Assembly: GCF_002356355.1 (NCBI RefSeq)
Contig: NZ_AP018052.1
Coordinates: 1,736,001 to 1,800,000 of the forward strand
Reading direction: 5' to 3'
Origin: Thiohalobacter thiocyanaticus
GTDB lineage: Bacteria > Pseudomonadota > Gammaproteobacteria > Thiohalobacterales > Thiohalobacteraceae
DNA: 64,000 nucleotides
Made by a program: the position numbers and the translations under genes
Shown here: positions 1 through 64,000 of the stretch, piece by piece
How the letters are laid out: the number at the start of each line of letters is the position of its first letter
Position numbering within the stretch: position 1 is the first letter of the stretch
The notes under the pieces: model-generated
What the model was told of the DNA's origin: nothing
The model's input: only the letters and a program-made list of their open reading frames with translations
Databases searched by the model: none

Positions 1-280
1 CCGCATTGCCCCCGTGCTCGGCCTCGAGCAGATCGAACACGATGACCGCGCCGTCCGGGAAGCTGCCTGCCTGATAGCCCTCCAGTGCCGCATCATTGGC
101 GTACAGATGATGGATGCCGCCGAAGGCCTCGTACAGATCATGACCTTCCTCGATCACCATACTCTTGACGTGGTGCCAGTCGCGGTAGTCCTCGGGATAG
201 GGCACGCCATTGTCGTCCGCGAGGATGGGGGCTGAACTGATTCCGGCCAGGATGGCGAGTGAGAGTGCAGTACGGATCAT
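1..280 (-). CDS. Cytochrome P460 family protein, 3' end outside the window
   Basis: The reverse strand from ATG 280 reads a short hydrophobic signal peptide (MIRTALSLAILAGISSAPILA) followed by DDNGVPYPEDYRDWHHVK and an AFGGIHHLYAN segment. This matches the start of the cytochrome P460 domain, a periplasmic haem protein family linked to oxidation of hydroxylamine or to NO chemistry. Only 93 codons are visible, so the C-terminal CxxCH haem motif expected of the family is beyond the left edge. A strong AAGGAGGG ribosome site lies just upstream of the ATG. It is divergent from a MarR regulator, which suggests regulated expression. The substrate cannot be told from this fragment. Confidence 0.8.
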   Translation of the reverse strand, partial: MIRTALSLAILAGISSAPILADDNGVPYPEDYRDWHHVKSMVIEEGHDLYEAFGGIHHLYANDAALEGYQAGSFPDGAVIVFDLLEAEHGGNA

Positions 281-319
281 GATAATCCCTCCTTTATATA
301 TAATAAACAATTAACTATA

Positions 320-334
320 GTATTAACTTAATAC
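320..334. promoter_or_regulatory. AT-rich perfect palindrome, candidate MarR operator
   Basis: GTATTAA-C-TTAATAC is a perfect 15-base palindrome in the AT-rich gap between the divergent cytochrome P460 and MarR genes. MarR proteins usually bind AT-rich palindromes overlapping their own promoters, so this is the obvious operator candidate. Binding is inferred. Confidence 0.5.
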
Positions 335-417
335 AGATTATATGAATCGAGTCGATACAAAATGAAGTATTGACCCGACGCGCCTGCTTGTCAATAAATG
401 CTTTGAGGCGATACATT

Positions 418-987
418 ATGAGTATGAACCTCTCTGCCTTACTGCTCGAACGCCTGGGTGCATTGATCCATCAATCCGTGCGTGAGGACGCCGCCCGTCA
501 CGGCCTGCTGCCCATCCATGTGCAGGTGCTCGGCTACCTGGCCCAGGCCAACCGCTACAGCGATCTGCCCATTGCCATCGCCGAATACTTCGGTATTACC
601 CGCGGCACCGTGTCCCAGTCCCTGGCGGTACTGGAGCGCAAGGGCCTGCTGGTCAAGCGGCCGGACCCGAAACACGGCCGACGCATCCACCTGGAACTGA
701 CCCGGGCGGGCAGGGCGGTGCTCGAGCGCAGCTGGGCGCAGCGGCTGGATGCGGCACTGGCCGCGGCCGATGCCGGAGGCGAGGCGCTCGAGATCGGGCT
801 GCGGTCGCTGCTGGCAGAACTGCAGCGCCTCAATGGCCAGCGGGCCTTCGGTATCTGTCGTCAGTGTGTGCATTTCCAGGGCAGCCCGGAGAATGCCAGC
901 TGCGGCCTGACCGGTGAGCCCCTTGCCGAAGAGCAGACCGGGCGGTTGTGTCGTGAGTGGTCGCAGGCGGGTGGACAGGAAAGCTAG
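418..987 (+). CDS. MarR-family transcriptional regulator with Cys4 C-terminal tail
   Basis: A 189-aa winged-helix regulator. Residues about 8-140 form a MarR domain: IAEYFGITRGTVSQSLAVLE is the recognition helix region and the KHGRR segment the wing. The ATG at 418 is preferred over an upstream in-frame TTG (370) because a GAGG lies 8 bases before it and MSMNLSALLLERL is where MarR helix 1 begins. The unusual part is the tail, residues 145-180, with C147-X2-C150-X11-C162-X15-C178, a layout suited to Zn, an Fe-S cluster or thiol redox sensing. Divergence from a cytochrome P460 gene suggests it controls that gene in response to reactive nitrogen, metal or redox stress (inference). Confidence 0.85.
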   Translation: MSMNLSALLLERLGALIHQSVREDAARHGLLPIHVQVLGYLAQANRYSDLPIAIAEYFGITRGTVSQSLAVLERKGLLVKRPDPKHGRRIHLELTRAGRAVLERSWAQRLDAALAAADAGGEALEIGLRSLLAELQRLNGQRAFGICRQCVHFQGSPENASCGLTGEPLAEEQTGRLCREWSQAGGQES

Positions 988-1163
988 ACCGGGGCGGTCA
1001 GCGCGACAGACGCATGTCCGTACAGGAGTGATGAACCGCCCCGGGTTTCGCGGAGGCTGTTTGGTTTAAGTCAGGGCGCGATTGCCTCCTGACTGACGAG
1101 TTGCCGGTAATAGAACGCTACGGTTTCCATATGCGTCGCAACCGTTTCCGCCAGGGCGCCCGT

Positions 1164-1898
1164 TCAGGCTTTTGACGCGACGATGATCATTGCGACGAAC
1201 ACACCGCCGGCCAGGGCAACCAGGCTGTATCGCCTGTGCTCCTGTTCCGCCCGGGGCAGCAGGTGGGTGGCGCCGACATAGACCAGGGCGCCGGCGGACA
1301 GCGACAGCAGGGCGCCCAGCATATCCCGGTCAATCGCGCTGATGAAGGGATAGGAGACCAGCATGCCCAGCGGCGTGGTTGCCGCAGCCGCCAGGAACGC
1401 CAGGAGCACGGCCCTGCGCTCGGCGATGCCGCCGCGTACGAGTAGCAGATAGGTGATGATGCCTTCCGGAAATTCGTGCAGCACCATCCCCAGGGTCGCC
1501 AGGTAGCCCGTGAGGATGCTGACAGTGAAGGTGATGGAGTAGATAAAGCCGTCAATGAGGGAGTGCAAACCGATGCCGAGCATGGGGATCAGGCCGATGG
1601 CATAGTCCTTCCGCTCGGGATCGCGTTCGCAGACGAAGGCAGTGACGAATCGATTGAACAGGTGCAGTCCCAGGAACCCGGCCAGCAGCCAGAAGGGTGC
1701 CTGAGGATTCATTGAGAAGGATTTCGGGATGATGTGCAGAAAGGAAGCTGATACCAGCACCCCCGCCGCGAAGCACATGAAGTAGGTGGTGTTGCGATGT
1801 CCCCAGGCGGTGAAACGTCGGATGGTATAGATGCCCAGGCTCGTCACCAGGGCGGCAAGGCTGCTTGCGATCAGGGCAGTCCAGAAGCTGTTTTCCAT
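1164..1898 (-). CDS. ZIP-family divalent metal transporter
   Basis: A 244-aa integral membrane protein with about eight hydrophobic helices. The two signature metal-binding helices of the ZIP family are visible: HSLIDGF in helix 4 and HEFPEG in helix 5. ZIP proteins move Zn, Fe or other divalent cations into the cytoplasm. The ATG at 1898 follows AAGG; a GTG directly before it (1901) is an alternative. It lies downstream of the peroxiredoxin gene on the same strand but is separated from it by a terminator, so it is probably transcribed separately. Metal specificity cannot be assigned. Confidence 0.85.
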   Translation of the reverse strand: MENSFWTALIASSLAALVTSLGIYTIRRFTAWGHRNTTYFMCFAAGVLVSASFLHIIPKSFSMNPQAPFWLLAGFLGLHLFNRFVTAFVCERDPERKDYAIGLIPMLGIGLHSLIDGFIYSITFTVSILTGYLATLGMVLHEFPEGIITYLLLVRGGIAERRAVLLAFLAAAATTPLGMLVSYPFISAIDRDMLGALLSLSAGALVYVGATHLLPRAEQEHRRYSLVALAGGVFVAMIIVASKA

Positions 1899-1935
1899 CA
1901 CTGGCCTTTATCGTGTCGGGCTGCGGCGGCAAATC

Positions 1936-1961
1936 AAAAAGCCGCCCCGGATCGGGGCGGC
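1936..1961 (-). terminator. Rho-independent terminator after the peroxiredoxin gene
   Basis: A GCCGCCCCG stem with a three-base loop pairs with CGGGGCGGC and is followed on the minus strand by TTTTTG. It sits 15 bases beyond the peroxiredoxin stop codon. Confidence 0.85.
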
Positions 1962-1975
1962 TTGGTTGTGGCGGA

Positions 1976-2629
1976 TCAGATCGCCTTCTTGCAGAAGTAC
2001 CAGTCGGTGCATTCGTAGCCTTCGTTCATGCGCTTCTCGGCATCATCCGCGGTTCCGGGCGGCGGCACGATGACCTTATCGCCCGGCTGCCAGCCTTCCG
2101 GCGTGGCGACCTTGTTCTGGTCCGAGGTCTGCAGGGCCGACACCAGGCGCACGAACTCCGGAATCGAGCGGCCGTTGGTCATCGGGTAGTAGACCATGGC
2201 GCGCAGGATGCCCTTGTCGTCGATGATGAAGGTCGCCCGTACCGCGGAGGTGTCGGCCGCCCCCGGATGGATCATGCCGTAGGCCTTCGCCACCTTCATG
2301 CTCAGGTCCTCGATGATCGGGAACGGGATCTCGACTCCGAACTTCTCCTTGATGTTGCGCACCCAGGCCACGTGCGAGTAGTAGCTGTCGATGGACAGGC
2401 CGAGCAGGTCGCAGTTCAGCTTCTGGAACTCCGGATAGGCCTGGGCGAAGGCCATGAACTCGGTGGTGCACACCGGGGTGAAGTCGGCCGGGTGCGAGAA
2501 CAGCACCAGCCACTTGCCCTTGTAATCGGACAGCTTCTTCACGCCGTGGGTGGTCTTGGCCTCGAAGTCCGGGGCCGGTTCGTTTATGTGGGGCATGCCG
2601 TAGGACTGGGTTTCGGTGTCATTGCTCAT
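1976..2629 (-). CDS. Peroxiredoxin, Prx6/archaeal TPx type
   Basis: A 217-aa AhpC/TSA-family thiol peroxidase that reduces H2O2 and organic peroxides in the cytoplasm. The active-site motif HPADFTPVCTTE places the peroxidatic cysteine at C54. Two more cysteines near the end, C207 and C213 in ECTDWYFC, match the spacing described for the Aeropyrum-type Prx6 enzymes, where one of them resolves the sulfenic acid. The long C-terminal domain (about residues 160-217) is typical of Prx6. AAGGAG precedes the ATG. It is flanked by ferritin-like and metal transport genes, consistent with a peroxide/metal stress role. Confidence 0.92.
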   Translation of the reverse strand: MSNDTETQSYGMPHINEPAPDFEAKTTHGVKKLSDYKGKWLVLFSHPADFTPVCTTEFMAFAQAYPEFQKLNCDLLGLSIDSYYSHVAWVRNIKEKFGVEIPFPIIEDLSMKVAKAYGMIHPGAADTSAVRATFIIDDKGILRAMVYYPMTNGRSIPEFVRLVSALQTSDQNKVATPEGWQPGDKVIVPPPGTADDAEKRMNEGYECTDWYFCKKAI

Positions 2630-2716
2630 GAGGGGTCTCCTTGTCTGAATTACTGCATGATTCGTTGAACACGGTTGCTACTATAGAGCGGCCGTGAACT
2701 TCTGTTAAATCGATTG

Positions 2717-3214
2717 TTACAATTTATCTGATAGGCGATACCTATTGTTGTCGCCTTGTCGACATCCGCTGCGGCCGTGGCTTCTGTTCCGGCTATGTCC
2801 CTGGCCGTTGCCGGTTGCTGCGCAGCGGCGGAAGGCCGGCAGATGACGCTGCTGCGAGGCCGCCTGCAGATTGCGCAGCACCGCAAGTATGTCCTCGCGG
2901 TGGGTGGTCTGCAGCAGGCGCTCGTACATTTCGCCATTGGCGATCTCGGCGGCCACGCCCGCGGCACAGGCCTCCTGCAGGCTGGCGTAGCGTTCCACCC
3001 GGCCCGGCCAGGGATTGGCGGGCACCGGCAGGCCATGGTTCAGGAACAGGGAGCGTACGGCCTCAATGTGACGGGCCTCGGCCTCGCGAATGTTGCTGAA
3101 CGGCCTGACCTCGCCGAAATCCCGGATCACCTGGTCGTAGGTCGCCCAGGCGCGATACTCATCGTCGAGTGCCTCGTGGAGGGTGCGGATTTCGGCTTCG
3201 GTCAGGATATCCAT
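2717..3214 (-). CDS. Ferritin-like DUF2202 protein
   Basis: A 165-aa mostly helical protein. The DDEYRAWATYDQVI segment and E46-x2-H49 (EARHIEAV), with a second Glu/His set at YERLLQTTH and RHLPAF, are the metal ligands expected for the DUF2202 branch of the ferritin-like superfamily. The family is thought to bind a di-iron centre; its substrate is not known. The last 35 residues are a Gly/Arg/Asn-rich tail outside the domain. It lies upstream of the peroxiredoxin on the same strand, 87 bases away, and may be cotranscribed with it. Confidence 0.75.
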   Translation of the reverse strand: MDILTEAEIRTLHEALDDEYRAWATYDQVIRDFGEVRPFSNIREAEARHIEAVRSLFLNHGLPVPANPWPGRVERYASLQEACAAGVAAEIANGEMYERLLQTTHREDILAVLRNLQAASQQRHLPAFRRCAATGNGQGHSRNRSHGRSGCRQGDNNRYRLSDKL

Positions 3215-3283
3215 GAATACAGGATAGGCGTTGCAGCCTGCAGATGCGCTGACCTGCGTCAGCTGAACGCCTGCCGAGACGGA

Positions 3284-3487
3284 TTACTGGAAGGCCTGCC
3301 CGGGTTTCGCGCCCAGGGCCCTGACGATGCGCGCCAGCGGACAGAAGCCGGTGAAGGCCGACTGCAGCAGATTGGCGCCCACGAAGGCGGTCAGCCACAG
3401 CCAGTACGGACTGTGCAACTGGGCCAGGACAAGGCTGAGCAGCACCATTGCACCGGCGAAGGCAAGCACGATACGGTCGATTGACAT
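3284..3487 (-). CDS. DUF2892 small inner-membrane protein
   Basis: A 67-aa protein with two hydrophobic segments (residues about 6-24 and 27-46) and the FTGFCPLARIVRALG ending typical of the DUF2892 family, which also forms the membrane tail of the YgaP rhodanese. A single conserved Cys sits in GFCP. CAGGGAG provides a good ribosome site. The function of stand-alone members is unclear; they often accompany sulfur or redox genes. Confidence 0.75.
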   Translation of the reverse strand: MSIDRIVLAFAGAMVLLSLVLAQLHSPYWLWLTAFVGANLLQSAFTGFCPLARIVRALGAKPGQAFQ

Positions 3488-3621
3488 CCTGTTTCTCCCT
3501 GCTTAAGACAGCCATCCGGATCCGCCATGCCGATCCGGTAGGCTGAGATATAGCCCATATCCGGTGGCTTGTCAGGGGGGGGCGGTGCCGACAGGCGCGG
3601 ATGCTGCTTGTTCCGGGGGGG

Positions 3622-4641
3622 TCAGCCACCCGCGATGATGATCGCCAGCGCAGCTGCGTAAATGGTCAGGATCAGCGCACTCTCGAAGCCGATCCGGCCG
3701 ATGCCATAGGTCTCGCGCCGCACCAGCCCCAGCAGCAGAATGCCGGTCATCAGGATGCTGACCAGGCCCCAGGTCATCTGCACCGGCGCCATGTCGTGAT
3801 AGATGGGCCCGCCGGGGTAGCCCGCGTCGGCGGCGGCCACGACCAGCATGTTGAAGCAGTTGGTACCGAAGATGTTGCTTACCGCCAGCGTGAGCGCGCC
3901 GGCCCGGATGGCCGCGATGGTGGTGACCAGTTCGGGCGTGGAGGTGGCCACCGCGGTGAACAGGCCGCCGACCAGGGTTTCGGACAACCCGGACTGATCG
4001 CTGATGACCTTGGCGGCCTCCATCAGGACCCAGCCGGCCAGGCCGGTCACCGCGGCCAGGACGATGAAGCTGAGCCAGGCCAGGCTCAGTCCGCCGCGGC
4101 GGTGATGTACCGGTTTGTCCGGCACGGTCTGGCGGGTGTGCCGCGGGAACCACATGGGACGTTCCTCTGACCGCATGACCAGATGCAGGCCGAACAGGTA
4201 GGCGGCCACGATAATGGGGGTGACCGGATGCACACCGCCCAGGGCCACCGGTGGCGTGGCGATCGCGAGCAGCGGCAGGGTCAGCAGCACGATCAGCAGT
4301 GCCGCCAGCATCAGGGTGGTGGGGGAGGCGGCCGCGTGTTCCAGGTTGGCCTTGCGGTAGACCACGTCCGCAATGCCGAGAAACACCAGATTCACCGCCA
4401 TGCTGCCCATGACATTGCTCATGGCCAGGTCGGGCCGGGCGTCCAGCGCCGCGCTCAGGGTGGCGGCGAAGTCAGGCAGCGAGGTCACGCCCGCGAGCAG
4501 GAAGATGCCGAACAGGGCCTCGCCGAGACCGGTGCGGTCGGCCAGCTCGTCGGCCACCCGCGCCAGCCGGCTGCCGGCGGTGACGATGACCAGGGCGGCG
4601 GCGCTGAAGGCGATGATGCTGGCGGTCAGGGATTCGAACAT
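3622..4641 (-). CDS. Sodium/calcium exchanger family (CaCA) membrane protein
   Basis: A 339-aa polytopic protein with two inverted alpha repeats, seen as GVTSLPDFAAT plus SNVMGSMAVN in the N-half and AVATSTPELVTT plus SNIFGTNCFN in the C-half. A hydrophilic loop with MWFPRHTRQTVPDK separates the halves. The first repeat has D instead of the usual E in SLPE, which may alter ion selectivity. These proteins exchange cations such as Ca2+ or K+ against Na+ or H+ across the inner membrane. A second CaCA paralogue lies just upstream. Confidence 0.85.
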   Translation of the reverse strand: MFESLTASIIAFSAAALVIVTAGSRLARVADELADRTGLGEALFGIFLLAGVTSLPDFAATLSAALDARPDLAMSNVMGSMAVNLVFLGIADVVYRKANLEHAAASPTTLMLAALLIVLLTLPLLAIATPPVALGGVHPVTPIIVAAYLFGLHLVMRSEERPMWFPRHTRQTVPDKPVHHRRGGLSLAWLSFIVLAAVTGLAGWVLMEAAKVISDQSGLSETLVGGLFTAVATSTPELVTTIAAIRAGALTLAVSNIFGTNCFNMLVVAAADAGYPGGPIYHDMAPVQMTWGLVSILMTGILLLGLVRRETYGIGRIGFESALILTIYAAALAIIIAGG

Positions 4642-4707
4642 CCGGGGGGTCTCAGCTTATTGCGTCGTGTTTTGATTGTAGGCTGGGCTGAGCAGAGCGA
4701 AGTTGCG

Positions 4708-4778
4708 TAGGTCGGATCAGGCCGCAGGCCGTAATCCGACTTCGCGTTGTCGGGTTACGCTCCGCTGACCCGACCTAC
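4708..4778. repeat. Palindromic intergenic repeat (GTAGGTCGG type)
   Basis: GTAGGTCGG at 4708 and CCGACCTAC ending at 4778 form outer inverted arms, and internal arms (GTAATCCGAC, GTCGGGTTAC) add further pairing. It sits between the two CaCA genes. The motif resembles REP-like extragenic palindromes found in many proteobacteria. Only one copy was seen here. Confidence 0.6.
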
Positions 4779-4812
4779 CGCACTGCACTCATCCTGCAAC
4801 CCATCATTGGCG

Positions 4813-5778
4813 CTACAGCAGACCATACGCCAGCCAGCCGGTATACCCAATATAACAGGCCAGCAGCACGCCGCCTTCGAAGCGATTGACCCGGCCCGGT
4901 CCCCGGAAGCCGTAACCGAACACGAACAGCGACAGCGTCAGTACGCCCATCACCAGCATGTCGCGGGAGAACACCTCCGGTCCCGCCGCCAGCGGGGCGA
5001 TGGCGCCGGCGATGCCGACCACGGCCAGGGTGTTGAACAGGTTGGAGCCGATGATGTTGCCCAGTGCCAGGTCATGCTCGCCCTTGCGCGCCGCGATGAT
5101 GGAGGAGGCCAGCTCCGGCAGCGAGGTGCCGATGGCGACCACCGTCAGGCCGATGACGAGATCGCTCACGCCGAGCTGCTGGGCGATGGTCACTGCGCCC
5201 CAGACCAGCAGCCGGGAGCTGGCGATCAGCACCAGCAGGCCGATGCCCAGCCACAGCAGCGCCCGTGGCAGGGGCATGGGGTGGGCCGCCAGTTCCTGAT
5301 CCATTTCAGCACCCAGCGCGTCGCTGCGCCCGCGCAGCCCCTGGCGGATGCTCCAGCCCATGATGAGGACGAACACCGCCAGCAGCGCCAGGGCGTCCGT
5401 CCGGCTCACGCTGCCGTCATGAAGCTGCCAGGCGGCCAGGGCGGTCACGGCGGCGAGCAGCGGCAGCTCCTTGCGCAGCACCTGCGAATGTACGGCGATG
5501 GGACTGAGCAGGGCGGTGATGCCGAGGATCAGCGCGATGTTGGTGATGTTGGAACCGTAGGCATTGCCCAGCGCGATGCCCGGATTGCCCTGGGCCGCGG
5601 CCAGGCCCGAGACGACCATCTCCGGGGCCGAGGTGCCGAAGCCGACCACCACCATGCCGATCAGCAGCGCCGGCATGCCGAAGTGCCGGGCCAGGGCCGC
5701 GGCGCCGGCGACGAAGCGATCGGCACTCCAGATCAGCAGGGCGAAACCGGCGATGACGGCGAGCAGGGGGATAGTCAT
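4813..5778 (-). CDS. yrbG: Calcium/sodium antiporter, YrbG-like
   Basis: A 321-aa inner-membrane antiporter with about ten helices. The alpha-repeat motifs GFGTSAPEMVVS with GNAYGSNITN, and AIGTSLPELASS with GNIIGSNLFN, are classic for the CaCA family YrbG branch. Both acidic Glu residues in the two repeats are present, unlike the neighbouring paralogue, which has one Asp. It probably exports Ca2+ using the Na+ gradient. The two exchangers are same-strand neighbours 170 bases apart with a palindromic repeat between them. Confidence 0.88.
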   Translation of the reverse strand: MTIPLLAVIAGFALLIWSADRFVAGAAALARHFGMPALLIGMVVVGFGTSAPEMVVSGLAAAQGNPGIALGNAYGSNITNIALILGITALLSPIAVHSQVLRKELPLLAAVTALAAWQLHDGSVSRTDALALLAVFVLIMGWSIRQGLRGRSDALGAEMDQELAAHPMPLPRALLWLGIGLLVLIASSRLLVWGAVTIAQQLGVSDLVIGLTVVAIGTSLPELASSIIAARKGEHDLALGNIIGSNLFNTLAVVGIAGAIAPLAAGPEVFSRDMLVMGVLTLSLFVFGYGFRGPGRVNRFEGGVLLACYIGYTGWLAYGLL

Positions 5779-5795
5779 ACAGGGTCACTCAAGGG

Positions 5796-5866
5796 CGTCA
5801 TCCCCGCGTAGCCGGGGATCCAGCAACCACGGCGGCTGATGGATTCCCGCCTGCGCGGGAATGACG
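5796..5866. repeat. Repeat family A, copy 1
   Basis: A 71-base element with imperfect terminal inverted arms: CGTCATCCCCGCG at the left and CGCGGGAATGACG at the right, each arm itself a hairpin. It is shared with 38875-38945, 47042-47112 and 50773-50843. It lies in the divergent gap between yrbG and icd. Confidence 0.85.
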
Positions 5867-5993
5867 GTGTCTGCAGTCCAGGCTGCATCATAACAGCTGC
5901 CGTCTCGGCGACAACTCCATCCGGGCTAGTGCACCCACCGAGGCTGAAATATAATGCGCGCTGCACCGGGTCCGCCCCACCATTCACCCGTAA

Positions 5994-8234
<2,241 letters not shown>

Positions 8235-8246
8235 CAGTTACACGTC

Positions 8247-8332
8247 CGTCATTGTGAGGAACGAAGTGACGCAGCAATCTCCTGCCGGCTGATACTGCGG
8301 TGTGGGATTGCCACGCTGCGCTCGCGATGACA
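8247..8332. repeat. Repeat family B, copy 1
   Basis: An 86-base element opening with CGTCATTGTGAGG and closing with CTCGCGATGACA, with inner arms AGCAATCTC and GGGATTGCC. The same organisation occurs at 39984-40070, 41823-41908 and 48311-48450. It fills the gap between the convergent icd and GGDEF genes and ends 2 bases from the latter's stop codon. Confidence 0.8.
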
Positions 8333-8333
8333 G

Positions 8334-9995
8334 CTAAGTCACTACCACGCGATTCCGCCCTTCCTCCTTGGCCCGGTACAGCGCCTCGTCGGCGCGCTTG
8401 ACCAGGCTGTCGAGGCTGTCGCCGGGCTGGTACTGGGTGACCCCGAGGCTGATGGTGACGCGGCCGGCGCCGGTGAACAGTGTTCCGGCGATGCGTCGGC
8501 GCAGTCCCTCTGCGGCCCGGCCCGCGCCCTCGATCCCGGTTTCGGGCAACAGGACGATGAACTCCTCACCGCCCCAGCGGGCCGGGATGTCGGTGTCCCG
8601 GACCTGCTCCCTGACGATGGCGGCCAGTTCGCTCAGCACGGCGTCGCCGACATCATGGCCGTGGCGGTCGTTGATGCGCTTGAAGTGATCGATATCGAAC
8701 ATGATCACGGCAAAGGGCCGCTGGTAACGGTTGGTGCGCTCGATCTCCTGGAGCAGCAGTTCCTCGAACTTGCGCCGGTTGTTCAGGCCGGTCAGTACGT
8801 CGTGACTGGCCTGATGCTCCAGTTCCCCGGCCAGGCGCTTGCGCGCCAGCGCTGCGCCGATGAGATCCGCGCTCACCTGCAGCGGTCTGATCTCGGCGGG
8901 TCGCAGGCTCGGCCGCGGTTCGGGGAAGGACAGGATCAGTATCCCTTCCAGCGTACCGTCCCGCAGTATGGGCAGGCACAGCACCGATTGAGCGCCGCCG
9001 GCCTCCAGCAGCGAGTATTCGATGCTGTCCCTGCCGGCCCGGTCGCGGCTGACGATCACGGCCTCACCGCGAATGAGCCGGGTCTGATAGGGCGCGACCA
9101 CCACGGCCGGGATATGGAAGTCGGCCTTCAGTGGCCCAGTGCCGGGGGCGCACCACTGCAGAAACAGGTCGAAGCCGCCGGTCTCGTCGCTGTAATCCAG
9201 CAGGCTGCAGCGGCTGGCTGCCATGTTCTCGCCCAGCCGGGTGATGGCGTTGGTAATACCGTCACCGGTGCCTCCCACGCCGCAGTTGAGCAGCCGGAGC
9301 GAGATTTCGCGTACCTGTCCCTCCATTTCCAATTGCCGCACCAGCTTCGCCTCGGCCCGTTTGCGGGCCGTGATATCGACCGCGGTGGAGACAATCCGCT
9401 CGCGGCCGCCCACCGGCACCAGCTGCAGAAAGACGTCTTCCCAGATCTCGCTGCCGTCGAGGCGCCGGGTACGCCATTCGAAGCGCTGCGGCCCTGCCTC
9501 GCGTGTGCGCTGGAACAGTTCCCTGGCCTCCTGCAGCGAATAGGGCGGTTCCGACCAGATGGCGCGGCTCACGAAGGCCGCATGGTTCAGCGCCTCGACA
9601 CTGTCCACGCCGTAGCTGGCCAGGGCCTTTTCACTGGCCTGCAGGACTTCCATGCTGTCCGGATCATGGACCATGACCGATACGGCGGCATTGTCGAACA
9701 GGGCCTGGTACTGTCGGCCGCGTCCCTCCAGTTCCCGGGTGCGGGTCCTGAGCCGGGCCGCGAGCAGGGTGCGTTCGCTGCGCAGGGCACGCAGATACAC
9801 GGCCAGGAAGATCGCTGCCAGCAGCAGTCCCAGTGCGAACTGCAGGGACACCACCCAGGGCGGCGTGACCTCGACGGTTTCGATCGGCTGGGCCGGGGCT
9901 TGTGATTCGGCAACTGCAGGTATGGCGTGGCTTGCAGCGACGAGGAGGAGCAGTGATACGCACAATGCGGCGGGTCTTGCAATTATGTTACGCAT
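8334..9995 (-). CDS. Membrane diguanylate cyclase, PAS-GAF-GGDEF
   Basis: A 553-aa predicted sensor and c-di-GMP synthase. Order: signal peptide (1-28), transmembrane helix (about 47-70), PAS (about 95-215, ending TAVDITARKRAEAKL), GAF (about 230-385), GGDEF (about 390-553). The catalytic motif is GGEEF, and an inhibitory RxxD site (RDTD) lies five residues before it, so product feedback is expected. The ATG at 9995 gives a clean signal peptide; a longer open frame reaches 10085 but adds an unconvincing leader. It is a single gene divergent from sbcB. The signal is unknown. Confidence 0.85.
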   Translation of the reverse strand: MRNIIARPAALCVSLLLLVAASHAIPAVAESQAPAQPIETVEVTPPWVVSLQFALGLLLAAIFLAVYLRALRSERTLLAARLRTRTRELEGRGRQYQALFDNAAVSVMVHDPDSMEVLQASEKALASYGVDSVEALNHAAFVSRAIWSEPPYSLQEARELFQRTREAGPQRFEWRTRRLDGSEIWEDVFLQLVPVGGRERIVSTAVDITARKRAEAKLVRQLEMEGQVREISLRLLNCGVGGTGDGITNAITRLGENMAASRCSLLDYSDETGGFDLFLQWCAPGTGPLKADFHIPAVVVAPYQTRLIRGEAVIVSRDRAGRDSIEYSLLEAGGAQSVLCLPILRDGTLEGILILSFPEPRPSLRPAEIRPLQVSADLIGAALARKRLAGELEHQASHDVLTGLNNRRKFEELLLQEIERTNRYQRPFAVIMFDIDHFKRINDRHGHDVGDAVLSELAAIVREQVRDTDIPARWGGEEFIVLLPETGIEGAGRAAEGLRRRIAGTLFTGAGRVTISLGVTQYQPGDSLDSLVKRADEALYRAKEEGRNRVVVT

Positions 9996-10156
9996 TATGT
10001 CTGTCCATTCTAGCCGGTGTACCGATGGCGGACCAGACAACGGTCTGTAATACGCATTGCTTTTGTGGATAATGGCCGGGTACATCTTTCCGCACAGGCT
10101 GGTTCCCCGGTCAGGCGCCGTGCTAAGGTCGCCCCGGCTTTCATCAAGGCAGTTTC

Positions 10157-11614
10157 ATGACCCAGAACACTCTCTATTGGCACGACTACGAAACCTTCGG
10201 TCTGGATCCCAGGCGCGACCGCCCGGTGCAGTTCGCCGGCATCCGTACCGACGAAGAACTGAACATCATCGGCGAACCGCTCAATATCCTCGCCCGGCCG
10301 GCACCGGACAGCCTGCCGCACCCGATCTCCTCGCTCATCACCGGCATCACCCCGCAGCAGGCACTGGAGCAGGGCCTGCCCGAGGCGGAGTTCATCGCCC
10401 GCATCCTGGCCGAACTCGCGCAGCCCGGCACCTGCGGCGTGGGTTACAACTCCATGCGCTTCGATGACGAGGTCACCCGCAATACCCTCTACCGGAACCT
10501 CTACGATCCCTATGGCCGCGAGTGGCAGAACGGCAACTCGCGCTGGGATCTGATCGACGTGGTGCGTGCCTGTCATGACCTGCGACCGGAGGGCATCGTC
10601 TGGCCGCAACGCGAGGATGCCGCCCGCCCCAGCTACAAGCTGGAGGAACTCACGGTCGCCAACGGCATCGCCCATGAACAGGCGCACGATGCCCTGGCCG
10701 ATGTTCATGCCACCCTGGCCATGGCGCAGCTGATCCGGAACAAACAGCCGAAGCTGTATGACTTTCTCTATCAGCTGCGGCGCAAGCAGGCAGTACTCAA
10801 GTACATCGATCTCAAGGAGATGACACCTATCCTGCACACCTCGGGCATGTACGGCAGCGACCACGGCAATACCCGCATGGTGGTACCCGTCGCCGCTCAC
10901 CCGGTGAACAAGAACAGCATCATCGTATTCGATCTGTCGCAGGATCCCTCGCTGCTGCTCGATCATGGAGTGAAGACGCTGACCGAGCGCCTGTATACCG
11001 CCAGCGAGGATCTGCCCGAGGGGGTGGAGCGGCCCGCGCTCAAGCAGCTGCTGGTGAACAAGTGCCCGGTGATCGCACCCACCTCGACCCTGACCGGCGA
11101 GGCCGCGGCACGGCTCAACATCGACCTCATGGCCTGCCGCCGGAACCGCCAGCGGCTGCTGGACGCGCGTAAGGAGGTACAGAAGAAGCTGGCGAAGATC
11201 TTCGAACCGCGCGAGTTCGAGCCTGTCAGTGATCCCGATCTGATGATCTATGCCGGCGGCTTCTTCGACGACAAGGACAAGGCCCTGATGGAGCGGGTCC
11301 ACCAGACGCCACCCGATCAGCTTGATGGTCAGGGCTGGAACTTCAGCGATGAACGTCTGGGCGAGATGCTGTTTCGCTATCGTGCCCGCAATTATCCCGA
11401 AACACTCGGGCCCGAGGACCAGGACCGTTGGCTGGCGCATTGCCGTGCCCGTCTGCTGGAGGGCGAGGCGGGGCATCTGAGTTTCAGCGGCTTTCGCGAG
11501 GAACTGGATCAGCTGCGCGCCGAACTGACAGATGATGCCGGCAAGCAGGCGCTGCTCGACGAGGTGGCGGCCTTCGGTCGGGAACTCGAACGCTTCGTCC
11601 AGGGCCGGGTCTGA
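10157..11614 (+). CDS. sbcB: Exodeoxyribonuclease I
   Basis: A 485-aa DnaQ-fold 3'-5' single-strand DNA exonuclease. The ExoI motif WHDYETFGLDP carries the first metal-binding Asp and Glu; VGYNSMRFDDE is motif II and HDALADVHATLAMA motif III. The SH3-like and C-terminal domains follow, and the length matches Escherichia coli SbcB. It takes part in recombination and mismatch repair. It stands alone on its strand and is followed by a 495-base gap. Confidence 0.95.
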   Translation: MTQNTLYWHDYETFGLDPRRDRPVQFAGIRTDEELNIIGEPLNILARPAPDSLPHPISSLITGITPQQALEQGLPEAEFIARILAELAQPGTCGVGYNSMRFDDEVTRNTLYRNLYDPYGREWQNGNSRWDLIDVVRACHDLRPEGIVWPQREDAARPSYKLEELTVANGIAHEQAHDALADVHATLAMAQLIRNKQPKLYDFLYQLRRKQAVLKYIDLKEMTPILHTSGMYGSDHGNTRMVVPVAAHPVNKNSIIVFDLSQDPSLLLDHGVKTLTERLYTASEDLPEGVERPALKQLLVNKCPVIAPTSTLTGEAAARLNIDLMACRRNRQRLLDARKEVQKKLAKIFEPREFEPVSDPDLMIYAGGFFDDKDKALMERVHQTPPDQLDGQGWNFSDERLGEMLFRYRARNYPETLGPEDQDRWLAHCRARLLEGEAGHLSFSGFREELDQLRAELTDDAGKQALLDEVAAFGRELERFVQGRV

Positions 11615-12109
11615 GGCCGGCGGTTCGCGCCGACTTCCCATAATCGTAATTCATGGGAGGGCAAAGTAAATTTAATATGCTATTTTTGATCGATTTTACC
11701 CATAGTCATCCGGCGTGGTCGCTGTTAAAATGCGCGGCTTAGTGTGGATTCCTTCGCTGATACAGGTGGGGCGGACTACACTTTGCGGATCCGGACTTTT
11801 CTGCCTGGAATGCCAGGCGGCGGCAGGCAGAGCAGCCGATCAGGAAATGAAAACAGTTATCATTTGGGGCGCTCTCTGACCGCCGCGATGGTTCCACGGC
11901 ACGTGCGCAGCGTCGCTGCAGCGTTTTTCGGATCACATCGGGTTACGGAATCGGCATGGCCGAGGCCGTCAATGCCTGCAGATGACAACATACAGCTGGG
12001 CCTGTAATCAGAAATACTTATGGTCCCAGAAATCTTAACTTGTTGTAATGGCGTTTAAATCCATTCACACTCCGGGCCACAGAAACATAAGCTGAGGAGA
12101 CTCGAGTCC
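11615..12109. other. 495-base intergenic region upstream of aprMBA
   Basis: No convincing gene is seen; open frames here lack ribosome sites and recognisable protein character. A TCCCAT/ATGGGA hairpin (11636-11658) may end the sbcB transcript. A candidate sigma-70 promoter lies at 11703-11731 and would give a long leader of about 370 bases. GAGGAG at 12093-12098 is the aprM ribosome site. Confidence 0.6.
11703..11731 (+). promoter_or_regulatory. Candidate sigma-70 promoter for aprMBA
   Basis: TAGTCA, 17 bases, then TAAAAT. The -35 matches the consensus at four of six positions and the -10 at five of six. It is the best pair seen in the gap, but no start site is known. Confidence 0.35.
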
Positions 12110-12961
12110 ATGATCGCGAACAACCCCTTCGCCGAACTTGCGCAAGTTTCGGCATTTATTTCTCCTTCCATCATGCAGGGGTACGTCATCCTGATGGTCA
12201 TTCTGGTTGCCGTTGGCACCATTCTTGACATGATGCACAAGAAGAGTGCCCAGTACTTCTTCGAGAATGCCAAGCAGGCAGAGAAAAGTGCCAAGCGCAC
12301 CCTGAGCGGAGGCGAGAAGGCCTCGCTCGCGATGCAGACTGTCGCCAGCGAAGTCCTGACCTCGTCGGAGTTCAAGAATCCCCGTCGTCGTGCCTCGCAC
12401 CTGCTCACCATGTGGGGTTTCATCGTCTTTGTCGTCAGCACCGCCGTCCTGATCTTCGGCTATGCAACGTCGGCCGAGGCCGGCATCTGGCCGCTGCTGT
12501 GGCACCTGGGCGCGCTGTCCCTCGCCGTCGGCGGTTACTGGTTCTGGTTCGCCATCCGTGTCGATCTCTTCTCTGAAGGCGTGAAGTGGTACAACTTCAA
12601 CGGTCGCGGCGACATCTTCATTGTCGGCCTGCTCGCCACCTCGACCTTCGCACTGCTCTGGTCCTTCACCATGGGCGGCGGCGCAGTGAATACGCTGTTC
12701 TTCGTGCTGTTCATCGCCAGCGCCACGGTACTGTTCGGCAGCGTCTACTGGTCCAAGTTCGCGCACATGTTCTTCAAGCCTGCTGCGGCTTACCAGAAGA
12801 AGTGCATCAAGGCGGACGGTTCGCGTGAGAATCTGCCTGATGACTATGATCTGTCGGATCCCGCCGTCCAGAAACGGTATCCTGATATCCCGGAATACAT
12901 GGGCAGCAACCCGCCCAATATGGGGCTCGGTATCAACCGCGAACCCCCTCGTCACTACTAA
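12110..12961 (+). CDS. aprM: Adenylylsulfate reductase membrane anchor AprM
   Basis: A 283-aa membrane protein with hydrophobic helices at about 20-40, 97-118, 126-148, 168-190 and 195-215. It sits directly before aprB and aprA, the arrangement known from Allochromatium and Thiobacillus, where AprM tethers the AprAB reductase to the inner membrane and is thought to pass electrons to the quinone pool. The C-terminal 60 residues are hydrophilic and probably cytoplasmic (DLSDPAVQKRYPDIPEYMG). GAGGAG precedes the ATG. The presence of AprM rather than QmoABC alone points to the oxidative direction, AMP plus sulfite to APS. Confidence 0.92.
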   Translation: MIANNPFAELAQVSAFISPSIMQGYVILMVILVAVGTILDMMHKKSAQYFFENAKQAEKSAKRTLSGGEKASLAMQTVASEVLTSSEFKNPRRRASHLLTMWGFIVFVVSTAVLIFGYATSAEAGIWPLLWHLGALSLAVGGYWFWFAIRVDLFSEGVKWYNFNGRGDIFIVGLLATSTFALLWSFTMGGGAVNTLFFVLFIASATVLFGSVYWSKFAHMFFKPAAAYQKKCIKADGSRENLPDDYDLSDPAVQKRYPDIPEYMGSNPPNMGLGINREPPRHY

Positions 12962-12988
12962 TTAATTTTCAAAAGTAAGGAGTATTTC

Positions 12989-13471
12989 ATGCCAACTTTT
13001 GTATATATGACTCGTTGTGACGGTTGTGGTCATTGTGTCGATATCTGCCCGTCAGACATCATGCACATCGACAAGGTCACCCGTCGCGCCTACAACATCG
13101 AACCCAATATGTGCTGGGAGTGCTACTCCTGCGTCAAGGCCTGCCCGCATCAGGCAATCGACGTTCGGGGCTATGCAGACTTCGCCCCGCTGGGTCACTC
13201 GGTCCGAGTGAAGCGTGACGAGGAGAAGGGCGTTATCGCCTGGCGCATCAAGTTCCGCAACGGCCAGAAAGACATCGATCTGCTGGCGCCCATCACGACC
13301 AAGCCCTGGGGAACCTGTATCCCTCAGCTTGCCGATGTGTCGGCGCCTACACAGGAGCAGCGCGACAGCCAGCTGCTGTTCAACGAACCCAAATACATAC
13401 GGCTCGACGATGGTGATATACACACCCTCAAGTCAAATGGCCTGAAAATGAAAGCAGGGGTGTACTACTGA
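12989..13471 (+). CDS. aprB: Adenylylsulfate reductase beta subunit
   Basis: A 160-aa ferredoxin-like subunit carrying two [4Fe-4S] clusters. Ligands are C10-X2-C13-X2-C16-X3-C20 and C42-X2-C45-X2-C48-X3-C52. The C-terminal half (about 70-160) is the tail that wraps around AprA. AAGGAG precedes the ATG, and its TGA overlaps the aprA ATG by one base, so translation is coupled. It carries electrons between the AprA flavin and AprM. Confidence 0.96.
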   Translation: MPTFVYMTRCDGCGHCVDICPSDIMHIDKVTRRAYNIEPNMCWECYSCVKACPHQAIDVRGYADFAPLGHSVRVKRDEEKGVIAWRIKFRNGQKDIDLLAPITTKPWGTCIPQLADVSAPTQEQRDSQLLFNEPKYIRLDDGDIHTLKSNGLKMKAGVYY

Positions 13472-15339
13472 TGGCTTACGAAACAATCGTTGAAGACAAT
13501 ATCGATATCCTGGTCTGCGGCGCAGGCCTCGGTGGTACCGGTGCTGCATGGGAAGCCAGGTACTGGGGACAGAACAAGAAGATCGTCATCGCCGAGAAGG
13601 CAAACATCGATCGTTCCGGTGCTGTAGCGCAGGGGCTGTACGCCATCAACTGCTACATGGGAACCCGTTTCGGGGAGAACAACCCGGAAGATCACGTCCG
13701 CTATGCGCGCATCGACCTGATGGGCATGGTGCGTGAGGATCTGCTGTTCGACATGGCGCGTCACGTGGACTCCGCCGTGCACCAGTTCGAAGAGTGGGGT
13801 CTGCCCCTGATGCGCGATCCCAAGACCGGTGCCTATCAGCGTGAAGGCCGTTGGCAGATCATGATTCACGGTGAGTCCTATAAGCCGATCGTCGCGGAAG
13901 CCGCGAAGAAGTCGGCCGACAAGGTGTTCAACCGTATCTGCGTCACCCATCTGCTGATGGACGAGTCCAAGGACAACCGTGTCGCTGGTGCTGTCGGATT
14001 CAACGTCCGCACCGGTAACTACCACGTGTTCAAGTCCAAGACCGTTATCGTCGCCGCCGGTGGCGCCTCCAACATCTACAAGCCGCGTTCAGTCGGTGAG
14101 GGTGCCGGCCGTGTCTGGTACGCCCCCTGGTCCTCGGGTTCGGCCTACGGCCTGCTGATCGGCGCCGGCGCCAAGATGACCCAGATGGAGAACCGCATCG
14201 TACTGGCTCGCTTCAAGGACGGTTACGGTCCGGTGGGTGCCTACTTCCTGCACCTCAAGACCTACACCCAGAACTGCCTGGGTGAAGAGTACGAATCCAA
14301 GTGGTGGCCGCAGCTGCAGGAGATGGTCGGCAAGGAATATCTGGATCCGGAAGCGTCTCACCGGACCCACCGCCCGATCCCGACCTGCCTGCGTAACCAT
14401 GCGCTGATCAGCGAGGTCAACGCCGGTCGTGGTCCGATTCACATGGTGACCATGGAAGCCTTCCAGGACCCGCATCTGGAAGAAATCGGCTGGCACAACT
14501 TCCTGGGTATGACCGTCGGTCAGGCAGTGCTCTGGGCGGCCACCGACGTGGATCCGAAGAACGAGAACCCGGAACTGACGACCTCCGAGCCCTATGTCAT
14601 GGGTTCGCACGCCACCGGTTGCGGCGCCTGGTGCTCAGGTCCGGAAGATATCTCTCCGGAGGAGTACTTCTGGGGCTATAACCGCATGACCACGGTCGAA
14701 GGTTTGTTCGGTGCCGGTGACGCCGTCGGCGGTACTCCGCACGCGTTCTCCTCGGGTTCCTTCACCGAAGGCCGTCTGGCCGCCAAGGCTGCCTGCAGGT
14801 ACATCGACGACGGTAAGGCTGAAGGTATCGTCGTGTCCGAGAAGCAGATCGAAGATCGCAGGAAAGAGATCTACAAGCCGATGGAGCATTACCGTATCTA
14901 CCGCAACGAGATCACTGCGGGTACGGTCAATCCCAACTACATCAATCCGCGTCAGGGCCTGGATCGCCTGCAGAAGCTGATGGATGAGTATGCCGGCGGC
15001 GTAACGGTCAACTACATGACCAACGAGAAGCTGCTGCACATCGGCCTCAAGAAGCTCAAGATTCTGGAAGAGGATCTTGAGAAGATCGCTGCAGAGGATG
15101 TCCATGAACTGCTGCGTGCATGGGAGCTGAAGCATCGTCTTCTCACCTCCGAGGCCGTCATGCAGCATACCCTGTTCCGTAAGGAAACCCGCTGGCCCGG
15201 CTACTACTACCGCGGCGACGCACTCAAGGTGGATGACGAGAACTGGCACGTGTTGACCGTTTCCCGTCGCGACCCGAAGACCGGGGAATACACCATGGAG
15301 AAGGCGCCTTGTTATCACCTGGTGGGTGAGGACGAGTAG
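13471..15339 (+). CDS. aprA: Adenylylsulfate reductase alpha subunit
   Basis: A 622-aa FAD-containing catalytic subunit of the fumarate reductase/AprA superfamily. The dinucleotide-binding start reads CGAGLGGTGAAWEARYWG, and the GAVAQGLYAINCYMG and TGCGAWCSGPEDISPEEY segments are AprA hallmarks. It interconverts sulfite plus AMP and APS; here, in a sulfur oxidiser context, it most likely runs in the APS-forming direction. No sat or aprilase gene is nearby, so APS must be handled elsewhere in the genome. Two hairpins follow the stop. Confidence 0.97.
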   Translation: MAYETIVEDNIDILVCGAGLGGTGAAWEARYWGQNKKIVIAEKANIDRSGAVAQGLYAINCYMGTRFGENNPEDHVRYARIDLMGMVREDLLFDMARHVDSAVHQFEEWGLPLMRDPKTGAYQREGRWQIMIHGESYKPIVAEAAKKSADKVFNRICVTHLLMDESKDNRVAGAVGFNVRTGNYHVFKSKTVIVAAGGASNIYKPRSVGEGAGRVWYAPWSSGSAYGLLIGAGAKMTQMENRIVLARFKDGYGPVGAYFLHLKTYTQNCLGEEYESKWWPQLQEMVGKEYLDPEASHRTHRPIPTCLRNHALISEVNAGRGPIHMVTMEAFQDPHLEEIGWHNFLGMTVGQAVLWAATDVDPKNENPELTTSEPYVMGSHATGCGAWCSGPEDISPEEYFWGYNRMTTVEGLFGAGDAVGGTPHAFSSGSFTEGRLAAKAACRYIDDGKAEGIVVSEKQIEDRRKEIYKPMEHYRIYRNEITAGTVNPNYINPRQGLDRLQKLMDEYAGGVTVNYMTNEKLLHIGLKKLKILEEDLEKIAAEDVHELLRAWELKHRLLTSEAVMQHTLFRKETRWPGYYYRGDALKVDDENWHVLTVSRRDPKTGEYTMEKAPCYHLVGEDE

Positions 15340-15365
15340 TCACACATACGACAGGGATGTAATGC

Positions 15366-15402
15366 GAGGGATCTCTACGAACGGTAGAGATCCCTCGGTT
15401 TT
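15366..15402 (+). terminator. Terminator after aprA
   Basis: A perfect 13-base stem, GAGGGATCTCTAC with loop GAACG and GTAGAGATCCCTC, followed by GGTTTT. It starts 27 bases past the aprA stop. Confidence 0.88.
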
Positions 15403-15415
15403 CCGGCCGGACCTG

Positions 15416-15443
15416 AAAAGATCAACAGCTGTTGATCTTTTTT
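15416..15443. terminator. Second, symmetrical hairpin after aprA
   Basis: A 26-base perfect palindrome, AAAAGATCAACAG then CTGTTGATCTTTT, with two more T. The A and T tracts on both sides let it work on either strand. It lies 40 bases before the next gene. Confidence 0.7.
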
Positions 15444-15483
15444 CGTTATTACGGCGACAACGATCTATTGACTCGGTGGACAG

Positions 15484-15876
15484 ATGAATATGACGACTGA
15501 AGCATCCACAGAAGGACAGGACTTCAAAAATATCCTGGACCATACCGATGAGGAACTGCAGGCGATCGCTCATCCCATGTGGGAAGAACTGATCGAGTAT
15601 TCGAACAAGGGACAGTACGGTAAATTCATCAAGAAGTTTTCCTACAACCTGCTGTTCGGCCTGAACGAAGTCGAGGTGGGCAAGCAGTTTGTCAAGAGTG
15701 AACTGACGCGCAGCCTGGATCCGAATTATGACTTCCTGGGCTTTATCCGCCGCGGCGAGCATGTCACATGTCTGTACCGTGTCAGAAGCACCAAGAAGGA
15801 AGGTGAGTGGCTGGGGCGTATGGTGCTCGGCTACGAGGACGGCGAAGTCAGAATTTTCGGTGCCTCCATCTTCTAG
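15484..15876 (+). CDS. Conserved hypothetical protein downstream of aprMBA
   Basis: A 130-aa soluble protein that I cannot assign to a named family. The N-terminal 60 residues look helical (DHTDEELQAIAHPMWEELIEY) and the C-terminal part has alternating strands (VTCLYRVRSTKKEGEWLG, DGEVRIFGASIF), an outline like small cone-shaped NTF2/cystatin folds; that is only a guess from pattern. It has one Cys and no signal peptide. GGTGGA lies before the ATG. It is 28 bases upstream of the FKBP gene and likely cotranscribed with it. Confidence 0.7.
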   Translation: MNMTTEASTEGQDFKNILDHTDEELQAIAHPMWEELIEYSNKGQYGKFIKKFSYNLLFGLNEVEVGKQFVKSELTRSLDPNYDFLGFIRRGEHVTCLYRVRSTKKEGEWLGRMVLGYEDGEVRIFGASIF

Positions 15877-15903
15877 AATGTTACCAGCTTTATCGAGACC
15901 ATC

Positions 15904-16428
15904 ATGACCGAGATCAGCAAGGACATCATCACGGACGGTAAATACGTCGAACTTAAATACAAGGTCATCGACGTCAAGACCGACAGTGTTTTAACCGAAA
16001 TCGAGTACCCTCTGGGCTACGTGCAGGGCGTCAATGAGGTACTGGCCCCGGCCGTCATGCAGAAGCTGGAAGGCAGGGCGGCAGGCGACACGATCGAGGT
16101 GCCGATCGACTGCAATCAGCTCTACGGCCCCAGAGATGAATCCCTGGTCATTACCGAAAACATCAATAACGTCCCTGAGGAGTACCGCGAGGTCGGTACG
16201 GCCATCCTGATGGAGAATGACAGGGGGCAGACCAAGAGCTTCCTGGTGACGCGTATCGCCGGCGATTACATTACCATCGACGGCAACAATCCCCTGTGTG
16301 GGCGGCAGGTGATTTTCAAGCTCGAGGTCCTGACAGTCCGCGACGCGACTGAGGAAGAGATCGAGTTCGGCGGTAAGGTGGAAAAGGGGCCGGATCTGTC
16401 CGGGGCCGGCAAGCAGGTGCCGATCTGA
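15904..16428 (+). CDS. FKBP-type peptidyl-prolyl isomerase, SlyD-like
   Basis: A 174-aa cytoplasmic chaperone/prolyl isomerase. The FKBP part (about 12-80) is interrupted by an IF (insert-in-flap) chaperone domain, followed by the family signature DGNNPLCGRQVIFKLEVLTVRDATEEE. The metal-binding His/Cys-rich tail of SlyD is absent; the tail is a short KGPDLSGAGKQVPI. Its position after aprMBA and the 130-aa gene suggests a helper in folding or assembly of redox enzymes, but no direct proof is visible. Confidence 0.85.
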   Translation: MTEISKDIITDGKYVELKYKVIDVKTDSVLTEIEYPLGYVQGVNEVLAPAVMQKLEGRAAGDTIEVPIDCNQLYGPRDESLVITENINNVPEEYREVGTAILMENDRGQTKSFLVTRIAGDYITIDGNNPLCGRQVIFKLEVLTVRDATEEEIEFGGKVEKGPDLSGAGKQVPI

Positions 16429-16495
16429 AGTCGTCTATGGCTGCCTGATCGGTTGCCGGGGGACGGTAGAGATTGAGGAAGTGAAAGAACGAGTG

Positions 16496-16523
16496 GCCGC
16501 GCGCCCGTAAGGGGTCGCGCGGC
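16496..16523. terminator. GC-rich hairpin between the FKBP and small-protein genes
   Basis: GCCGCGCG at the left pairs with CGCGCGGC around 16516-16523 across a loop. On the plus strand it is followed by GCTTCGTTT. It lies between the convergent 3' ends of the FKBP gene and the 53-aa gene and may stop both transcripts. Confidence 0.5.
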
Positions 16524-16531
16524 GCTTCGTT

Positions 16532-16693
16532 TCAGGGGCGCTTCGGGGTCTGGTATGCCTGCTCTTTCTGGAACGATTCCCAGATGGTGTCGTAGCCCAC
16601 GTAACCCTTTTCATTCGGCTCTTTCTGACGGGTGATCAGATAACGGGACTTGCCTTCGGGAACCTTGGGTCGGGTCTTGGGTGCGTCGCTCAT
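16532..16693 (-). CDS. Small 53-aa hypothetical protein
   Basis: Reverse-strand open frame from ATG 16693 to TGA 16534-16532 encoding a 53-aa basic, soluble protein (MSDAPKTRPKVPEGKSRYLI start, FQKEQAYQTPKRP end). An AGAGGAG ribosome site lies 7 bases before the ATG and a GC-rich hairpin follows the stop, so it looks like a real short gene. I do not recognise the family. It converges on the FKBP gene and lies just outside the left end of the genomic island. Confidence 0.65.
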   Translation of the reverse strand: MSDAPKTRPKVPEGKSRYLITRQKEPNEKGYVGYDTIWESFQKEQAYQTPKRP

Positions 16694-16831
16694 AATTCAT
16701 CTCCTCTGGGCAGTAGAAACGGCAGTTGAATAAACCACTTATCTCAAACTCCCAATTCTACCGCAGCATGCATCATTTGCCAATGTCTACAGTGCGTATC
16801 CTGCCGGCAATTCCAGCCCACTGATATTCAG

Positions 16832-16867
16832 CGAAAGCAAAAGGGCCACCCTTTCGGGTGGCCCTTT
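16832..16867 (-). terminator. Terminator of the displaced tmRNA 3' end
   Basis: AAAGGGCCACCC and GGGTGGCCCTTT form a 12-base stem with a TTTC loop. On the minus strand the stem is followed by TGCTTTCG, continuing a short T-rich run. It follows the tmRNA-like sequence at 16870-16885 just as 35427-35453 follows the intact tmRNA. Confidence 0.7.
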
Positions 16868-16886
16868 GTGTTTGGTGGGCGGCGAC
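16868..16886. mobile_element. Putative left attachment site of the island
   Basis: TTTGGTGG-GCGGCGA here matches TTGGTGGAGGCGGCGA at the tmRNA 3' end (35464-35479), apart from a two-base gap. A terminator sits in the same relative place at both sites. This fits a displaced fragment of the tmRNA gene left by integration. The match is short and imperfect, so the exact crossover is not defined. Confidence 0.5.
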
Positions 16887-17012
16887 TACCGAAAACGTCG
16901 CATAACATATTGTTTTAATGAATAACTATATGATTGCAATTATGAAGATGCCCCCAAAGCTGCCCCCAGGGTCATCGGTTACCGAGGGACATCTACGCCT
17001 ACGAGAGCAAGG

Positions 17013-17627
17013 CTAGGAGGGACTGGCGGCGCGCAGTTGGTCCAGGTAGCCATCGCACCCAGTAAAGTAGCCATCCACTGCCTTCATGACGTCCGCAAGC
17101 GTTGGTAGGTGCAGATCGCTATAAGCCACTGGAACGGGGTTGCCTTTGCGATCGACTGGGTATCGGTAGGAGTACGAGCGAGGGTCGATCTTTGCGAATT
17201 CGAGGATAATTTCACCGACTACCGGATCAGCTTCATCCGGATCTTCGGTGCCGTAGCGTTCCAGCATCGCCAAGAATTCGCTCCAGAGGGCAGCAAGGTC
17301 ATGGGTTTCCCAATTGGCGCGTATACCGACCGCTGGACCATATGTCGCCAACTGGTATTTCAAGGTAAGTTCTAAAAACTGCCGATAGTTGAAAATGATT
17401 GGAAAGACGAGTGTGTCCCGCGCCGGGCGATCGTTCGCTGACCTCTCCACCATCAAGTCGGCTGCCTCCTTGTAGCCCGTCATCATGAGCACCAATCGGG
17501 TGAATTCATTATCTGCAATATTCGCGTTGTCGAACGGATCGTCGGCAACGACAAACGGCTTGTCGCCTGCTGTGGGCCACCGGAATTCAGTCGTCAGAAT
17601 GTCTTCGAACGATTTACGCTTTGCCAT
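17013..17627 (-). CDS. HEPN-like hypothetical protein at the island end
   Basis: A 204-aa soluble protein. Its centre reads FNYRQFLELTLKYQLATYG followed 20 residues on by ETHDLAALWSEFLAML, a pattern (basic residue, E-x2-x-K helix, then H-x-L) resembling HEPN domains, some of which are RNases in toxin or abortive-infection systems. A strict R-x4-6-H catalytic motif is not evident, so activity is uncertain. It is the outermost island gene and is 42 bases from the neighbouring Zn-ribbon gene. The assignment to HEPN is by eye only. Confidence 0.65.
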   Translation of the reverse strand: MAKRKSFEDILTTEFRWPTAGDKPFVVADDPFDNANIADNEFTRLVLMMTGYKEAADLMVERSANDRPARDTLVFPIIFNYRQFLELTLKYQLATYGPAVGIRANWETHDLAALWSEFLAMLERYGTEDPDEADPVVGEIILEFAKIDPRSYSYRYPVDRKGNPVPVAYSDLHLPTLADVMKAVDGYFTGCDGYLDQLRAASPS

Positions 17628-17669
17628 GTCTCTGACCGTCGGGTAAATGCAACAAATTCTCAGTCGAGT

Positions 17670-18293
17670 TTACACCCAATCATCTGACGATTCGCCCAGC
17701 AGATTCAGCCGCGCCGCCATGCCGGCCAGCGAAATCTGCACAAACGCATCGTGCTGCGCGGTCAACCGCTCGAAGGTGTTCCAGTGCATCCCCTTGGGCT
17801 TCCAGCCTTCGCCATTGAGGATGCCCGGCTCCCATCCCAGCTTGTCGCGGATGCGGTCGGCACGCCTTACCGCTCGGTCGTCCCAGGTTTCCCGCTGACT
17901 GGGATAGGCCAATTGGTAACAGTGACGACAAGCGAAAATGCCGCCGCCGTAGAGGATCGCCACGCGCCGACCGCAACCACGGGCAGGGCAGAGGAACCAG
18001 GGTCGTTTCCCGCCAAGGTGGCAGGCGGTCCAGTCGAGATAGACGGGGTAGCTTTCGTCTTTCCAGTCCTCGCCGCCGCTTCGGTGCCGGTAGTTGAGGA
18101 TCACGCGGCCCGGTTCGGTGAGCACGCGGATGGAGGCGACTACTTCGCCAAGGCGCGACCACTGCCAGCCGAAGGATTGGTGCGGCACGAGCAGGCCATC
18201 CCGTTTCCAACGCCGCACGTCGATGGAGCGGTAATCGTCGGTGGTGTCCTTTGCTCCCCAGTACCAATGCCGTCCGCTACCCATGCCACCCAT
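17670..18293 (-). CDS. Zn-ribbon hypothetical protein of integrated elements
   Basis: A 207-aa protein starting MGGMGSGRHWYWG. It has a zinc-ribbon of CPARGC at about 108-113 and CRHC at about 130-133, within GCGRRVAILYGGGIFACRHC, followed by a basic RRADRIRDKLGW helix. Proteins of this layout are common in proteobacterial prophages and islands; their role is not known. ATG 18293 is preferred because GGAGGTG lies in front of it and overlaps an upstream in-frame ATG at 18305. Confidence 0.75.
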   Translation of the reverse strand: MGGMGSGRHWYWGAKDTTDDYRSIDVRRWKRDGLLVPHQSFGWQWSRLGEVVASIRVLTEPGRVILNYRHRSGGEDWKDESYPVYLDWTACHLGGKRPWFLCPARGCGRRVAILYGGGIFACRHCYQLAYPSQRETWDDRAVRRADRIRDKLGWEPGILNGEGWKPKGMHWNTFERLTAQHDAFVQISLAGMAARLNLLGESSDDWV

Positions 18294-18333
18294 GTTCACC
18301 TCCATATTTTTTAACCGAAATCATTTGGGAAAT

Positions 18334-18983
18334 TCACCTTTTTGTTTCGGCCCTTGTGGGCCTTGGTTGGTCGTCACGGGTTTGCTGTGGCCTTGGTAAA
18401 AAGCGTTCGCAATATCGCCGGTCCGTGTCCCACAATCCGGCGATAGCCTCCGGCTCGCCTTTGGCGCAGTGGCCAAGGTGCGGATGGTCGATTCGCTCAA
18501 AGTGGATGCAGTCGGCGCAGCGGACGGAGCAGGGTCGCTGTATCGGTTTATCCGCTGCCCGATTCCAGCACCAGGGGCAGCCCAGCACTTCGCCGGAGAA
18601 CCACAACCAGATCGGGCCGCAGTGCTTGCAGGTGGCCTGTTCGGTGTAGTGCTCCGGGCGTTTGTCCTGATCCATTTCCCGGCGCTGCACAAGTGAGCGG
18701 GCGAATGCGGCGAGCGTGTCGGCACTGACCGCGCCTTTACCCCAGTCCTCGATGTCTTCCGCTGCGAGTGCTTCCTTTACCTCGGGGGCGTGATGTCGAG
18801 TCCGTTGCAGGCGTCGGCCAGTGCCTCCAGTAGCTTGGAGTTTTCCTGTTCTGAATCCCTATACGCAGAATCCGCACTATCCGCACAATTGCCCTGCTCG
18901 GTGGGGTTCTGCGCATTCTGCGAATTGTGCGTATAGAGGGTTTCCGTTGAAGCGGGAACACCGAGGGTTTCGCGCCAGCTCAT
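18334..18983 (-). pseudogene. Cys-rich island protein, split by a frameshift
   Basis: The first part (18983 to 18777) gives 68 residues, MSWRETLGVPASTETLYTHN to GLDITPPR, then stops. The reading continues in another frame as EVKEALAAEDIEDW, leading into a Cys-rich half (ATCKHCGPIWLW, GCPWC, CSVRCADCIHF, GHCAKGEPEAIAGLWD, YCERFLP) that ends at 18334. The join is at a run of five C (plus-strand G, 18784-18788); one extra base restores a single protein of about 215 aa. Its ATG overlaps the DUF3987 stop (ATGA). Either a real mutation or a homopolymer sequencing error. Cys pairs suggest zinc binding; function unknown. Confidence 0.7.
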
Positions 18984-20503
18984 CGCCAAGCCCTCGCAAT
19001 CTCTGGCCTGACCCGCACTATGGGCGAGGGCGGGCGGCCCGGTCCGTCTCGCAGTGGTTCGGTTACCTCCAGGTAGCCACGCTCTTCCAGCGCATCCAGG
19101 GCTTCGCGTAGCATGGCGACGCGGGGGAAGGTGCCGCGCAGGGCGTTGAAGGCTTCGCGCACGGTGAAGCGGTCCAACCGGCCCCGTTCGATCCAGTCCC
19201 ACACCAGGCGGGCGGCGGCAATGGTGGGATCGGCGCCCATCATGTCCAGTGCCGCCAGACTGTGACGGGTGATAACGGCCATGATCTCCAACGCGGCGGT
19301 CATGGTTTCAGCGGTGATGGCGGCCTCCCATGGTGTGCCGTGGGCGTGCTTGATGCCGTGCAATACCCCGGCCAGCCGTGCCGCCGCGCCCGGTGCCTTG
19401 CCTGCCCAATCGGTGAAGTGCTCCAACTCCCGACCCGGTTGCATCTGCACCTCGATGGCTTGAGCGAAGGCGTACCACTCCGCATAAGCTTCATCACTCA
19501 GGCGCAGCAGGTGGGAGCGTTGCTCGCCATGTTCGTCAGTGACGGGTTCCCAATCGAGCATGGCGCGGAGGCCGGCCGCATAGGCGTCGCGCACGCCTTC
19601 CGGAACGGGCTTGGACTGCAAGGCGCGATAGCCCAGCGGGGATGGCGGTAGCAGATAAAGAAACCGCCCCAACAGTCCCCGGCCCCGGAATCCCGGTTTA
19701 GCCGCCAGTCCCCGCAACACATCCGGCTGTGGGCTTAGGCCGATACTCAGGCGCGGGCCTTTCAGGAAGACCGGCGGACGGCTCCCCCGGTCCACGCGTT
19801 CCGCGTCCCCGCTATGGGCTTTCAACACCAGGTCCAGGTTGGGGATGCCGTTGGAGTAGCGGCCTTGCAGTAGATCGAAGACGCCGCCCTCCGACGACAG
19901 CCAGGCCATGCACTCGCCATGCTCGGCCAGCAGTGCGCCCAGTCGCTCCGGGGTGGCGTCTGATGTCCAAATCTGCGGCTGCATGGGGATGTCGGGAAGT
20001 TCGGCCTCGATGTCGGCCGCCTCCCGCGCAAGCTCCGCCGCCTTGCCGTTGTCTTTCTCCTTGGCGGCCTTGTTGCGCTTCTCTTTGGCGCGGGCTTCCA
20101 AGGTCTTGCGTTCGCTGGTGATGCGCTTGATCTCAGGCTCAAGGATGGCAGCCTGATCCCTTTCCCAGGCGACCAGCGGCGCGGTCGCGGCGGACTGCAC
20201 CGCGCTCTTGCGGTTGCCAGGCGGCAGGGCCACCACGGCCCACAGGTTGCAGGGCTCAAAGTAACCCGGCTTCACCATCACCCGCAGACGGCGGGCGGCA
20301 GCGGTGGCACAGGCGACCAGGACCATCCCGGCCGCCAGTTCCGGTGGCGTCTCGGTATCGGTCGCAATGGCGCGGGCGTAGTCGCCGGCCCAGCCGGGCA
20401 GGTGTACGAGATCGAGGCGGGGAAGATTGGGCGCATCCAGCGGCACCAGTTCCGGCCAATCCTCGGGCGGTGGCGCGGCGGTCTTCAGCAGGTCGGCGCT
20501 CAT
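18980..20503 (-). CDS. DUF3987 (YfjI-like) replication-associated protein
   Basis: A 507-aa protein of the DUF3987 family, found beside primases in phages, plasmids and satellites and thought to act as a replicative helicase or its partner. PPGNRKSAV (about residues 95-103) takes the place of a Walker A loop. A charged coiled-coil follows (about 120-170), and the last 70 residues look like a winged helix (FTVREAFNALRGTFP ... ALEERGYLEV). It overlaps the toprim gene upstream by 4 bases (ATGA), so the two are translationally coupled. Confidence 0.8.
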   Translation of the reverse strand: MSADLLKTAAPPPEDWPELVPLDAPNLPRLDLVHLPGWAGDYARAIATDTETPPELAAGMVLVACATAAARRLRVMVKPGYFEPCNLWAVVALPPGNRKSAVQSAATAPLVAWERDQAAILEPEIKRITSERKTLEARAKEKRNKAAKEKDNGKAAELAREAADIEAELPDIPMQPQIWTSDATPERLGALLAEHGECMAWLSSEGGVFDLLQGRYSNGIPNLDLVLKAHSGDAERVDRGSRPPVFLKGPRLSIGLSPQPDVLRGLAAKPGFRGRGLLGRFLYLLPPSPLGYRALQSKPVPEGVRDAYAAGLRAMLDWEPVTDEHGEQRSHLLRLSDEAYAEWYAFAQAIEVQMQPGRELEHFTDWAGKAPGAAARLAGVLHGIKHAHGTPWEAAITAETMTAALEIMAVITRHSLAALDMMGADPTIAAARLVWDWIERGRLDRFTVREAFNALRGTFPRVAMLREALDALEERGYLEVTEPLRDGPGRPPSPIVRVRPEIARAWR

Positions 20504-21387
20504 GCTTCACCTCGCGCCAGCCACACGGCCAGATCGTTGAAGTCCGTCAGGTGCTCGGGTGCGTCTTTCGGCCACTGGGGCAGGGCGAGCAGCGCATCCG
20601 ATGCAATAGCGGCGGCCTTGGCCTTGGTGGCGCCGGGATTCCCCGCCGTCAGCCGGTCATCGTCCCCCGCAATCACCAGTTCGGCGGATGGCCAACGGCG
20701 GCGGGCAGCCATTGCAACCGGTTCCAGGTTGCCCGCGTCGATGGCCGCCAGTACCAGCGCGGTGGGTTCGTCCTCGGCCAGGGTGCAGCCGGTGGCCCAG
20801 CCCTCGCAGATGAGGACACGGGCGGGGTTTCCCATCTCACCTGCCACGGGAATGAAGCAGCCCCGTTTGCGCCCGCCGGAGAGCAGCAACTTACCGCCAT
20901 CGGTGGCGATGAATTGCAGGCTGGTCAGCTTCCCAGTGAAGTCCATTACCGGCAGCGTCAACGCGCCTTTGTGAATCCTCGCGCCGTGCGGCTGGATGCA
21001 CTTGCGGGCAAGATAGGGGTGCGTCTTTGGGGTGGGGGTTGCCGCGTTCCAGATTGCAGCGGCACGTTTCGCCGCCTCGGTCTGCCGGGCGCGCTGCTCA
21101 GCCTCGGTCTGTTGTTTCGCGGCTTCCACCCGGCGCGCGAATGCGGTCCGTTCGGCCCGTGAAAAGGGTTTGTTGCGCTTCGCCTGCCAGGTGTTCGAGA
21201 GACCGGAGGACCAGTCTCCGAAGCAACCACCCAGCCCGTCATCGAACAACAGGCACCAGCCCGCCCGGTTGGCCGGGCGTTTACCGGCGCCGGGGAAGCG
21301 ATACAGCTTGCCCGCTTCCAGAACGTCCGGCGGCTCCAGCCCGGCGGATCGCATAGCGTCGCGGAATTGGGAGATCGCATTATTCAT
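20500..21387 (-). CDS. Toprim-domain primase-like protein
   Basis: A 295-aa protein. The N-terminal part has a DUF7146-type region (LYRFPGAGKRPANRAGWC, GCFGDWSSG) and the C-terminal part a toprim fold with CEGWATG (acidic Glu of motif I) and IAGDDD (metal-binding Asp). Such proteins prime replication of integrated elements. GGGAGG precedes the ATG. It overlaps the small gene upstream by 8 bases and the DUF3987 gene downstream by 4. Confidence 0.82.
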   Translation of the reverse strand: MNNAISQFRDAMRSAGLEPPDVLEAGKLYRFPGAGKRPANRAGWCLLFDDGLGGCFGDWSSGLSNTWQAKRNKPFSRAERTAFARRVEAAKQQTEAEQRARQTEAAKRAAAIWNAATPTPKTHPYLARKCIQPHGARIHKGALTLPVMDFTGKLTSLQFIATDGGKLLLSGGRKRGCFIPVAGEMGNPARVLICEGWATGCTLAEDEPTALVLAAIDAGNLEPVAMAARRRWPSAELVIAGDDDRLTAGNPGATKAKAAAIASDALLALPQWPKDAPEHLTDFNDLAVWLARGEA

Positions 21388-21568
21388 CGTGCGTACCTCC
21401 CATGCGGTTGATCCGCTGCGCCAGTCCGATGGGGAACCAGCCCCAAACGGCCAGGGTGACGACGGCCGCTTTTACGCGGCAACCGATGCCGGTAGAATGA
21501 CAGGTGTGCTTAGAAGTCTTCAGGGTCGCCTGGTGCCAGCCAGCGCGGCCCTTTCTGTTTCTGGTCAT
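21380..21568 (-). CDS. Small hypothetical protein of the island replication module
   Basis: A 62-aa basic protein, MTRNRKGRAGWHQ, with a hydrophobic stretch AAVVTLAVWGWFPIGLAQ near residues 34-51. Similar short proteins commonly sit between AlpA and primase genes in proteobacterial islands. GGGGAGG precedes the ATG, and its end overlaps the primase start by 8 bases. Function unknown. Confidence 0.6.
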   Translation of the reverse strand: MTRNRKGRAGWHQATLKTSKHTCHSTGIGCRVKAAVVTLAVWGWFPIGLAQRINRMGGTHDE

Positions 21569-21583
21569 CGCTCTGGCCTCCCC

Positions 21584-21781
21584 TTACCGTGCAGCCTTAC
21601 GGCTGGCCTCGATCTGCCGGTTCAGCCAGGCATTCACCTCCGCCTCTACCCAACCCACGGCACGGCCGCCGAGGGAGACGGGCTTCGGGAAGCTGCCTTC
21701 CGAAATACGCAGATAGATGGTGGAGCGAGAAAGGCCGGTGCGAGCCTTGACGGCGGGAAGTCTGAGGATTGCGGTAGCCAT
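21584..21781 (-). CDS. alpA: AlpA-family excisionase/regulator
   Basis: A 65-aa MerR-like helix-turn-helix protein: LRLPAVKARTGLSRSTIYLRISEGSFPKPVSLGGRAVGW is the AlpA signature and VEAEVNAWL ends the domain. AlpA proteins activate or assist excision of P4-like elements and are the master inducers of Gram-negative PICIs. The ATG at 21781 has AGGAGG 8 bases upstream. It heads the leftward primase/DUF3987 gene string. Confidence 0.9.
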   Translation of the reverse strand: MATAILRLPAVKARTGLSRSTIYLRISEGSFPKPVSLGGRAVGWVEAEVNAWLNRQIEASRKAAR

Positions 21782-21924
21782 GTTTGCGCCTCCTGAGGCG
21801 TTGTTGAACATGGCTCCATTGCGAACGAGCTAGGGGACTGTCCTTCAAGCTGTCTCGTGGAATGCCGCCCCAGGCCGCAGTGCAGCGCGATTTCAGCGAC
21901 AGTACGAGCTAGCCCCTGTCGGCG

Positions 21925-22692
21925 TTACCAGCCCAGGCTGGGTTTCTTTGGCTCGGTTTCCTCCTGTAAAAGCTGTTTCACGCGGGTGACGGAAATCCCT
22001 TCCTCTTCGGCGACGGTCTTCAGGAATGCCTTGACGCCCTTGGCCTTGAGTTCGTCCACGCGCCTCTTGAGACGTTCCCGGCGTTGGGTTGCCGATTCGG
22101 TATCCCCGGCCCCGGCGACGGGTTGATCGACCAATCGGGTCAGCCGCCGCTTGTCCACCTTGAAGTTATTGCCCTCAAGTGTGAGCACTTCGGTGAGCTC
22201 GATGGAATGACCGGCCAGGTTCAGGGTGAGCGCGCCTTCGGTCGTCAACACAACGTGGCTGGCGTGCTTCTTTCCCTTGAGTAACCCGACTTCCCAGCGG
22301 GCGGCATCGGTGTCGCCGGTTCCGGAGCGATGCAGGTCAAGCAGGTTTGCCACCACGGCGGCGATCGATTCGGCGGATACCTGCCATTGCGCCAAGTCGC
22401 CTGCTGGCACCGGCACGCGGTTTATATCGCTGCGCTTGTCGCAAACGATGAATGCACGCGGATCGTTTCCTGGATTCGTCAGGACATGCACGGGCATGAT
22501 GCATTCCCGCTCGCAGCCGGGACATGCCACACTAGTGGCCGGGCGGGCTTTCTTCATCAAGCCGCTATTCGTCATCGCCTTAACGGCCTCGGCCGGCCAG
22601 CCGTTCAGCTCATGATCGCTGATGAGGATCGCCGCGCCATTCTGCGCGCCGACGCGCCCAAGGAGTTCGACCAGGACGGATTCCGGGCTCAT
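21925..22692 (-). CDS. Hypothetical island protein with zinc-finger-like motif
   Basis: A 255-aa protein of unknown function. The N-terminal third has CPGCERECIMPVHV, a possible zinc site, and the C-terminal third is strongly charged and helical (RRERLKRRVDELKAKGVKAFLKTVAEEEGISVTRVKQLL), resembling a helix-turn-helix. Its ATG overlaps the stop of the 411-aa gene upstream by 4 bases (ATGA), so they form a pair. A role in element control is plausible but not shown. Confidence 0.65.
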   Translation of the reverse strand: MSPESVLVELLGRVGAQNGAAILISDHELNGWPAEAVKAMTNSGLMKKARPATSVACPGCERECIMPVHVLTNPGNDPRAFIVCDKRSDINRVPVPAGDLAQWQVSAESIAAVVANLLDLHRSGTGDTDAARWEVGLLKGKKHASHVVLTTEGALTLNLAGHSIELTEVLTLEGNNFKVDKRRLTRLVDQPVAGAGDTESATQRRERLKRRVDELKAKGVKAFLKTVAEEEGISVTRVKQLLQEETEPKKPSLGW

Positions 22693-23924
22693 ACCCCACC
22701 GGGCACAAGCGCTTCAGCCGCTTCCGCCGCTTCTTCTTGCTCCGGTTCTTTGGGCTCGATCCCGGAGGCTTCCAGCATGTCGCGCAGCTTCAGGTCCAGT
22801 TCGTCATACTTGAGGGAGCAGGAATTGGGGTGGGTGATGCGAATGGTGACCGACTTGGCGGGCTTGTCGTTGTCTACGACCACCGAGGCCGACAGCTCCA
22901 CCTGGGTGACGTTATATAGATGCAGCGGCACGGACTTTCCAACCTTGTCGAGCAAGGTATAGACAGCATCCGGGTCCTGGGAGGCATCCGCCTCCAGCGT
23001 GATGCGGTCGCCCTTGTTCACCCGTGAGGAGAGCCGCAGCTTTTTCACCGCGACGCTTTCAATGCCACTACCCACCGCGTAGGTGAAATCAAAGCTCTTG
23101 TGGAGCAGAGGGCTCAGGTCGTAGACGCGCTCGTCCTTCGGGTCGGGTGGCAACTGGTCCAGTTTCAGGATCGCCGTGGCGAACATTCCCTGCAACGGCT
23201 CCACCGCCTTCTTCGGGCCACGGAAGTTCAGGTCCAGCGTGCCTTCCTTCTGAGAGTAAACGAAGATCACCTCAAAGGCGGGGTTGTGCGGGCGGCGGCC
23301 AAATTCGCCGTCCACCCACTCGATGCTTTGCTGGGAGTAGTCCTCGGGATAGGCGAAGAAGTAATCCAGGTCGCCCCGGCGGTAGGGCTCCACCACGCAG
23401 TTGTTGCCCCGGCCTTCGGTATGGTGGAAGTAGTTGCGGATCTGGTCGGCCAGTTGGCGGAGGCTGGCCTCGTCCACCGCCGCCGGCTTGTGGCCCATGT
23501 TCTTGCGCTTGCGCCAGTAGGGCAGGGTGTCGGCGTGATAGAAGCGGGTGGCCCCTTTCCAGCACTCGCCATGGTCCAGGTAGGTCACCATCGCCCGATG
23601 GTAGTGATTGGGCAGCGCCGACAGGGTTTCGATGAAATCCATCAGCTTGTCCTGCTCCGCCTGCATCTGCCAGCGCGCCTCGTCGATGATGGCCCGGAAA
23701 CCCTTCTCGCAGCCCAGTTCAAAGATGTCCTGGAACTCGGCATCCATGGCCTTGCGTTCATCCTCGGGCAGCACCAGCCAGGCGTCGAACAGCGCATCCG
23801 GCTTGGTCTCCTTCATGGCGCCAAAGTCCAGGTCGGCTAGGAGCCCTCGGCCCTGGAAGTACCGGGCCAGCAAGGCATTGGGCACCTGCCGGAAGAAGCT
23901 GCGGGTCGAGTAATGCCGGGTCAT
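22689..23924 (-). CDS. Hypothetical 411-aa island protein
   Basis: A large soluble protein of unknown function. It begins MTRHYSTRSFFRQVPNALLARYF and ends in an acidic tail (EPEQEEAAEAAEALVPGGV). No catalytic motif is recognised. ATG 23924 has AGGAGG 9 bases upstream. It is divergent from a ribbon-helix-helix gene and translationally coupled to the 255-aa gene. Similar proteins occur in other proteobacterial islands as far as I can recall. Confidence 0.65.
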   Translation of the reverse strand: MTRHYSTRSFFRQVPNALLARYFQGRGLLADLDFGAMKETKPDALFDAWLVLPEDERKAMDAEFQDIFELGCEKGFRAIIDEARWQMQAEQDKLMDFIETLSALPNHYHRAMVTYLDHGECWKGATRFYHADTLPYWRKRKNMGHKPAAVDEASLRQLADQIRNYFHHTEGRGNNCVVEPYRRGDLDYFFAYPEDYSQQSIEWVDGEFGRRPHNPAFEVIFVYSQKEGTLDLNFRGPKKAVEPLQGMFATAILKLDQLPPDPKDERVYDLSPLLHKSFDFTYAVGSGIESVAVKKLRLSSRVNKGDRITLEADASQDPDAVYTLLDKVGKSVPLHLYNVTQVELSASVVVDNDKPAKSVTIRITHPNSCSLKYDELDLKLRDMLEASGIEPKEPEQEEAAEAAEALVPGGV

Positions 23925-23978
23925 CGAGACGCCTCCTGCGGGTTGTGGCCACACCCATTGGATTATGCTGGATTTTAC

Positions 23979-23994
23979 TGTACATTGCAGTACA
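23979..23994. promoter_or_regulatory. Inverted repeat, candidate operator
   Basis: TGTAC-N6-GTACA lies in the gap between the divergent 411-aa gene and the ribbon-helix-helix gene. It is a likely binding site for the latter protein. Inferred from symmetry and position only. Confidence 0.4.
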
Positions 23995-24022
23995 TTCTCA
24001 GTCTACCAATCCGAGGGCGAAG

Positions 24023-24217
24023 ATGGCCACCGCCAAGACTACGACCCTGACCTTCCGCATCGAGCCGGGCCTGAAAGAGGCGCTGCGCGAGGCTGCGAAC
24101 CGTGAGCATCGTTCCATCGCCAACATGGTGGAAGTGCTAATCCGGGACTATTGCGGGCGCAATGGCATCACTATTCCGGAGCAGCGAGAACTGCTTCGTG
24201 ATAGCGGCAAGGATTAA
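24023..24217 (+). CDS. Ribbon-helix-helix (CopG/Arc-like) protein
   Basis: A 64-aa protein: a basic strand TTTLTFRIEPGLKEAL, then helices ALREAANREHRSIANMVEVLIRDYC, the RHH pattern. The ATG at 24023 is chosen because the sequence MATAKTTTLTFR starts the fold directly; an upstream in-frame ATG adds 26 unlikely residues. It precedes the helicase gene by 30 bases and probably controls the restriction operon and/or the divergent gene. No partner toxin is next to it. Confidence 0.78.
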   Translation: MATAKTTTLTFRIEPGLKEALREAANREHRSIANMVEVLIRDYCGRNGITIPEQRELLRDSGKD

Positions 24218-24247
24218 AAGCGCAACCGCCGCCGGGAGATGCCTGCC

Positions 24248-27200
24248 ATGAAACTGATCGACAATATCAATGAGCTTCTCGGGGATGATCTGCGGCGGAC
24301 CATTAAGCCCGGCGCGAAGCTCAAGATCGCCGCGTCCTGTTTCTCAATCTACGCATTCGCAGAGCTGAAGGAGCAGCTGGAATCCATCGAATCCCTGGAG
24401 TTCATTTTTACATCACCGACCTTCGTCCCGGATGAAGTGACGGATAGCGGTCGCAAGGTTCGGCGCGAGTTTCATATCCCCAAGGCAGAGCGGGAACGGA
24501 GCTTCTACGGTAGCGAGTTCGAGATACAGTTAAAGAACAAGCTGACGCAGCGGGCTATCGCCAGGGAGTGCGCCGATTGGATGCGGCGCAAGGCAGCCTT
24601 CCGCTCCAATCGTAGTAAAGCACCGATGCAACAGTTCGCCTGCGTCAACACGGGAAACGGAGAAGCCGTCTATCAACCTCTTTATGGTTTCACCGCCGTC
24701 GACCTGGGTTACCAGCAAGGCGACGCAGTTTCGAATTTCGTGAACAGGTTCGACGATCCCACTTACACCGGAAATTTTCTTCGGCTATTCGATCAGATCT
24801 GGAACGATCCGGAAAAAATCGAGGACGTGACCGAGAGGCTTTGCGACCACATTGCTTCCGTCTACCAGGAAAATTCACCGGAGCGCATCTACTTTCTGAT
24901 GCTCTACAACATCTTCAACGAATTTCTGGAAGACATCAGCGAGGACGTCCTGCCGAACGACCGCACCGGCTATCAGGACAGCCTGATCTGGAACAGGCTC
25001 TACAGCTTCCAGCGGGACGGGGCGACTGGCATTATCAACAAACTGGAAACCTACAACGGCTGCATCCTGGCTGACAGCGTGGGCCTTGGCAAAACGTTTA
25101 CGGCGTTGGCCGTTATCAAGTATTACGAGCTGCGCAATCGTTCCGTGCTGGTGCTCTGCCCCAAGAAGCTGGCGGACAACTGGCTCAACTACAACCGGAA
25201 CCTCACCACCAATCCACTGGCGAAGGATCGGTTCAACTACGAGGTCCTCTGCCATACGGACCTTCAGCGCACCAGCGGAGAATCCTTCGGCACCCGCCTG
25301 GATCGGGTCAACTGGGGCAATTACGACCTGGTGGTGATCGACGAATCACACAACTTCCGCAACAACGACGTCTTCAAGGATCGGGAGACCCGCTACCAGA
25401 AGCTGATGAACAAGGTGATTCGTGAAGGGGTCAAGACCAAGGTCCTGATGCTCTCCGCAACGCCGGTCAACAATCGCTTTACCGACCTGCGCAATCAGCT
25501 CGCGTTGGCCTATGAAGGCGAATCCGATGCGCTTAGCGCCAAGCTGAGGACGGAGACCGACATCGAGGAAATCTTCCGCCGCGCCCAGACCGCCTTCAAC
25601 GCCTGGTCCCGGTTGCCGCCGGATGAGCGCACGGCAGACGCCATTCTGGATGCGCTGGACTTTGACTTCTTCGAGTTGCTGGACAGCGTCACCATCGCCC
25701 GCTCCAGGAAGCACATCGAGCAGTTCTACGACACGACGGAAATCGGCACCTTCCCGGAGCGTCTCAAACCGCTGGCCTTTCACCCGCCATTGACACAGCG
25801 CAGCGACGTGATCGGGTTCAACGAGATCTACACGCAGCTGTCCACGGTCAAGCTCGCCGTCTATGCCCCGGTGAATTACATCCTGCCTAGCCGCTTGGCG
25901 AAGTACGAGGCGCTCTACGATACCGAGGTCTCCAGCGGCGGTGGTCGGCTAAAGCAGGCCGACCGTGAGCGCAGCCTCCAGGCGCTAATGACCACCAACC
26001 TGCTCAAACGTCTGGAAAGCTCGGTAGAAGCCTTCCGCATCACCCTGCAAAAGCTCCAGGACAACCACACCCGCACCCTGGAGAAAATCGCGACCTACAA
26101 GAAAACCGGCCGCGACCCTGGCTTTGCGGATGTCACGGCCGGCTTTGCGGATGCAGAACCGGAGGACGAAGAATTCCTGGCCGCAGACGATGAGTCCATC
26201 GGCGGCAAGGTGCGCATCAGCCTGGCCGACATGGATCTGCCGTCCTGGGAGCGGGACCTTGAGGCGGATCTGAGCATCATTGCGGCCTTGCTGGCCGAGA
26301 TGCAAAAAGTCACCCCGGAGGACGACACCAAGCTGCAACACATCAAGGCGCACATCAACGACAAGATCAACGCGCCCATCAATCCCGGCAATCGCAAGGT
26401 CATCATCTTCACGGCCTTCGCGGATACCGCCCATTACCTCTACCGCCACCTGGTGCCCGGGGTTCTCGAAGCGCACGGCCTGCACAGCGCCATCGTGACG
26501 GGCTCTGATGCGCCCAAATCAACGCTGGGCAGGGGCTACGACTTCCAGTCCCTGCTGACCCTGTTCGCGCCCAATGCCAAGGACAAACACTATGTCTTGC
26601 CGGACGAGTCCAACGAGATCGACCTCCTGATCGCCACCGACTGCATTTCCGAAGGGCAGAACCTTCAGGACTGCGATTACCTGATCAACTACGACATCCA
26701 CTGGAACCCGGTGCGCATCATCCAGCGCTTTGGGCGCATCGACCGCATCGGCTCCCCCAACGCCAGCATCCAGCTGGTCAACTACTGGCCGGACATCAGC
26801 CTGGACGAGTACATCAACCTCAAGGAACGGGTCGAAAACCGCATGGTCATCGTCGATGCCACCGCGACGGGTGACGACAATCTGCTCGATACCGAGGCCA
26901 GTGAAATCGCCTACCGCAAGGAGCAGCTCCGCCGCCTCCAGGAAGAGGTGATCGACATGGAAGACGTCAAGACCGGCGTTTCCATCACCGACCTGGGGCT
27001 CAACGACTTCCGCATGGACCTGCTCAATTACATCAAGACCCACGGCGAGCTGGCTAACCTGCCCAGCGGCCTGCACGCCGCGGTCCCTGCGGACAGCGAC
27101 CGTGGCCTGGTGCCGGGGGTAATCTTCACCCTGCGTAACCGCAACCATGCGGTGAACATCCAGCAGCAGAACCGCTTGCACCCGTTCTACCTGGTCTATA

Positions 27201-27520
27201 TCGCCAATGACGGCGAAATTATCGCCAACCATACCGAAGTAAAGCCTCTGCTGGACCTGGCCCGCGCCGCGTGCCGGGGGCGGGGTGACCCCATCCAGGC
27301 CGCCTGCCAACCCTTTAACCAGGCCACCGACGACGGCCGCAACATGGGCTTCTATTCCGACCTGCTGGACCAGGCCATCCGCAGCATCGTTCAGGTGCAG
27401 GATGAAAAGGACCTGGACAGCCTGTTCACCGGATCACGCACCAGCGCTCTCACCAACCCCATTGCCGGGCTGGATGACTTCGAACTGCTGTCTTTCATCG
27501 TGGTGCAGGAGGCGCGATGA
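24248..27520 (+). CDS. SNF2-like helicase with degenerate PLD-like N-terminus
   Basis: A 1090-aa protein. About 1-180 resembles a phospholipase-D-type domain (LKIAASCFSIYAF, GFTAVDLGYQQGDAVSNFVN) but the HxK motif position reads MQQFACV, so nuclease activity is doubtful. The ATPase follows: Walker A ADSVGLGKT, DESH in VVIDESHNFRN, LSATPVNN, then the second RecA-like lobe with FTAFADT, ATDCISEGQNLQ and QRFGRIDRIGS. The second ATG (24248) is chosen because GGGAG lies 9 bases before it. It overlaps the next gene by 4 bases. Likely a DNA-remodelling or translocase part of the restriction locus. Confidence 0.85.
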   Translation: MKLIDNINELLGDDLRRTIKPGAKLKIAASCFSIYAFAELKEQLESIESLEFIFTSPTFVPDEVTDSGRKVRREFHIPKAERERSFYGSEFEIQLKNKLTQRAIARECADWMRRKAAFRSNRSKAPMQQFACVNTGNGEAVYQPLYGFTAVDLGYQQGDAVSNFVNRFDDPTYTGNFLRLFDQIWNDPEKIEDVTERLCDHIASVYQENSPERIYFLMLYNIFNEFLEDISEDVLPNDRTGYQDSLIWNRLYSFQRDGATGIINKLETYNGCILADSVGLGKTFTALAVIKYYELRNRSVLVLCPKKLADNWLNYNRNLTTNPLAKDRFNYEVLCHTDLQRTSGESFGTRLDRVNWGNYDLVVIDESHNFRNNDVFKDRETRYQKLMNKVIREGVKTKVLMLSATPVNNRFTDLRNQLALAYEGESDALSAKLRTETDIEEIFRRAQTAFNAWSRLPPDERTADAILDALDFDFFELLDSVTIARSRKHIEQFYDTTEIGTFPERLKPLAFHPPLTQRSDVIGFNEIYTQLSTVKLAVYAPVNYILPSRLAKYEALYDTEVSSGGGRLKQADRERSLQALMTTNLLKRLESSVEAFRITLQKLQDNHTRTLEKIATYKKTGRDPGFADVTAGFADAEPEDEEFLAADDESIGGKVRISLADMDLPSWERDLEADLSIIAALLAEMQKVTPEDDTKLQHIKAHINDKINAPINPGNRKVIIFTAFADTAHYLYRHLVPGVLEAHGLHSAIVTGSDAPKSTLGRGYDFQSLLTLFAPNAKDKHYVLPDESNEIDLLIATDCISEGQNLQDCDYLINYDIHWNPVRIIQRFGRIDRIGSPNASIQLVNYWPDISLDEYINLKERVENRMVIVDATATGDDNLLDTEASEIAYRKEQLRRLQEEVIDMEDVKTGVSITDLGLNDFRMDLLNYIKTHGELANLPSGLHAAVPADSDRGLVPGVIFTLRNRNHAVNIQQQNRLHPFYLVYIANDGEIIANHTEVKPLLDLARAACRGRGDPIQAACQPFNQATDDGRNMGFYSDLLDQAIRSIVQVQDEKDLDSLFTGSRTSALTNPIAGLDDFELLSFIVVQEAR

Positions 27521-28260
27521 CCGAGCAAACAGGCCATCCGGCACTCATCGACTACCCCGAGCGCGCGCGGGTGGGCCGGGTGGTGCCCAAGAATCGCATC
27601 GTGGTGTCTGGTGCGCCGGGTCGGCGCGTGCGCGATAAGCTCACCAGCCAGGTGGCCCGAATCACCTGGCAGTACAAGTTGGCACAGGAAACGCTGAACC
27701 TGAAGGGCAGCAAGGCAGTGCCGGAAATTCAGATATTCCGTGTAGCGCTGAAGCCGGCCGGTGTCACCGATGAGTTGCCGGTGGATGTGTTGAAGTGCAT
27801 CGACCGTGCTATTGGCTTTCCCATCATCTTTGAGCTGACCAGCAGCCGCGAGGACGGCGCAACCCGTGATGCTATCCGGGTAGCGGCCACCTACAAGCGG
27901 CCCAGTGAGGCCGATGCCAGCAAGTGGGTGCTTGACGACTACTTTGCCACTGACTGGCTTCCGGCGGACACACTCCGAACACCGCTGCCGGTGGCGCTGG
28001 ATTTGTCCCGGCTTTATGAGCAGCTTCTGCGCGAACTGCTCCCCATCCAGGCTCGGCCGGGCGAGTCTATGGTGGCCCTTATGGAGCGCCACAGCCGCAT
28101 TACAGCAAAGCAACGCGAGTGCCGGCGACTGGAAGCCCGCATTCAGCGGGAAAAACAATTCAACCGCAAGGTCGAGCTCAACCGCCAGCTACGGGCGTTG
28201 AAGGCGGAACTCGACACCTTGCGAGAAACGACCATCGAAGGAAATAAGCAACATGGCTGA
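27517..28260 (+). CDS. DUF4391 domain protein
   Basis: A 247-aa protein of the DUF4391 family, recognised from VPKNRI ... VRDKLTSQVARITWQYKLAQETLNL and the later PEIQIFRVALK and GFPIIFEL. The last 65 residues form a basic coiled coil (CRRLEARIQREKQFNRKVELNRQL). DUF4391 genes sit beside helicase and type III Mod/Res genes; their function is not established. Start and stop overlap the neighbours by 4 and 8 bases, which shows tight coupling. Confidence 0.85.
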   Translation: MTEQTGHPALIDYPERARVGRVVPKNRIVVSGAPGRRVRDKLTSQVARITWQYKLAQETLNLKGSKAVPEIQIFRVALKPAGVTDELPVDVLKCIDRAIGFPIIFELTSSREDGATRDAIRVAATYKRPSEADASKWVLDDYFATDWLPADTLRTPLPVALDLSRLYEQLLRELLPIQARPGESMVALMERHSRITAKQRECRRLEARIQREKQFNRKVELNRQLRALKAELDTLRETTIEGNKQHG

Positions 28261-30247
28261 AGAACCGACCCTCGACAAGCTGAAAATGCACAGCCCCGAT
28301 CTGAGTCAGGACAACATCGCCAAGATTCGCGAGCTGTTCCCCGGCTGCGTAACCGAGGCCCGGGACGAGGTGACCGGGAAGCTGCGTCTGGCGGTGGATT
28401 TTGATCACCTGCGTCAGGAACTGAGCGACCATATCGTGGAGGGGGGGCAGGAGCGGTATCGATTGGACTGGCCGGGGAAGCGAGAGGCGCTGGCGCTGGC
28501 GAATGCGCCGATTGACCAAGCGCTGCGGCCAGCTCCGGAGGAAAGTTTACAGTTCGAAGCCACCAAAAACTTGTTTGTTGAGGGCGACAACCTTACCGCG
28601 CTCAAGTTGATTCAGGACACCTATCTTGGGCAGATTAAGCTTATCTATATCGACCCACCCTATAACACGGGAAAAGACTTCCTCTATCGCGATAGCTTTG
28701 CTTCTGACCAGGTGACGCAGGAGCTTGCTGCAGGTGAGCGGAGCGAGGAGGGAGCCCGCTTGGTAGCAAATCCGGAAGGAAATGGGCGGTTTCACTCCAG
28801 CTGGCTGACGATGATGGCGCCGCGCCTAAGGCTAGCCCGGAACCTCCTGAAGCGCGATGGAGCCATTTTTGTTTCCTGCGACGAAGGTGAGCAGCCACGC
28901 CTGCGTTTGATTATGGACGAGATATTCGGCCAGGCCAACTTCGTGGCCGATATGGTATGGGCGGCTGGGCGAAAGAATGATTCGCGGCTTGTGTCAGTCT
29001 CTCACGAGTACATCGTTTGCTATGCGCGTGACGCGGAGTACCTACGGGAAAACAAAGTCGTATGGCGCCAACGCAAAAAGGGGCTGGATGAAATCTATGC
29101 TCAGTATGAGCGGCTGAAGCGGCGGCATGGCAACGATTACCAAGCGATGACTGAGGGATTGAAAGAATGGTATCGGCAGCTTGCGGATGGCCATCCCGCC
29201 AAGGCGCATAAGCACTATAGCAATATTGATAATCGTGGAATTTACTTTGCGGCTGATATCTCTTGGCCCGGTGGCGGCGGCCCCAAGTATGAGGTTATGC
29301 ATCCGGTTACCAAGCGACCTGTAAAAGTTCCAGCGCGGGGCTGGATGACGCCTGATTCTAATAAGATGGAAGAGTGGATTCGCGATAATAGGGTGCACTT
29401 CGGCGAAACCGAGGAGTCGGTACCCTGCATAAAGAAATACCTCAAGGACAGTGAGTACCAGACGCCTTACAGCGTGTTCTATCAGGACGGTCGGGCCGCT
29501 TCGAAACGCCTGCGCGCACTGATGGGGGGCGACCTGTTTAACTTCCCCAAGGATGAACTGGTGCTACAAGAAGTCATCGAGATGATGACTGAGGGAGATG
29601 ACATCATTCTGGATTTCTTTGCCGGCTCTTCAACTACAGCCCATTCAGTCATGCTTCAGAACGCCGCCGACGGTGGCAACCGCAGGTTCATCATGGTTCA
29701 GCTCGATGAGACCGCGGACGATAAGTCTGAAGCATACAAAGCCGGCTTCAAGACCATTCCCGAGGTCAGCCGCGAACGCATCCGCCGCGCCGGCAAGAGA
29801 ATAATTGAGGGCGGCGACTGCCACGCCGACTGGAACCGCGATGTCGGCTTCCGGGTGCTCAAGATAGATACCTCCAACATGAAGGACGTCTACTATCGCC
29901 CCGACGAGCTGAAGCAGTCCGACCTGCTCGATATGGTCGATAACGTGAAGGAGGACCGCACCGCCGAGGACCTGCTGTTCCAGGTCTTGGTTGATTGGGG
30001 CGTGGACCTGACGCTGCCCGTTCGCCGGGAGACGGTGCAGGGCAAGACCGTATTCTTCGTCGACGACAACGCCCTGGTCGCCTGCTTTGACCAGGGCGTC
30101 ACGGAAGAACTGGTGAAAGAACTGGCCGGCCACGAGCCCCTGCGCGTGGTCTTCCGCGACAACGGTTTCGTCTCGGACGCAGTCAAGATCAATGTGGAGC
30201 AGGTCTTCCGCCAGCTCTCGCCCACTACCGAAGTCAAGTCGATTTGA
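28253..30247 (+). CDS. mod: Type III restriction-modification methyltransferase (Mod)
   Basis: A 664-aa N6-adenine DNA methyltransferase of the beta class: the catalytic motif [14 protein letters not shown] comes first (about 134-145) and the AdoMet motif [14 protein letters not shown] later (about 448-460). The central part (about 200-400) is the target-recognition region and is notably less GC-rich than its flanks, a common sign of exchange of specificity domains. It gives sequence specificity and protects host DNA. It pairs with the Res gene 19 bases downstream. Confidence 0.94.
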
Positions 30248-30266
30248 GGGCGGCGAGGGAATAATT

Positions 30267-33200
30267 ATGAAGTTTAAGTTCAAGGTCCAGCCCTACCAGA
30301 CCAACGCCGTTAACGATGTGGTGGGCTGTTTCGCCGGCCAGCCCATGACGTCGGGGTTGAGCTACCGCATCGACCCGGGCCGCACGGCGCAGGCGAGCGC
30401 CTTCGAGGAAGGGTTCAAGAATGCCGATATTGCGCTGTCCGAGGCACAAATTCTGGAGAACATCCAGAAGGTCCAGCGGCGGCAGAACCTGTCGGTATCG
30501 TCGTCCTTGACCGATTTCACGACCTTCAACAAAAAGGGCGAGCGAGTGGCGGCGCCAGCGGCCTACAAGAAGGACGCGCTGGCCGCCACTCGCGTTCATC
30601 TCGATGTGGAGATGGAGACCGGCACGGGGAAGACCTACTGCTACATCAAGTCCATTTTCGAGATGAACAAGAGCTATGGCTGGTCGAAGTTCATCATCAT
30701 AGTACCGTCGATCGCCATTCGTGAAGGGGTGTACAAGTCCTTCCAGGTGACCGCCGAGCATTTTACCGAGAGCTACGGCAAGAAGGCGCGATTCTTCATC
30801 TACAACTCCAAGCGCCTGCATGAGGTGGAGAGCTTCTCCTCGGATGCCGGGATCAACGTGATGATCATGAACATCCAGGCGTTCAACGCGCGCGGCAAGG
30901 ACAACCGCCGGATCTACGATGAGCTGGACGACTTCCAGTCGCGCAAGCCCATTGATGTGATCGCCTCCAACCGCCCGATCCTCATTCTGGATGAGCCCCA
31001 GAAAATGGAGGGCAAGGCCACCATGGAGGCCCTGCCCAAGTTCAAGCCGCTGTTCATCCTGCGCTACTCGGCCACACACCGCGCCCAGCATAACCGTGTG
31101 CACCGGCTGGACGCCCTCGATGCCTACAACCAAAAGCTGGTGAAGAAAATCGCGGTGCGGGGCATTCAGACTCGTGGCCTGGCCGGGACCAATGCCTACC
31201 TCTATCTGGAGGGCATCGACATCTCGAAGAAGGCCCCCGTGGCCCGTGTCGAGCTGGAAGTGAAACTGAAGTCGGGCGAGATCAAGCGGCAGCTGCGCCG
31301 ACTGGAATTCCGTGATGACCTGTTCGTCGAATCGGGCGAACTGGATCAGTACCGGGGATTCACCATCAGCCAGATCGATGCGGTCAACGATACGGTGGAG
31401 TTCACCAATGGCGCTGTATTGAAGGCCGGCGAGGCCAGCGGCGATGTCACCGAGCGCGACATCCGGCGCATCCAGATCCGCGAGACCATCAAGGCGCACC
31501 TGGACAAGGAAAAGCAGCTCTTCGCCCAGGGCATCAAGGTGCTGTCGTTGTTCTTTATCGATGAGGTGGCCAAGTACCGCGACTATGACCAGGCCGATGA
31601 GAAAGGTGAGTACGCCCGGGTCTTCGAGGAGGAGTACGCCCTGCTCAAGGATGAGTATCTGTCGGAGCTGACGATCGACAACGAAACGTATCGGAAGTAC
31701 CTGGATAACATCGAACCGGGCAGCACGCACAACGGCTACTTCTCGATCGACAAGAAAACCAACCGGCTCAAGGACCCGGCGGTCGGCGCTCGCTCGGTCG
31801 ATTCCGATGATGTTGACGCCTACGACCTGATCCTGAAGGACAAGGAACGCCTGCTGGACTTTGCCGAGCCGACCCGGTTCATCTTCTCCCATTCCGCGTT
31901 GCGCGAGGGCTGGGACAATCCAAACGTGTTCGTCATGTGCATGCTCAAGCACAGCGACAACACCATTTCCCGTCGCCAGGAAGTTGGCCGGGGGCTGCGC
32001 CTGAGCGTCGACCAGCACGGCGATCGTATGGACCATCCGGCCGTTGTGCACGACATCAATGTGCTGACGGTGGTGGCGAGCGAAAGCTACAAGGACTTTG
32101 TGGCGGGACTGCAGCAAGAGATTTCGGAGACTTTGTCATCGCGTCCGCGCCAGGCGACGGAAGCCTATTTTACGGGTAAGACGATTACCACGGACCAGGG
32201 AACGACCGAAGTAACCGCCGCGATGGCGAAGCAGATCTATCGCTATCTTCTGAAGAATGACTACACGGACGATGCCGACCATATCGTCAGTGCCTACCAT
32301 GATGCCAAGGCCGCCGGGACGCTTGCGGAGCTGCCCGAAGAGCTGAAGCCCCACGCGGAGCAGGTCTTCCAACTGATCGACAGCGTGTTCAGCGACGCGC
32401 AAATTCCGAAGGTGGATGACGGGCGTAAACCCAAAACCAACCCTCTCAATACGAACTTCGAGAAGAAAGAGTTCCAGGAGCTGTGGGCGCGGATCAATCG
32501 CAAGGCGGTGTACCGGGTCGAGTTCGATTCAGCGGAACTGATCAGGAAGTGCGTCAGTGCGCTGGACAAGGAGCTGCGCGTCACCCCTCTACAATACACC
32601 GTGCAGGCAGGTGTTCAGAACGATGGCTTGACTGATGAGCAGCTGCGGCGTGGTGACGGATTTGAGGTGCAAGAGACCACGACCGAGTACGGAGACTCAA
32701 TTCATTCTGTCGTGAGGTACGACCTGATCGGCAAAGTTGCAGCGAATGCGGAGCTCACTCGAGACACGGCCGCGACGATCCTGGGCCGGATTCAGACCGC
32801 AGTGTTCGGACAGTTCAAACAAAACCCCGAACAGTTTATTTCCGAGGCCTCGCGTATCATTGCTGAGCAGAAGGCATCCATGGTTATCGAACGTTTGGCC
32901 TACGATGAGGTGGATGAGCGCTATGACGCTGACATCTTTACCGCTAACCAGACCGCGCAGGACTTTTCGCGCGCTACGGCGAAACTCAAGAACCACGTCT
33001 ACGACTACGCGATCACGGACTCTGACGTGGAAAGGGAATTCGTCAAAGAGCTGGATACGAGTAGCGAAGTCGTCGTCTACGCCAAGCTGCCGCGCGGCTT
33101 TCTGATTCCAACCCCGGTCGGTGATTACAACCCAGATTGGGCCATATCCTTCAAGGCCGGCACTGTGAGGCACATCTACTTTGTGGCAGAGACTAAGGGG

Positions 33201-33368
33201 ACGATGTCCTCGATGAAGCTGCGTGAGATCGAGAAAACGAAGATCGAATGCGCCCGTAAATTCTTCACCGAAATCAGTCAGAGGATCACTGAAGACCGCG
33301 TCAAGTATGACGTCGTCACGGATTACGCAAGGCTGATGGATGTGGTTGGACGGGTTGCCAGTACCTGA
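30267..33368 (+). CDS. res: Type III restriction enzyme Res subunit
   Basis: A 1033-aa helicase-nuclease. Walker [11 protein letters not shown] lies at about 117-126, motif II is DEPQ (about 240) and motif VI is in [12 protein letters not shown]. The C-terminal endonuclease has PDWAI and, about 20 residues later, ETK, the PD-(D/E)xK core, so the nuclease looks intact. The ATG at 30267 follows GAGGGA. Type III Res cuts unmodified DNA after ATP-driven communication between two sites. Confidence 0.94.
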
Positions 33369-33746
33369 TCGAGGGTTTCGCTTCGCCGGTGAACGGAACC
33401 TCCGTCCGATCCGGCATCGAACATTCAGTTGCCCGGCGCACAGATCATCAGGCCGGGGTTAAGGGCTTCGGACCGCCCGTCACGCCGCTTGCAAGCTACG
33501 CGGCAAGCGCCGCGCCGGGCTGCGTCGTGCCAGGATTCGGGGCCGCCAGACTGCCTCCGCAAGCTCCGGCAGACTGGCTCCGTGGCTTCGTTCGACGCCT
33601 GGCCCCTTCGTTCCCGCCCGCACTCCGCCACGGCACCCTTCGCCCCAAAAGACGGGGCCAAGGGCTTGCGGCTCCGCAGCGGGCTGCGCCGTGCCGGGAT
33701 TTACCGCTGCCGGATGCTTTGCAACCGGCTCGGTGGCTTCGGTCAG

Positions 33747-33785
33747 CGTTGGTTCCCTTCGTTGGTTCCCTTCGTTGGTTCCCTT
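33747..33785. repeat. Three tandem copies of a 13-base repeat
   Basis: CGTTGGTTCCCTT is repeated exactly three times head to tail, followed by a partial fourth copy (CGTTG). Confidence 0.9.
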
Positions 33786-33938
33786 CGTTGCCGCTTGCGC
33801 GGTGGCACTGGCAGGCCCGGCATTCGCCCGGCCTGCCGCGCCCCCGCACGGCGCTGCGCTTTCCCGCCCGCAATTATCTCAGGCTTCGGTAAAGGTTCGG
33901 TGCGCCCTGCCCAGCCAGGGTCGGTGTCGGCAACTGAA

Positions 33939-34007
33939 CATAATGCTGGGAATTATGCGCAGCACAAAAGGCGTGCTGTCCGCTTCGCCGCATAATTTGC
34001 ATTATGT
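33939..34007. other. Nested inverted repeats resembling recombinase sites
   Basis: The outer pair is ACATAATGC (33939-33947) and GCATTATGT (33999-34007); the inner pair is ATTATGCG (33952-33959) and CGCATAAT (33989-33996). The right part reads CGCATAA-N6-TTATGTG, close to the arm/spacer plan of XerCD dif sites. It could be a recombination site or an operator. Confidence 0.55.
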
Positions 34008-34083
34008 GTAAGTTGCCTCCGCCTGTTCTTGACCCCCCGCCCGCCTGCCCGTCCGCCCCCAAGGGGCTCCCTGGGGGCTTCGC

Positions 34084-35301
34084 TCAGGCGCTCTGATTCA
34101 TCGGAATGACTTCGGCGCCGGCTTTCAGCTTGTCGAGGTAGTCCGCCCACTTCTGCATCATCTTCCGCCGCTCCCGTAGGTGGGCCGTGCGGTTGTAGGC
34201 GCGTCCGTTCGGATCGCGCACGGCGTGGGCGAGCTGGTGCTCGATGAAGTCAGGCCGAAAGCCCAGTACTTCATCCAGGATGGTACGCGCCATCGCCCGG
34301 AAGCCGTGGCCGCTCATTTCTTCCTTGCTGATTCCCATGCGTCGCATGGCTGCGAGGATGGCGTTATCGCTCATGGGCTTGTCGCCCCTGGGATTCCGGG
34401 CGCTGGGGAAAACGTATCGGCCGTTGCCTGTGAGGGGATGCAGCTCGCGGAGGATGTCCATGGCCTGGCGGGAGAGGGGGACGATATGCGGTGTATTGGT
34501 CTTCTTCACCGTATAGCGCCACTCCGCTGCATCCAGATCGATGTCGGCCCATTCGGCATGGCGCAGTTCGCCGGGGCGGACGAACACCAGCGGCGCAAGG
34601 CGCAGGGCGCAGCGCACGGGGAGGGTGCCTTCATACCCATCCAGAGCGCGTAATACCTCGGCTACTTTCTTGGGCTCGGTGACGGAGGCGAAATGCGTTC
34701 CCTTGACCGGTGGCAACGCGCCGCGCAGATCGCCGGTGGGGTCACGTTCGGCCCGGCCGGTCGCCACGGCATAGCGGAACACCTGGCCACAATTGCCAAG
34801 GGCACGATGCGCGGTTTCCAGGGCGCCGCGCTGCTCAATTCGACGAATGACTTCCAGCAGTTGCGGGGCGGTGATGTCGGCGACGGGCTTGCCGCCGAGC
34901 CACGGGAAGATGTCGCGCTCCAGGCGGCGGATGATTCGGTCGCCGTGATTGGCTGACCAGTTGGGGGAGTGCTTGGCGTACCATTCGCGGGCGACCGCCT
35001 CGAAGCTGTTGGCCGCTCGCTCCACCTTCGCGGCCTTGGTGGCCTTGCGGTTTTCGCTGGGGTCGATGTCATTGGCCAGCAGCTTGCGCGCCTCGTCCCG
35101 CCGATCACGGGCATCCTTCAGGGATACATCGGGATAGACACCCAGGGAGAGCCGCTTCTCCTTGCCCCCATATCGGTACTTCAGCCGCCACCACTTGCCC
35201 CCGCTGGGGGCAACTTCCAGATACAGCCCGCCGCCGTCAAAGAGCTTCCGGGCCTTATCGCCGGCTTTGGCGTTGCGGATGGCGGTATCGGTGAGGGGCA
35301 T
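34084..35301 (-). CDS. int: Tyrosine integrase, P4 type
   Basis: A 405-aa site-specific recombinase. The DUF4102 arm-binding domain (about 3-90, LTDTAIRNAKAGDKARKLFDG, KRLSLGVYPDVSLKDAR) is followed by the catalytic domain with R242, H332-x2-R335, H359 and nucleophile Y369. ATG 35301 is the natural start of the family; an open frame runs 42 codons further, into the tmRNA terminator. It is placed 164 bases from the tmRNA 3' end, the expected position for an integrase whose target is that gene. Genes that restore excision (AlpA) lie 12.3 kb away. Confidence 0.95.
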   Translation of the reverse strand: MPLTDTAIRNAKAGDKARKLFDGGGLYLEVAPSGGKWWRLKYRYGGKEKRLSLGVYPDVSLKDARDRRDEARKLLANDIDPSENRKATKAAKVERAANSFEAVAREWYAKHSPNWSANHGDRIIRRLERDIFPWLGGKPVADITAPQLLEVIRRIEQRGALETAHRALGNCGQVFRYAVATGRAERDPTGDLRGALPPVKGTHFASVTEPKKVAEVLRALDGYEGTLPVRCALRLAPLVFVRPGELRHAEWADIDLDAAEWRYTVKKTNTPHIVPLSRQAMDILRELHPLTGNGRYVFPSARNPRGDKPMSDNAILAAMRRMGISKEEMSGHGFRAMARTILDEVLGFRPDFIEHQLAHAVRDPNGRAYNRTAHLRERRKMMQKWADYLDKLKAGAEVIPMNQSA

Positions 35302-35330
35302 GGGGGCAACTCCCTGTGCTTGTTGTGCTG

Positions 35331-35360
35331 TTGCCCCTAATGCTGCCCCCAGTTGCCCCC
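35331..35360. repeat. TGCCCC repeats near the right island end
   Basis: TTGCCCC (35331-35337), CTGCCCCC (35343-35350) and TTGCCCCC (35353-35360) lie in tandem upstream of int, with an inverted copy GGGGGCAAC at 35302-35310. The same TGCCCCC motif occurs twice inside the left end (16949-16968). They are plausible arm-type integrase binding sites. Confidence 0.5.
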
Positions 35361-35426
35361 GGATGTCAATGGATGCTGTAGGGCCTCCATGGACCGGAAT
35401 TGCAGGTAATTCGTTGAAATCAGGCA

Positions 35427-35453
35427 ATAAAAAAGCCGTCCTAGGACGGCTTT
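35427..35453 (-). terminator. tmRNA terminator
   Basis: AAAGCCGTCCTAGGACGGCTTT is a perfect palindrome of 22 bases followed on the minus strand by TTTA. It starts 12 bases after the tmRNA 3' end. Confidence 0.9.
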
Positions 35454-35464
35454 GGATGTTGAAT

Positions 35465-35856
35465 TGGTGGAGGCGGCGAGAATCGAACTCGCGTCCGCAG
35501 GTCCTCCGCCATCGGCTCTACATGCTTATCCGCGCCTTTGTATTTAACTGCCGGCTACCCGACGGGCAGGGAAGACCAACAGCGATTCCGGTTGGAGTTT
35601 AACGAATCTGCCCCGGACGAGCTTCATCGCGATCCTGTGAGAATCGACGCCTGAATGTCCCGTCTACCCGAAGGTATAAAGGACTCTGGACGCACAGGCA
35701 CGGCTCCAGTCAGACGGCATTCTACCGGTTTTTAAGCGGCGAGTGCGTAGTTGTCGTCGTTGGCAACTATGATTGTACAGATGGATTTACGAGGGAATCT
35801 GTATCCTCGGCATGCACCTCAGGTTTTGTAACCCACGTCGAAACCAGGTCGCCCCC
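35465..35856 (-). ncRNA. ssrA: Transfer-messenger RNA (tmRNA)
   Basis: A 392-base tmRNA. The 5' end GGGGGCGACCTGGTTTCGACG and 3' end with TTCGATTC and CGCCTCCACCA form the tRNA-Ala-like half; the acceptor stem includes the G3-U pair used by alanyl-tRNA synthetase. The tag frame (35732-35764) encodes ANDDNYALAA followed by TAA, one residue different from the Escherichia coli tag. It rescues stalled ribosomes with SmpB, whose gene is just upstream. The island integrase targets its 3' end. Confidence 0.97.
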
Positions 35857-35876
35857 GATTTCGGTGTGTCTTCCCT

Positions 35877-35905
35877 AATATGCGGCCAATCAGCGGGTTT
35901 TTCAA
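35877..35905 (-). promoter_or_regulatory. Sigma-70 promoter of ssrA
   Basis: On the minus strand TTGAAA, 17 bases, then CATATT, about 20 bases upstream of the mature tmRNA 5' end. Confidence 0.65.
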
Positions 35906-35959
35906 GGCCGGATCTGCCGCATTCAGAACATAAGACAGGGGTTTGCCGGGAAAGTTCCC

Positions 35960-36448
35960 TTACCTGGCACCGGATTTCATGATCCGCTGCTTCTCCCGGG
36001 CCCAGTCGCGCTCCTTGATGGCGGCGCGCTTGTCGTGGGCCTTCTTGCCCTTGGCCAGGCCGATCTCCAGCTTGGCCCGGCCGCGCTTCCAGTACATGGC
36101 CAGCGGTATCAGGGCGTAGCCCTTGCGCTCCACGGCGCCGATCAGCTTGTCCAGTTCCTCGCGGTGCAGCAGCAGCTTGCGGGTGCGGGTGGGATCCGGA
36201 TGGATGTGGGTGGAGGCGGTCAGCAGCGGGGTGATCAGGCAGCCGAAGAGAAAGGCCTCGCCGTCCTTGACGATGACATAGCTCTCGGTCAGCTGCACCT
36301 TGCCGGCACGCAGGCTCTTGACCTCCCAGCCCTCCAGGGCCAGGCCGGCCTCGAAGCGCTCCTCGATGTGATAGTCGTGGCGCGCCTTCTTGTTCAGGGC
36401 GATGGTGCTGCCGCCGCTGCCTGTTTTGTTGGATTTACTCTTGGCCAT
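35960..36448 (-). CDS. smpB: SsrA-binding protein
   Basis: A 162-aa RNA-binding protein that carries tmRNA to stalled ribosomes. [34 protein letters not shown] and the C-terminal [19 protein letters not shown] tail are diagnostic. ATG 36448 gives the usual MAKSKSNK start; a further in-frame ATG exists at 36457. It is followed closely by ssrA on the same strand, the usual functional pairing. Confidence 0.96.
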
Positions 36449-36566
36449 GACGCGCATTATACGGGCAGGCGCGGGCGCCGGCCATGAGAATCATAGCCCG
36501 GTCTATTGTGTAAGCGGCCGTTTTTCCGGACAATTGCCGGAAACAATACATCCAAGGGGGAAGTCC

Positions 36567-37943
36567 ATGCCTGCACGCCGTACGTCGATCCACGGAGAGT
36601 GGTCATCGCGCCTGGCCTTCATTCTGGCCGCGACCGGTTCGGCAGTGGGACTGGGCAACATCTGGCGCTTCCCCTACGTGACCGGCGAGAGCGGCGGCGG
36701 TGCCTTCGTGATCCTCTATCTGGTCTGCGTGGCCGCCATCGGCCTGCCGGTGATGATGGCCGAAATCATGCTGGGCCGGCGCGGCCGCCAGAGCCCGATC
36801 AACACCATGCGTACCCTGGCCCGGGAAGAGGGGCGCAGCCCGGCCTGGCAGTACGTGGGCTGGCTGGGCATGGCGGCGGGTTTCCTGATCCTGTCCTTCT
36901 ACAGCGTGATCGCCGGCTGGACTCTGGCCTATGCGCTGCGCACCGTCAGCGGCGTGTTCAACGGGGCGACCGCGGAGGGTGTGGCGGCCATCTTCGAAGA
37001 ATTCATCAGCGATCCCGAGCGGCTGCTGGCCTGGCATACCATCTTCATGGTGATGACCACCATCGTGGTCTCGCGCGGGGTGAAAAGCGGCCTGGAGCAG
37101 GCGGTGCGCTACCTGATGCCGGCGCTGTTCGTGCTGCTGGTGGTGATGGTCGGCTATGCCATGAACACCGGCCAGTTCGAGCAGGCGGTGAACTACCTGT
37201 TCACGCCCGATTTCAGCAAGATCACCAGCGGCGTGGTACTGAACGCCATGGGCCAGGCCTTCTTCAGCCTCAGCCTGGGCATGGGCGCGATCATGATCTA
37301 CGGCTCCTACCTCTCGCACACAGCCTCCATCCCGCGCACGGCGGCCATCATTGCCCTGATGGACACCCTGGTGGCGATCCTGGCCGGGCTGGCCATCTTC
37401 CCGCTGGTGTTCGAGTACGGACTCGCGCCCTCGGCCGGGCCGGGGCTGATCTTCCAGACCCTGCCCATCGCCTTCGGCCAGATGCCGGGCGGAGCGCTGG
37501 TCGGTTTCCTGTTCTTCGTGCTGCTGGTGTTCGCGGCCTGGACCTCGGCCATCTCCCTGGTCGAGCCGGTGGTGGCCTGGCTGGTGGAGAACCGCGGCAT
37601 GCAGCGGGTCAAGGCCGCGGCGCTGACCGGACTGATGGCCTGGCTGTGCGGCATCCTGGCGCTGCTGTCACTCAACCTGTGGTCGGGCGATGCGCGCTTC
37701 ACCTTCTTCGACAAGGGCTTCCTGGATCTGTTCGACTGGGTGACCTCCAATGTGATGCTGCCATTGGGCGGGCTGCTGATCTCGGTGTTCGCGGCCTGGA
37801 TCATGACCCGCGAGTCCAGCCGCGGCGAACTGGGTCTGGCCAACGGCATGGGCTATACCCTGTGGCGGGTGCTGGTGCGCTATGTCACACCGGTGGCGAT
37901 CGGACTGATTCTGCTGAACAAAACAGGTATCCTTACACCCTGA
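36567..37943 (+). CDS. Sodium-dependent transporter, neurotransmitter:sodium symporter family
   Basis: A 458-aa inner-membrane symporter with 11-12 helices. The first helix carries the NSS signature ATGSAVGLGNIWRFPYVTGESGGGAF, which holds the Na+ and substrate sites. Bacterial members carry amino acids, as LeuT or TnaT do. The ATG at 36567 has GGGGGAAG upstream and begins the usual RRTSIHGEWSSRLAF. It stands between smpB (divergent) and ratA. Substrate not predictable. Confidence 0.93.
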   Translation: MPARRTSIHGEWSSRLAFILAATGSAVGLGNIWRFPYVTGESGGGAFVILYLVCVAAIGLPVMMAEIMLGRRGRQSPINTMRTLAREEGRSPAWQYVGWLGMAAGFLILSFYSVIAGWTLAYALRTVSGVFNGATAEGVAAIFEEFISDPERLLAWHTIFMVMTTIVVSRGVKSGLEQAVRYLMPALFVLLVVMVGYAMNTGQFEQAVNYLFTPDFSKITSGVVLNAMGQAFFSLSLGMGAIMIYGSYLSHTASIPRTAAIIALMDTLVAILAGLAIFPLVFEYGLAPSAGPGLIFQTLPIAFGQMPGGALVGFLFFVLLVFAAWTSAISLVEPVVAWLVENRGMQRVKAAALTGLMAWLCGILALLSLNLWSGDARFTFFDKGFLDLFDWVTSNVMLPLGGLLISVFAAWIMTRESSRGELGLANGMGYTLWRVLVRYVTPVAIGLILLNKTGILTP

Positions 37944-37967
37944 GCACAAGCAGATTCAGCCGTTCGC

Positions 37968-38411
37968 ATGACAACCTCCATTCAACGCAGTGCCCTGGTG
38001 CCCTATACCCCGGCCGAGATGTTCGCCCTGGTCAGCGATATCGACACCTATGCCGATTTCCTGCCCTGGTGCAGCGCCTCGCGGGTGCTGGAGCGTCCGG
38101 ACGAGGACCAGCTCAAGGCCCGGGTCGAGATCAGCAAAGGCGGCCTCCACAAGGCCTTCACCACCCATAACCGCCACCAGCAGGACAAGTGCATCGAGAT
38201 GCGGCTGGTGGAGGGCCCGTTCAAGCGTCTGGAGGGGTTCTGGCAGTTCGACCCCATGGGTGAGACCGCCTGCAAGGTGTCGCTGGACCTGGAGTTCGAG
38301 TTCGCCAACCGGATGCTGTCGATGATGGTGGGGCCGGTGTTCAACCAGATCGCCAATACCCTGGTGGATGCCTTCCATGAACGCGCACGGCAGGTCTATG
38401 GAAAGCGCTGA
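37968..38411 (+). CDS. ratA: RatA-like START-domain protein
   Basis: A 147-aa coenzyme Q-binding/START-domain protein. SALVPYTPAEMFALVSDIDTYADFLPWCSAS and the ending NTLVDAFHERARQVYG define the family. In Escherichia coli RatA was described as an inhibitor of 70S ribosome assembly, while mitochondrial Coq10 relatives bind ubiquinone, so the exact role is debated. It overlaps ratB by 14 bases. Confidence 0.93.
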   Translation: MTTSIQRSALVPYTPAEMFALVSDIDTYADFLPWCSASRVLERPDEDQLKARVEISKGGLHKAFTTHNRHQQDKCIEMRLVEGPFKRLEGFWQFDPMGETACKVSLDLEFEFANRMLSMMVGPVFNQIANTLVDAFHERARQVYGKR

Positions 38412-38727
38412 CCGCATCCAGGTGGAGGTGGCCTATGCCCGCCCGGACCAGCAGGTGATTCTGCCGCTGGAGGTGGCGCGCGGGACCACGCTGCGCCAGG
38501 CCATCGAGCAGTCCGGCATCCTGGAACAGTTCCCCGAGATCGACCTGGAACAGCAGCAGCTGGGTATTTTCGGCAAGCTCAACAAGCCGGACACCGAACT
38601 GCGCGAGGGCGACCGGGTGGAGATCTACCGATCGCTGATCGCCGATCCCAAGGAGGTGCGCAAACAGCGCGCGGCGGCGGGCAAGAAGATGAAGAAGGGC
38701 GGCGGGGATCTGGACAAGGAAGGGTGA
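38398..38727 (+). CDS. ratB: RnfH/RatB family ubiquitin-like protein
   Basis: A 109-aa beta-grasp protein with IQVEVAYARPDQQVILPLEV, TTLRQAIEQSGIL and GDRVEIYRSLIADPKEVRKQR, the RnfH family pattern, plus a Lys/Gly-rich tail. Its ATG (38398) lies inside the end of ratA. It is a usual ratA partner; function uncertain. Confidence 0.92.
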   Translation: MESADRIQVEVAYARPDQQVILPLEVARGTTLRQAIEQSGILEQFPEIDLEQQQLGIFGKLNKPDTELREGDRVEIYRSLIADPKEVRKQRAAAGKKMKKGGGDLDKEG

Positions 38728-38874
38728 TTTTCATATCCCCTGACCCTGGCCCTCTCCCGCCAGGGGAGGTGGGATGGAAGTTCGCAGACCGGGCTAAGCG
38801 CAGCGTTCCAGGCAATCCCGGTGGCTGCCGGAAACGGGCCTGGCGGTCCTCATTCCAGCCTGCGACCTATCCAC

Positions 38875-38945
38875 CGTCATTCCCGCGCAGGCGGGAATCC
38901 ATGGGCCGCGGCGGTTTCCGGGTCCCGGCCTGCGCCGGGATGACG
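38875..38945. repeat. Repeat family A, copy 2
   Basis: CGTCATTCCCGCGCAGGCGGG at the left pairs with CCCGGCCTGCGCCGGGATGACG at the right. It lies between the convergent ratB and bamE genes. Confidence 0.9.
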
Positions 38946-38990
38946 GTGTTATACCCTTGAGCAGGCGCCATCAGGACTTCGCCTGTTTTG

Positions 38991-39458
38991 CTAGCGCGGC
39001 AGTTCGTCGTCCTGGCTGAAGGTGATCCACTGCCACAGGCGCGACAGCAGCCCGCGCGGCTTGCGCTGCTGCGGCGGTACCGTGACCGTGGTGCTCTGCG
39101 GCGGTTCGGCGCCGGGGGCATCGGGATCCGGCCGCAGGTCGCCGGTGATCTCGCTCAACCGGTCGTTCTCGAACCGCAGGCTCACGTGGTAGCTCTCGCG
39201 TTCACCCCGACCCGGCTGCATCCAGTAGACATAATCCCAGCGGTCGGCGTGGAAGGTGTCGTCGACCATCGGCGTGCCCAGGATCAGCTGGACCTGGCGC
39301 TTGTCCATGCCCGGCTCCAGCCGGTTCAGGTCGTACTGTTCGACCACGTTGCCCTGCTGGACGTCGACGCGGTGCACGAACGGCAGGCGCTCGACGCCGG
39401 CGCAGCCACTGATCAGCAGGCTTGTCAAAACGGTTGAAGAAATGAGAAGCTTTCGCAT
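38991..39458 (-). CDS. bamE: Outer membrane assembly lipoprotein BamE
   Basis: A 155-aa lipoprotein of the BAM complex. It has a signal peptide with the lipobox LISGC (Cys about residue 19 of the ATG 39458 form) and the SmpA/OmlA fold with VEQYDLNRLEPGMDKRQVQLILGTP and WDYVYWMQPG. The C-terminal 45 residues are a Pro-rich extension beyond the domain. It is divergent from fur, as in many gammaproteobacteria. Confidence 0.93.
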   Translation of the reverse strand: MRKLLISSTVLTSLLISGCAGVERLPFVHRVDVQQGNVVEQYDLNRLEPGMDKRQVQLILGTPMVDDTFHADRWDYVYWMQPGRGERESYHVSLRFENDRLSEITGDLRPDPDAPGAEPPQSTTVTVPPQQRKPRGLLSRLWQWITFSQDDELPR

Positions 39459-39552
39459 AAGTATCAAAAATACCGGTCACGTCTGGGCGTTGTGCGCGGC
39501 ATGATAACCCAATTGTGGCGGCGATTCACGGACACGGCATGAGGACAGCCAG

Positions 39553-39969
39553 GTGGAATCACAGGATCTGCGCAAAGTCGGTTTGAAGGTCACCCTGCCC
39601 AGGATGAAGATCCTGGAAATTCTGGAACAGAACGAGCAGCGTCACCTCAGTGCCGAGGATGTCTACAAGGCCCTGCTGGAGGCCGGAGAGGATATCGGCC
39701 TGGCCACGGTCTACCGGGTTCTGACCCAGTTCGAGACCGCCGGCCTGGTCACGCGCCATCACTTCGAGGGCGGGCATTCGGTGTTCGAGTTGTCCCAGGG
39801 CGAGCATCATGACCATATCCTGTGCGTCAAATGCGGCCGGGTGGACGAGTTCGTCGACGAGGTCATCGAGGAACGCCAGCACAAGATCGCCGAGAAGGCC
39901 GGTTACGAAATGACCGACCACAGCCTGTACATCTACGGGGTGTGCGAGAAGTGCCGCAAGGAGGGTTAA
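39553..39969 (+). CDS. fur: Ferric uptake regulator Fur
   Basis: A 138-aa metalloregulator. Winged-helix part MKILEILEQNEQRHLSAEDVYKALLE, regulatory HHHFEGG and HHDHILCVKCGRVDEF sites and the C-terminal CEKCRKE zinc cysteines are all present. It starts with GTG; GAGGA lies 8 bases before it. It represses iron uptake genes when Fe2+ is available. It converges on recN across a family B repeat. Confidence 0.95.
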   Translation: MESQDLRKVGLKVTLPRMKILEILEQNEQRHLSAEDVYKALLEAGEDIGLATVYRVLTQFETAGLVTRHHFEGGHSVFELSQGEHHDHILCVKCGRVDEFVDEVIEERQHKIAEKAGYEMTDHSLYIYGVCEKCRKEG

Positions 39970-39983
39970 ACTCCTTGCTCCCT

Positions 39984-40070
39984 CGTCATTGCGAGCAACG
40001 CGAAGCAATCTCCTAACGGTGGCGGTAGCCCGAACGAGATTGCCACGGCGCTTCGCGCCTCGCAATGACG
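39984..40070. repeat. Repeat family B, copy 2
   Basis: CGTCATTGCGAGCAACGCGAAGC opens and GCTTCGCGCCTCGCAATGACG closes this element, with AGCAATCTC and GAGATTGCC in the middle. It lies between the convergent fur and recN genes. Confidence 0.92.
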
Positions 40071-40077
40071 AGGATTG

Positions 40078-41795
40078 TTATTTCCGCTGCGCCGTTTTCT
40101 TCTTTCCCTTCTTTTTCTTCGCTTCTCCCTGCTGCGCCCGCGCGATCATCTCCTCGGCGTGCCGGCGGGTGGAATCGGTGATCTCCATCCCCCCAGCATG
40201 CGGGCGATCTCGTCGCTGCGCTCGGTGTCGCTGAGCGCACGGATGCGGGTGCGGGTGCTGTCGTCGCCGGTGAGCTTGTGCACCTGGTAGTGCTGGTGGG
40301 CCTGGGCGGCGACCTGCGGCAGATGGGTCACGCACAGCACCTGGCTGCGTTCGCCCAGGCCGCGCAGCTGGCGGCCCACCACCTCTGCAATGGCGCCGCC
40401 GATGCCGCTGTCGACCTCATCGAATACCAGCGTGGGGGTCGTGGCGGCATCCTTGGCCACCACCTGGATGGCGAGGCTGATGCGGGAGAGTTCGCCGCCT
40501 GAAGCGACCCTGGCCAGGGCTTGCGGCGGCTGGCCCGGGTTGGCGCTGACCCGGAACTCGATCCGGTCCAGGCCATGTCGGCTCGGCTGCTCGTCCTCGA
40601 GCGCTTCGACCTGCACCTCGAAGCGCCCACCCGGCATGCCCAGTTCCTGCATCCCCTCGGTAATGGCCTGGCCCAGATCGGCGGCCGCCTTGCGCCGCTG
40701 CCTGCGCACCCCCAGGGCCTGCTCGCGCCAGGCCTGCTCCAGTGCGGTGATTTCCTGTGCCATGGCGTCGCGGTTCTGGTCGGCCTGTTCCAGGCGGGCC
40801 AGTTCGGTGCGGGTATCCTCCAGCAGCTGTGGCAGCGCCGCCGGCTCGATCCGGTGCTTGCGTGCCAGCTGCTGCAGGGCGGCGATGCGGCTCTCCAGAT
40901 ACTGCAGCCGCTCCGGGTCCAGCTCCAGCCGGTCCAGGAAGCGGCGCAGTTCGTCGGCCGCCTCGCGTGTCTGGACCTGAGCCGTGCCCAGCAGTTCCAG
41001 TACGCCTTTCAGCCGGTCATCGACGGTCTCGAAGCGTTCCAGCGCATCCACGCCCTGGCTGAGCAGGCCGTCGGCGCTGAGTTCGTCGTCATAGAGCCAG
41101 CCCAGGGTCTGGTTGCAGCGTTCGATCAGTTCGCCGGCATGCGCCAGGCGCCGGTGCTCGGCCTCGATCGCCTCCCACTCGCCGGGGGCGGGCGCCAGGC
41201 GTTCGAGCTCGTCGAGGTGGAAGCGCAGCAGGTCCAGCCGATCGTCGCGCTGACGGGCGGCGTCCTGCAGTTCATCCAGGGCCTGTCTGCGCTCGCGCCA
41301 CTGGCGGTAGGCCGCGGCCAGCCGACTGATGGCGTCGGTGTGGCCGGCGTAGCTGTCCAGCAGCCTGCGCTGGGTGTCGCGCTGCATGAGCGACTGGTGT
41401 TCGTGCTGGCCGTGGATATCGACCAGACGGTCGCCGATGGCCCTGAGTTGCTGTACCGGCACCGGGCTGCCGTTGATATAGGCGCGCGAGCGGCCCTCGC
41501 GCAGAATCACCCGGCGCAGCTGGCATTCGCCGCCGGCGGCGAGATCCATTTCCTCCAGCGTCTGCTGGAGTGCAGGCAGGGCGCCGAGGTCGAACAGCAC
41601 CGCCACCTCGGCCCGGTCGCAGCCGTGGCGGATGACGCCGGTGTCGGCACGGTCGCCCAGTGCCAGGCCCAGAGCGTCGATCAGGATGGACTTGCCCGCA
41701 CCGGTCTCGCCGGTCAGCACGGTCATGCCGGCACGGAAATCGAGTTCCAGTTCGTCGACGATGACAAAGTCGCGGATGTGGATGTGGGTCAGCAT
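40078..41795 (-). CDS. recN: DNA repair protein RecN, frameshifted near the end
   Basis: An SMC-like ATPase of double-strand break repair: Walker A GETGAGKS near residue 31, long coiled-coil arms, signature ASGGELSRISLAIQ and Walker B LVFDEVDSGIGG. ATG 41795 starts MLTHIHIRDFVIVDELELDF. After IARMLGG the frame runs into WRSPIPPAGTPRR and stops at 40146, but another frame continues with MEITDSTRRHAEEMIARA and a Lys-rich tail to 40078. The switch is at a run of six G (minus strand, about 40190-40195); one more G restores the usual C-terminus. Mutation or homopolymer sequencing error. Confidence 0.9.
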
Positions 41796-41822
41796 AGGCG
41801 TCACAGAAGCGTGCTCAGCGTT

Positions 41823-41908
41823 CGTCATTGCGAGCGCAGCGCGGCAATCCCTTTACGTCGGCTGTAACGTCTGGAGATTGCTTCGTCACTTTGTTCCTCG
41901 CAATGACG
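41823..41908. repeat. Repeat family B, copy 3
   Basis: CGTCATTGCGAGCGCAGCGCGGC at the left, GAGATTGC and CCTCGCAATGACG at the right. It lies just upstream of recN and about 30 bases beyond the 3' end of nadK. Confidence 0.88.
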
Positions 41909-41937
41909 TGATTCTTTCACTGGGTGATTGCAAACAC

Positions 41938-42813
41938 TCACGAATGCACGCCCCAGCCGAACTTGCGCTGCAGGATGCCGAAATAATCATAGCCCGGCGT
42001 ATGGATCAGGCGCAGCTGGTGTTCGTGTCGGCATACCCGTACCCGATCGCCTGGCATCAGGGTGAAATTGACCTGGCCGTCGCAGGTGACCTGGGCCTGG
42101 GTATCGTCCCCGTGCAGACCGATATCGATGATGGCGGCATCGTCGATGACAATGGGGCGGTTGTTCAGGCTGTGCGGACAGATGGGCACCAGACCGAAGG
42201 CATCCAGCCGCGGGTGCAGGATGGGCCCGCCGCCGGACAGGGCATAGGCGGTCGATCCGGTGGGGGTGCACACGATCAGACCATCGGCGCGCTGGGTGCT
42301 GAGCAGGTTGCCGTCGATGTGCACCTCCAGTTCGATCATGCGGGCGATATCCCACTTGTGCACCACCACGTCGTTCAGTGCATCGCTTGCGTTGACCACC
42401 TGGTCCCCGCGCAGGACGCGGGCATGCAGCAGGGTGCGGGATTCCTCGCGGTACTGGCCGCTGAGGATCCGGTCCAGATCATCCGTCATGTCCTCGGGCA
42501 GGATGTCGGTCATGAAGCCCAGCCGTCCCAGGTTGATGCCGATCAGGGCCACGCCGGCCGGGGCCAGGTCGCGGGCGGCGTTGAGCATGGTGCCGTCGCC
42601 CCCGACCACGATGGCCAGGTCGCAGGCGCCGGCCAGGGCCGGGCGCTCCAGCAGCGGCAGGTCGCCGGTGTCGATGCGTTCGCGCATGTCGGCCTCCAGC
42701 AGGATCTCCAGCCCGCGTCCGCGCAGGTAGGTGATGAGCCGGTGCAGGGTGTCGCGCACCCGCGGGTCGCCGGTTTTGCTGATCAGGCCGATCCGGGAAA
42801 ATTCGTTGTGCAT
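41938..42813 (-). CDS. nadK: NAD kinase
   Basis: A 291-aa enzyme phosphorylating NAD to NADP with ATP or polyphosphate. Motifs GGDGTMLNAARDL, GINLGRLGFMTD and CTPTGSTAYALSGGGPI are all present. ATG 42813 follows AAGGGGGAA and gives the normal MHNEFSRIGLI start; the open frame extends 27 codons upstream without support. It is divergent from hrcA, the common gammaproteobacterial arrangement. Confidence 0.96.
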   Translation of the reverse strand: MHNEFSRIGLISKTGDPRVRDTLHRLITYLRGRGLEILLEADMRERIDTGDLPLLERPALAGACDLAIVVGGDGTMLNAARDLAPAGVALIGINLGRLGFMTDILPEDMTDDLDRILSGQYREESRTLLHARVLRGDQVVNASDALNDVVVHKWDIARMIELEVHIDGNLLSTQRADGLIVCTPTGSTAYALSGGGPILHPRLDAFGLVPICPHSLNNRPIVIDDAAIIDIGLHGDDTQAQVTCDGQVNFTLMPGDRVRVCRHEHQLRLIHTPGYDYFGILQRKFGWGVHS

Positions 42814-42920
42814 TGCTTCCCCCTTGAATGCTGGCGACAGTAGCACGAGCACCCCGCCAGCGGCAATGCTCGCCGGCGCCAACATCCTAATCATGTTGAA
42901 ATTTTCGCCATTGTCCCGGC

Positions 42921-42949
42921 TTGACCCGGGCGCAGCGGGTTGCTAGCCT
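42921..42949 (+). promoter_or_regulatory. Sigma-70 promoter of the hrcA operon
   Basis: TTGACC, 17 bases, then TAGCCT, ending 9 bases before the CIRCE operator. Confidence 0.7.
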
Positions 42950-42958
42950 GTCAAGGAC

Positions 42959-42985
42959 TTAGCACTCCTTTTCATTGAGTGCTAA
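42959..42985. promoter_or_regulatory. CIRCE operator
   Basis: TTAGCACTC-N9-GAGTGCTAA exactly matches the CIRCE consensus bound by the HrcA repressor. It overlaps the expected transcription start of hrcA and lies 36 bases upstream of its ATG. Confidence 0.97.
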
Positions 42986-43020
42986 GATCGAATCCAACCC
43001 TAGCCACCCCCTGACCACAC

Positions 43021-44079
43021 ATGAGCAGGCAGCCTCCCACCGAGTTGATGAACGAACGCGCCCAGCACCTGCTGCGGGTGCTGATCGACCGTTATATCCG
43101 TGAGGGTGAGCCGGTCGGCTCGCGTACCCTGGCGCGGGACTCGCGTCTGGACCTGAGTCCGGCCACGGTGCGCAACGTCATGTCCGACCTGGAGGAGATG
43201 GGCTTCGTCGCCGCGCCGCATACCTCGGCCGGCCGCATCCCGACGGTGCAGGGCTACCGCCTGTTCGTCGACAGCCTGCTCAACATCCAGCCGCTGGACT
43301 CGGTGCAGGTCGAGCAGCTGCGCCAGGAACTGTGGGCCGAGGAGACCGATTCCGGGCGCCTGATCGAGACCGCCTCCAACCTGCTCTCGGACATCACCCG
43401 GATGGCCGGGGTGGTGACCCTGCCGCGGCGCGAGCACGTCGCGCTGCGGCGGATCGACTTCCTGCCGCTGTCGCAGAACCGGATCCTGGTGATCCTGGTG
43501 ATCAACGAGAAGGAGGTCCAGAACCGCATCATCCAGACCGAGCGCACCTTCAGTGCCTCGGAACTGGAGACCATTTCCAATTTCCTCAATGCCCACTTCG
43601 CCGGCAAGGACATCCACGCAGTGCGCACCCACCTGATCGACGAGATGCAGCAGGCGCGCCAGGACATGAACGACCTGATGATGTCGGTGGTCTCGGTGGC
43701 CGAAAAGGTGTTCTCCGGCGAGGACAGCGACGAGGAGGACTATGTCCTGGCCGGCCAGACCAACCTGATGCAGTTCCGCGAGCTGTCCGACGTGGAGAAG
43801 CTGCGCGAGTTGTTCGAGGCCTTCAACCGCAAACGTGACATCCTGCACCTGCTGGATAAGTGCATCTGCGCCAACGGGGTGCAGCTGTTCATCGGTGAGG
43901 AGTCCGGTTACCAGGTGCTGGACGAGTGCAGCCTGGTGACCGCCCCCTATTCGGTCGAGGGCGAGGTCATCGGGGTGCTGGGCGTGATCGGGCCCACCCG
44001 CATGGCCTACGACCGCATCATCCCCATCGTCGACGCCACCGCCCGTCTCCTGGGCGCGGCCTTGAATTCCAGGAACTGA
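43021..44079 (+). CDS. hrcA: Heat-inducible transcription repressor HrcA
   Basis: A 352-aa repressor of class I heat-shock genes. The N-terminal winged helix has LIDRYIREGEPVGSRTL and LSPATVRNVMSDLEEMGFVAAPHTSAGRIPT; the C-terminal regulatory part has FIGEESG and GVLGVIGPTRMAYDRIIPIVDATA. It binds the CIRCE element directly in front and so autoregulates. The next genes are its usual targets or cofactors grpE, dnaK and dnaJ. Confidence 0.97.
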   Translation: MSRQPPTELMNERAQHLLRVLIDRYIREGEPVGSRTLARDSRLDLSPATVRNVMSDLEEMGFVAAPHTSAGRIPTVQGYRLFVDSLLNIQPLDSVQVEQLRQELWAEETDSGRLIETASNLLSDITRMAGVVTLPRREHVALRRIDFLPLSQNRILVILVINEKEVQNRIIQTERTFSASELETISNFLNAHFAGKDIHAVRTHLIDEMQQARQDMNDLMMSVVSVAEKVFSGEDSDEEDYVLAGQTNLMQFRELSDVEKLRELFEAFNRKRDILHLLDKCICANGVQLFIGEESGYQVLDECSLVTAPYSVEGEVIGVLGVIGPTRMAYDRIIPIVDATARLLGAALNSRN

Positions 44080-44118
44080 TCCCCAAATAGGACGCAAAGC
44101 CCGCGCAGCGAGGCATTT

Positions 44119-44150
44119 TGCCCCTCCCTTGTGTGAGTACCCGAGGGGCA
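44119..44150. other. Hairpin between hrcA and grpE
   Basis: TGCCCCTC and GAGGGGCA form an 8-base stem around a 16-base loop. No T tract follows on the plus strand, so it may slow transcription or stabilise RNA rather than terminate. It lies 40 bases after hrcA and 120 before grpE. Confidence 0.5.
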
Positions 44151-44269
44151 TAGAAGGGCTGCGCTGAGGGGCCCGCAGTTTCGGCAGACGGCGTGGCTGT
44201 CGTCGGCATCCTAATTTAATGTAGAATTTCACGAATATTATTTAACAATCTGAATTACGGAGATTATTT

Positions 44270-44872
44270 ATGTCCGACCAGGAGAAGGTGACGACCGAGG
44301 CCAATGCGGACGCAGGCGACGAGGAGGCACCTGCGGCCGCGGCGCCGGGCGACGCCGGGGCCCGGCCCGAGGAGATGCAGGCCCTGCTCGAGGATGCCCG
44401 CAACAAGGCCGACGAACACTGGAATCAGTGCATCCGCCTGCAGGCCGAACTGGACAACCTGCGCAAGCGCGCCGAGCGCGACGTGGCCAATGCCCACAAG
44501 TTCGCCCTGGAGAAATTCGCCAACGACCTGCTGCCGGTCAGGGACAGCCTGGAGATGGGTATAGCCGCCGCCGGCGAGGGCAACGAGGTCGACCCGGTCA
44601 AGCTGAGGGAGGGTTCCGAGCTCACCCTGAAGATGCTGGCCGACAGCATGGCCCGGTTCGGGATCCAGCAGATCGATCCCCAGGGCCAGAAGTTCAATCC
44701 CGAATACCACGAGGCCATGTCGATGCAGGAACGCAGCGATGTCGAGCCCAACACCGTGGTCACCGTCATCCAGAAGGGCTACACCCTCAACGACCGGCTG
44801 ATCCGCCCGGCCATGGTGATGGTGTCGCGGGCCCCGGCCCAGGATTCGCCGCAAATCGATGAACGTGCTTGA
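44270..44872 (+). CDS. grpE: Nucleotide exchange factor GrpE
   Basis: A 200-aa cochaperone that releases ADP from DnaK. It has an acidic low-complexity start (1-40), a long coiled coil with IRLQAELDNLRKRAERDV, and the C-terminal beta domain with PNTVVTVIQKGYTLNDRLIRPAMVMVS. The leader just before it (44200-44269) is AT-rich and may hold its own promoter. Confidence 0.96.
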   Translation: MSDQEKVTTEANADAGDEEAPAAAAPGDAGARPEEMQALLEDARNKADEHWNQCIRLQAELDNLRKRAERDVANAHKFALEKFANDLLPVRDSLEMGIAAAGEGNEVDPVKLREGSELTLKMLADSMARFGIQQIDPQGQKFNPEYHEAMSMQERSDVEPNTVVTVIQKGYTLNDRLIRPAMVMVSRAPAQDSPQIDERA

Positions 44873-44961
44873 AACGACGGGAATCGCCCACATCTAGTGG
44901 GGCAGACATCGGATAACTGAGCAATCAGGGAACACAGACAAGATCCATTTGGAGAACAGCT

Positions 44962-46899
<1,938 letters not shown>

Positions 46900-47041
46900 T
46901 CCCCGGGTTAGGGGGTAATGGGACTGGAGAGTCGAGACCTTGGCTGTGTCGGCTCACCGGTCCCGTTTGTGTTTGTTTCCCCGAGAGGGGATGCTGAAAT
47001 ATTCGGGTTTTGCATATGAGTGACAGCCACGACTTCCCGGC

Positions 47042-47112
47042 CGTCATTCCGGCGCAGGCCGGAATCCAGGTGCCGCAGCGATTACTGGAACCCGGCCTGC
47101 GTCGGGATGACA
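47042..47112. repeat. Repeat family A, copy 3
   Basis: CGTCATTCCGGCGCAGGCCGG opens and CCGGCCTGCGTCGGGATGACA closes the element. It lies between dnaK and dnaJ and could form a large hairpin in their shared transcript. Confidence 0.9.
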
Positions 47113-47155
47113 GGGATTTTCTGTTCCCGGACTCCAAACTTCGAGTCTCTGAATA

Positions 47156-48307
47156 ATGGCAAAAAAAGATTTCTACGAAATTCTGGGTGTGCAGAAGAAC
47201 GCCAGCGAGGCCGACATCAAGAAGGCCTATCGGCGCATGGCCCAGAAGTTTCATCCCGATCGCAATCCCGACGACGAGGAGGCGCTGAATCGCTTCAAGG
47301 AGGTCAAGGAGGCCTACGAGGTTCTGAGCGATGCACGCAAGCGTGCCGCCTATGACCAGTTCGGCCACGCCGGCGTCGATCCCAACATGGGCGGCGGTGC
47401 GGGCGGCGGCTTCGGCGGCGGCGGTGCCTCCTTCTCCGATATCTTTGGCGACGTGTTCGGCGACATCTTCGGCGGCGGCGCCGGTCGCGGCCCCGGCGGC
47501 CAGCGGGTCTACCGCGGCGCCGACCTGCGCTACAACCTGGATCTGACCCTGGAGGAGGCCGTTGCCGGCACCACGGTCAAGATCCGGGTGCCGGCCATGG
47601 TCGGCTGCACGGTGTGCGGCGGCAACGGGGCCAAGCCGGGCAGCAAGCCCGAGACCTGCACCACCTGCGGCGGTGTCGGTCAGGTGCGTATGCAGCAGGG
47701 CTTCTTCTCGGTGCAGCAGACCTGCCCGCGCTGTCACGGCAGCGGCTCCATCGTCAGCGACCCCTGCACCGCCTGCCAGGGCCACGGCCGGGTGCAGGAG
47801 AACAAGACCCTGTCGGTGAAGGTGCCGCCCGGTGTCGACACCGGCGACCGCATCCGCCTGGCCGGCGAGGGCGAGGCCGGGGAGAACGGGGGGCCGCCCG
47901 GCGATCTGTATGTCCAGATCCGGGTCAAGGAACATCCCATCTTCACCCGTGACGACAACCACCTGTTCTGCGAGGTGCCGATCCCGTTCGTCACCGCGGC
48001 GCTGGGCGGTGAACTCGAGGTGCCGACCCTGGAAGGCAAGGTCAAGCTCAAGATCCCGACCGAGACTCAGTCCGGCAAGCTGTTCCGGCTGCGCGGCAAG
48101 GGCGTGAAGCCGGTACGCGGCGGTCCCGTGGGCGATCTGATGTGCCGGGTGATGGTGGAGACACCGGTCAATCTCAACGAAAAGCAGAAGCAGATGCTGC
48201 GCGATTTCGAGTCCACCATGGACGAGAAGGGCGACAGCCACCACAACCCGCAGTCGCACTCCTGGCTGGACGGGGTGAAGAAGTTCTTCGAGGGCATCAA
48301 ACTGTAA
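47156..48307 (+). CDS. dnaJ: Chaperone protein DnaJ
   Basis: A 383-aa Hsp40: J-domain with the HPD motif ([13 protein letters not shown]), Gly/Phe-rich linker (about 75-120), zinc domain with four CxxCxGxG repeats ([32 protein letters not shown]) and C-terminal substrate domains. It stimulates DnaK ATPase. A family A repeat separates it from dnaK and it has only a weak ribosome site. Confidence 0.98.
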
Positions 48308-48310
48308 GTT

Positions 48311-48450
48311 GTCATTGCGAGCGCATGCGAAGCAATCTCTGAAATCAACCGCGGCGGTAGCGTCGCGAGATTGCTTCGCCTGACCCATAGAAACCCTTCG
48401 GGTTTCATCATGGGTACCCCACCCTTCGGGTCTGGGCATCGCAATTGACG
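48311..48450. repeat. Repeat family B, copy 4, with internal insertion
   Basis: The element opens with GTCATTGCGAGCGCATGCGAAGC and ends with GCAATTGACGG. The middle carries an extra piece with two UUCG-loop hairpins: AAACC-CTTCG-GGTTT and CCC-TTCG-GGG type. It lies between dnaJ and dapB. Confidence 0.75.
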
Positions 48451-48469
48451 GAAGGATCCAGGTGGTTAA

Positions 48470-49279
<810 letters not shown>

Positions 49280-49297
49280 GTTCCGTTCAGTGATGGG

Positions 49298-49385
49298 AAC
49301 GCAGAGGACGCAGAGACGCTAAGGCGCAGAGTTGTTATATTTTTTTCAAGATCTTTGCGCCTCTGTGCCTCTGCGTCCTCTGCGT
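49298..49385. repeat. Repeat family C, copy 1
   Basis: An 88-base inverted repeat: AACGCAGAGGACGCAGAGACGC at the left, GCGCCTCTGTGCCTCTGCGTCC at the right, with an A/T-rich centre (TATATTTTTTTC). It follows dapB; a second copy is at 58277-58390. Confidence 0.9.
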
Positions 49386-49439
49386 GCATCCCGCCACTGT
49401 CCGCACACCACACCGGGGCGGGAAATAACCCCACTCGAT

Positions 49440-49468
49440 TAGACAGTTGAGAGGGCATCGGCTAAAAT
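49440..49468 (+). promoter_or_regulatory. Sigma-70 promoter of carAB
   Basis: TAGACA, 17 bases, then TAAAAT, 120 bases upstream of the carA start. Confidence 0.65.
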
Positions 49469-49526
49469 GTGGTCTCAATTCCAGCCGGCTGTTCTGGTCC
49501 GGTGACTGCAACACGAAATGATTGCC

Positions 49527-49554
49527 AGCGGGAGGCTCGGGGAGTGCTCCCGCT
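49527..49554 (+). promoter_or_regulatory. Leader hairpin of carA
   Basis: AGCGGGAG and CTCCCGCT form an 8-base stem with a 12-base loop, followed by TTCC. It ends 33 bases before carA. It could be an attenuator or just a stabilising hairpin; carAB is often feedback-regulated. Confidence 0.4.
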
Positions 49555-49587
49555 TTCCATATCCACGCCACAGGAACGGAGGCTTCC

Positions 49588-50709
<1,122 letters not shown>

Positions 50710-50730
<21 letters not shown>

Positions 50731-50910
50731 TTACACAACGGTCAGGAATATTGGCTATTGCACCAAAGACGCCGTCATCCCCGCGCAGGCGGGGATCCAG
50801 TAACCGCGGCGGTATATGGATTCCCGCCTGCGCGGGAATGACGCTGCGCCGGCTGACGAACACGATTTTTAACCCTATATGTCCTTGGCGTACTTGGCGC
50901 CTTGGCGGTT
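50710..50910. repeat. Inverted-repeat element between carA and carB
   Basis: An 18-base perfect inverted repeat, AACCGCCAAGGCGCCAAG (50710-50727) and CTTGGCGCCTTGGCGGTT (50893-50910), brackets 201 bases. A family A element lies inside. The left arm also codes for the end of carA. Confidence 0.9.
50773..50843. repeat. Repeat family A, copy 4
   Basis: CGTCATCCCCGCGCAGGCGGGG at the left and CCCGCCTGCGCGGGAATGACG at the right. It is nested in the carA-carB inverted repeat. Confidence 0.92.
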
Positions 50911-50920
50911 GATTTGAACT

Positions 50921-54144
<3,224 letters not shown>

Positions 54145-54148
<4 letters not shown>

Positions 54149-54621
54149 GCAAGGTGCCACTGACCAAACGCGGTGCCGAGAAGCTGCGTGAGGAACTCAA
54201 GCAACTCAAGAACGTGGAGCGCCCCCGGGTGATCGAGGCCATCGCCGAGGCGCGTTCGCACGGTGACCTCAAGGAGAACGCCGAGTATCACGCCGCGCGC
54301 GAGCAGCAGAGTTTCATCGAGGGCCGGATCAAGGAGATCGAGGGCAAGCTCAGCCACGCCCAGGTGATCGATGTCACCAGCATGGAAAATACCGGCAAGG
54401 TGATCTTCGGTACCACCGTGGACCTGGCCGACGAGGACAGCGGCGAGGAATTCTCCTACCGGATCGTCGGCGAGGACGAGGCCGACATCAAGTCCGGTCT
54501 GCTGTCGGTCAATTCGCCCATCGCCCGGGCACTGATCGGCAAGCAGGAAGGCGATGTGGTCACCGTCTCCACCCCCGGCGGCGAGCGCAACTACGAGATC
54601 CTCGAAGTGCGGTATGTCTGA
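54145..54621 (+). CDS. greA: Transcription elongation factor GreA
   Basis: A 158-aa factor: an N-terminal coiled coil ([22 protein letters not shown], then the [15 protein letters not shown] acidic tip) that enters the RNA polymerase channel to promote cleavage of backtracked RNA, and a C-terminal FKBP-like domain ([14 protein letters not shown]). It shares ATGA with carB, so it is coupled to it, an arrangement common in this class. Confidence 0.98.
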
Positions 54622-54646
54622 GATCTAGTGCGGCCCGCTGCTGCGC

Positions 54647-55114
54647 GTGACAGCCAATCCCTCCGCTCCCATGCAGGCCAAGATCGCCATCGCCGAACGC
54701 ATCATCCTGACCCTGTGGGTCGGCGGCCTGTGGATGATCGGCTACCTGGCCGTGCCGCTCCTGTTTCATCAACTCGATGACACCCGCCTGGCCGGGCAGC
54801 TGGCGGGAGAGATGTTCCGGGCGCTGAACTGGTTCGGGCTGGCGGCGGGTGCGCTGCTGCTGATATCGAACCGGATGCAGGCGCGCCCGGGACTGGACTG
54901 GCGGGCGCTAACCCTGGTGTTGATGCTGGCGCTGATTCTGGTCAATGCCTTCGCCATCAGTCCGCTGATGCAGGAGCTCAAGGCCGGCGGTCTGGTGGCG
55001 GGCAGCGAGGCGGCGGCACGCTTTGGCCGTCTGCACGGACTGTCGTCCTTTCTCTATCTGATCCAGTCGCTGCTGGGGCTGGGGCTGGTTGTGTTCGGCA
55101 TACGGCGCGGATAG
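54647..55114 (+). CDS. DUF4149 membrane protein
   Basis: A 155-aa inner-membrane protein with four hydrophobic helices (about 16-40, 62-82, 88-106, 130-152). LTLWVGGLWMIGYLAVPLLF and the GRLHGLSSFLYLIQ segment mark the DUF4149 family, whose function is unknown. GTG 54647 is the longest start; ATG 54671 is equally possible because neither has a clear ribosome site. It follows greA closely and faces yhbY. Confidence 0.85.
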   Translation: MTANPSAPMQAKIAIAERIILTLWVGGLWMIGYLAVPLLFHQLDDTRLAGQLAGEMFRALNWFGLAAGALLLISNRMQARPGLDWRALTLVLMLALILVNAFAISPLMQELKAGGLVAGSEAAARFGRLHGLSSFLYLIQSLLGLGLVVFGIRRG

Positions 55115-55118
55115 GGGA

Positions 55119-55415
55119 TTACTTCCCCAGTTCCACCCGCGGGCGCTGGGGATTGCGGCGGAACACCAGCGCGGTGTTGCCGACCCGCTGAACCAGCCGC
55201 AGTTTCAGCCGCTGGCACAGTTCCTCCAGCAACTGGTCGCGCAGTTCGCGATCGCCGACATTGAGCTTGATCTTCATCAGCTCGTGGTGCGCGACCGAGG
55301 AATCGATCTCCTCGATCACGCTTTCGGTCAGCCCCCTGCCGGCGACGGTGACCACGGGCTTGAGCTTGTGGCCGAGGCCGCGCAGATGGCGCAGCTGGGA
55401 CTGGGTGAGATGCAT
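55119..55415 (-). CDS. yhbY: YhbY-type ribosome-associated RNA-binding protein
   Basis: A 98-aa CRM-domain protein. LTQSQLRHLRGLGHKLKPVVTVAGRGLTESVIEEID and the GDRELRDQLLEELCQRLKLRLVQRVGNTALVFRR part define it. It binds 50S precursors in Escherichia coli. ATG 55415 starts the domain; the open frame upstream is unsupported. Divergent from rlmE, as is usual. Confidence 0.95.
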   Translation of the reverse strand: MHLTQSQLRHLRGLGHKLKPVVTVAGRGLTESVIEEIDSSVAHHELMKIKLNVGDRELRDQLLEELCQRLKLRLVQRVGNTALVFRRNPQRPRVELGK

Positions 55416-55567
55416 GGACTGTCTGCCTGTGTCGGATTCTATGTCTGGGGCGGCATTATAGCCGCGGACGCATACGGATGAACATGGATGCATGCGGCAT
55501 CCGCCAATTTCGAGGGCTTTGCTGTCGATACCCCGGTCCATGAAGCCTGTGCCTGGAACCTGTAGTC

Positions 55568-56188
55568 ATGTCCCGCACCAAGAGCAGCCGCCGCTGGCTG
55601 AAGGAACATTTCGACGATGAATACGTGCTGCGCGCCCAGCGCGAGGGCTGGCGCTCGCGCGCCGTCTACAAACTGCAGGAACTGGACGAGAAGTACCGTC
55701 TGTTCAAGCCGGGTATGACGGTGGTGGACCTGGGGGCGGCGCCCGGGGCCTGGTCGCAGTATGCCGTGCAGAAAGTGGGGAAAACGGGCCGGGTCGTGGC
55801 CATGGACCTCCTGCCCGTCGAACCCATCGCCGGCGTGGATTTTCTGCAGGGCGATTTTCGCGATGACGAGGTGTATGCGCGGTTTCTGGAACTGGTCGGA
55901 AACACGCCGGTGGACCTTGTAATGTCGGACATCGCCCCCAATATCTCCGGGATGGAGGCCGTGGATCAGCCCCGTGCAATGTATCTGGTTGAACTGGCAG
56001 TCGATTTCGCCGAGCAGACGCTGCGCGAAGGCGGCACCTTCCTGGCCAAGGTGTTCCAGGGCGAAGGGTTCGATGAACTTGTGCGCGGATTGCGGGGTCG
56101 ATACAGCAAGGTGATCGTGCGCAAGCCGAAGGCTTCACGGCCGCGTTCGCGCGAGGTCTATCTGCTGGCCGCAGGCCGGAAACTGTAG
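55568..56188 (+). CDS. rlmE: 23S rRNA (uridine-2'-O) methyltransferase
   Basis: A 206-aa RrmJ/FtsJ enzyme that methylates U2552 of 23S rRNA using AdoMet. [17 protein letters not shown] is the AdoMet site, [17 protein letters not shown] holds the catalytic Asp, and [13 protein letters not shown] holds the Lys. It is upstream of ftsH, the usual heat-shock pairing. Confidence 0.96.
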
Positions 56189-56278
56189 TAAGGTCAAACC
56201 CATTGTTTTATGGTCCGATTAACCCGGGTGGCTGCCGGGGTTTCAGGGGCCAGCTGAGATGAGTCGAGGTAATCCACT

Positions 56279-58210
56279 TTGAACGACATGGCCAAGAATC
56301 TTCTGCTCTGGGTCGTCATCGCCGTGGTCCTGATGGCGGTGTTCAACAACTTCGGCCCGCCGACCCAGCAGACCAACAGCATCGGCTATTCTGAATTCAT
56401 CGCCCAGGTGAAATCCGGCCAGGTCCAGAACGTGGTCATCCAGAACCATACCGTCAAGGGCAAGCTCGCCAGCGGCGAGAGCTTCACCACCTACGCCCCC
56501 GATGATCCCAAGCTGATCGACGACCTGCTGGCCAACAACGTCACCGTCGAGGCCAAGCCTCCGGAGCAGCAGGGCGTGCTGACCCAGATCTTCATTTCCT
56601 GGTTCCCCATGCTGCTGCTGATCGCGGTGTGGATCTTCTTCATGCGCCAGATGCAGGGCGGTGCGGGCGGCCGCGGGGCCATGTCCTTCGGCAAGAGCCG
56701 GGCGCGCATGCTGGGCGAGGATCAGATCAAGGTCACCTTCAGCGATGTCGCCGGCGTGGAGGAGGCCAAGGAAGAGGTTGAGGAGCTGGTCGAGTTCCTG
56801 CGCGACCCGGGCAAGTTCCAGAAGCTCGGCGGCAAGATTCCCAAGGGCGTGCTGATGGTCGGCTCGCCGGGCACCGGCAAGACGCTGCTGGCCAAGGCCA
56901 TCGCCGGCGAGGCCAAGGTGCCGTTCTTCACCATCTCCGGTTCCGACTTCGTCGAGATGTTCGTCGGCGTGGGCGCCTCGCGCGTGCGCGACATGTTCGA
57001 GCAGGCCAAGAAGCACGCCCCCTGCATCATCTTCATCGATGAGATCGATGCCGTGGGCCGTCACCGCGGCGCCGGTCTGGGCGGCGGCCACGACGAGCGC
57101 GAGCAGACGCTGAACCAGCTGCTGGTGGAAATGGACGGCTTCGAGGGCAACGAGGGCGTGATCGTCATCGCCGCCACCAACCGGCCCGACGTGCTCGACC
57201 CGGCGCTGCTGCGCCCCGGCCGCTTCGACCGCCAGGTGGTGGTGCCGCTGCCCGATGTGCGCGGCCGCGCCCAGATCCTGCAGGTGCACATGCGCAAGGT
57301 GCCCGCGGCCGACGACGTCGAGCCCATGATCATTGCCCGCGGCACCCCGGGTTTCTCCGGCGCCGATCTGGCCAACCTGGTCAACGAGGCCTCGCTGTTC
57401 GCCGCCCGCGCCAACAAGCGCGTGGTGGACATGGAGGACTTCGAGAAGGCCAAGGACAAGATCATGATGGGCGCCGAACGCCGCTCCATGGTGATGAGCG
57501 AGGAGGAGAAGCGTCTGACCGCCTATCACGAGGCCGGCCACGCCATCGTCGGCCGTCTGGTGCCGGAGCACGACCCGGTGCACAAGGTCTCGATCATCCC
57601 GCGCGGACGCGCCCTGGGCGTGACCCTGTTCCTGCCCGAGGATGACCGCCACAGCTTTACCAAGCAGCGCCTGGAGAGCCAGATCTCCAGCCTGTTCGGC
57701 GGCCGCCTGGCCGAGTTTCTCATCTTCGGCGCCGACAAGGTCACCACCGGCGCCTCCAATGACATCCAGCGTGCGACCGAGCTGGCGCGCAACATGGTCA
57801 CCCGCTGGGGTCTGTCCGATCGGCTGGGACCGCTGTCCTATGGCGAGGAGGAGAACGAGGTCTTTCTGGGCCATTCGGTCACCCAGCACAAGAACATCTC
57901 CGATGACACGGCGCATGCCATCGACATGGAGATCCGTTCCATCATCGACAACAACTACAAGCGGGCCGAGTCCATCCTGACCGAGAACATGGACATCCTC
58001 CATGCCATGGCCCAGGCGCTGATCAAGTACGAGACCATCGACGCCAACCAGATCGACGATCTGATGGCACGGCGCGAGGTGCGTCCGCCGCGTGAATGGT
58101 CGGACAACCCGCCGCCCTCAGCGGGTACGGGTACGGCCACCGGCGACGAGCCGGAGAAGGGCCGCAAGGACAGCGGCGGCCCGATCGGCGATCCCGCCGG
58201 CCAGCACTGA
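56279..58210 (+). CDS. ftsH: ATP-dependent zinc metalloprotease FtsH
   Basis: A 643-aa membrane-bound AAA+ protease that degrades misfolded membrane proteins and regulators. Two helices (about 8-25 and 105-125) flank a periplasmic domain; the AAA part has Walker [10 protein letters not shown] and Walker B IIFIDEID and the protease has HEAGH. The usual VGPPGTGKT is VGSPGTGKT here, a mild variant. Start TTG 56279 has GAGGT nine bases before it; ATG 56288 is a possible alternative. Confidence 0.97.
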
Positions 58211-58230
58211 GGCCCCTGCCACCCGCATCA

Positions 58231-58260
58231 CGCCCCGCTTTGGCGGGGCGTTTTATTTTA
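58231..58260 (+). terminator. Terminator after ftsH
   Basis: CGCCCCGC with loop TTTG and GCGGGGCG, followed by TTTTATTTTA. Confidence 0.95.
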
Positions 58261-58276
58261 ACTGCATCAATCTTTT

Positions 58277-58390
58277 AAACGCAGAGGCGTTTATGTCCTT
58301 AGGGTGCGAAGTCGCAGAGAGCGCAATGAATTCATGTAGAATTATATTTTTTGTAACTTTGCGCCCTCTGCGTCCCTGCGTCTTTGCGTT
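58277..58390. repeat. Repeat family C, copy 2
   Basis: AAACGCAGAGGCG at the left and GCGCCCTCTGCGTCCCTGCGT at the right, with an A/T-rich centre (ATTATATTTTTTG). It resembles 49298-49385 and lies between ftsH and folP. Confidence 0.75.
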
Positions 58391-58413
58391 GAATAAATTA
58401 TTGGTAAACTTCC

Positions 58414-59244
58414 ATGCAGCTTGAGTGCGGAAACCGCCGGCTGGACCTGAGCCGGCCGCGGGTGATGGGGGTTCTGAACGTCACGCCCGATTCCTTCTCC
58501 GACGGCGGCGCGTTTCTGGCCGCCGGACAGGCCGTGGCCCGGGCCCGGGAGATGGTCGCCGAGGGCGCGGACATCATCGACATCGGCGGCGAATCCACCC
58601 GCCCGGGGGCCGATCCGGTCAGCATCGAGGATGAACTGACGCGGGTGATCCCGGTCATCGAGGCCCTGCACGGACAGGTCGATGCCCTGCTGTCGGTCGA
58701 TACCAGCAAGCCGGAGGTGATGCGGGCCGCGGTGGCCGCCGGGGCGGACATCATCAACGATGTCTGTGCCCTGCAGGCCCCGGGCGCACTGGAAGCGGCC
58801 GCCGAGGGCGGGGCGGCGGTGTGCCTGATGCATATGCAGGGTGAGCCACGCACCATGCAGGCAGATCCCCGCTATGAGAACGTGGTCACGGACGTGGCCG
58901 GATTTCTGCGCCAACGTGTTGCGGCCGCGGAGGCCGCGGGCATGGCCCGCGCGCGGCTGCTGGTCGATCCGGGCTTCGGTTTCGGCAAAACGCTGGCGCA
59001 TAATCTCAGTCTGCTAAAGCACCTGCCCGACCTGGTCGATTCAGGGGTACCGGTACTGGTCGGGCTGTCGCGCAAGTCCATGATCGGCAAGCTGCTCGAC
59101 CTGCCGGTGGAGCGGCGCCTGCAGCCCAGCGTGGCGCTGGCCGTGATCGCCGTGATGCAGGGGGCGCGCATCGTGCGGGTGCACGATGTGGCGCCCACGG
59201 TGCAGGCGCTGGCGATGTGCGCCGCCGTCGAGCAGGCCGAATAA
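58414..59244 (+). CDS. folP: Dihydropteroate synthase
   Basis: A 276-aa TIM-barrel enzyme of folate synthesis, joining pterin diphosphate and p-aminobenzoate. [16 protein letters not shown] is the first pterin loop, [11 protein letters not shown] the second and [15 protein letters not shown] the third. It starts close to the 3' end of a family C repeat and precedes glmM by 14 bases, a typical gammaproteobacterial pair. Confidence 0.97.
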
Positions 59245-59257
59245 CAAGGAGCAGGGG

Positions 59258-60610
59258 ATGTCACGCAAGTATTTTGGTACCGACGGAATCCGGGGGCGGG
59301 TCGGCGAGGCGCCGATCACCGCCGAGTTCATGCTCAAGCTGGGCTGGGCCGTGGGCCGGGTGCTGGGCCGCGACGGCTGCGACAGCGTGCTGATCGGCAA
59401 GGATACGCGTATCTCCGGCTACATGTTCGAGTCCGCCCTGGAGGCGGGCCTGTCGGCGGCCGGCATGGACATCCGCCTGCTCGGGCCCATGCCCACCCCG
59501 GCCATCGCCTATCTCACCCGCACCCTGCACTGCTGTGCGGGCATCGTCATCAGCGCCTCGCACAATGCCTACTACGACAATGGGGTGAAATTCTTCTCCG
59601 CCGAGGGCACCAAGCTGCCGGACGCCATCGAACTGGAGATCGAGGCCCAGCTGGACAAGCCGATGGCCACGGTCAGTTCCGACCGGCTGGGCAAGGCCGA
59701 GCGGGTCAGCGACGCCTCCGGTCGCTACATCGAGTTCTGCAAGAGCACCGTGCCCATGAGCATGAGCCTGCGCGGGCTCAGGCTGGTGGTCGACTGCGCC
59801 AACGGCGCCACCTACCATGTCGCGCCGGCAGTGTTCGACGAACTGGGTGCGGACGTCATCGCCATCGGCGATACACCGGACGGCCTGAACATCAACCGTG
59901 ACTGCGGTTCTACCCGGCCCGAGCAGCTGATCCGCACCGTGCGGGAGGAGGGGGCGGACCTGGGTATCGCCTTCGACGGCGACGGCGACCGGGTGATCAT
60001 GGTCGACCATACCGGCACGGAGCTCGACGGCGATGAACTGCTCTACATCATCGCCCGGTCACGCCACGAGGCCGGCAATCTCAATGGCGGCGTGGTCGGC
60101 ACCCTGATGACCAATCTCGGCATGGAACACGCCCTGCAGGCCATCGGCATCCCGCTGCAGCGCGCCCGTGTCGGCGACCGCTATGTGCTGGAACTGCTGC
60201 AGCAGCAGGGTTGGGTGCTGGGCGGCGAGTCTTCCGGCCACATCATCTGCCTGGACCGTACCAGCACCGGCGACGGTATCGTCTCGGCCCTGCAGGTGCT
60301 CTACGAAATGGTGCGCAGCGGCCGCGCCCTGGCCGAACTGCGCGCGGACCTGACCAAGTACCCGCAGCACATGATCAATGTGCCCATCAGTCACAAGGCC
60401 AATCCCGATCATTCGGAAGCGGTACAGTCCGCGGTGCGGGCGGCCGAGGCCCGTCTGGCCGAACGCGGCCGGGTGCTGCTGCGGCCCTCTGGCACCGAAC
60501 CGGTCATCCGCGTGATGGTCGAGGGCGAGGACCCCGAACTGGTGGCGCACGAGGCCCGGGTCCTGGCCGAGGTGGTTGCCGATGTCCTGGGCAAGGCCCG
60601 GGCGAGTTGA
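59258..60610 (+). CDS. glmM: Phosphoglucosamine mutase
   Basis: A 450-aa enzyme converting glucosamine-6-P to glucosamine-1-P for peptidoglycan and LPS. The catalytic Ser lies in [14 protein letters not shown], the metal site in FDGDGDRVI and the phosphate-binding loop near the end in [21 protein letters not shown] precedes ATG 59258. Confidence 0.97.
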
Positions 60611-60746
60611 GTCTCGGCCAGGGCCGCGAAACCCGCTGATTCCGCCGCGATGGCAGGTCCGTAGCCCGCGTTTTTAATTGATTTTCTCCCGGTCTGTCGC
60701 TAAGCTAGCGCCCCGTTTTGTCAGGTAAAGGTATCGGAGGCACGGC

Positions 60747-61505
60747 ATGCGGCAACCGCTGGTGGCAGGGAACTGGAAGATGAACGGCAACCTCGACAGC
60801 ATCACCACGCTGGTCGAGGGCATCAAGGCCGGTCTGGGCGAGGTCAGGACCGCCGAGGTCGCCGTCTGCCCGCCCTTCGTCTACATTCCGCAGGTTGTGC
60901 AGATGCTGTCCGACAGCCCGGTGGCCGTCGGCTCCCAGGACATCAGCGACGAGGAGTCCGGCGCCTTCACCGGCGAGGTGGCCGGCCCGATGCTGCGCGA
61001 CGTCGGCTGCAGCTATGCCATCGTGGGCCACTCCGAGCGCCGCAGTATCTATGGCGAGAGCGATGAGTTCACCGCTCGCAAGTTCGCCGCCGCCCGCAGG
61101 TTCGGCCTCACCCCGATTTTGTGCGTGGGCGAACTGCTGGAGGAGCGCGAGGCCGGCACCACCGAAGCCGTGGTCGGACGCCAGCTGGATGCCGTCATCG
61201 AACTCGAGGGTATCGCCGCCCTGGGCGAGGCCGTCATCGCCTACGAGCCGGTCTGGGCCATCGGCACCGGCAAGACCGCCAGCCCGGAACAGGCCCAGGA
61301 GGTGCACGCCTTCATCCGCGCCAAGCTGGCCGGACTGGATGCCGGTGTGGCTGACAAGATCCGGATTCTCTATGGCGGCAGCGTGAAGGCCGCCAATGCC
61401 GCCGAACTGTTCGCCATGGCAGACATCGACGGCGGCCTGATCGGCGGCGCTTCCCTGCAGGCCGGGGAATTCCTCGGCATCTGCACCGCGCCGGATAAGA
61501 TTTGA
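60747..61505 (+). CDS. tpiA: Triosephosphate isomerase
   Basis: A 252-aa glycolytic TIM-barrel. VAGNWKMNGN is the N-terminal Lys site, IVGHSERR holds the catalytic His, and YEPVWAIGTGKTAS the catalytic Glu and flexible loop. GGAGG precedes the ATG. It runs into secG with a 13-base gap. Confidence 0.97.
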   Translation: MRQPLVAGNWKMNGNLDSITTLVEGIKAGLGEVRTAEVAVCPPFVYIPQVVQMLSDSPVAVGSQDISDEESGAFTGEVAGPMLRDVGCSYAIVGHSERRSIYGESDEFTARKFAAARRFGLTPILCVGELLEEREAGTTEAVVGRQLDAVIELEGIAALGEAVIAYEPVWAIGTGKTASPEQAQEVHAFIRAKLAGLDAGVADKIRILYGGSVKAANAAELFAMADIDGGLIGGASLQAGEFLGICTAPDKI

Positions 61506-61518
61506 TTCAGGAATATTG

Positions 61519-61929
61519 ATGTATACCATTCTTATTATTGTCCAGGTGTTGATTGCCATCGGGCTGGTCGTACTGATCCTGCTCCAGCATGGCAAGGGCG
61601 CCGATGCCGGCGCGGCCTTCGGCAGCGGGGCCTCCTCAACGGTATTCGGTTCCCAGGGCTCGGCGTCCTTTCTGACCCGGATCACCGCCGTGCTGGCGAC
61701 CCTGTTCTTCCTCAACAGCCTCGCCCTGTCCACGGGTTTCGTGATGGGCGAGCGCGAACCTTCCAGCGTGGCAGAGCAGGTCAGCCCCGTCCCTGCCGCC
61801 GGGGAGGCAGCACCTGAGGATCTGCCCCCGATGGAACAGTCGCAGCCGCAGGAAAGCGCGCCGGCCGATGTCCCGGCCATGGACATGCCCGCGCAGGGAG
61901 AGCAGACGGCCGACGATCTGCCGCAGTAA
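61519..61929 (+). CDS. secG: Preprotein translocase subunit SecG
   Basis: A 136-aa inner-membrane subunit of SecYEG. Two helices (about 3-22 and 55-73) bracket the conserved HGKGADAGAAFGSGASSTVFG loop. The C-terminal half is an acidic Pro/Glu-rich tail. ATG 61519 has AGGA eight bases before it. The tRNA-Leu gene follows, as in Escherichia coli. Confidence 0.95.
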   Translation: MYTILIIVQVLIAIGLVVLILLQHGKGADAGAAFGSGASSTVFGSQGSASFLTRITAVLATLFFLNSLALSTGFVMGEREPSSVAEQVSPVPAAGEAAPEDLPPMEQSQPQESAPADVPAMDMPAQGEQTADDLPQ

Positions 61930-61961
61930 CAATGCCGTTTGCGGACGGCGCAGCAATCATT

Positions 61962-62046
61962 GCCGAAGTGGTGGAATTGGTAGACACGCTATCTTGAGGG
62001 GGTAGTGGCGCAAGCCGTGCCGGTTCGAGTCCGGCCTTCGGCACCA
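61962..62046 (+). tRNA. tRNA-Leu (GAG)
   Basis: An 85-base class II tRNA. The acceptor GCCGAAG pairs with CTTCGGC, the D-loop has TTGGTAGAC, the anticodon loop has GAG at 61996-61998, a long variable arm follows (TAGTGGCGCAAGCC), and the T-arm reads GGTTCGAGTCC. The CCA end is encoded. Confidence 0.97.
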
Positions 62047-62071
62047 TATAATCCATGTTGATGAATCGTGA

Positions 62072-62095
62072 CAGGCCCCGTTTATGCGGGGCCTG
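62072..62095 (+). terminator. Hairpin after tRNA-Leu
   Basis: CAGGCCCCG and CGGGGCCTG form a nine-base stem. There is no T tract, so termination would be weak or Rho-dependent. Confidence 0.5.
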
Positions 62096-62260
62096 CTGCG
62101 TTGCGGGCCGTCCATGGCGGAGCAGCGCTGACATGTCCTTGTGACAAAACCTGCTGCCAACTGACGGGATTTATTACAAACCGCCCCGACTTATGCCAGC
62201 CAAAATTAATTTTTTGGTATAACTGGTTAATATTGAAAATATTTTCGGCGTTTTCCTTGC

Positions 62261-62289
62261 TTGACACTCCTGGGTAATCTGCCTAGACT
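62261..62289 (+). promoter_or_regulatory. Sigma-70 promoter of the nuo operon
   Basis: TTGACA, 17 bases, then TAGACT: a perfect -35 and a good -10, 123 bases upstream of nuoA. Confidence 0.8.
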
Positions 62290-62411
62290 GCCTAGCCATT
62301 CTTTTGTAACGGCGCATGCATGGCGCTGGCCTCCCGGGTCGGTGCTACTGCGGTAACAACAACAGACAATCGCGTCGGCAAGCAAAAAGTTGAGACAGTC
62401 GGAGGCAGGCG

Positions 62412-62768
62412 ATGCTGGAAAACTATCTACCGATACTCGTCTTTATCGGTATCGGTGTCGTGATCGGTGCCATCGCCATCGCGGTCGGTTTCCTGCTCGG
62501 TCCCCACAAGCCTGACAGCGAGAAGAATTCCCCCTACGAGTGTGGCTTCGAGGCCTTCGAGGACTCGCGCATGAAGTTCGACGTGCGCTACTACCTGGTT
62601 GCCATCCTGTTCATCATCTTCGACCTGGAAATCGCCTTCCTGTTTCCCTGGGCCATCGTACTTGAGGACATCGGCCTGTTCGGTTTCCTCGCCATGGCGG
62701 TGTTTCTCGGCATCCTGGTCATCGGCTTCATCTATGAATGGAAGAAGGGGGCGCTGGAGTGGGAATAG
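62412..62768 (+). CDS. nuoA: NADH-quinone oxidoreductase subunit A
   Basis: A 118-aa membrane subunit with three helices (about 7-28, 60-82, 88-110) and the loop [42 protein letters not shown] precedes the ATG. It begins the complex I operon. Confidence 0.97.
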
Positions 62769-62808
62769 GCGGTTATGGGTGGCTTGATTCGATGAGGCGG
62801 GTGCAATC

Positions 62809-63285
62809 ATGAGCATCGAAGGCATTCTCAAGCAGGGCGTGGTCACCACCACGGCGGACGCGCTCATCAACTGGGCCCGTACCGGCTCGCTCTGGCCCAT
62901 GACCTTCGGTCTGGCCTGCTGCGCGGTGGAGATGATGCAGGCCGGTGCCTCGCGCTACGACCTGGACCGTTTCGGCGTGGTGTTCCGGCCCAGTCCGCGC
63001 CAGTCGGACGTGATGATCGTGGCCGGCACCCTGGTCAACAAGATGGCCCCGGCCCTACGCAAGGTCTACGACCAGATGTCGGAGCCGCGCTGGGTGATCT
63101 CCATGGGCTCCTGCGCCAATGGCGGTGGCTATTACCACTATTCCTATTCCGTCACCCGTGGCTGCGACCGCATCGTGCCGGTGGACATCTATGTGCCGGG
63201 CTGTCCGCCCACGGCCGAGGCGTTGCTCTACGGCATCATTCAGCTGCAGAACAAGATCAAGCGGACCAACACGATCGCGCGCTGA
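62809..63285 (+). CDS. nuoB: NADH-quinone oxidoreductase subunit B
   Basis: A 158-aa subunit that ligates the terminal [4Fe-4S] cluster N2. [20 protein letters not shown] and [13 protein letters not shown] hold the ligands. It is typical in length and order, 40 bases after nuoA. Confidence 0.98.
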
Positions 63286-63310
63286 GCGCGATCCATGACG
63301 AGTGCATGGC

Positions 63311-64000
63311 ATGGCCGGACGCATCGAGACATTGAAACAGCAGATCGACGAACGCTTCGGCGATCGGCTGGAGTCATCCATCCTCGATCTGGATGAATTG
63401 ACGCTGGAGGTCGCCCCCGGAGACCTGCTCGAGGTCTGCGCCGCGCTGCGCGACGAGGCGGACTTGCGGTTTGAGCAGCTGATCGACGTCTGCGGCGTGG
63501 ACTATCTCGGCTATGGCGATGCCGAGTGGGAGACCCGCGAGGCAAGCGGCCACGGCTTCAGCCGTGGCGTCGATGCCTCCACCGCCGGACGGCTGGCCTT
63601 CCTGCACCAGGAACTGTCGGTCGACACCGTCGAGGATTCGGGGGGGCGGCGCTTCGCCGCCGTCTACCAACTGCTGTCGGTGAGCAAGAATCAGCGCCTG
63701 CGCATCCGCTGCTTCGCCCCCGACGACGGCCTGCCGGTGATCCCGTCCGTGATCGACATCTGGAGCAGCGCCAACTGGTTCGAGCGCGAGGCCTTCGATC
63801 TGTACGGCATCATTTTCGAGGGCCACCCGGACCTGCGCCGGATCCTCACCGACTACGGCTTCATCGGTCATCCCTTCCGCAAGGATTTCCCGCTCAGCGG
63901 CAACGTCGAGGTGCGCTACGACGCCGAGAAGCAGCGGGTGGTCTACGAGCCGGTCAGCATCGAACCGCGGGTGCTGGTACCGAAGGTGATCCGTACAGAG
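63311..64000 (+). CDS. nuoC: NADH-quinone oxidoreductase subunit C, 3' end outside the window
   Basis: 230 codons of the 30-kDa subunit from [12 protein letters not shown]. The family signature [40 protein letters not shown] is present. It is not fused to NuoD here. The reading frame is still open at the window edge; the C-terminal [11 protein letters not shown] is near the usual end, so only a few residues are missing. It starts 25 bases after nuoB. Confidence 0.95.

Follow-up and report, generated by a model that had tools for sequence, protein, structure and literature searches.

What does a MarR-type regulator that carries an additional cysteine-rich tail respond to, and why does it stand back to back with a haem protein gene in Thiohalobacter thiocyanaticus? 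The two genes lie at the left edge of the stretch of 64,000 nucleotides analysed here, called the window below, which corresponds to positions 1736001-1800000 of a complete genome of 3.23 Mb.

A MarR regulator with a four-cysteine tail

424-987, forward strand: gene of the MarR regulator, with a probable leaderless start at 424 and a second in-frame ATG at 418
847-966, forward strand: C-terminal tail, FGxCxxCxHF-x-CGLTGEPL-x-CREW, with Cys codons at 856-858, 865-867, 901-903 and 949-951

We number the residues of the regulator from the ATG at 418, from which the open reading frame (418-987) encodes 189 amino acids. Pfam MarR_2 matches residues 28-89 (E=4.7e-15, 55.9 bits against a cut-off of 27), and the full-length predicted structure (mean pLDDT 91) has MepR as its best structural match (Z 13.4, residues 4-136). 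The AdcR-type zinc MarR family (NCBIfam NF038251) was absent among the families reported at E<=10 for this protein, and some relatives match it at E<=0.001. A PADLOC run returned nothing beyond weak HTH matches.

The ORF translation contains C147, C150, C162 and C178 and no other cysteine, in the arrangement C147-X2-C150-X11-C162-X15-C178 that an earlier note on this DNA had described. The same note had placed this extension beyond the ordinary MarR fold, and the structural match rows of the full model agree, since they span residues 1-142 only and end before the tail. It had also suggested searching for further MarR proteins with such a tail. We scanned GTDB with a profile seeded by conserved MarR motifs and retained the best 80 of at least 588 candidate loci together with five plasmid-borne homologues, the set to which the locus frequencies below apply. 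The four cysteines are kept in 85/85 of these relatives (a best-match set including a few near-duplicates) with the spacing C-x2-C-x(10-13)-C-x15-C, and they span many phyla, the record names, mostly of metagenome bins, including Planctomycetota, Acidobacteria, Nitrospirota, Dadabacteria and Sericytochromatia. A profile of the tail alone found matches in 21 of the 397 genomes of the phylum, all of them on MarR-like proteins among the loci inspected.

The tail is covered by no Pfam or NCBIfam model, and a search of its profile against PDB sequences gave nothing better than E=1.3. Pfam yields weak matches of the tail to zinc ribbons, DZR_2 being hit in 10/40 with a best E of 0.0003, and none to Fe-S families. 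The tail blocks reach a pLDDT of about 90 in the full-length model and 58 when modelled in isolation, so the Foldseek search with the isolated tail carries no meaning. The pattern C-x2-C-x-C-x-C plus CxxW raised the idea of a HiPIP-like tail, which was unsupported, as hhalign against 11 HiPIPs (PF01355) gave a probability of 1.7% and a score equalled by 19 of 200 column-permuted controls. Because the weak matches are zinc ribbons, zinc appears at least as likely as an Fe-S centre.

The divergent gene encodes a cytochrome c'-beta

1-280, reverse strand: 5' part of the gene for cytochrome c'-beta, with a Cytochrome_P460 domain; its CxxCH motif, towards the C terminus, lies beyond the window edge

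The divergent gene starts at 280 and extends 202 bases past the window edge (L002 9798-10280; end at G000:C1:1735798). The earlier note had called its product a cytochrome P460, and a Cytochrome_P460 domain is indeed present in the full-length protein (E=1.7e-33), but the residues are those of a c'-beta and not of P460 proper. The best PDB match is McCP-beta of Methylococcus capsulatus (6hih, E=1.3e-48), true P460s scoring about 1e-12. The Lys, distal carboxylate and cap residues are tabulated per class in a review (PMC11928373). The window protein has Phe at the place of the crosslinking Lys, Gly at that of the distal carboxylate and a Phe cap, and Phe32, Phe61 and Gly82 of McCP-beta are all present. 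It thus combines the Cytochrome_P460 fold and CxxCH with the hydrophobic replacement of Lys and the Phe or Arg cap (here Phe) that mark c'-betas, and has neither the haem-crosslinking Lys nor the distal carboxylate of cytochrome P460 proper. The same pattern occurs in 34/36 aligned sequences (35 neighbours plus the McCP-beta reference, a fragment taken from the PDB-match alignment). By these residues the divergent protein belongs to the cytochrome c'-beta branch and is predicted to bind NO or CO and not to be a hydroxylamine oxidase. As c'-betas do not oxidise hydroxylamine (PMC11928373), the link to hydroxylamine drawn in the earlier note is not supported.

A second Cytochrome_P460-domain gene of the genome (G000:C1:1057025-1057396, locus L105) belongs to the WPDG..VVWK type; it has a motif containing Lys, and there is no MarR gene nearby.

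Two candidate operators and a shared -35 box

320-334, unstranded: 15-base palindrome of the earlier note, GTATTAACTTAATAC, perfect with 7-base arms; probably chance, not conserved
343-359, unstranded: predicted operator 1, TGAATCGAGTCGATACA, overlapping the predicted c'-beta transcription start
366-371, reverse strand: predicted c'-beta -10 (AATACT), separated from the -35 by 17 bases
388-394, unstranded: shared self-complementary -35 box TTGTCAA (TTGTCA for marR at 388-393, TTGACA for c'-beta at 389-394)
399-415, unstranded: predicted operator 2, TGCTTTGAGGCGATACA, a weaker copy between the marR -35 and -10, overlapping the -10
412-417, forward strand: predicted -10 (TACATT) of marR, 6 bases ahead of the ATG at 424

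The palindrome at 320-334 exists as the earlier note described it. It is nonetheless unremarkable, as dinucleotide shuffles of the gap produced the same palindrome form in 21/1000 cases and 7-base arms with a spacer of 0-10 in 176/1000. Given this modest chance rate and its absence from the two closest relatives, we discarded it as an operator.

A different motif, with the consensus TGnATCGAsTCGATnCA, is found in the gaps of relatives as TGYATCGASTCGATRCA about 81 bases ahead of the start. In the best-match set, operator 1 was present at 15/17 positions or better in 56/86 loci (0/1720 mononucleotide shuffles) and operator 2 at 13/17 or better in 52/86 (2/860 dinucleotide shuffles). These loci also supplied the consensus, and the shuffles control composition, not shared ancestry. 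Operator 2 keeps a fixed distance of -25 to the start in 39 loci. A scan of the 3.23 Mb genome returned 343-359 as the sole perfect match to operator 1, and the regulator therefore looks local. Allowing two mismatches added 17 places, against 6 for a reversed control; 8 of the 9 inspected fall inside ORFs, and we did not retain a wider regulon in this genome.

Ahead of the marR start, TTGTCA-N17/18-TAnnnT occurs in 45 loci and ends exactly six bases before the ATG in 40; of 53 loci with TTGTCA close to the start, 52 have the full TTGTCAA. On the opposite strand, TTGACA is followed by a -10-like hexamer at 16-18 bases in 32/52 loci, against 2-17 at other spacings, where the value of 17 comes from a spacing that overlaps the AT-rich operator. 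Because TACATT-N6-ATG is conserved, 424 is more likely than 418 to be the start codon, and the constant six-base distance indicates that the marR transcript is probably leaderless. Start sites and -10 boxes are the usual positions of repressors, and the placement of operator 1 over the predicted c'-beta start and of operator 2 over the marR -10 would accordingly give a repressor geometry. Since both promoters use one -35 box, the c'-beta and marR transcripts should exclude each other.

Partner genes of the regulator

Profile searches over the 86 loci of the best-match set identified as partners c'-beta (35 loci), a CPVC glutaredoxin-like protein (35) and a redoxin (24), and more rarely an MBL-fold protein (9), DUF2024 (6) and Rof (3). 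Further loci added a secreted protein of about 250 amino acids (20 loci) and a YiiM-type MOSC protein (6). In the reverse direction, among 31 loci with a P460-domain gene (kinship ignored), the four-Cys MarR gene adjoins 5 of the 6 c'-beta genes and none of the 25 others. The MarR/c'-beta pairing is real. The proposal of the earlier note that the locus is a reactive-nitrogen or redox unit can thus be kept for a conserved divergent regulator-haem unit with other redox genes, without its hydroxylamine part.

About 20 loci are without these partners; many belong to methanotrophs, with marR in another context. In the methanotroph loci L067, L068, L071, L073, L076-L078 and L094 the tail is kept, the operator and redox cassette are absent and marR lies downstream of other genes. 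The secreted protein beside the four-Cys MarR (L014:4140-4889, L011:4107-4859, L110:2174-2971 and 17 other loci) carries the conserved motifs HPDFDDTPL and WHSHWVVL and has almost no Pfam matches. In L010, L012 and L013 (Pseudomonas aeruginosa and Enterobacteriaceae plasmid records), MarR faces a cassette of Grx-like, DUF2024 and Rho-binding-antiterminator genes.

On the other side of marR in the window, a ZIP-like metal transporter gene (1164-1901, reverse strand) converges on it, followed by a peroxiredoxin gene (1976-2629) and a rubrerythrin-like ORF (2717-3214), an arrangement shared by just the two closest relatives. A role in zinc import, considered from this ZIP gene, was rejected, as the gene is retained only in L015 and L016 and has no operator there.

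Proposed mechanism and alternatives

The conserved tail, predicted operators, promoter layout and association with redox neighbours, all obtained by comparing loci, suggest a dedicated stress sensor. We favour, as probable on balance if only just, a MarR protein that acts locally, represses its own gene and has a Cys4 site for Zn or Fe-S that reactive nitrogen or thiol stress would disrupt, because of its partner genes and of the precedent of ArnR, a wHTH [4Fe-4S] regulator of Corynebacterium that responds to NO and acts as a repressor of hmp (PMC12343034). A dimeric repressor would bind the strong palindrome at the c'-beta start site and, through the weaker copy, cover the -10 box of its own gene, so that both promoters, with their common -35 box, stay silent or weak. 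The metal centre, formed by Zn2+ or by an Fe-S cluster, would sit in the C-terminal Cys4 tail, and its disruption by reactive nitrogen species or thiol oxidation would release the repressor from DNA. The periplasmic c'-beta would then be made, or in other species the glutaredoxin-like, redoxin, MOSC or DUF2024 proteins. We infer repression, the metal and the signal in this MarR/c'-beta unit.

Structural Cys4 sites are common, and the tail could be a purely structural zinc knuckle on an ordinary MarR protein that responds to a small-molecule ligand bound in the pocket of its core, its cysteines sensing nothing. The zinc-ribbon matches of the tail and a core alignable along its length with the ligand-binding HcaR and MftR speak for this, but the partners are mainly redox and haem genes and not efflux or catabolic ones, and we regard it as unlikely. 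We give still less credence to an OhrR-like thiol switch without metal, in which the four cysteines form reversible disulfides: the tail does contain a CxxC motif, and the glutaredoxin-like and redoxin partners could reset such a switch, but a thiol switch of one or two cysteines accounts less well than a metal site for four invariant cysteines at near-constant spacing across many phyla. A hydroxylamine/P460 response unit with its operator at 320-334, as the earlier note had it, draws on the Pfam name Cytochrome_P460 and on a palindrome that does exist, and is very improbable given c'-beta residues with no crosslinking Lys and a non-conserved palindrome expected by chance at a modest rate.

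The signal of the favoured Cys4-metal repressor may be something other than NO, since many loci have thiol genes but no c'-beta. Methanotrophs, which account for most loci without any partner, also count against the favoured reading. That the regulators form a widespread, previously undescribed metal or Fe-S class of MarR proteins sensing NO or reactive nitrogen and controlling c'-beta and partner redox proteins is a tentative and rather doubtful extension.

Relation to known systems

The window regulator shares its fold, DNA-binding domain and, as predicted here, a divergent autoregulated layout with MepR, SlyA, OhrR and HcaR, and differs from them in the extra four-Cys tail past about residue 142. 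The RsrA-SigR system would be comparable as a metal-Cys switch over thiol-redox genes; RsrA is, however, a zinc anti-sigma factor, whereas we propose a DNA-binding repressor. With ArnR the regulator has in common a winged-helix domain, conserved C-terminal cysteines and, as predictions here, dimerisation and control of an NO-detoxifying haem protein, a likeness drawn from its published description. ArnR differs in having three conserved cysteines at other spacings and is restricted to Actinobacteria (PMC12343034). The haem protein resembles the c'-beta of Methylococcus capsulatus (6hih) in its Phe cap, Phe61 and Gly82. A literature search, mostly without subscription papers, found neither the four-Cys regulator nor a link between it and P460-domain proteins described, and the review of these proteins does not mention a MarR gene in the context of c'-beta (PMC11928373).

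The same regulator is present in Pseudomonas and Enterobacter records beside the uncharacterised partners DUF2024, Rof-like and Grx-like proteins. According to the 2025 review, what cytochromes c' do physiologically is still undetermined (PMC11928373), and a dedicated regulator with a defined, if predicted, operator brings the question within reach of experiment. An NO-sensing metal-MarR class, if true, would give c'-beta a physiological role.

Follow-up and report, generated by a model that had tools for sequence, protein, structure and literature searches.

The window, a stretch of 64,000 nucleotides of the Thiohalobacter thiocyanaticus chromosome, contains a genomic island that adjoins the ssrA (tmRNA) gene (35465–35856, minus strand). 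A tyrosine integrase with an arm-binding domain is encoded by int (34084–35301, minus strand), with a length of 405 amino acids if the methionine of MPLTD is the start. Between int and the cargo lies a conserved non-coding tail of approximately 620 nt (33470–34083), which begins at its cargo end with H1, a two-tier stem-loop (GCCCG..CGCTTGC..GCAAGCG..CGGGC, 33470–33520), continues with degenerate repeats of ~165 nt and ends in the hairpin H2, located ~70 nt beyond the int stop codon. The variable defence cargo (24239–33368, plus strand) encodes an HKD and Snf2 helicase, a 247-amino-acid ORF, a type III methylase and a restriction enzyme. The island backbone (17013–24217, minus strand) encodes a DUF3987 protein, a toprim protein and further ORFs, with a small RHH-like ORF, identified by weak Pfam matches, on the plus strand at 23945–24217. 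Arhodomonas aquaeolei (L160) has look-alikes of the backbone ORFs, compared by eye, that follow the same order. The window shows no second copy of the ssrA end, so the left boundary given for the island is approximate. Neither terminator-like nor promoter-like sites were detected between 33350 and 34200, and no Rfam match was obtained in the H2 region.

Read directly from the sequence, H2 is composed of two inverted dif-like sites within 33929–34017, with 29 nt between the sites. The left site (33938–33959) is written ACATAA-TGCTGGGAA-TTATGCG on the plus strand; the site reads on the minus strand, where it is CGCATAA-TTCCCAGCA-TTATGT with a 9-nt centre, and its fuller XerC-type arm is GCTGCGCATAA. 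The right site (33989–34007) reads CGCATAA-TTTGCA-TTATGT on the plus strand and has a 6-nt centre. The inner arms are the XerC-type CGCATAA and the outer arms are the XerD-type TTATGT. An outer stem encloses both sites through pairing of GGCAACT (33929–33935) with AGTTGCC (34011–34017), which undergo compensatory changes in relatives, and an inner stem-loop, CAGCAC-aaaaggc-GTGCTG (33960–33978), is closed by pairing of 33960–33965 with 33973–33978. The 89 nt of H2 are therefore ordered as outer stem, ACATAA, 9-nt centre, TTATGCG, inner stem-loop, 10 nt, CGCATAA, 6-nt centre, TTATGT and outer stem. An earlier note on this DNA had reported nested symmetrical inverted repeats at about 33936–34008 with 6- and 9-nt centres. 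The letters are as it described and its four arms are all present, but the outer and inner stems were overlooked, and the full feature is 33929–34017.

The outer and inner stems allow one strand to form a forked hairpin in the predicted fold. The DNA fold of 33930–34017 has an energy of -23.8 kcal/mol (z = -4.9), and none of 1000 shuffled sequences is as low. Stability alone is unremarkable in this GC-rich window, as equal or greater stability is found in 149 of 5811 88-nt windows taken at steps of 11 nt. A single instance of the four-arm pattern is present in the 64-kb window, and none in 200 dinucleotide-shuffled windows. The only other single-site dif match in the window is located at 323–344, with 3 mismatches, and the window contains no dif module of the Acinetobacter type, in which a gene segment lies between two dif-like sites. 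The fold, the family of related hairpins, covariation and a strand bias all enter into the assignment of H2 to the minus strand, the putative folding strand.

H2 is not the chromosomal dif of the host. A perfect dif, CGCATAATGTATATTATGTTAA, lies elsewhere, at 1,972,017 of the 3.23-Mb chromosome (G000:C1:1972017) and ~202 kb from H2, and has a different centre. A genome-wide search with CGCATAA-N6-TTATGTTAA found the true dif with no mismatches and the right half of H2 as the second-best site with 2 mismatches. At 3 mismatches, the same search returned 5 sites and its reversed control 8, which makes a lone dif-like match modest evidence; the weight rests on the inverted pair. In the comparison with the host dif that the earlier note had proposed, the arms are alike but the centres TTTGCA and TTCCCAGCA differ from the host centre TGTATA; the XerC-side centre bases are TTT and TTC in H2 and TGT in the host dif, and do not match. 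This mismatch of the centres makes a plain XerCD exchange between H2 and the host dif unlikely. In a dif search of 14 other genomes, in which the reversed control was often as frequent as the true pattern, candidates with the centre TGTATA or a near variant stand out in G087, G101, G123, G203, G211 and G222, and the hairpin centres of these six differ from those of their own dif candidates. No candidate stands out in G153 or G265 in this search.

Relatives of the island were sought, the earlier note having named their lack of this block beforehand as grounds for refutation, and the block is present in some of them. Among the best 80 of 322 loci matched by integrase similarity, a few of which end right after int, direct reading identified an intact hairpin in five (L013, L017, L018, L022 and L039). 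These five joined the training set of a covariance model built from nine hairpins, and their model scores (E below 1e-17) are therefore high by construction. The model found no further intact hairpin among the best 80 of 322 loci and matched a half hairpin in L016 (E 0.23); the five intact loci and L016 all adjoin ssrA. None of 18 IMG/VR loci with related integrases carries the hairpin. The tails of L013, L018, L022 and L017 exhibit 79–91% identity to that of the window, and this homology ends sharply at one shared point, which is H1 and not H2, with unrelated cargo beyond. In A. aquaeolei (L013/L160), the backbone is seemingly shared and the cargo is a different type III system; the cargo slot of the ssrA island extends over 24217–33470 in the window and 6358–12720 in L160, with a sharp boundary at the tail.

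Within the tail, conservation is concentrated in the hairpin arms. Across five sequences, the arms and adjoining centre bases are variable in 1 of 39 gapless columns, whereas beyond the hairpin 149 of 492 columns vary (p = 2.4e-5). All seven island-type copies (the window, L013, L017, L018, L022, L039 and L008/L201, the last at a contig edge) have a right-site centre of 6 nt, and the left-site centre varies from 6 to 9 nt. Damaged copies also occur: L238 and a second copy in L157 are cut in the site centre, L016 is cut just inside the XerC-type arm, and L004/L161 and L023 contain half or decayed hairpins. These copies are too few for crossover points to be read from them. Between L018 and L022, identity is 79.8% in int and 95.5% in the tail, rising from ~80% to 93–100% inside the last part of int and staying high throughout the tail. 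This jump inside the int end indicates that homologous exchange of the tail also occurs, which is a simpler route for cargo swapping. Tail and int identity exhibited no significant correlation over 15 pairs (Spearman 0.28, p = 0.31).

The predicted fold is also supported by covariation. An alignment of 29 matches, produced by fitting to the model and including both strands of some hairpins, has 91.6% standard pair cells versus 78.4% after shuffling and a covariation of 0.355 versus 0.152, a value reached by none of 500 shuffles; slid controls gave 28–43% standard pair cells. When the window and 18 relatives each contribute a single strand, standard pairs make up 577 of 623 cells. In these 19 loci the outer-arm core ACATA/TATGT is identical throughout, and the XerC-type arms form seven pairs, three of them identical in all 19 loci and the remaining four in 16 to 18. 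Changes on both sides of a pair are located in the outer stem, the centre-flanking pairs and the inner stem, so that the arms are near-invariant and the stems compensatory. The dif-type reading of the earlier note has accordingly held up and is better supported than the note could show, by a pair of inverted dif-like sites with conserved arms and compensatory stems and by the occurrence of relatives in several genera.

The strand that folds was assessed from G-T wobbles and A-C mismatches, with the strand that scores best under the model used for each locus. Wobbles outnumber mismatches 38 to 5 overall and 19 to 1 when the helices of arms and centre are taken by themselves; counted as distinct events, the ratios are 20 to 4 in all helices (p = 0.0015) and 9 to 1 in the arm and centre helices (p = 0.02). 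The bias is 17 to 0 in helices 1–3 of the island and XerC-element copies. Where both strands were listed for such copies the choice is far from a tie (106 versus 41 bits in the window), and the copy in the viral contig L116 is tied. In all five island loci with visible cargo (the window, L013, L017, L018 and L022), the strand that folds runs antisense to that upstream cargo, as it does to the upstream XerC gene or gene end in all seven loci of the second type (L150–L152 and L155–L158). Judged from these patterns, the minus strand seems to be the one that folds, in an orientation antisense to the upstream cargo.

The second setting of the hairpin is an element encoding a XerC-like recombinase. 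The covariance model was searched in 369 genomes of the class and matched 10, four of which (G000, G211, G123 and G087) contributed training hairpins and match by construction. A XerC-like recombinase family scoring well above the background of host XerC and XerD is present in six of the ten (G087, G101, G153, G203, G222 and G265); G000, G211, G123 and G098 carry the hairpin without this family. Based on a gap in scores, the family is present in 9 of the 369 genomes, comprising eight with E-values of 2.7e-82 or better and a 44%-identical fragment in G153. The hairpin occurs in 6 of these 9 genomes and in 4 of the 360 others (p = 5e-9), or in 5 of 8 versus 1 of 357 when the training genomes are excluded (p = 6e-9); G309, with a half hairpin at a contig end, was left out of this count. 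The window genome showed no such XerC-like element; its best match is 38% identical and is taken to be the host XerC or XerD.

The gene order of the element is an HTH regulator, a protein of ~1000 amino acids with CHC2 and toprim domains, the XerC-like recombinase and then the hairpin, which lies 0.24–0.87 kb downstream of the XerC-like gene in L150, L152, L155, L156, L157 and L158, some of these elements being incomplete. Exceptions are L153, with the hairpin upstream of the primase gene, and L154, with a XerC remnant alone near the hairpin. In L197 (G309), the H1 motif follows the XerC stop codon by 18 nt and the first half of H2 follows at the contig end, with the hairpin oriented as in the window. 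A strict H1-like pattern occurs between the XerC gene and the hairpin in 5 of 10 XerC loci (L152, L155, L197, L198 and L200). The XerC-like protein of L007 scored 142 bits against the integron integrase model TIGR02249, below its cut-off of 265. The IS91 family was rejected as the owner of the XerC-like gene; the neighbouring HTH and CHC2 primase genes gave it no support. The HTH, CHC2-toprim and XerC-like genes recur together in L150, L152, L155, L156, L157, L158, L197 and L200, in part as incomplete elements, and several of these elements adjoin Rhs core or tip fragments, with at most three recombinase copies per genome. L157 contains two hairpins in the same orientation ~5.2 kb apart (3002–3124 and ~8219–8310), each behind the end of a XerC-like gene, and the right site of the second is cut. 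In L158, a 172-bp direct repeat (92% identity; 2640–2811 and 4683–4854) begins ~100 bp past the hairpin and flanks a cassette-like segment with a small ORF.

Folded single-strand attachment sites have been described for CTX-type phages and integrons. The integron attC recombines as the strand antisense to the cassette gene and consists of two boxes, with the consensus GTTRRRY, on either side of an unpaired asymmetric centre. Integron integrases are generally regarded as descendants of Xer-type enzymes. H2 resembles attC in its location at the 3′ end of cargo, in a folding strand that is antisense to the gene by wobble bias and in its two boxes around an unpaired asymmetric centre. It differs in that its boxes are dif arms, with no GTTRRRY attC boxes in 33929–34017, and in that no integron integrase was found beside it, int being an arm-domain integrase, and no cassette array of cargo was seen in the inspected loci. 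The attP of the CTX phage has a pair of oppositely oriented dif-like sites, their centres 12 and 7 nt long (El Tor), that form a forked hairpin used by XerC and XerD (PMC3089051), and the folded site is lost upon integration of the prophage (PMC5357621). H2 likewise has opposed dif-like sites with unequal centres of 6 and 9 nt and a forked hairpin, here in silico. By comparison with the CTX attP, its sites are 29 nt apart rather than ~90, its centre is unmatched to the host dif and its hairpin is intact in the integrated state; the island also has its own integrase and is located at ssrA rather than dif.

Two further Xer systems were compared. The plasmid sites cer and psi are Xer sites on a replicon that act as single duplex sites with accessory proteins (PMC5357621), and the pdif modules of Acinetobacter associate genes with Xer sites that flank them (PMC12907356, PMC13141974). 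H2 is an inverted pair, unlike the single sites of cer and psi, and its two sites lie 29 nt apart in a single hairpin, unlike the sites placed around genes in Acinetobacter. Accessory sequences are also used at cer and psi. The literature searched, consisting mostly of titles and the starts of abstracts with subscription papers largely outside it, contained no description of a hairpin of paired dif sites, either in integrase islands or associated with CHC2/XerC elements. A conserved hairpin that retains true dif arms and seemingly folds antisense to the gene, placed 3′ of both anti-phage cargo and XerC-like primase elements, would connect the CTX-type and integron sites and offer a testable account of the swapping of defence genes in ssrA islands.

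We consider it moderately probable that the hairpin represents a Xer/dif-type recombination site formed by a folded single strand, which serves, or formerly served, the movement of cargo; by analogy, it is best read as having the plan of the CTX attP and the placement of attC. The computed evidence comprises the sequence, predicted fold, conservation, compensatory change, strand bias and shared tail motif, and from it we infer binding, strand exchange, the enzyme used, a partner site and present activity. The strand antisense to the cargo would become single-stranded, the two inverted dif-like sites would pair, and their pairing would yield a single duplex in which a bulged centre separates the XerC-type from the XerD-type arm. 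This folded duplex could then be bound by a tyrosine recombinase of the Xer type, which would exchange strands, the candidates being host XerC/XerD or, in trans, the XerC-like enzyme of the related primase elements. In the window, where H2 forms the 3′ end of the tail behind restriction-modification cargo, it probably serves, or served, to move cargo or to join it beside the integrase. An attC-like role fits better than plain CTX-type integration owing to the position 3′ of the cargo, the strand and the tail features common with the XerC-like element; plain CTX-type integration is further disfavoured by a centre unlike that of the host dif and by hairpins that are intact in integrated islands. 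Several findings count against the folded-site reading: neither recombination products nor empty sites were found, the sharp cargo break coincides with H1 rather than H2, the centres differ from that of dif in the window genome and in the other carriers with a clear dif, few of the integrase loci examined carry the hairpin, a XerC-like element was not detected in the window genome and the hairpin is intact at ssrA beside int. A broader proposal, which we put forward tentatively and as rather doubtful, is a dif-derived, attC-like system intermediate between Xer/dif and integrons, in which XerC-like/CHC2-primase elements and defence cargo share a 3′ tail ending in the double-dif hairpin, a single-strand site that would move cargo such as restriction-modification genes and perhaps Rhs tips.

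Other explanations account for parts of these data. H2 could be a double-strand Xer site that resolves multimers of the excised, replicating island, with the right half working and the left half accessory. The constant 6-nt right centre beside a left centre of 6 to 9 nt and the primase-like DUF3987 and toprim genes of the backbone fit such a role; the compensatory outer stems, the strand bias and the position behind XerC-like genes would be unexplained, and the right site has the poorer XerC-type arm relative to the E. coli dif. We regard this as unlikely. To a similar degree we doubt that H2 is a passively carried relic of a former XerC/CHC2 or IMEX-like element, with tails kept as homology for cargo exchange. 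That history would account for the half, cut or decayed hairpins (L016, L004/L161, L023, L238 and the second L157 copy), for the exchange of the tail independently of int between L018 and L022 and for the absence of the hairpin from most of the best 80 of 322 related integrase loci, but not for arms that are far more conserved than the remaining tail or for compensatory changes that keep the fold.

Transcription offers two further readings. An RNA hairpin that terminates the int transcript or structures its 3′ end would suit a position shortly downstream of the int stop codon, where genes converge, and a folding strand that is int-sense. Behind the XerC-like genes, however, the same strand is antisense to the gene, the arms are a nearly fixed dif sequence, and the region gave neither terminator-like sites nor an Rfam match, which leaves this reading very improbable. 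The least probable is the operator for int suggested in the earlier note, or for another island protein, for which four ATTATG half-sites arranged as dyads could serve. H2 is ~70 nt past the 3′ end of int and ~1.3 kb from its start, the tail-start motif and hairpin are also found behind an unrelated recombinase gene, the hairpin occurs in other elements with no such int beside it, and covariation of the outer stem is unexpected for a duplex operator; the proposal for int is unsupported.

Searches beyond these loci yielded scattered matches. The hairpin query (184 nt) had no match in plasmids, E. coli genomes or phages, and the 646-nt tail query had none in phages and one short plasmid match (CP013100.1, 10% of the query). 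In IMG/VR, the three-arm pattern matched 22 stretches, 2 of them with all four arms; the tail-start pattern and the pattern of outer stem plus two arms were absent. In 398 genomes of the phylum, the three-arm pattern had 7 hits and the reversed pattern 1. L003 and L005 matched a short pattern and look like chance. The IMG/VR contig L116 (4512 bp) has a 127-bp terminal overlap, which makes it a circle of 4385 bp, and encodes a DnaB-type helicase together with a double-dif hairpin that was also in the covariance-model training set. Of its 27 listed ORFs, 9 were scanned with Pfam and none of the 9 was recognised as a recombinase; L116 is possibly a Xer-dependent satellite.

A search for H1 matched 15 of the 369 genomes. 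In eight new regions, with G245 left out, H1 lies outside clear genes in five (G330, G147, G365, G250 and G091), and the matches in G319, G270 and G239 were treated as chance because they fall inside ORFs. H1 is located 6 nt after the stop codon of a type I restriction gene in G365 and 25 nt after a helicase gene on a plasmid in G250, with no H2 within 2.5 kb in either. Downstream of restriction or helicase genes, H1 lies 6 to ~160 nt past the stop codon (window 33470–33520, L239 4196, L240 4444 and L237 434), and in several genomes it occurs with or without the dif hairpin.

Inverted dif-like pairs ~39 nt apart are also present in four genomes of two other families (L192 7050–7090, L193 7225–7266, L195 7244–7284 and L196 7369–7409), where the pair adjoins a gene resembling methionyl-tRNA synthetase, named by eye. 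The arrangement appears as if the chromosomal dif itself were doubled, and the pairs are the best dif matches of the genome in the three searched. A similar near-perfect inverted pair in G504 (L194, 3954–3993) has a different gene context. The inverted dif pairs of those other families match the covariance model as well, more weakly.
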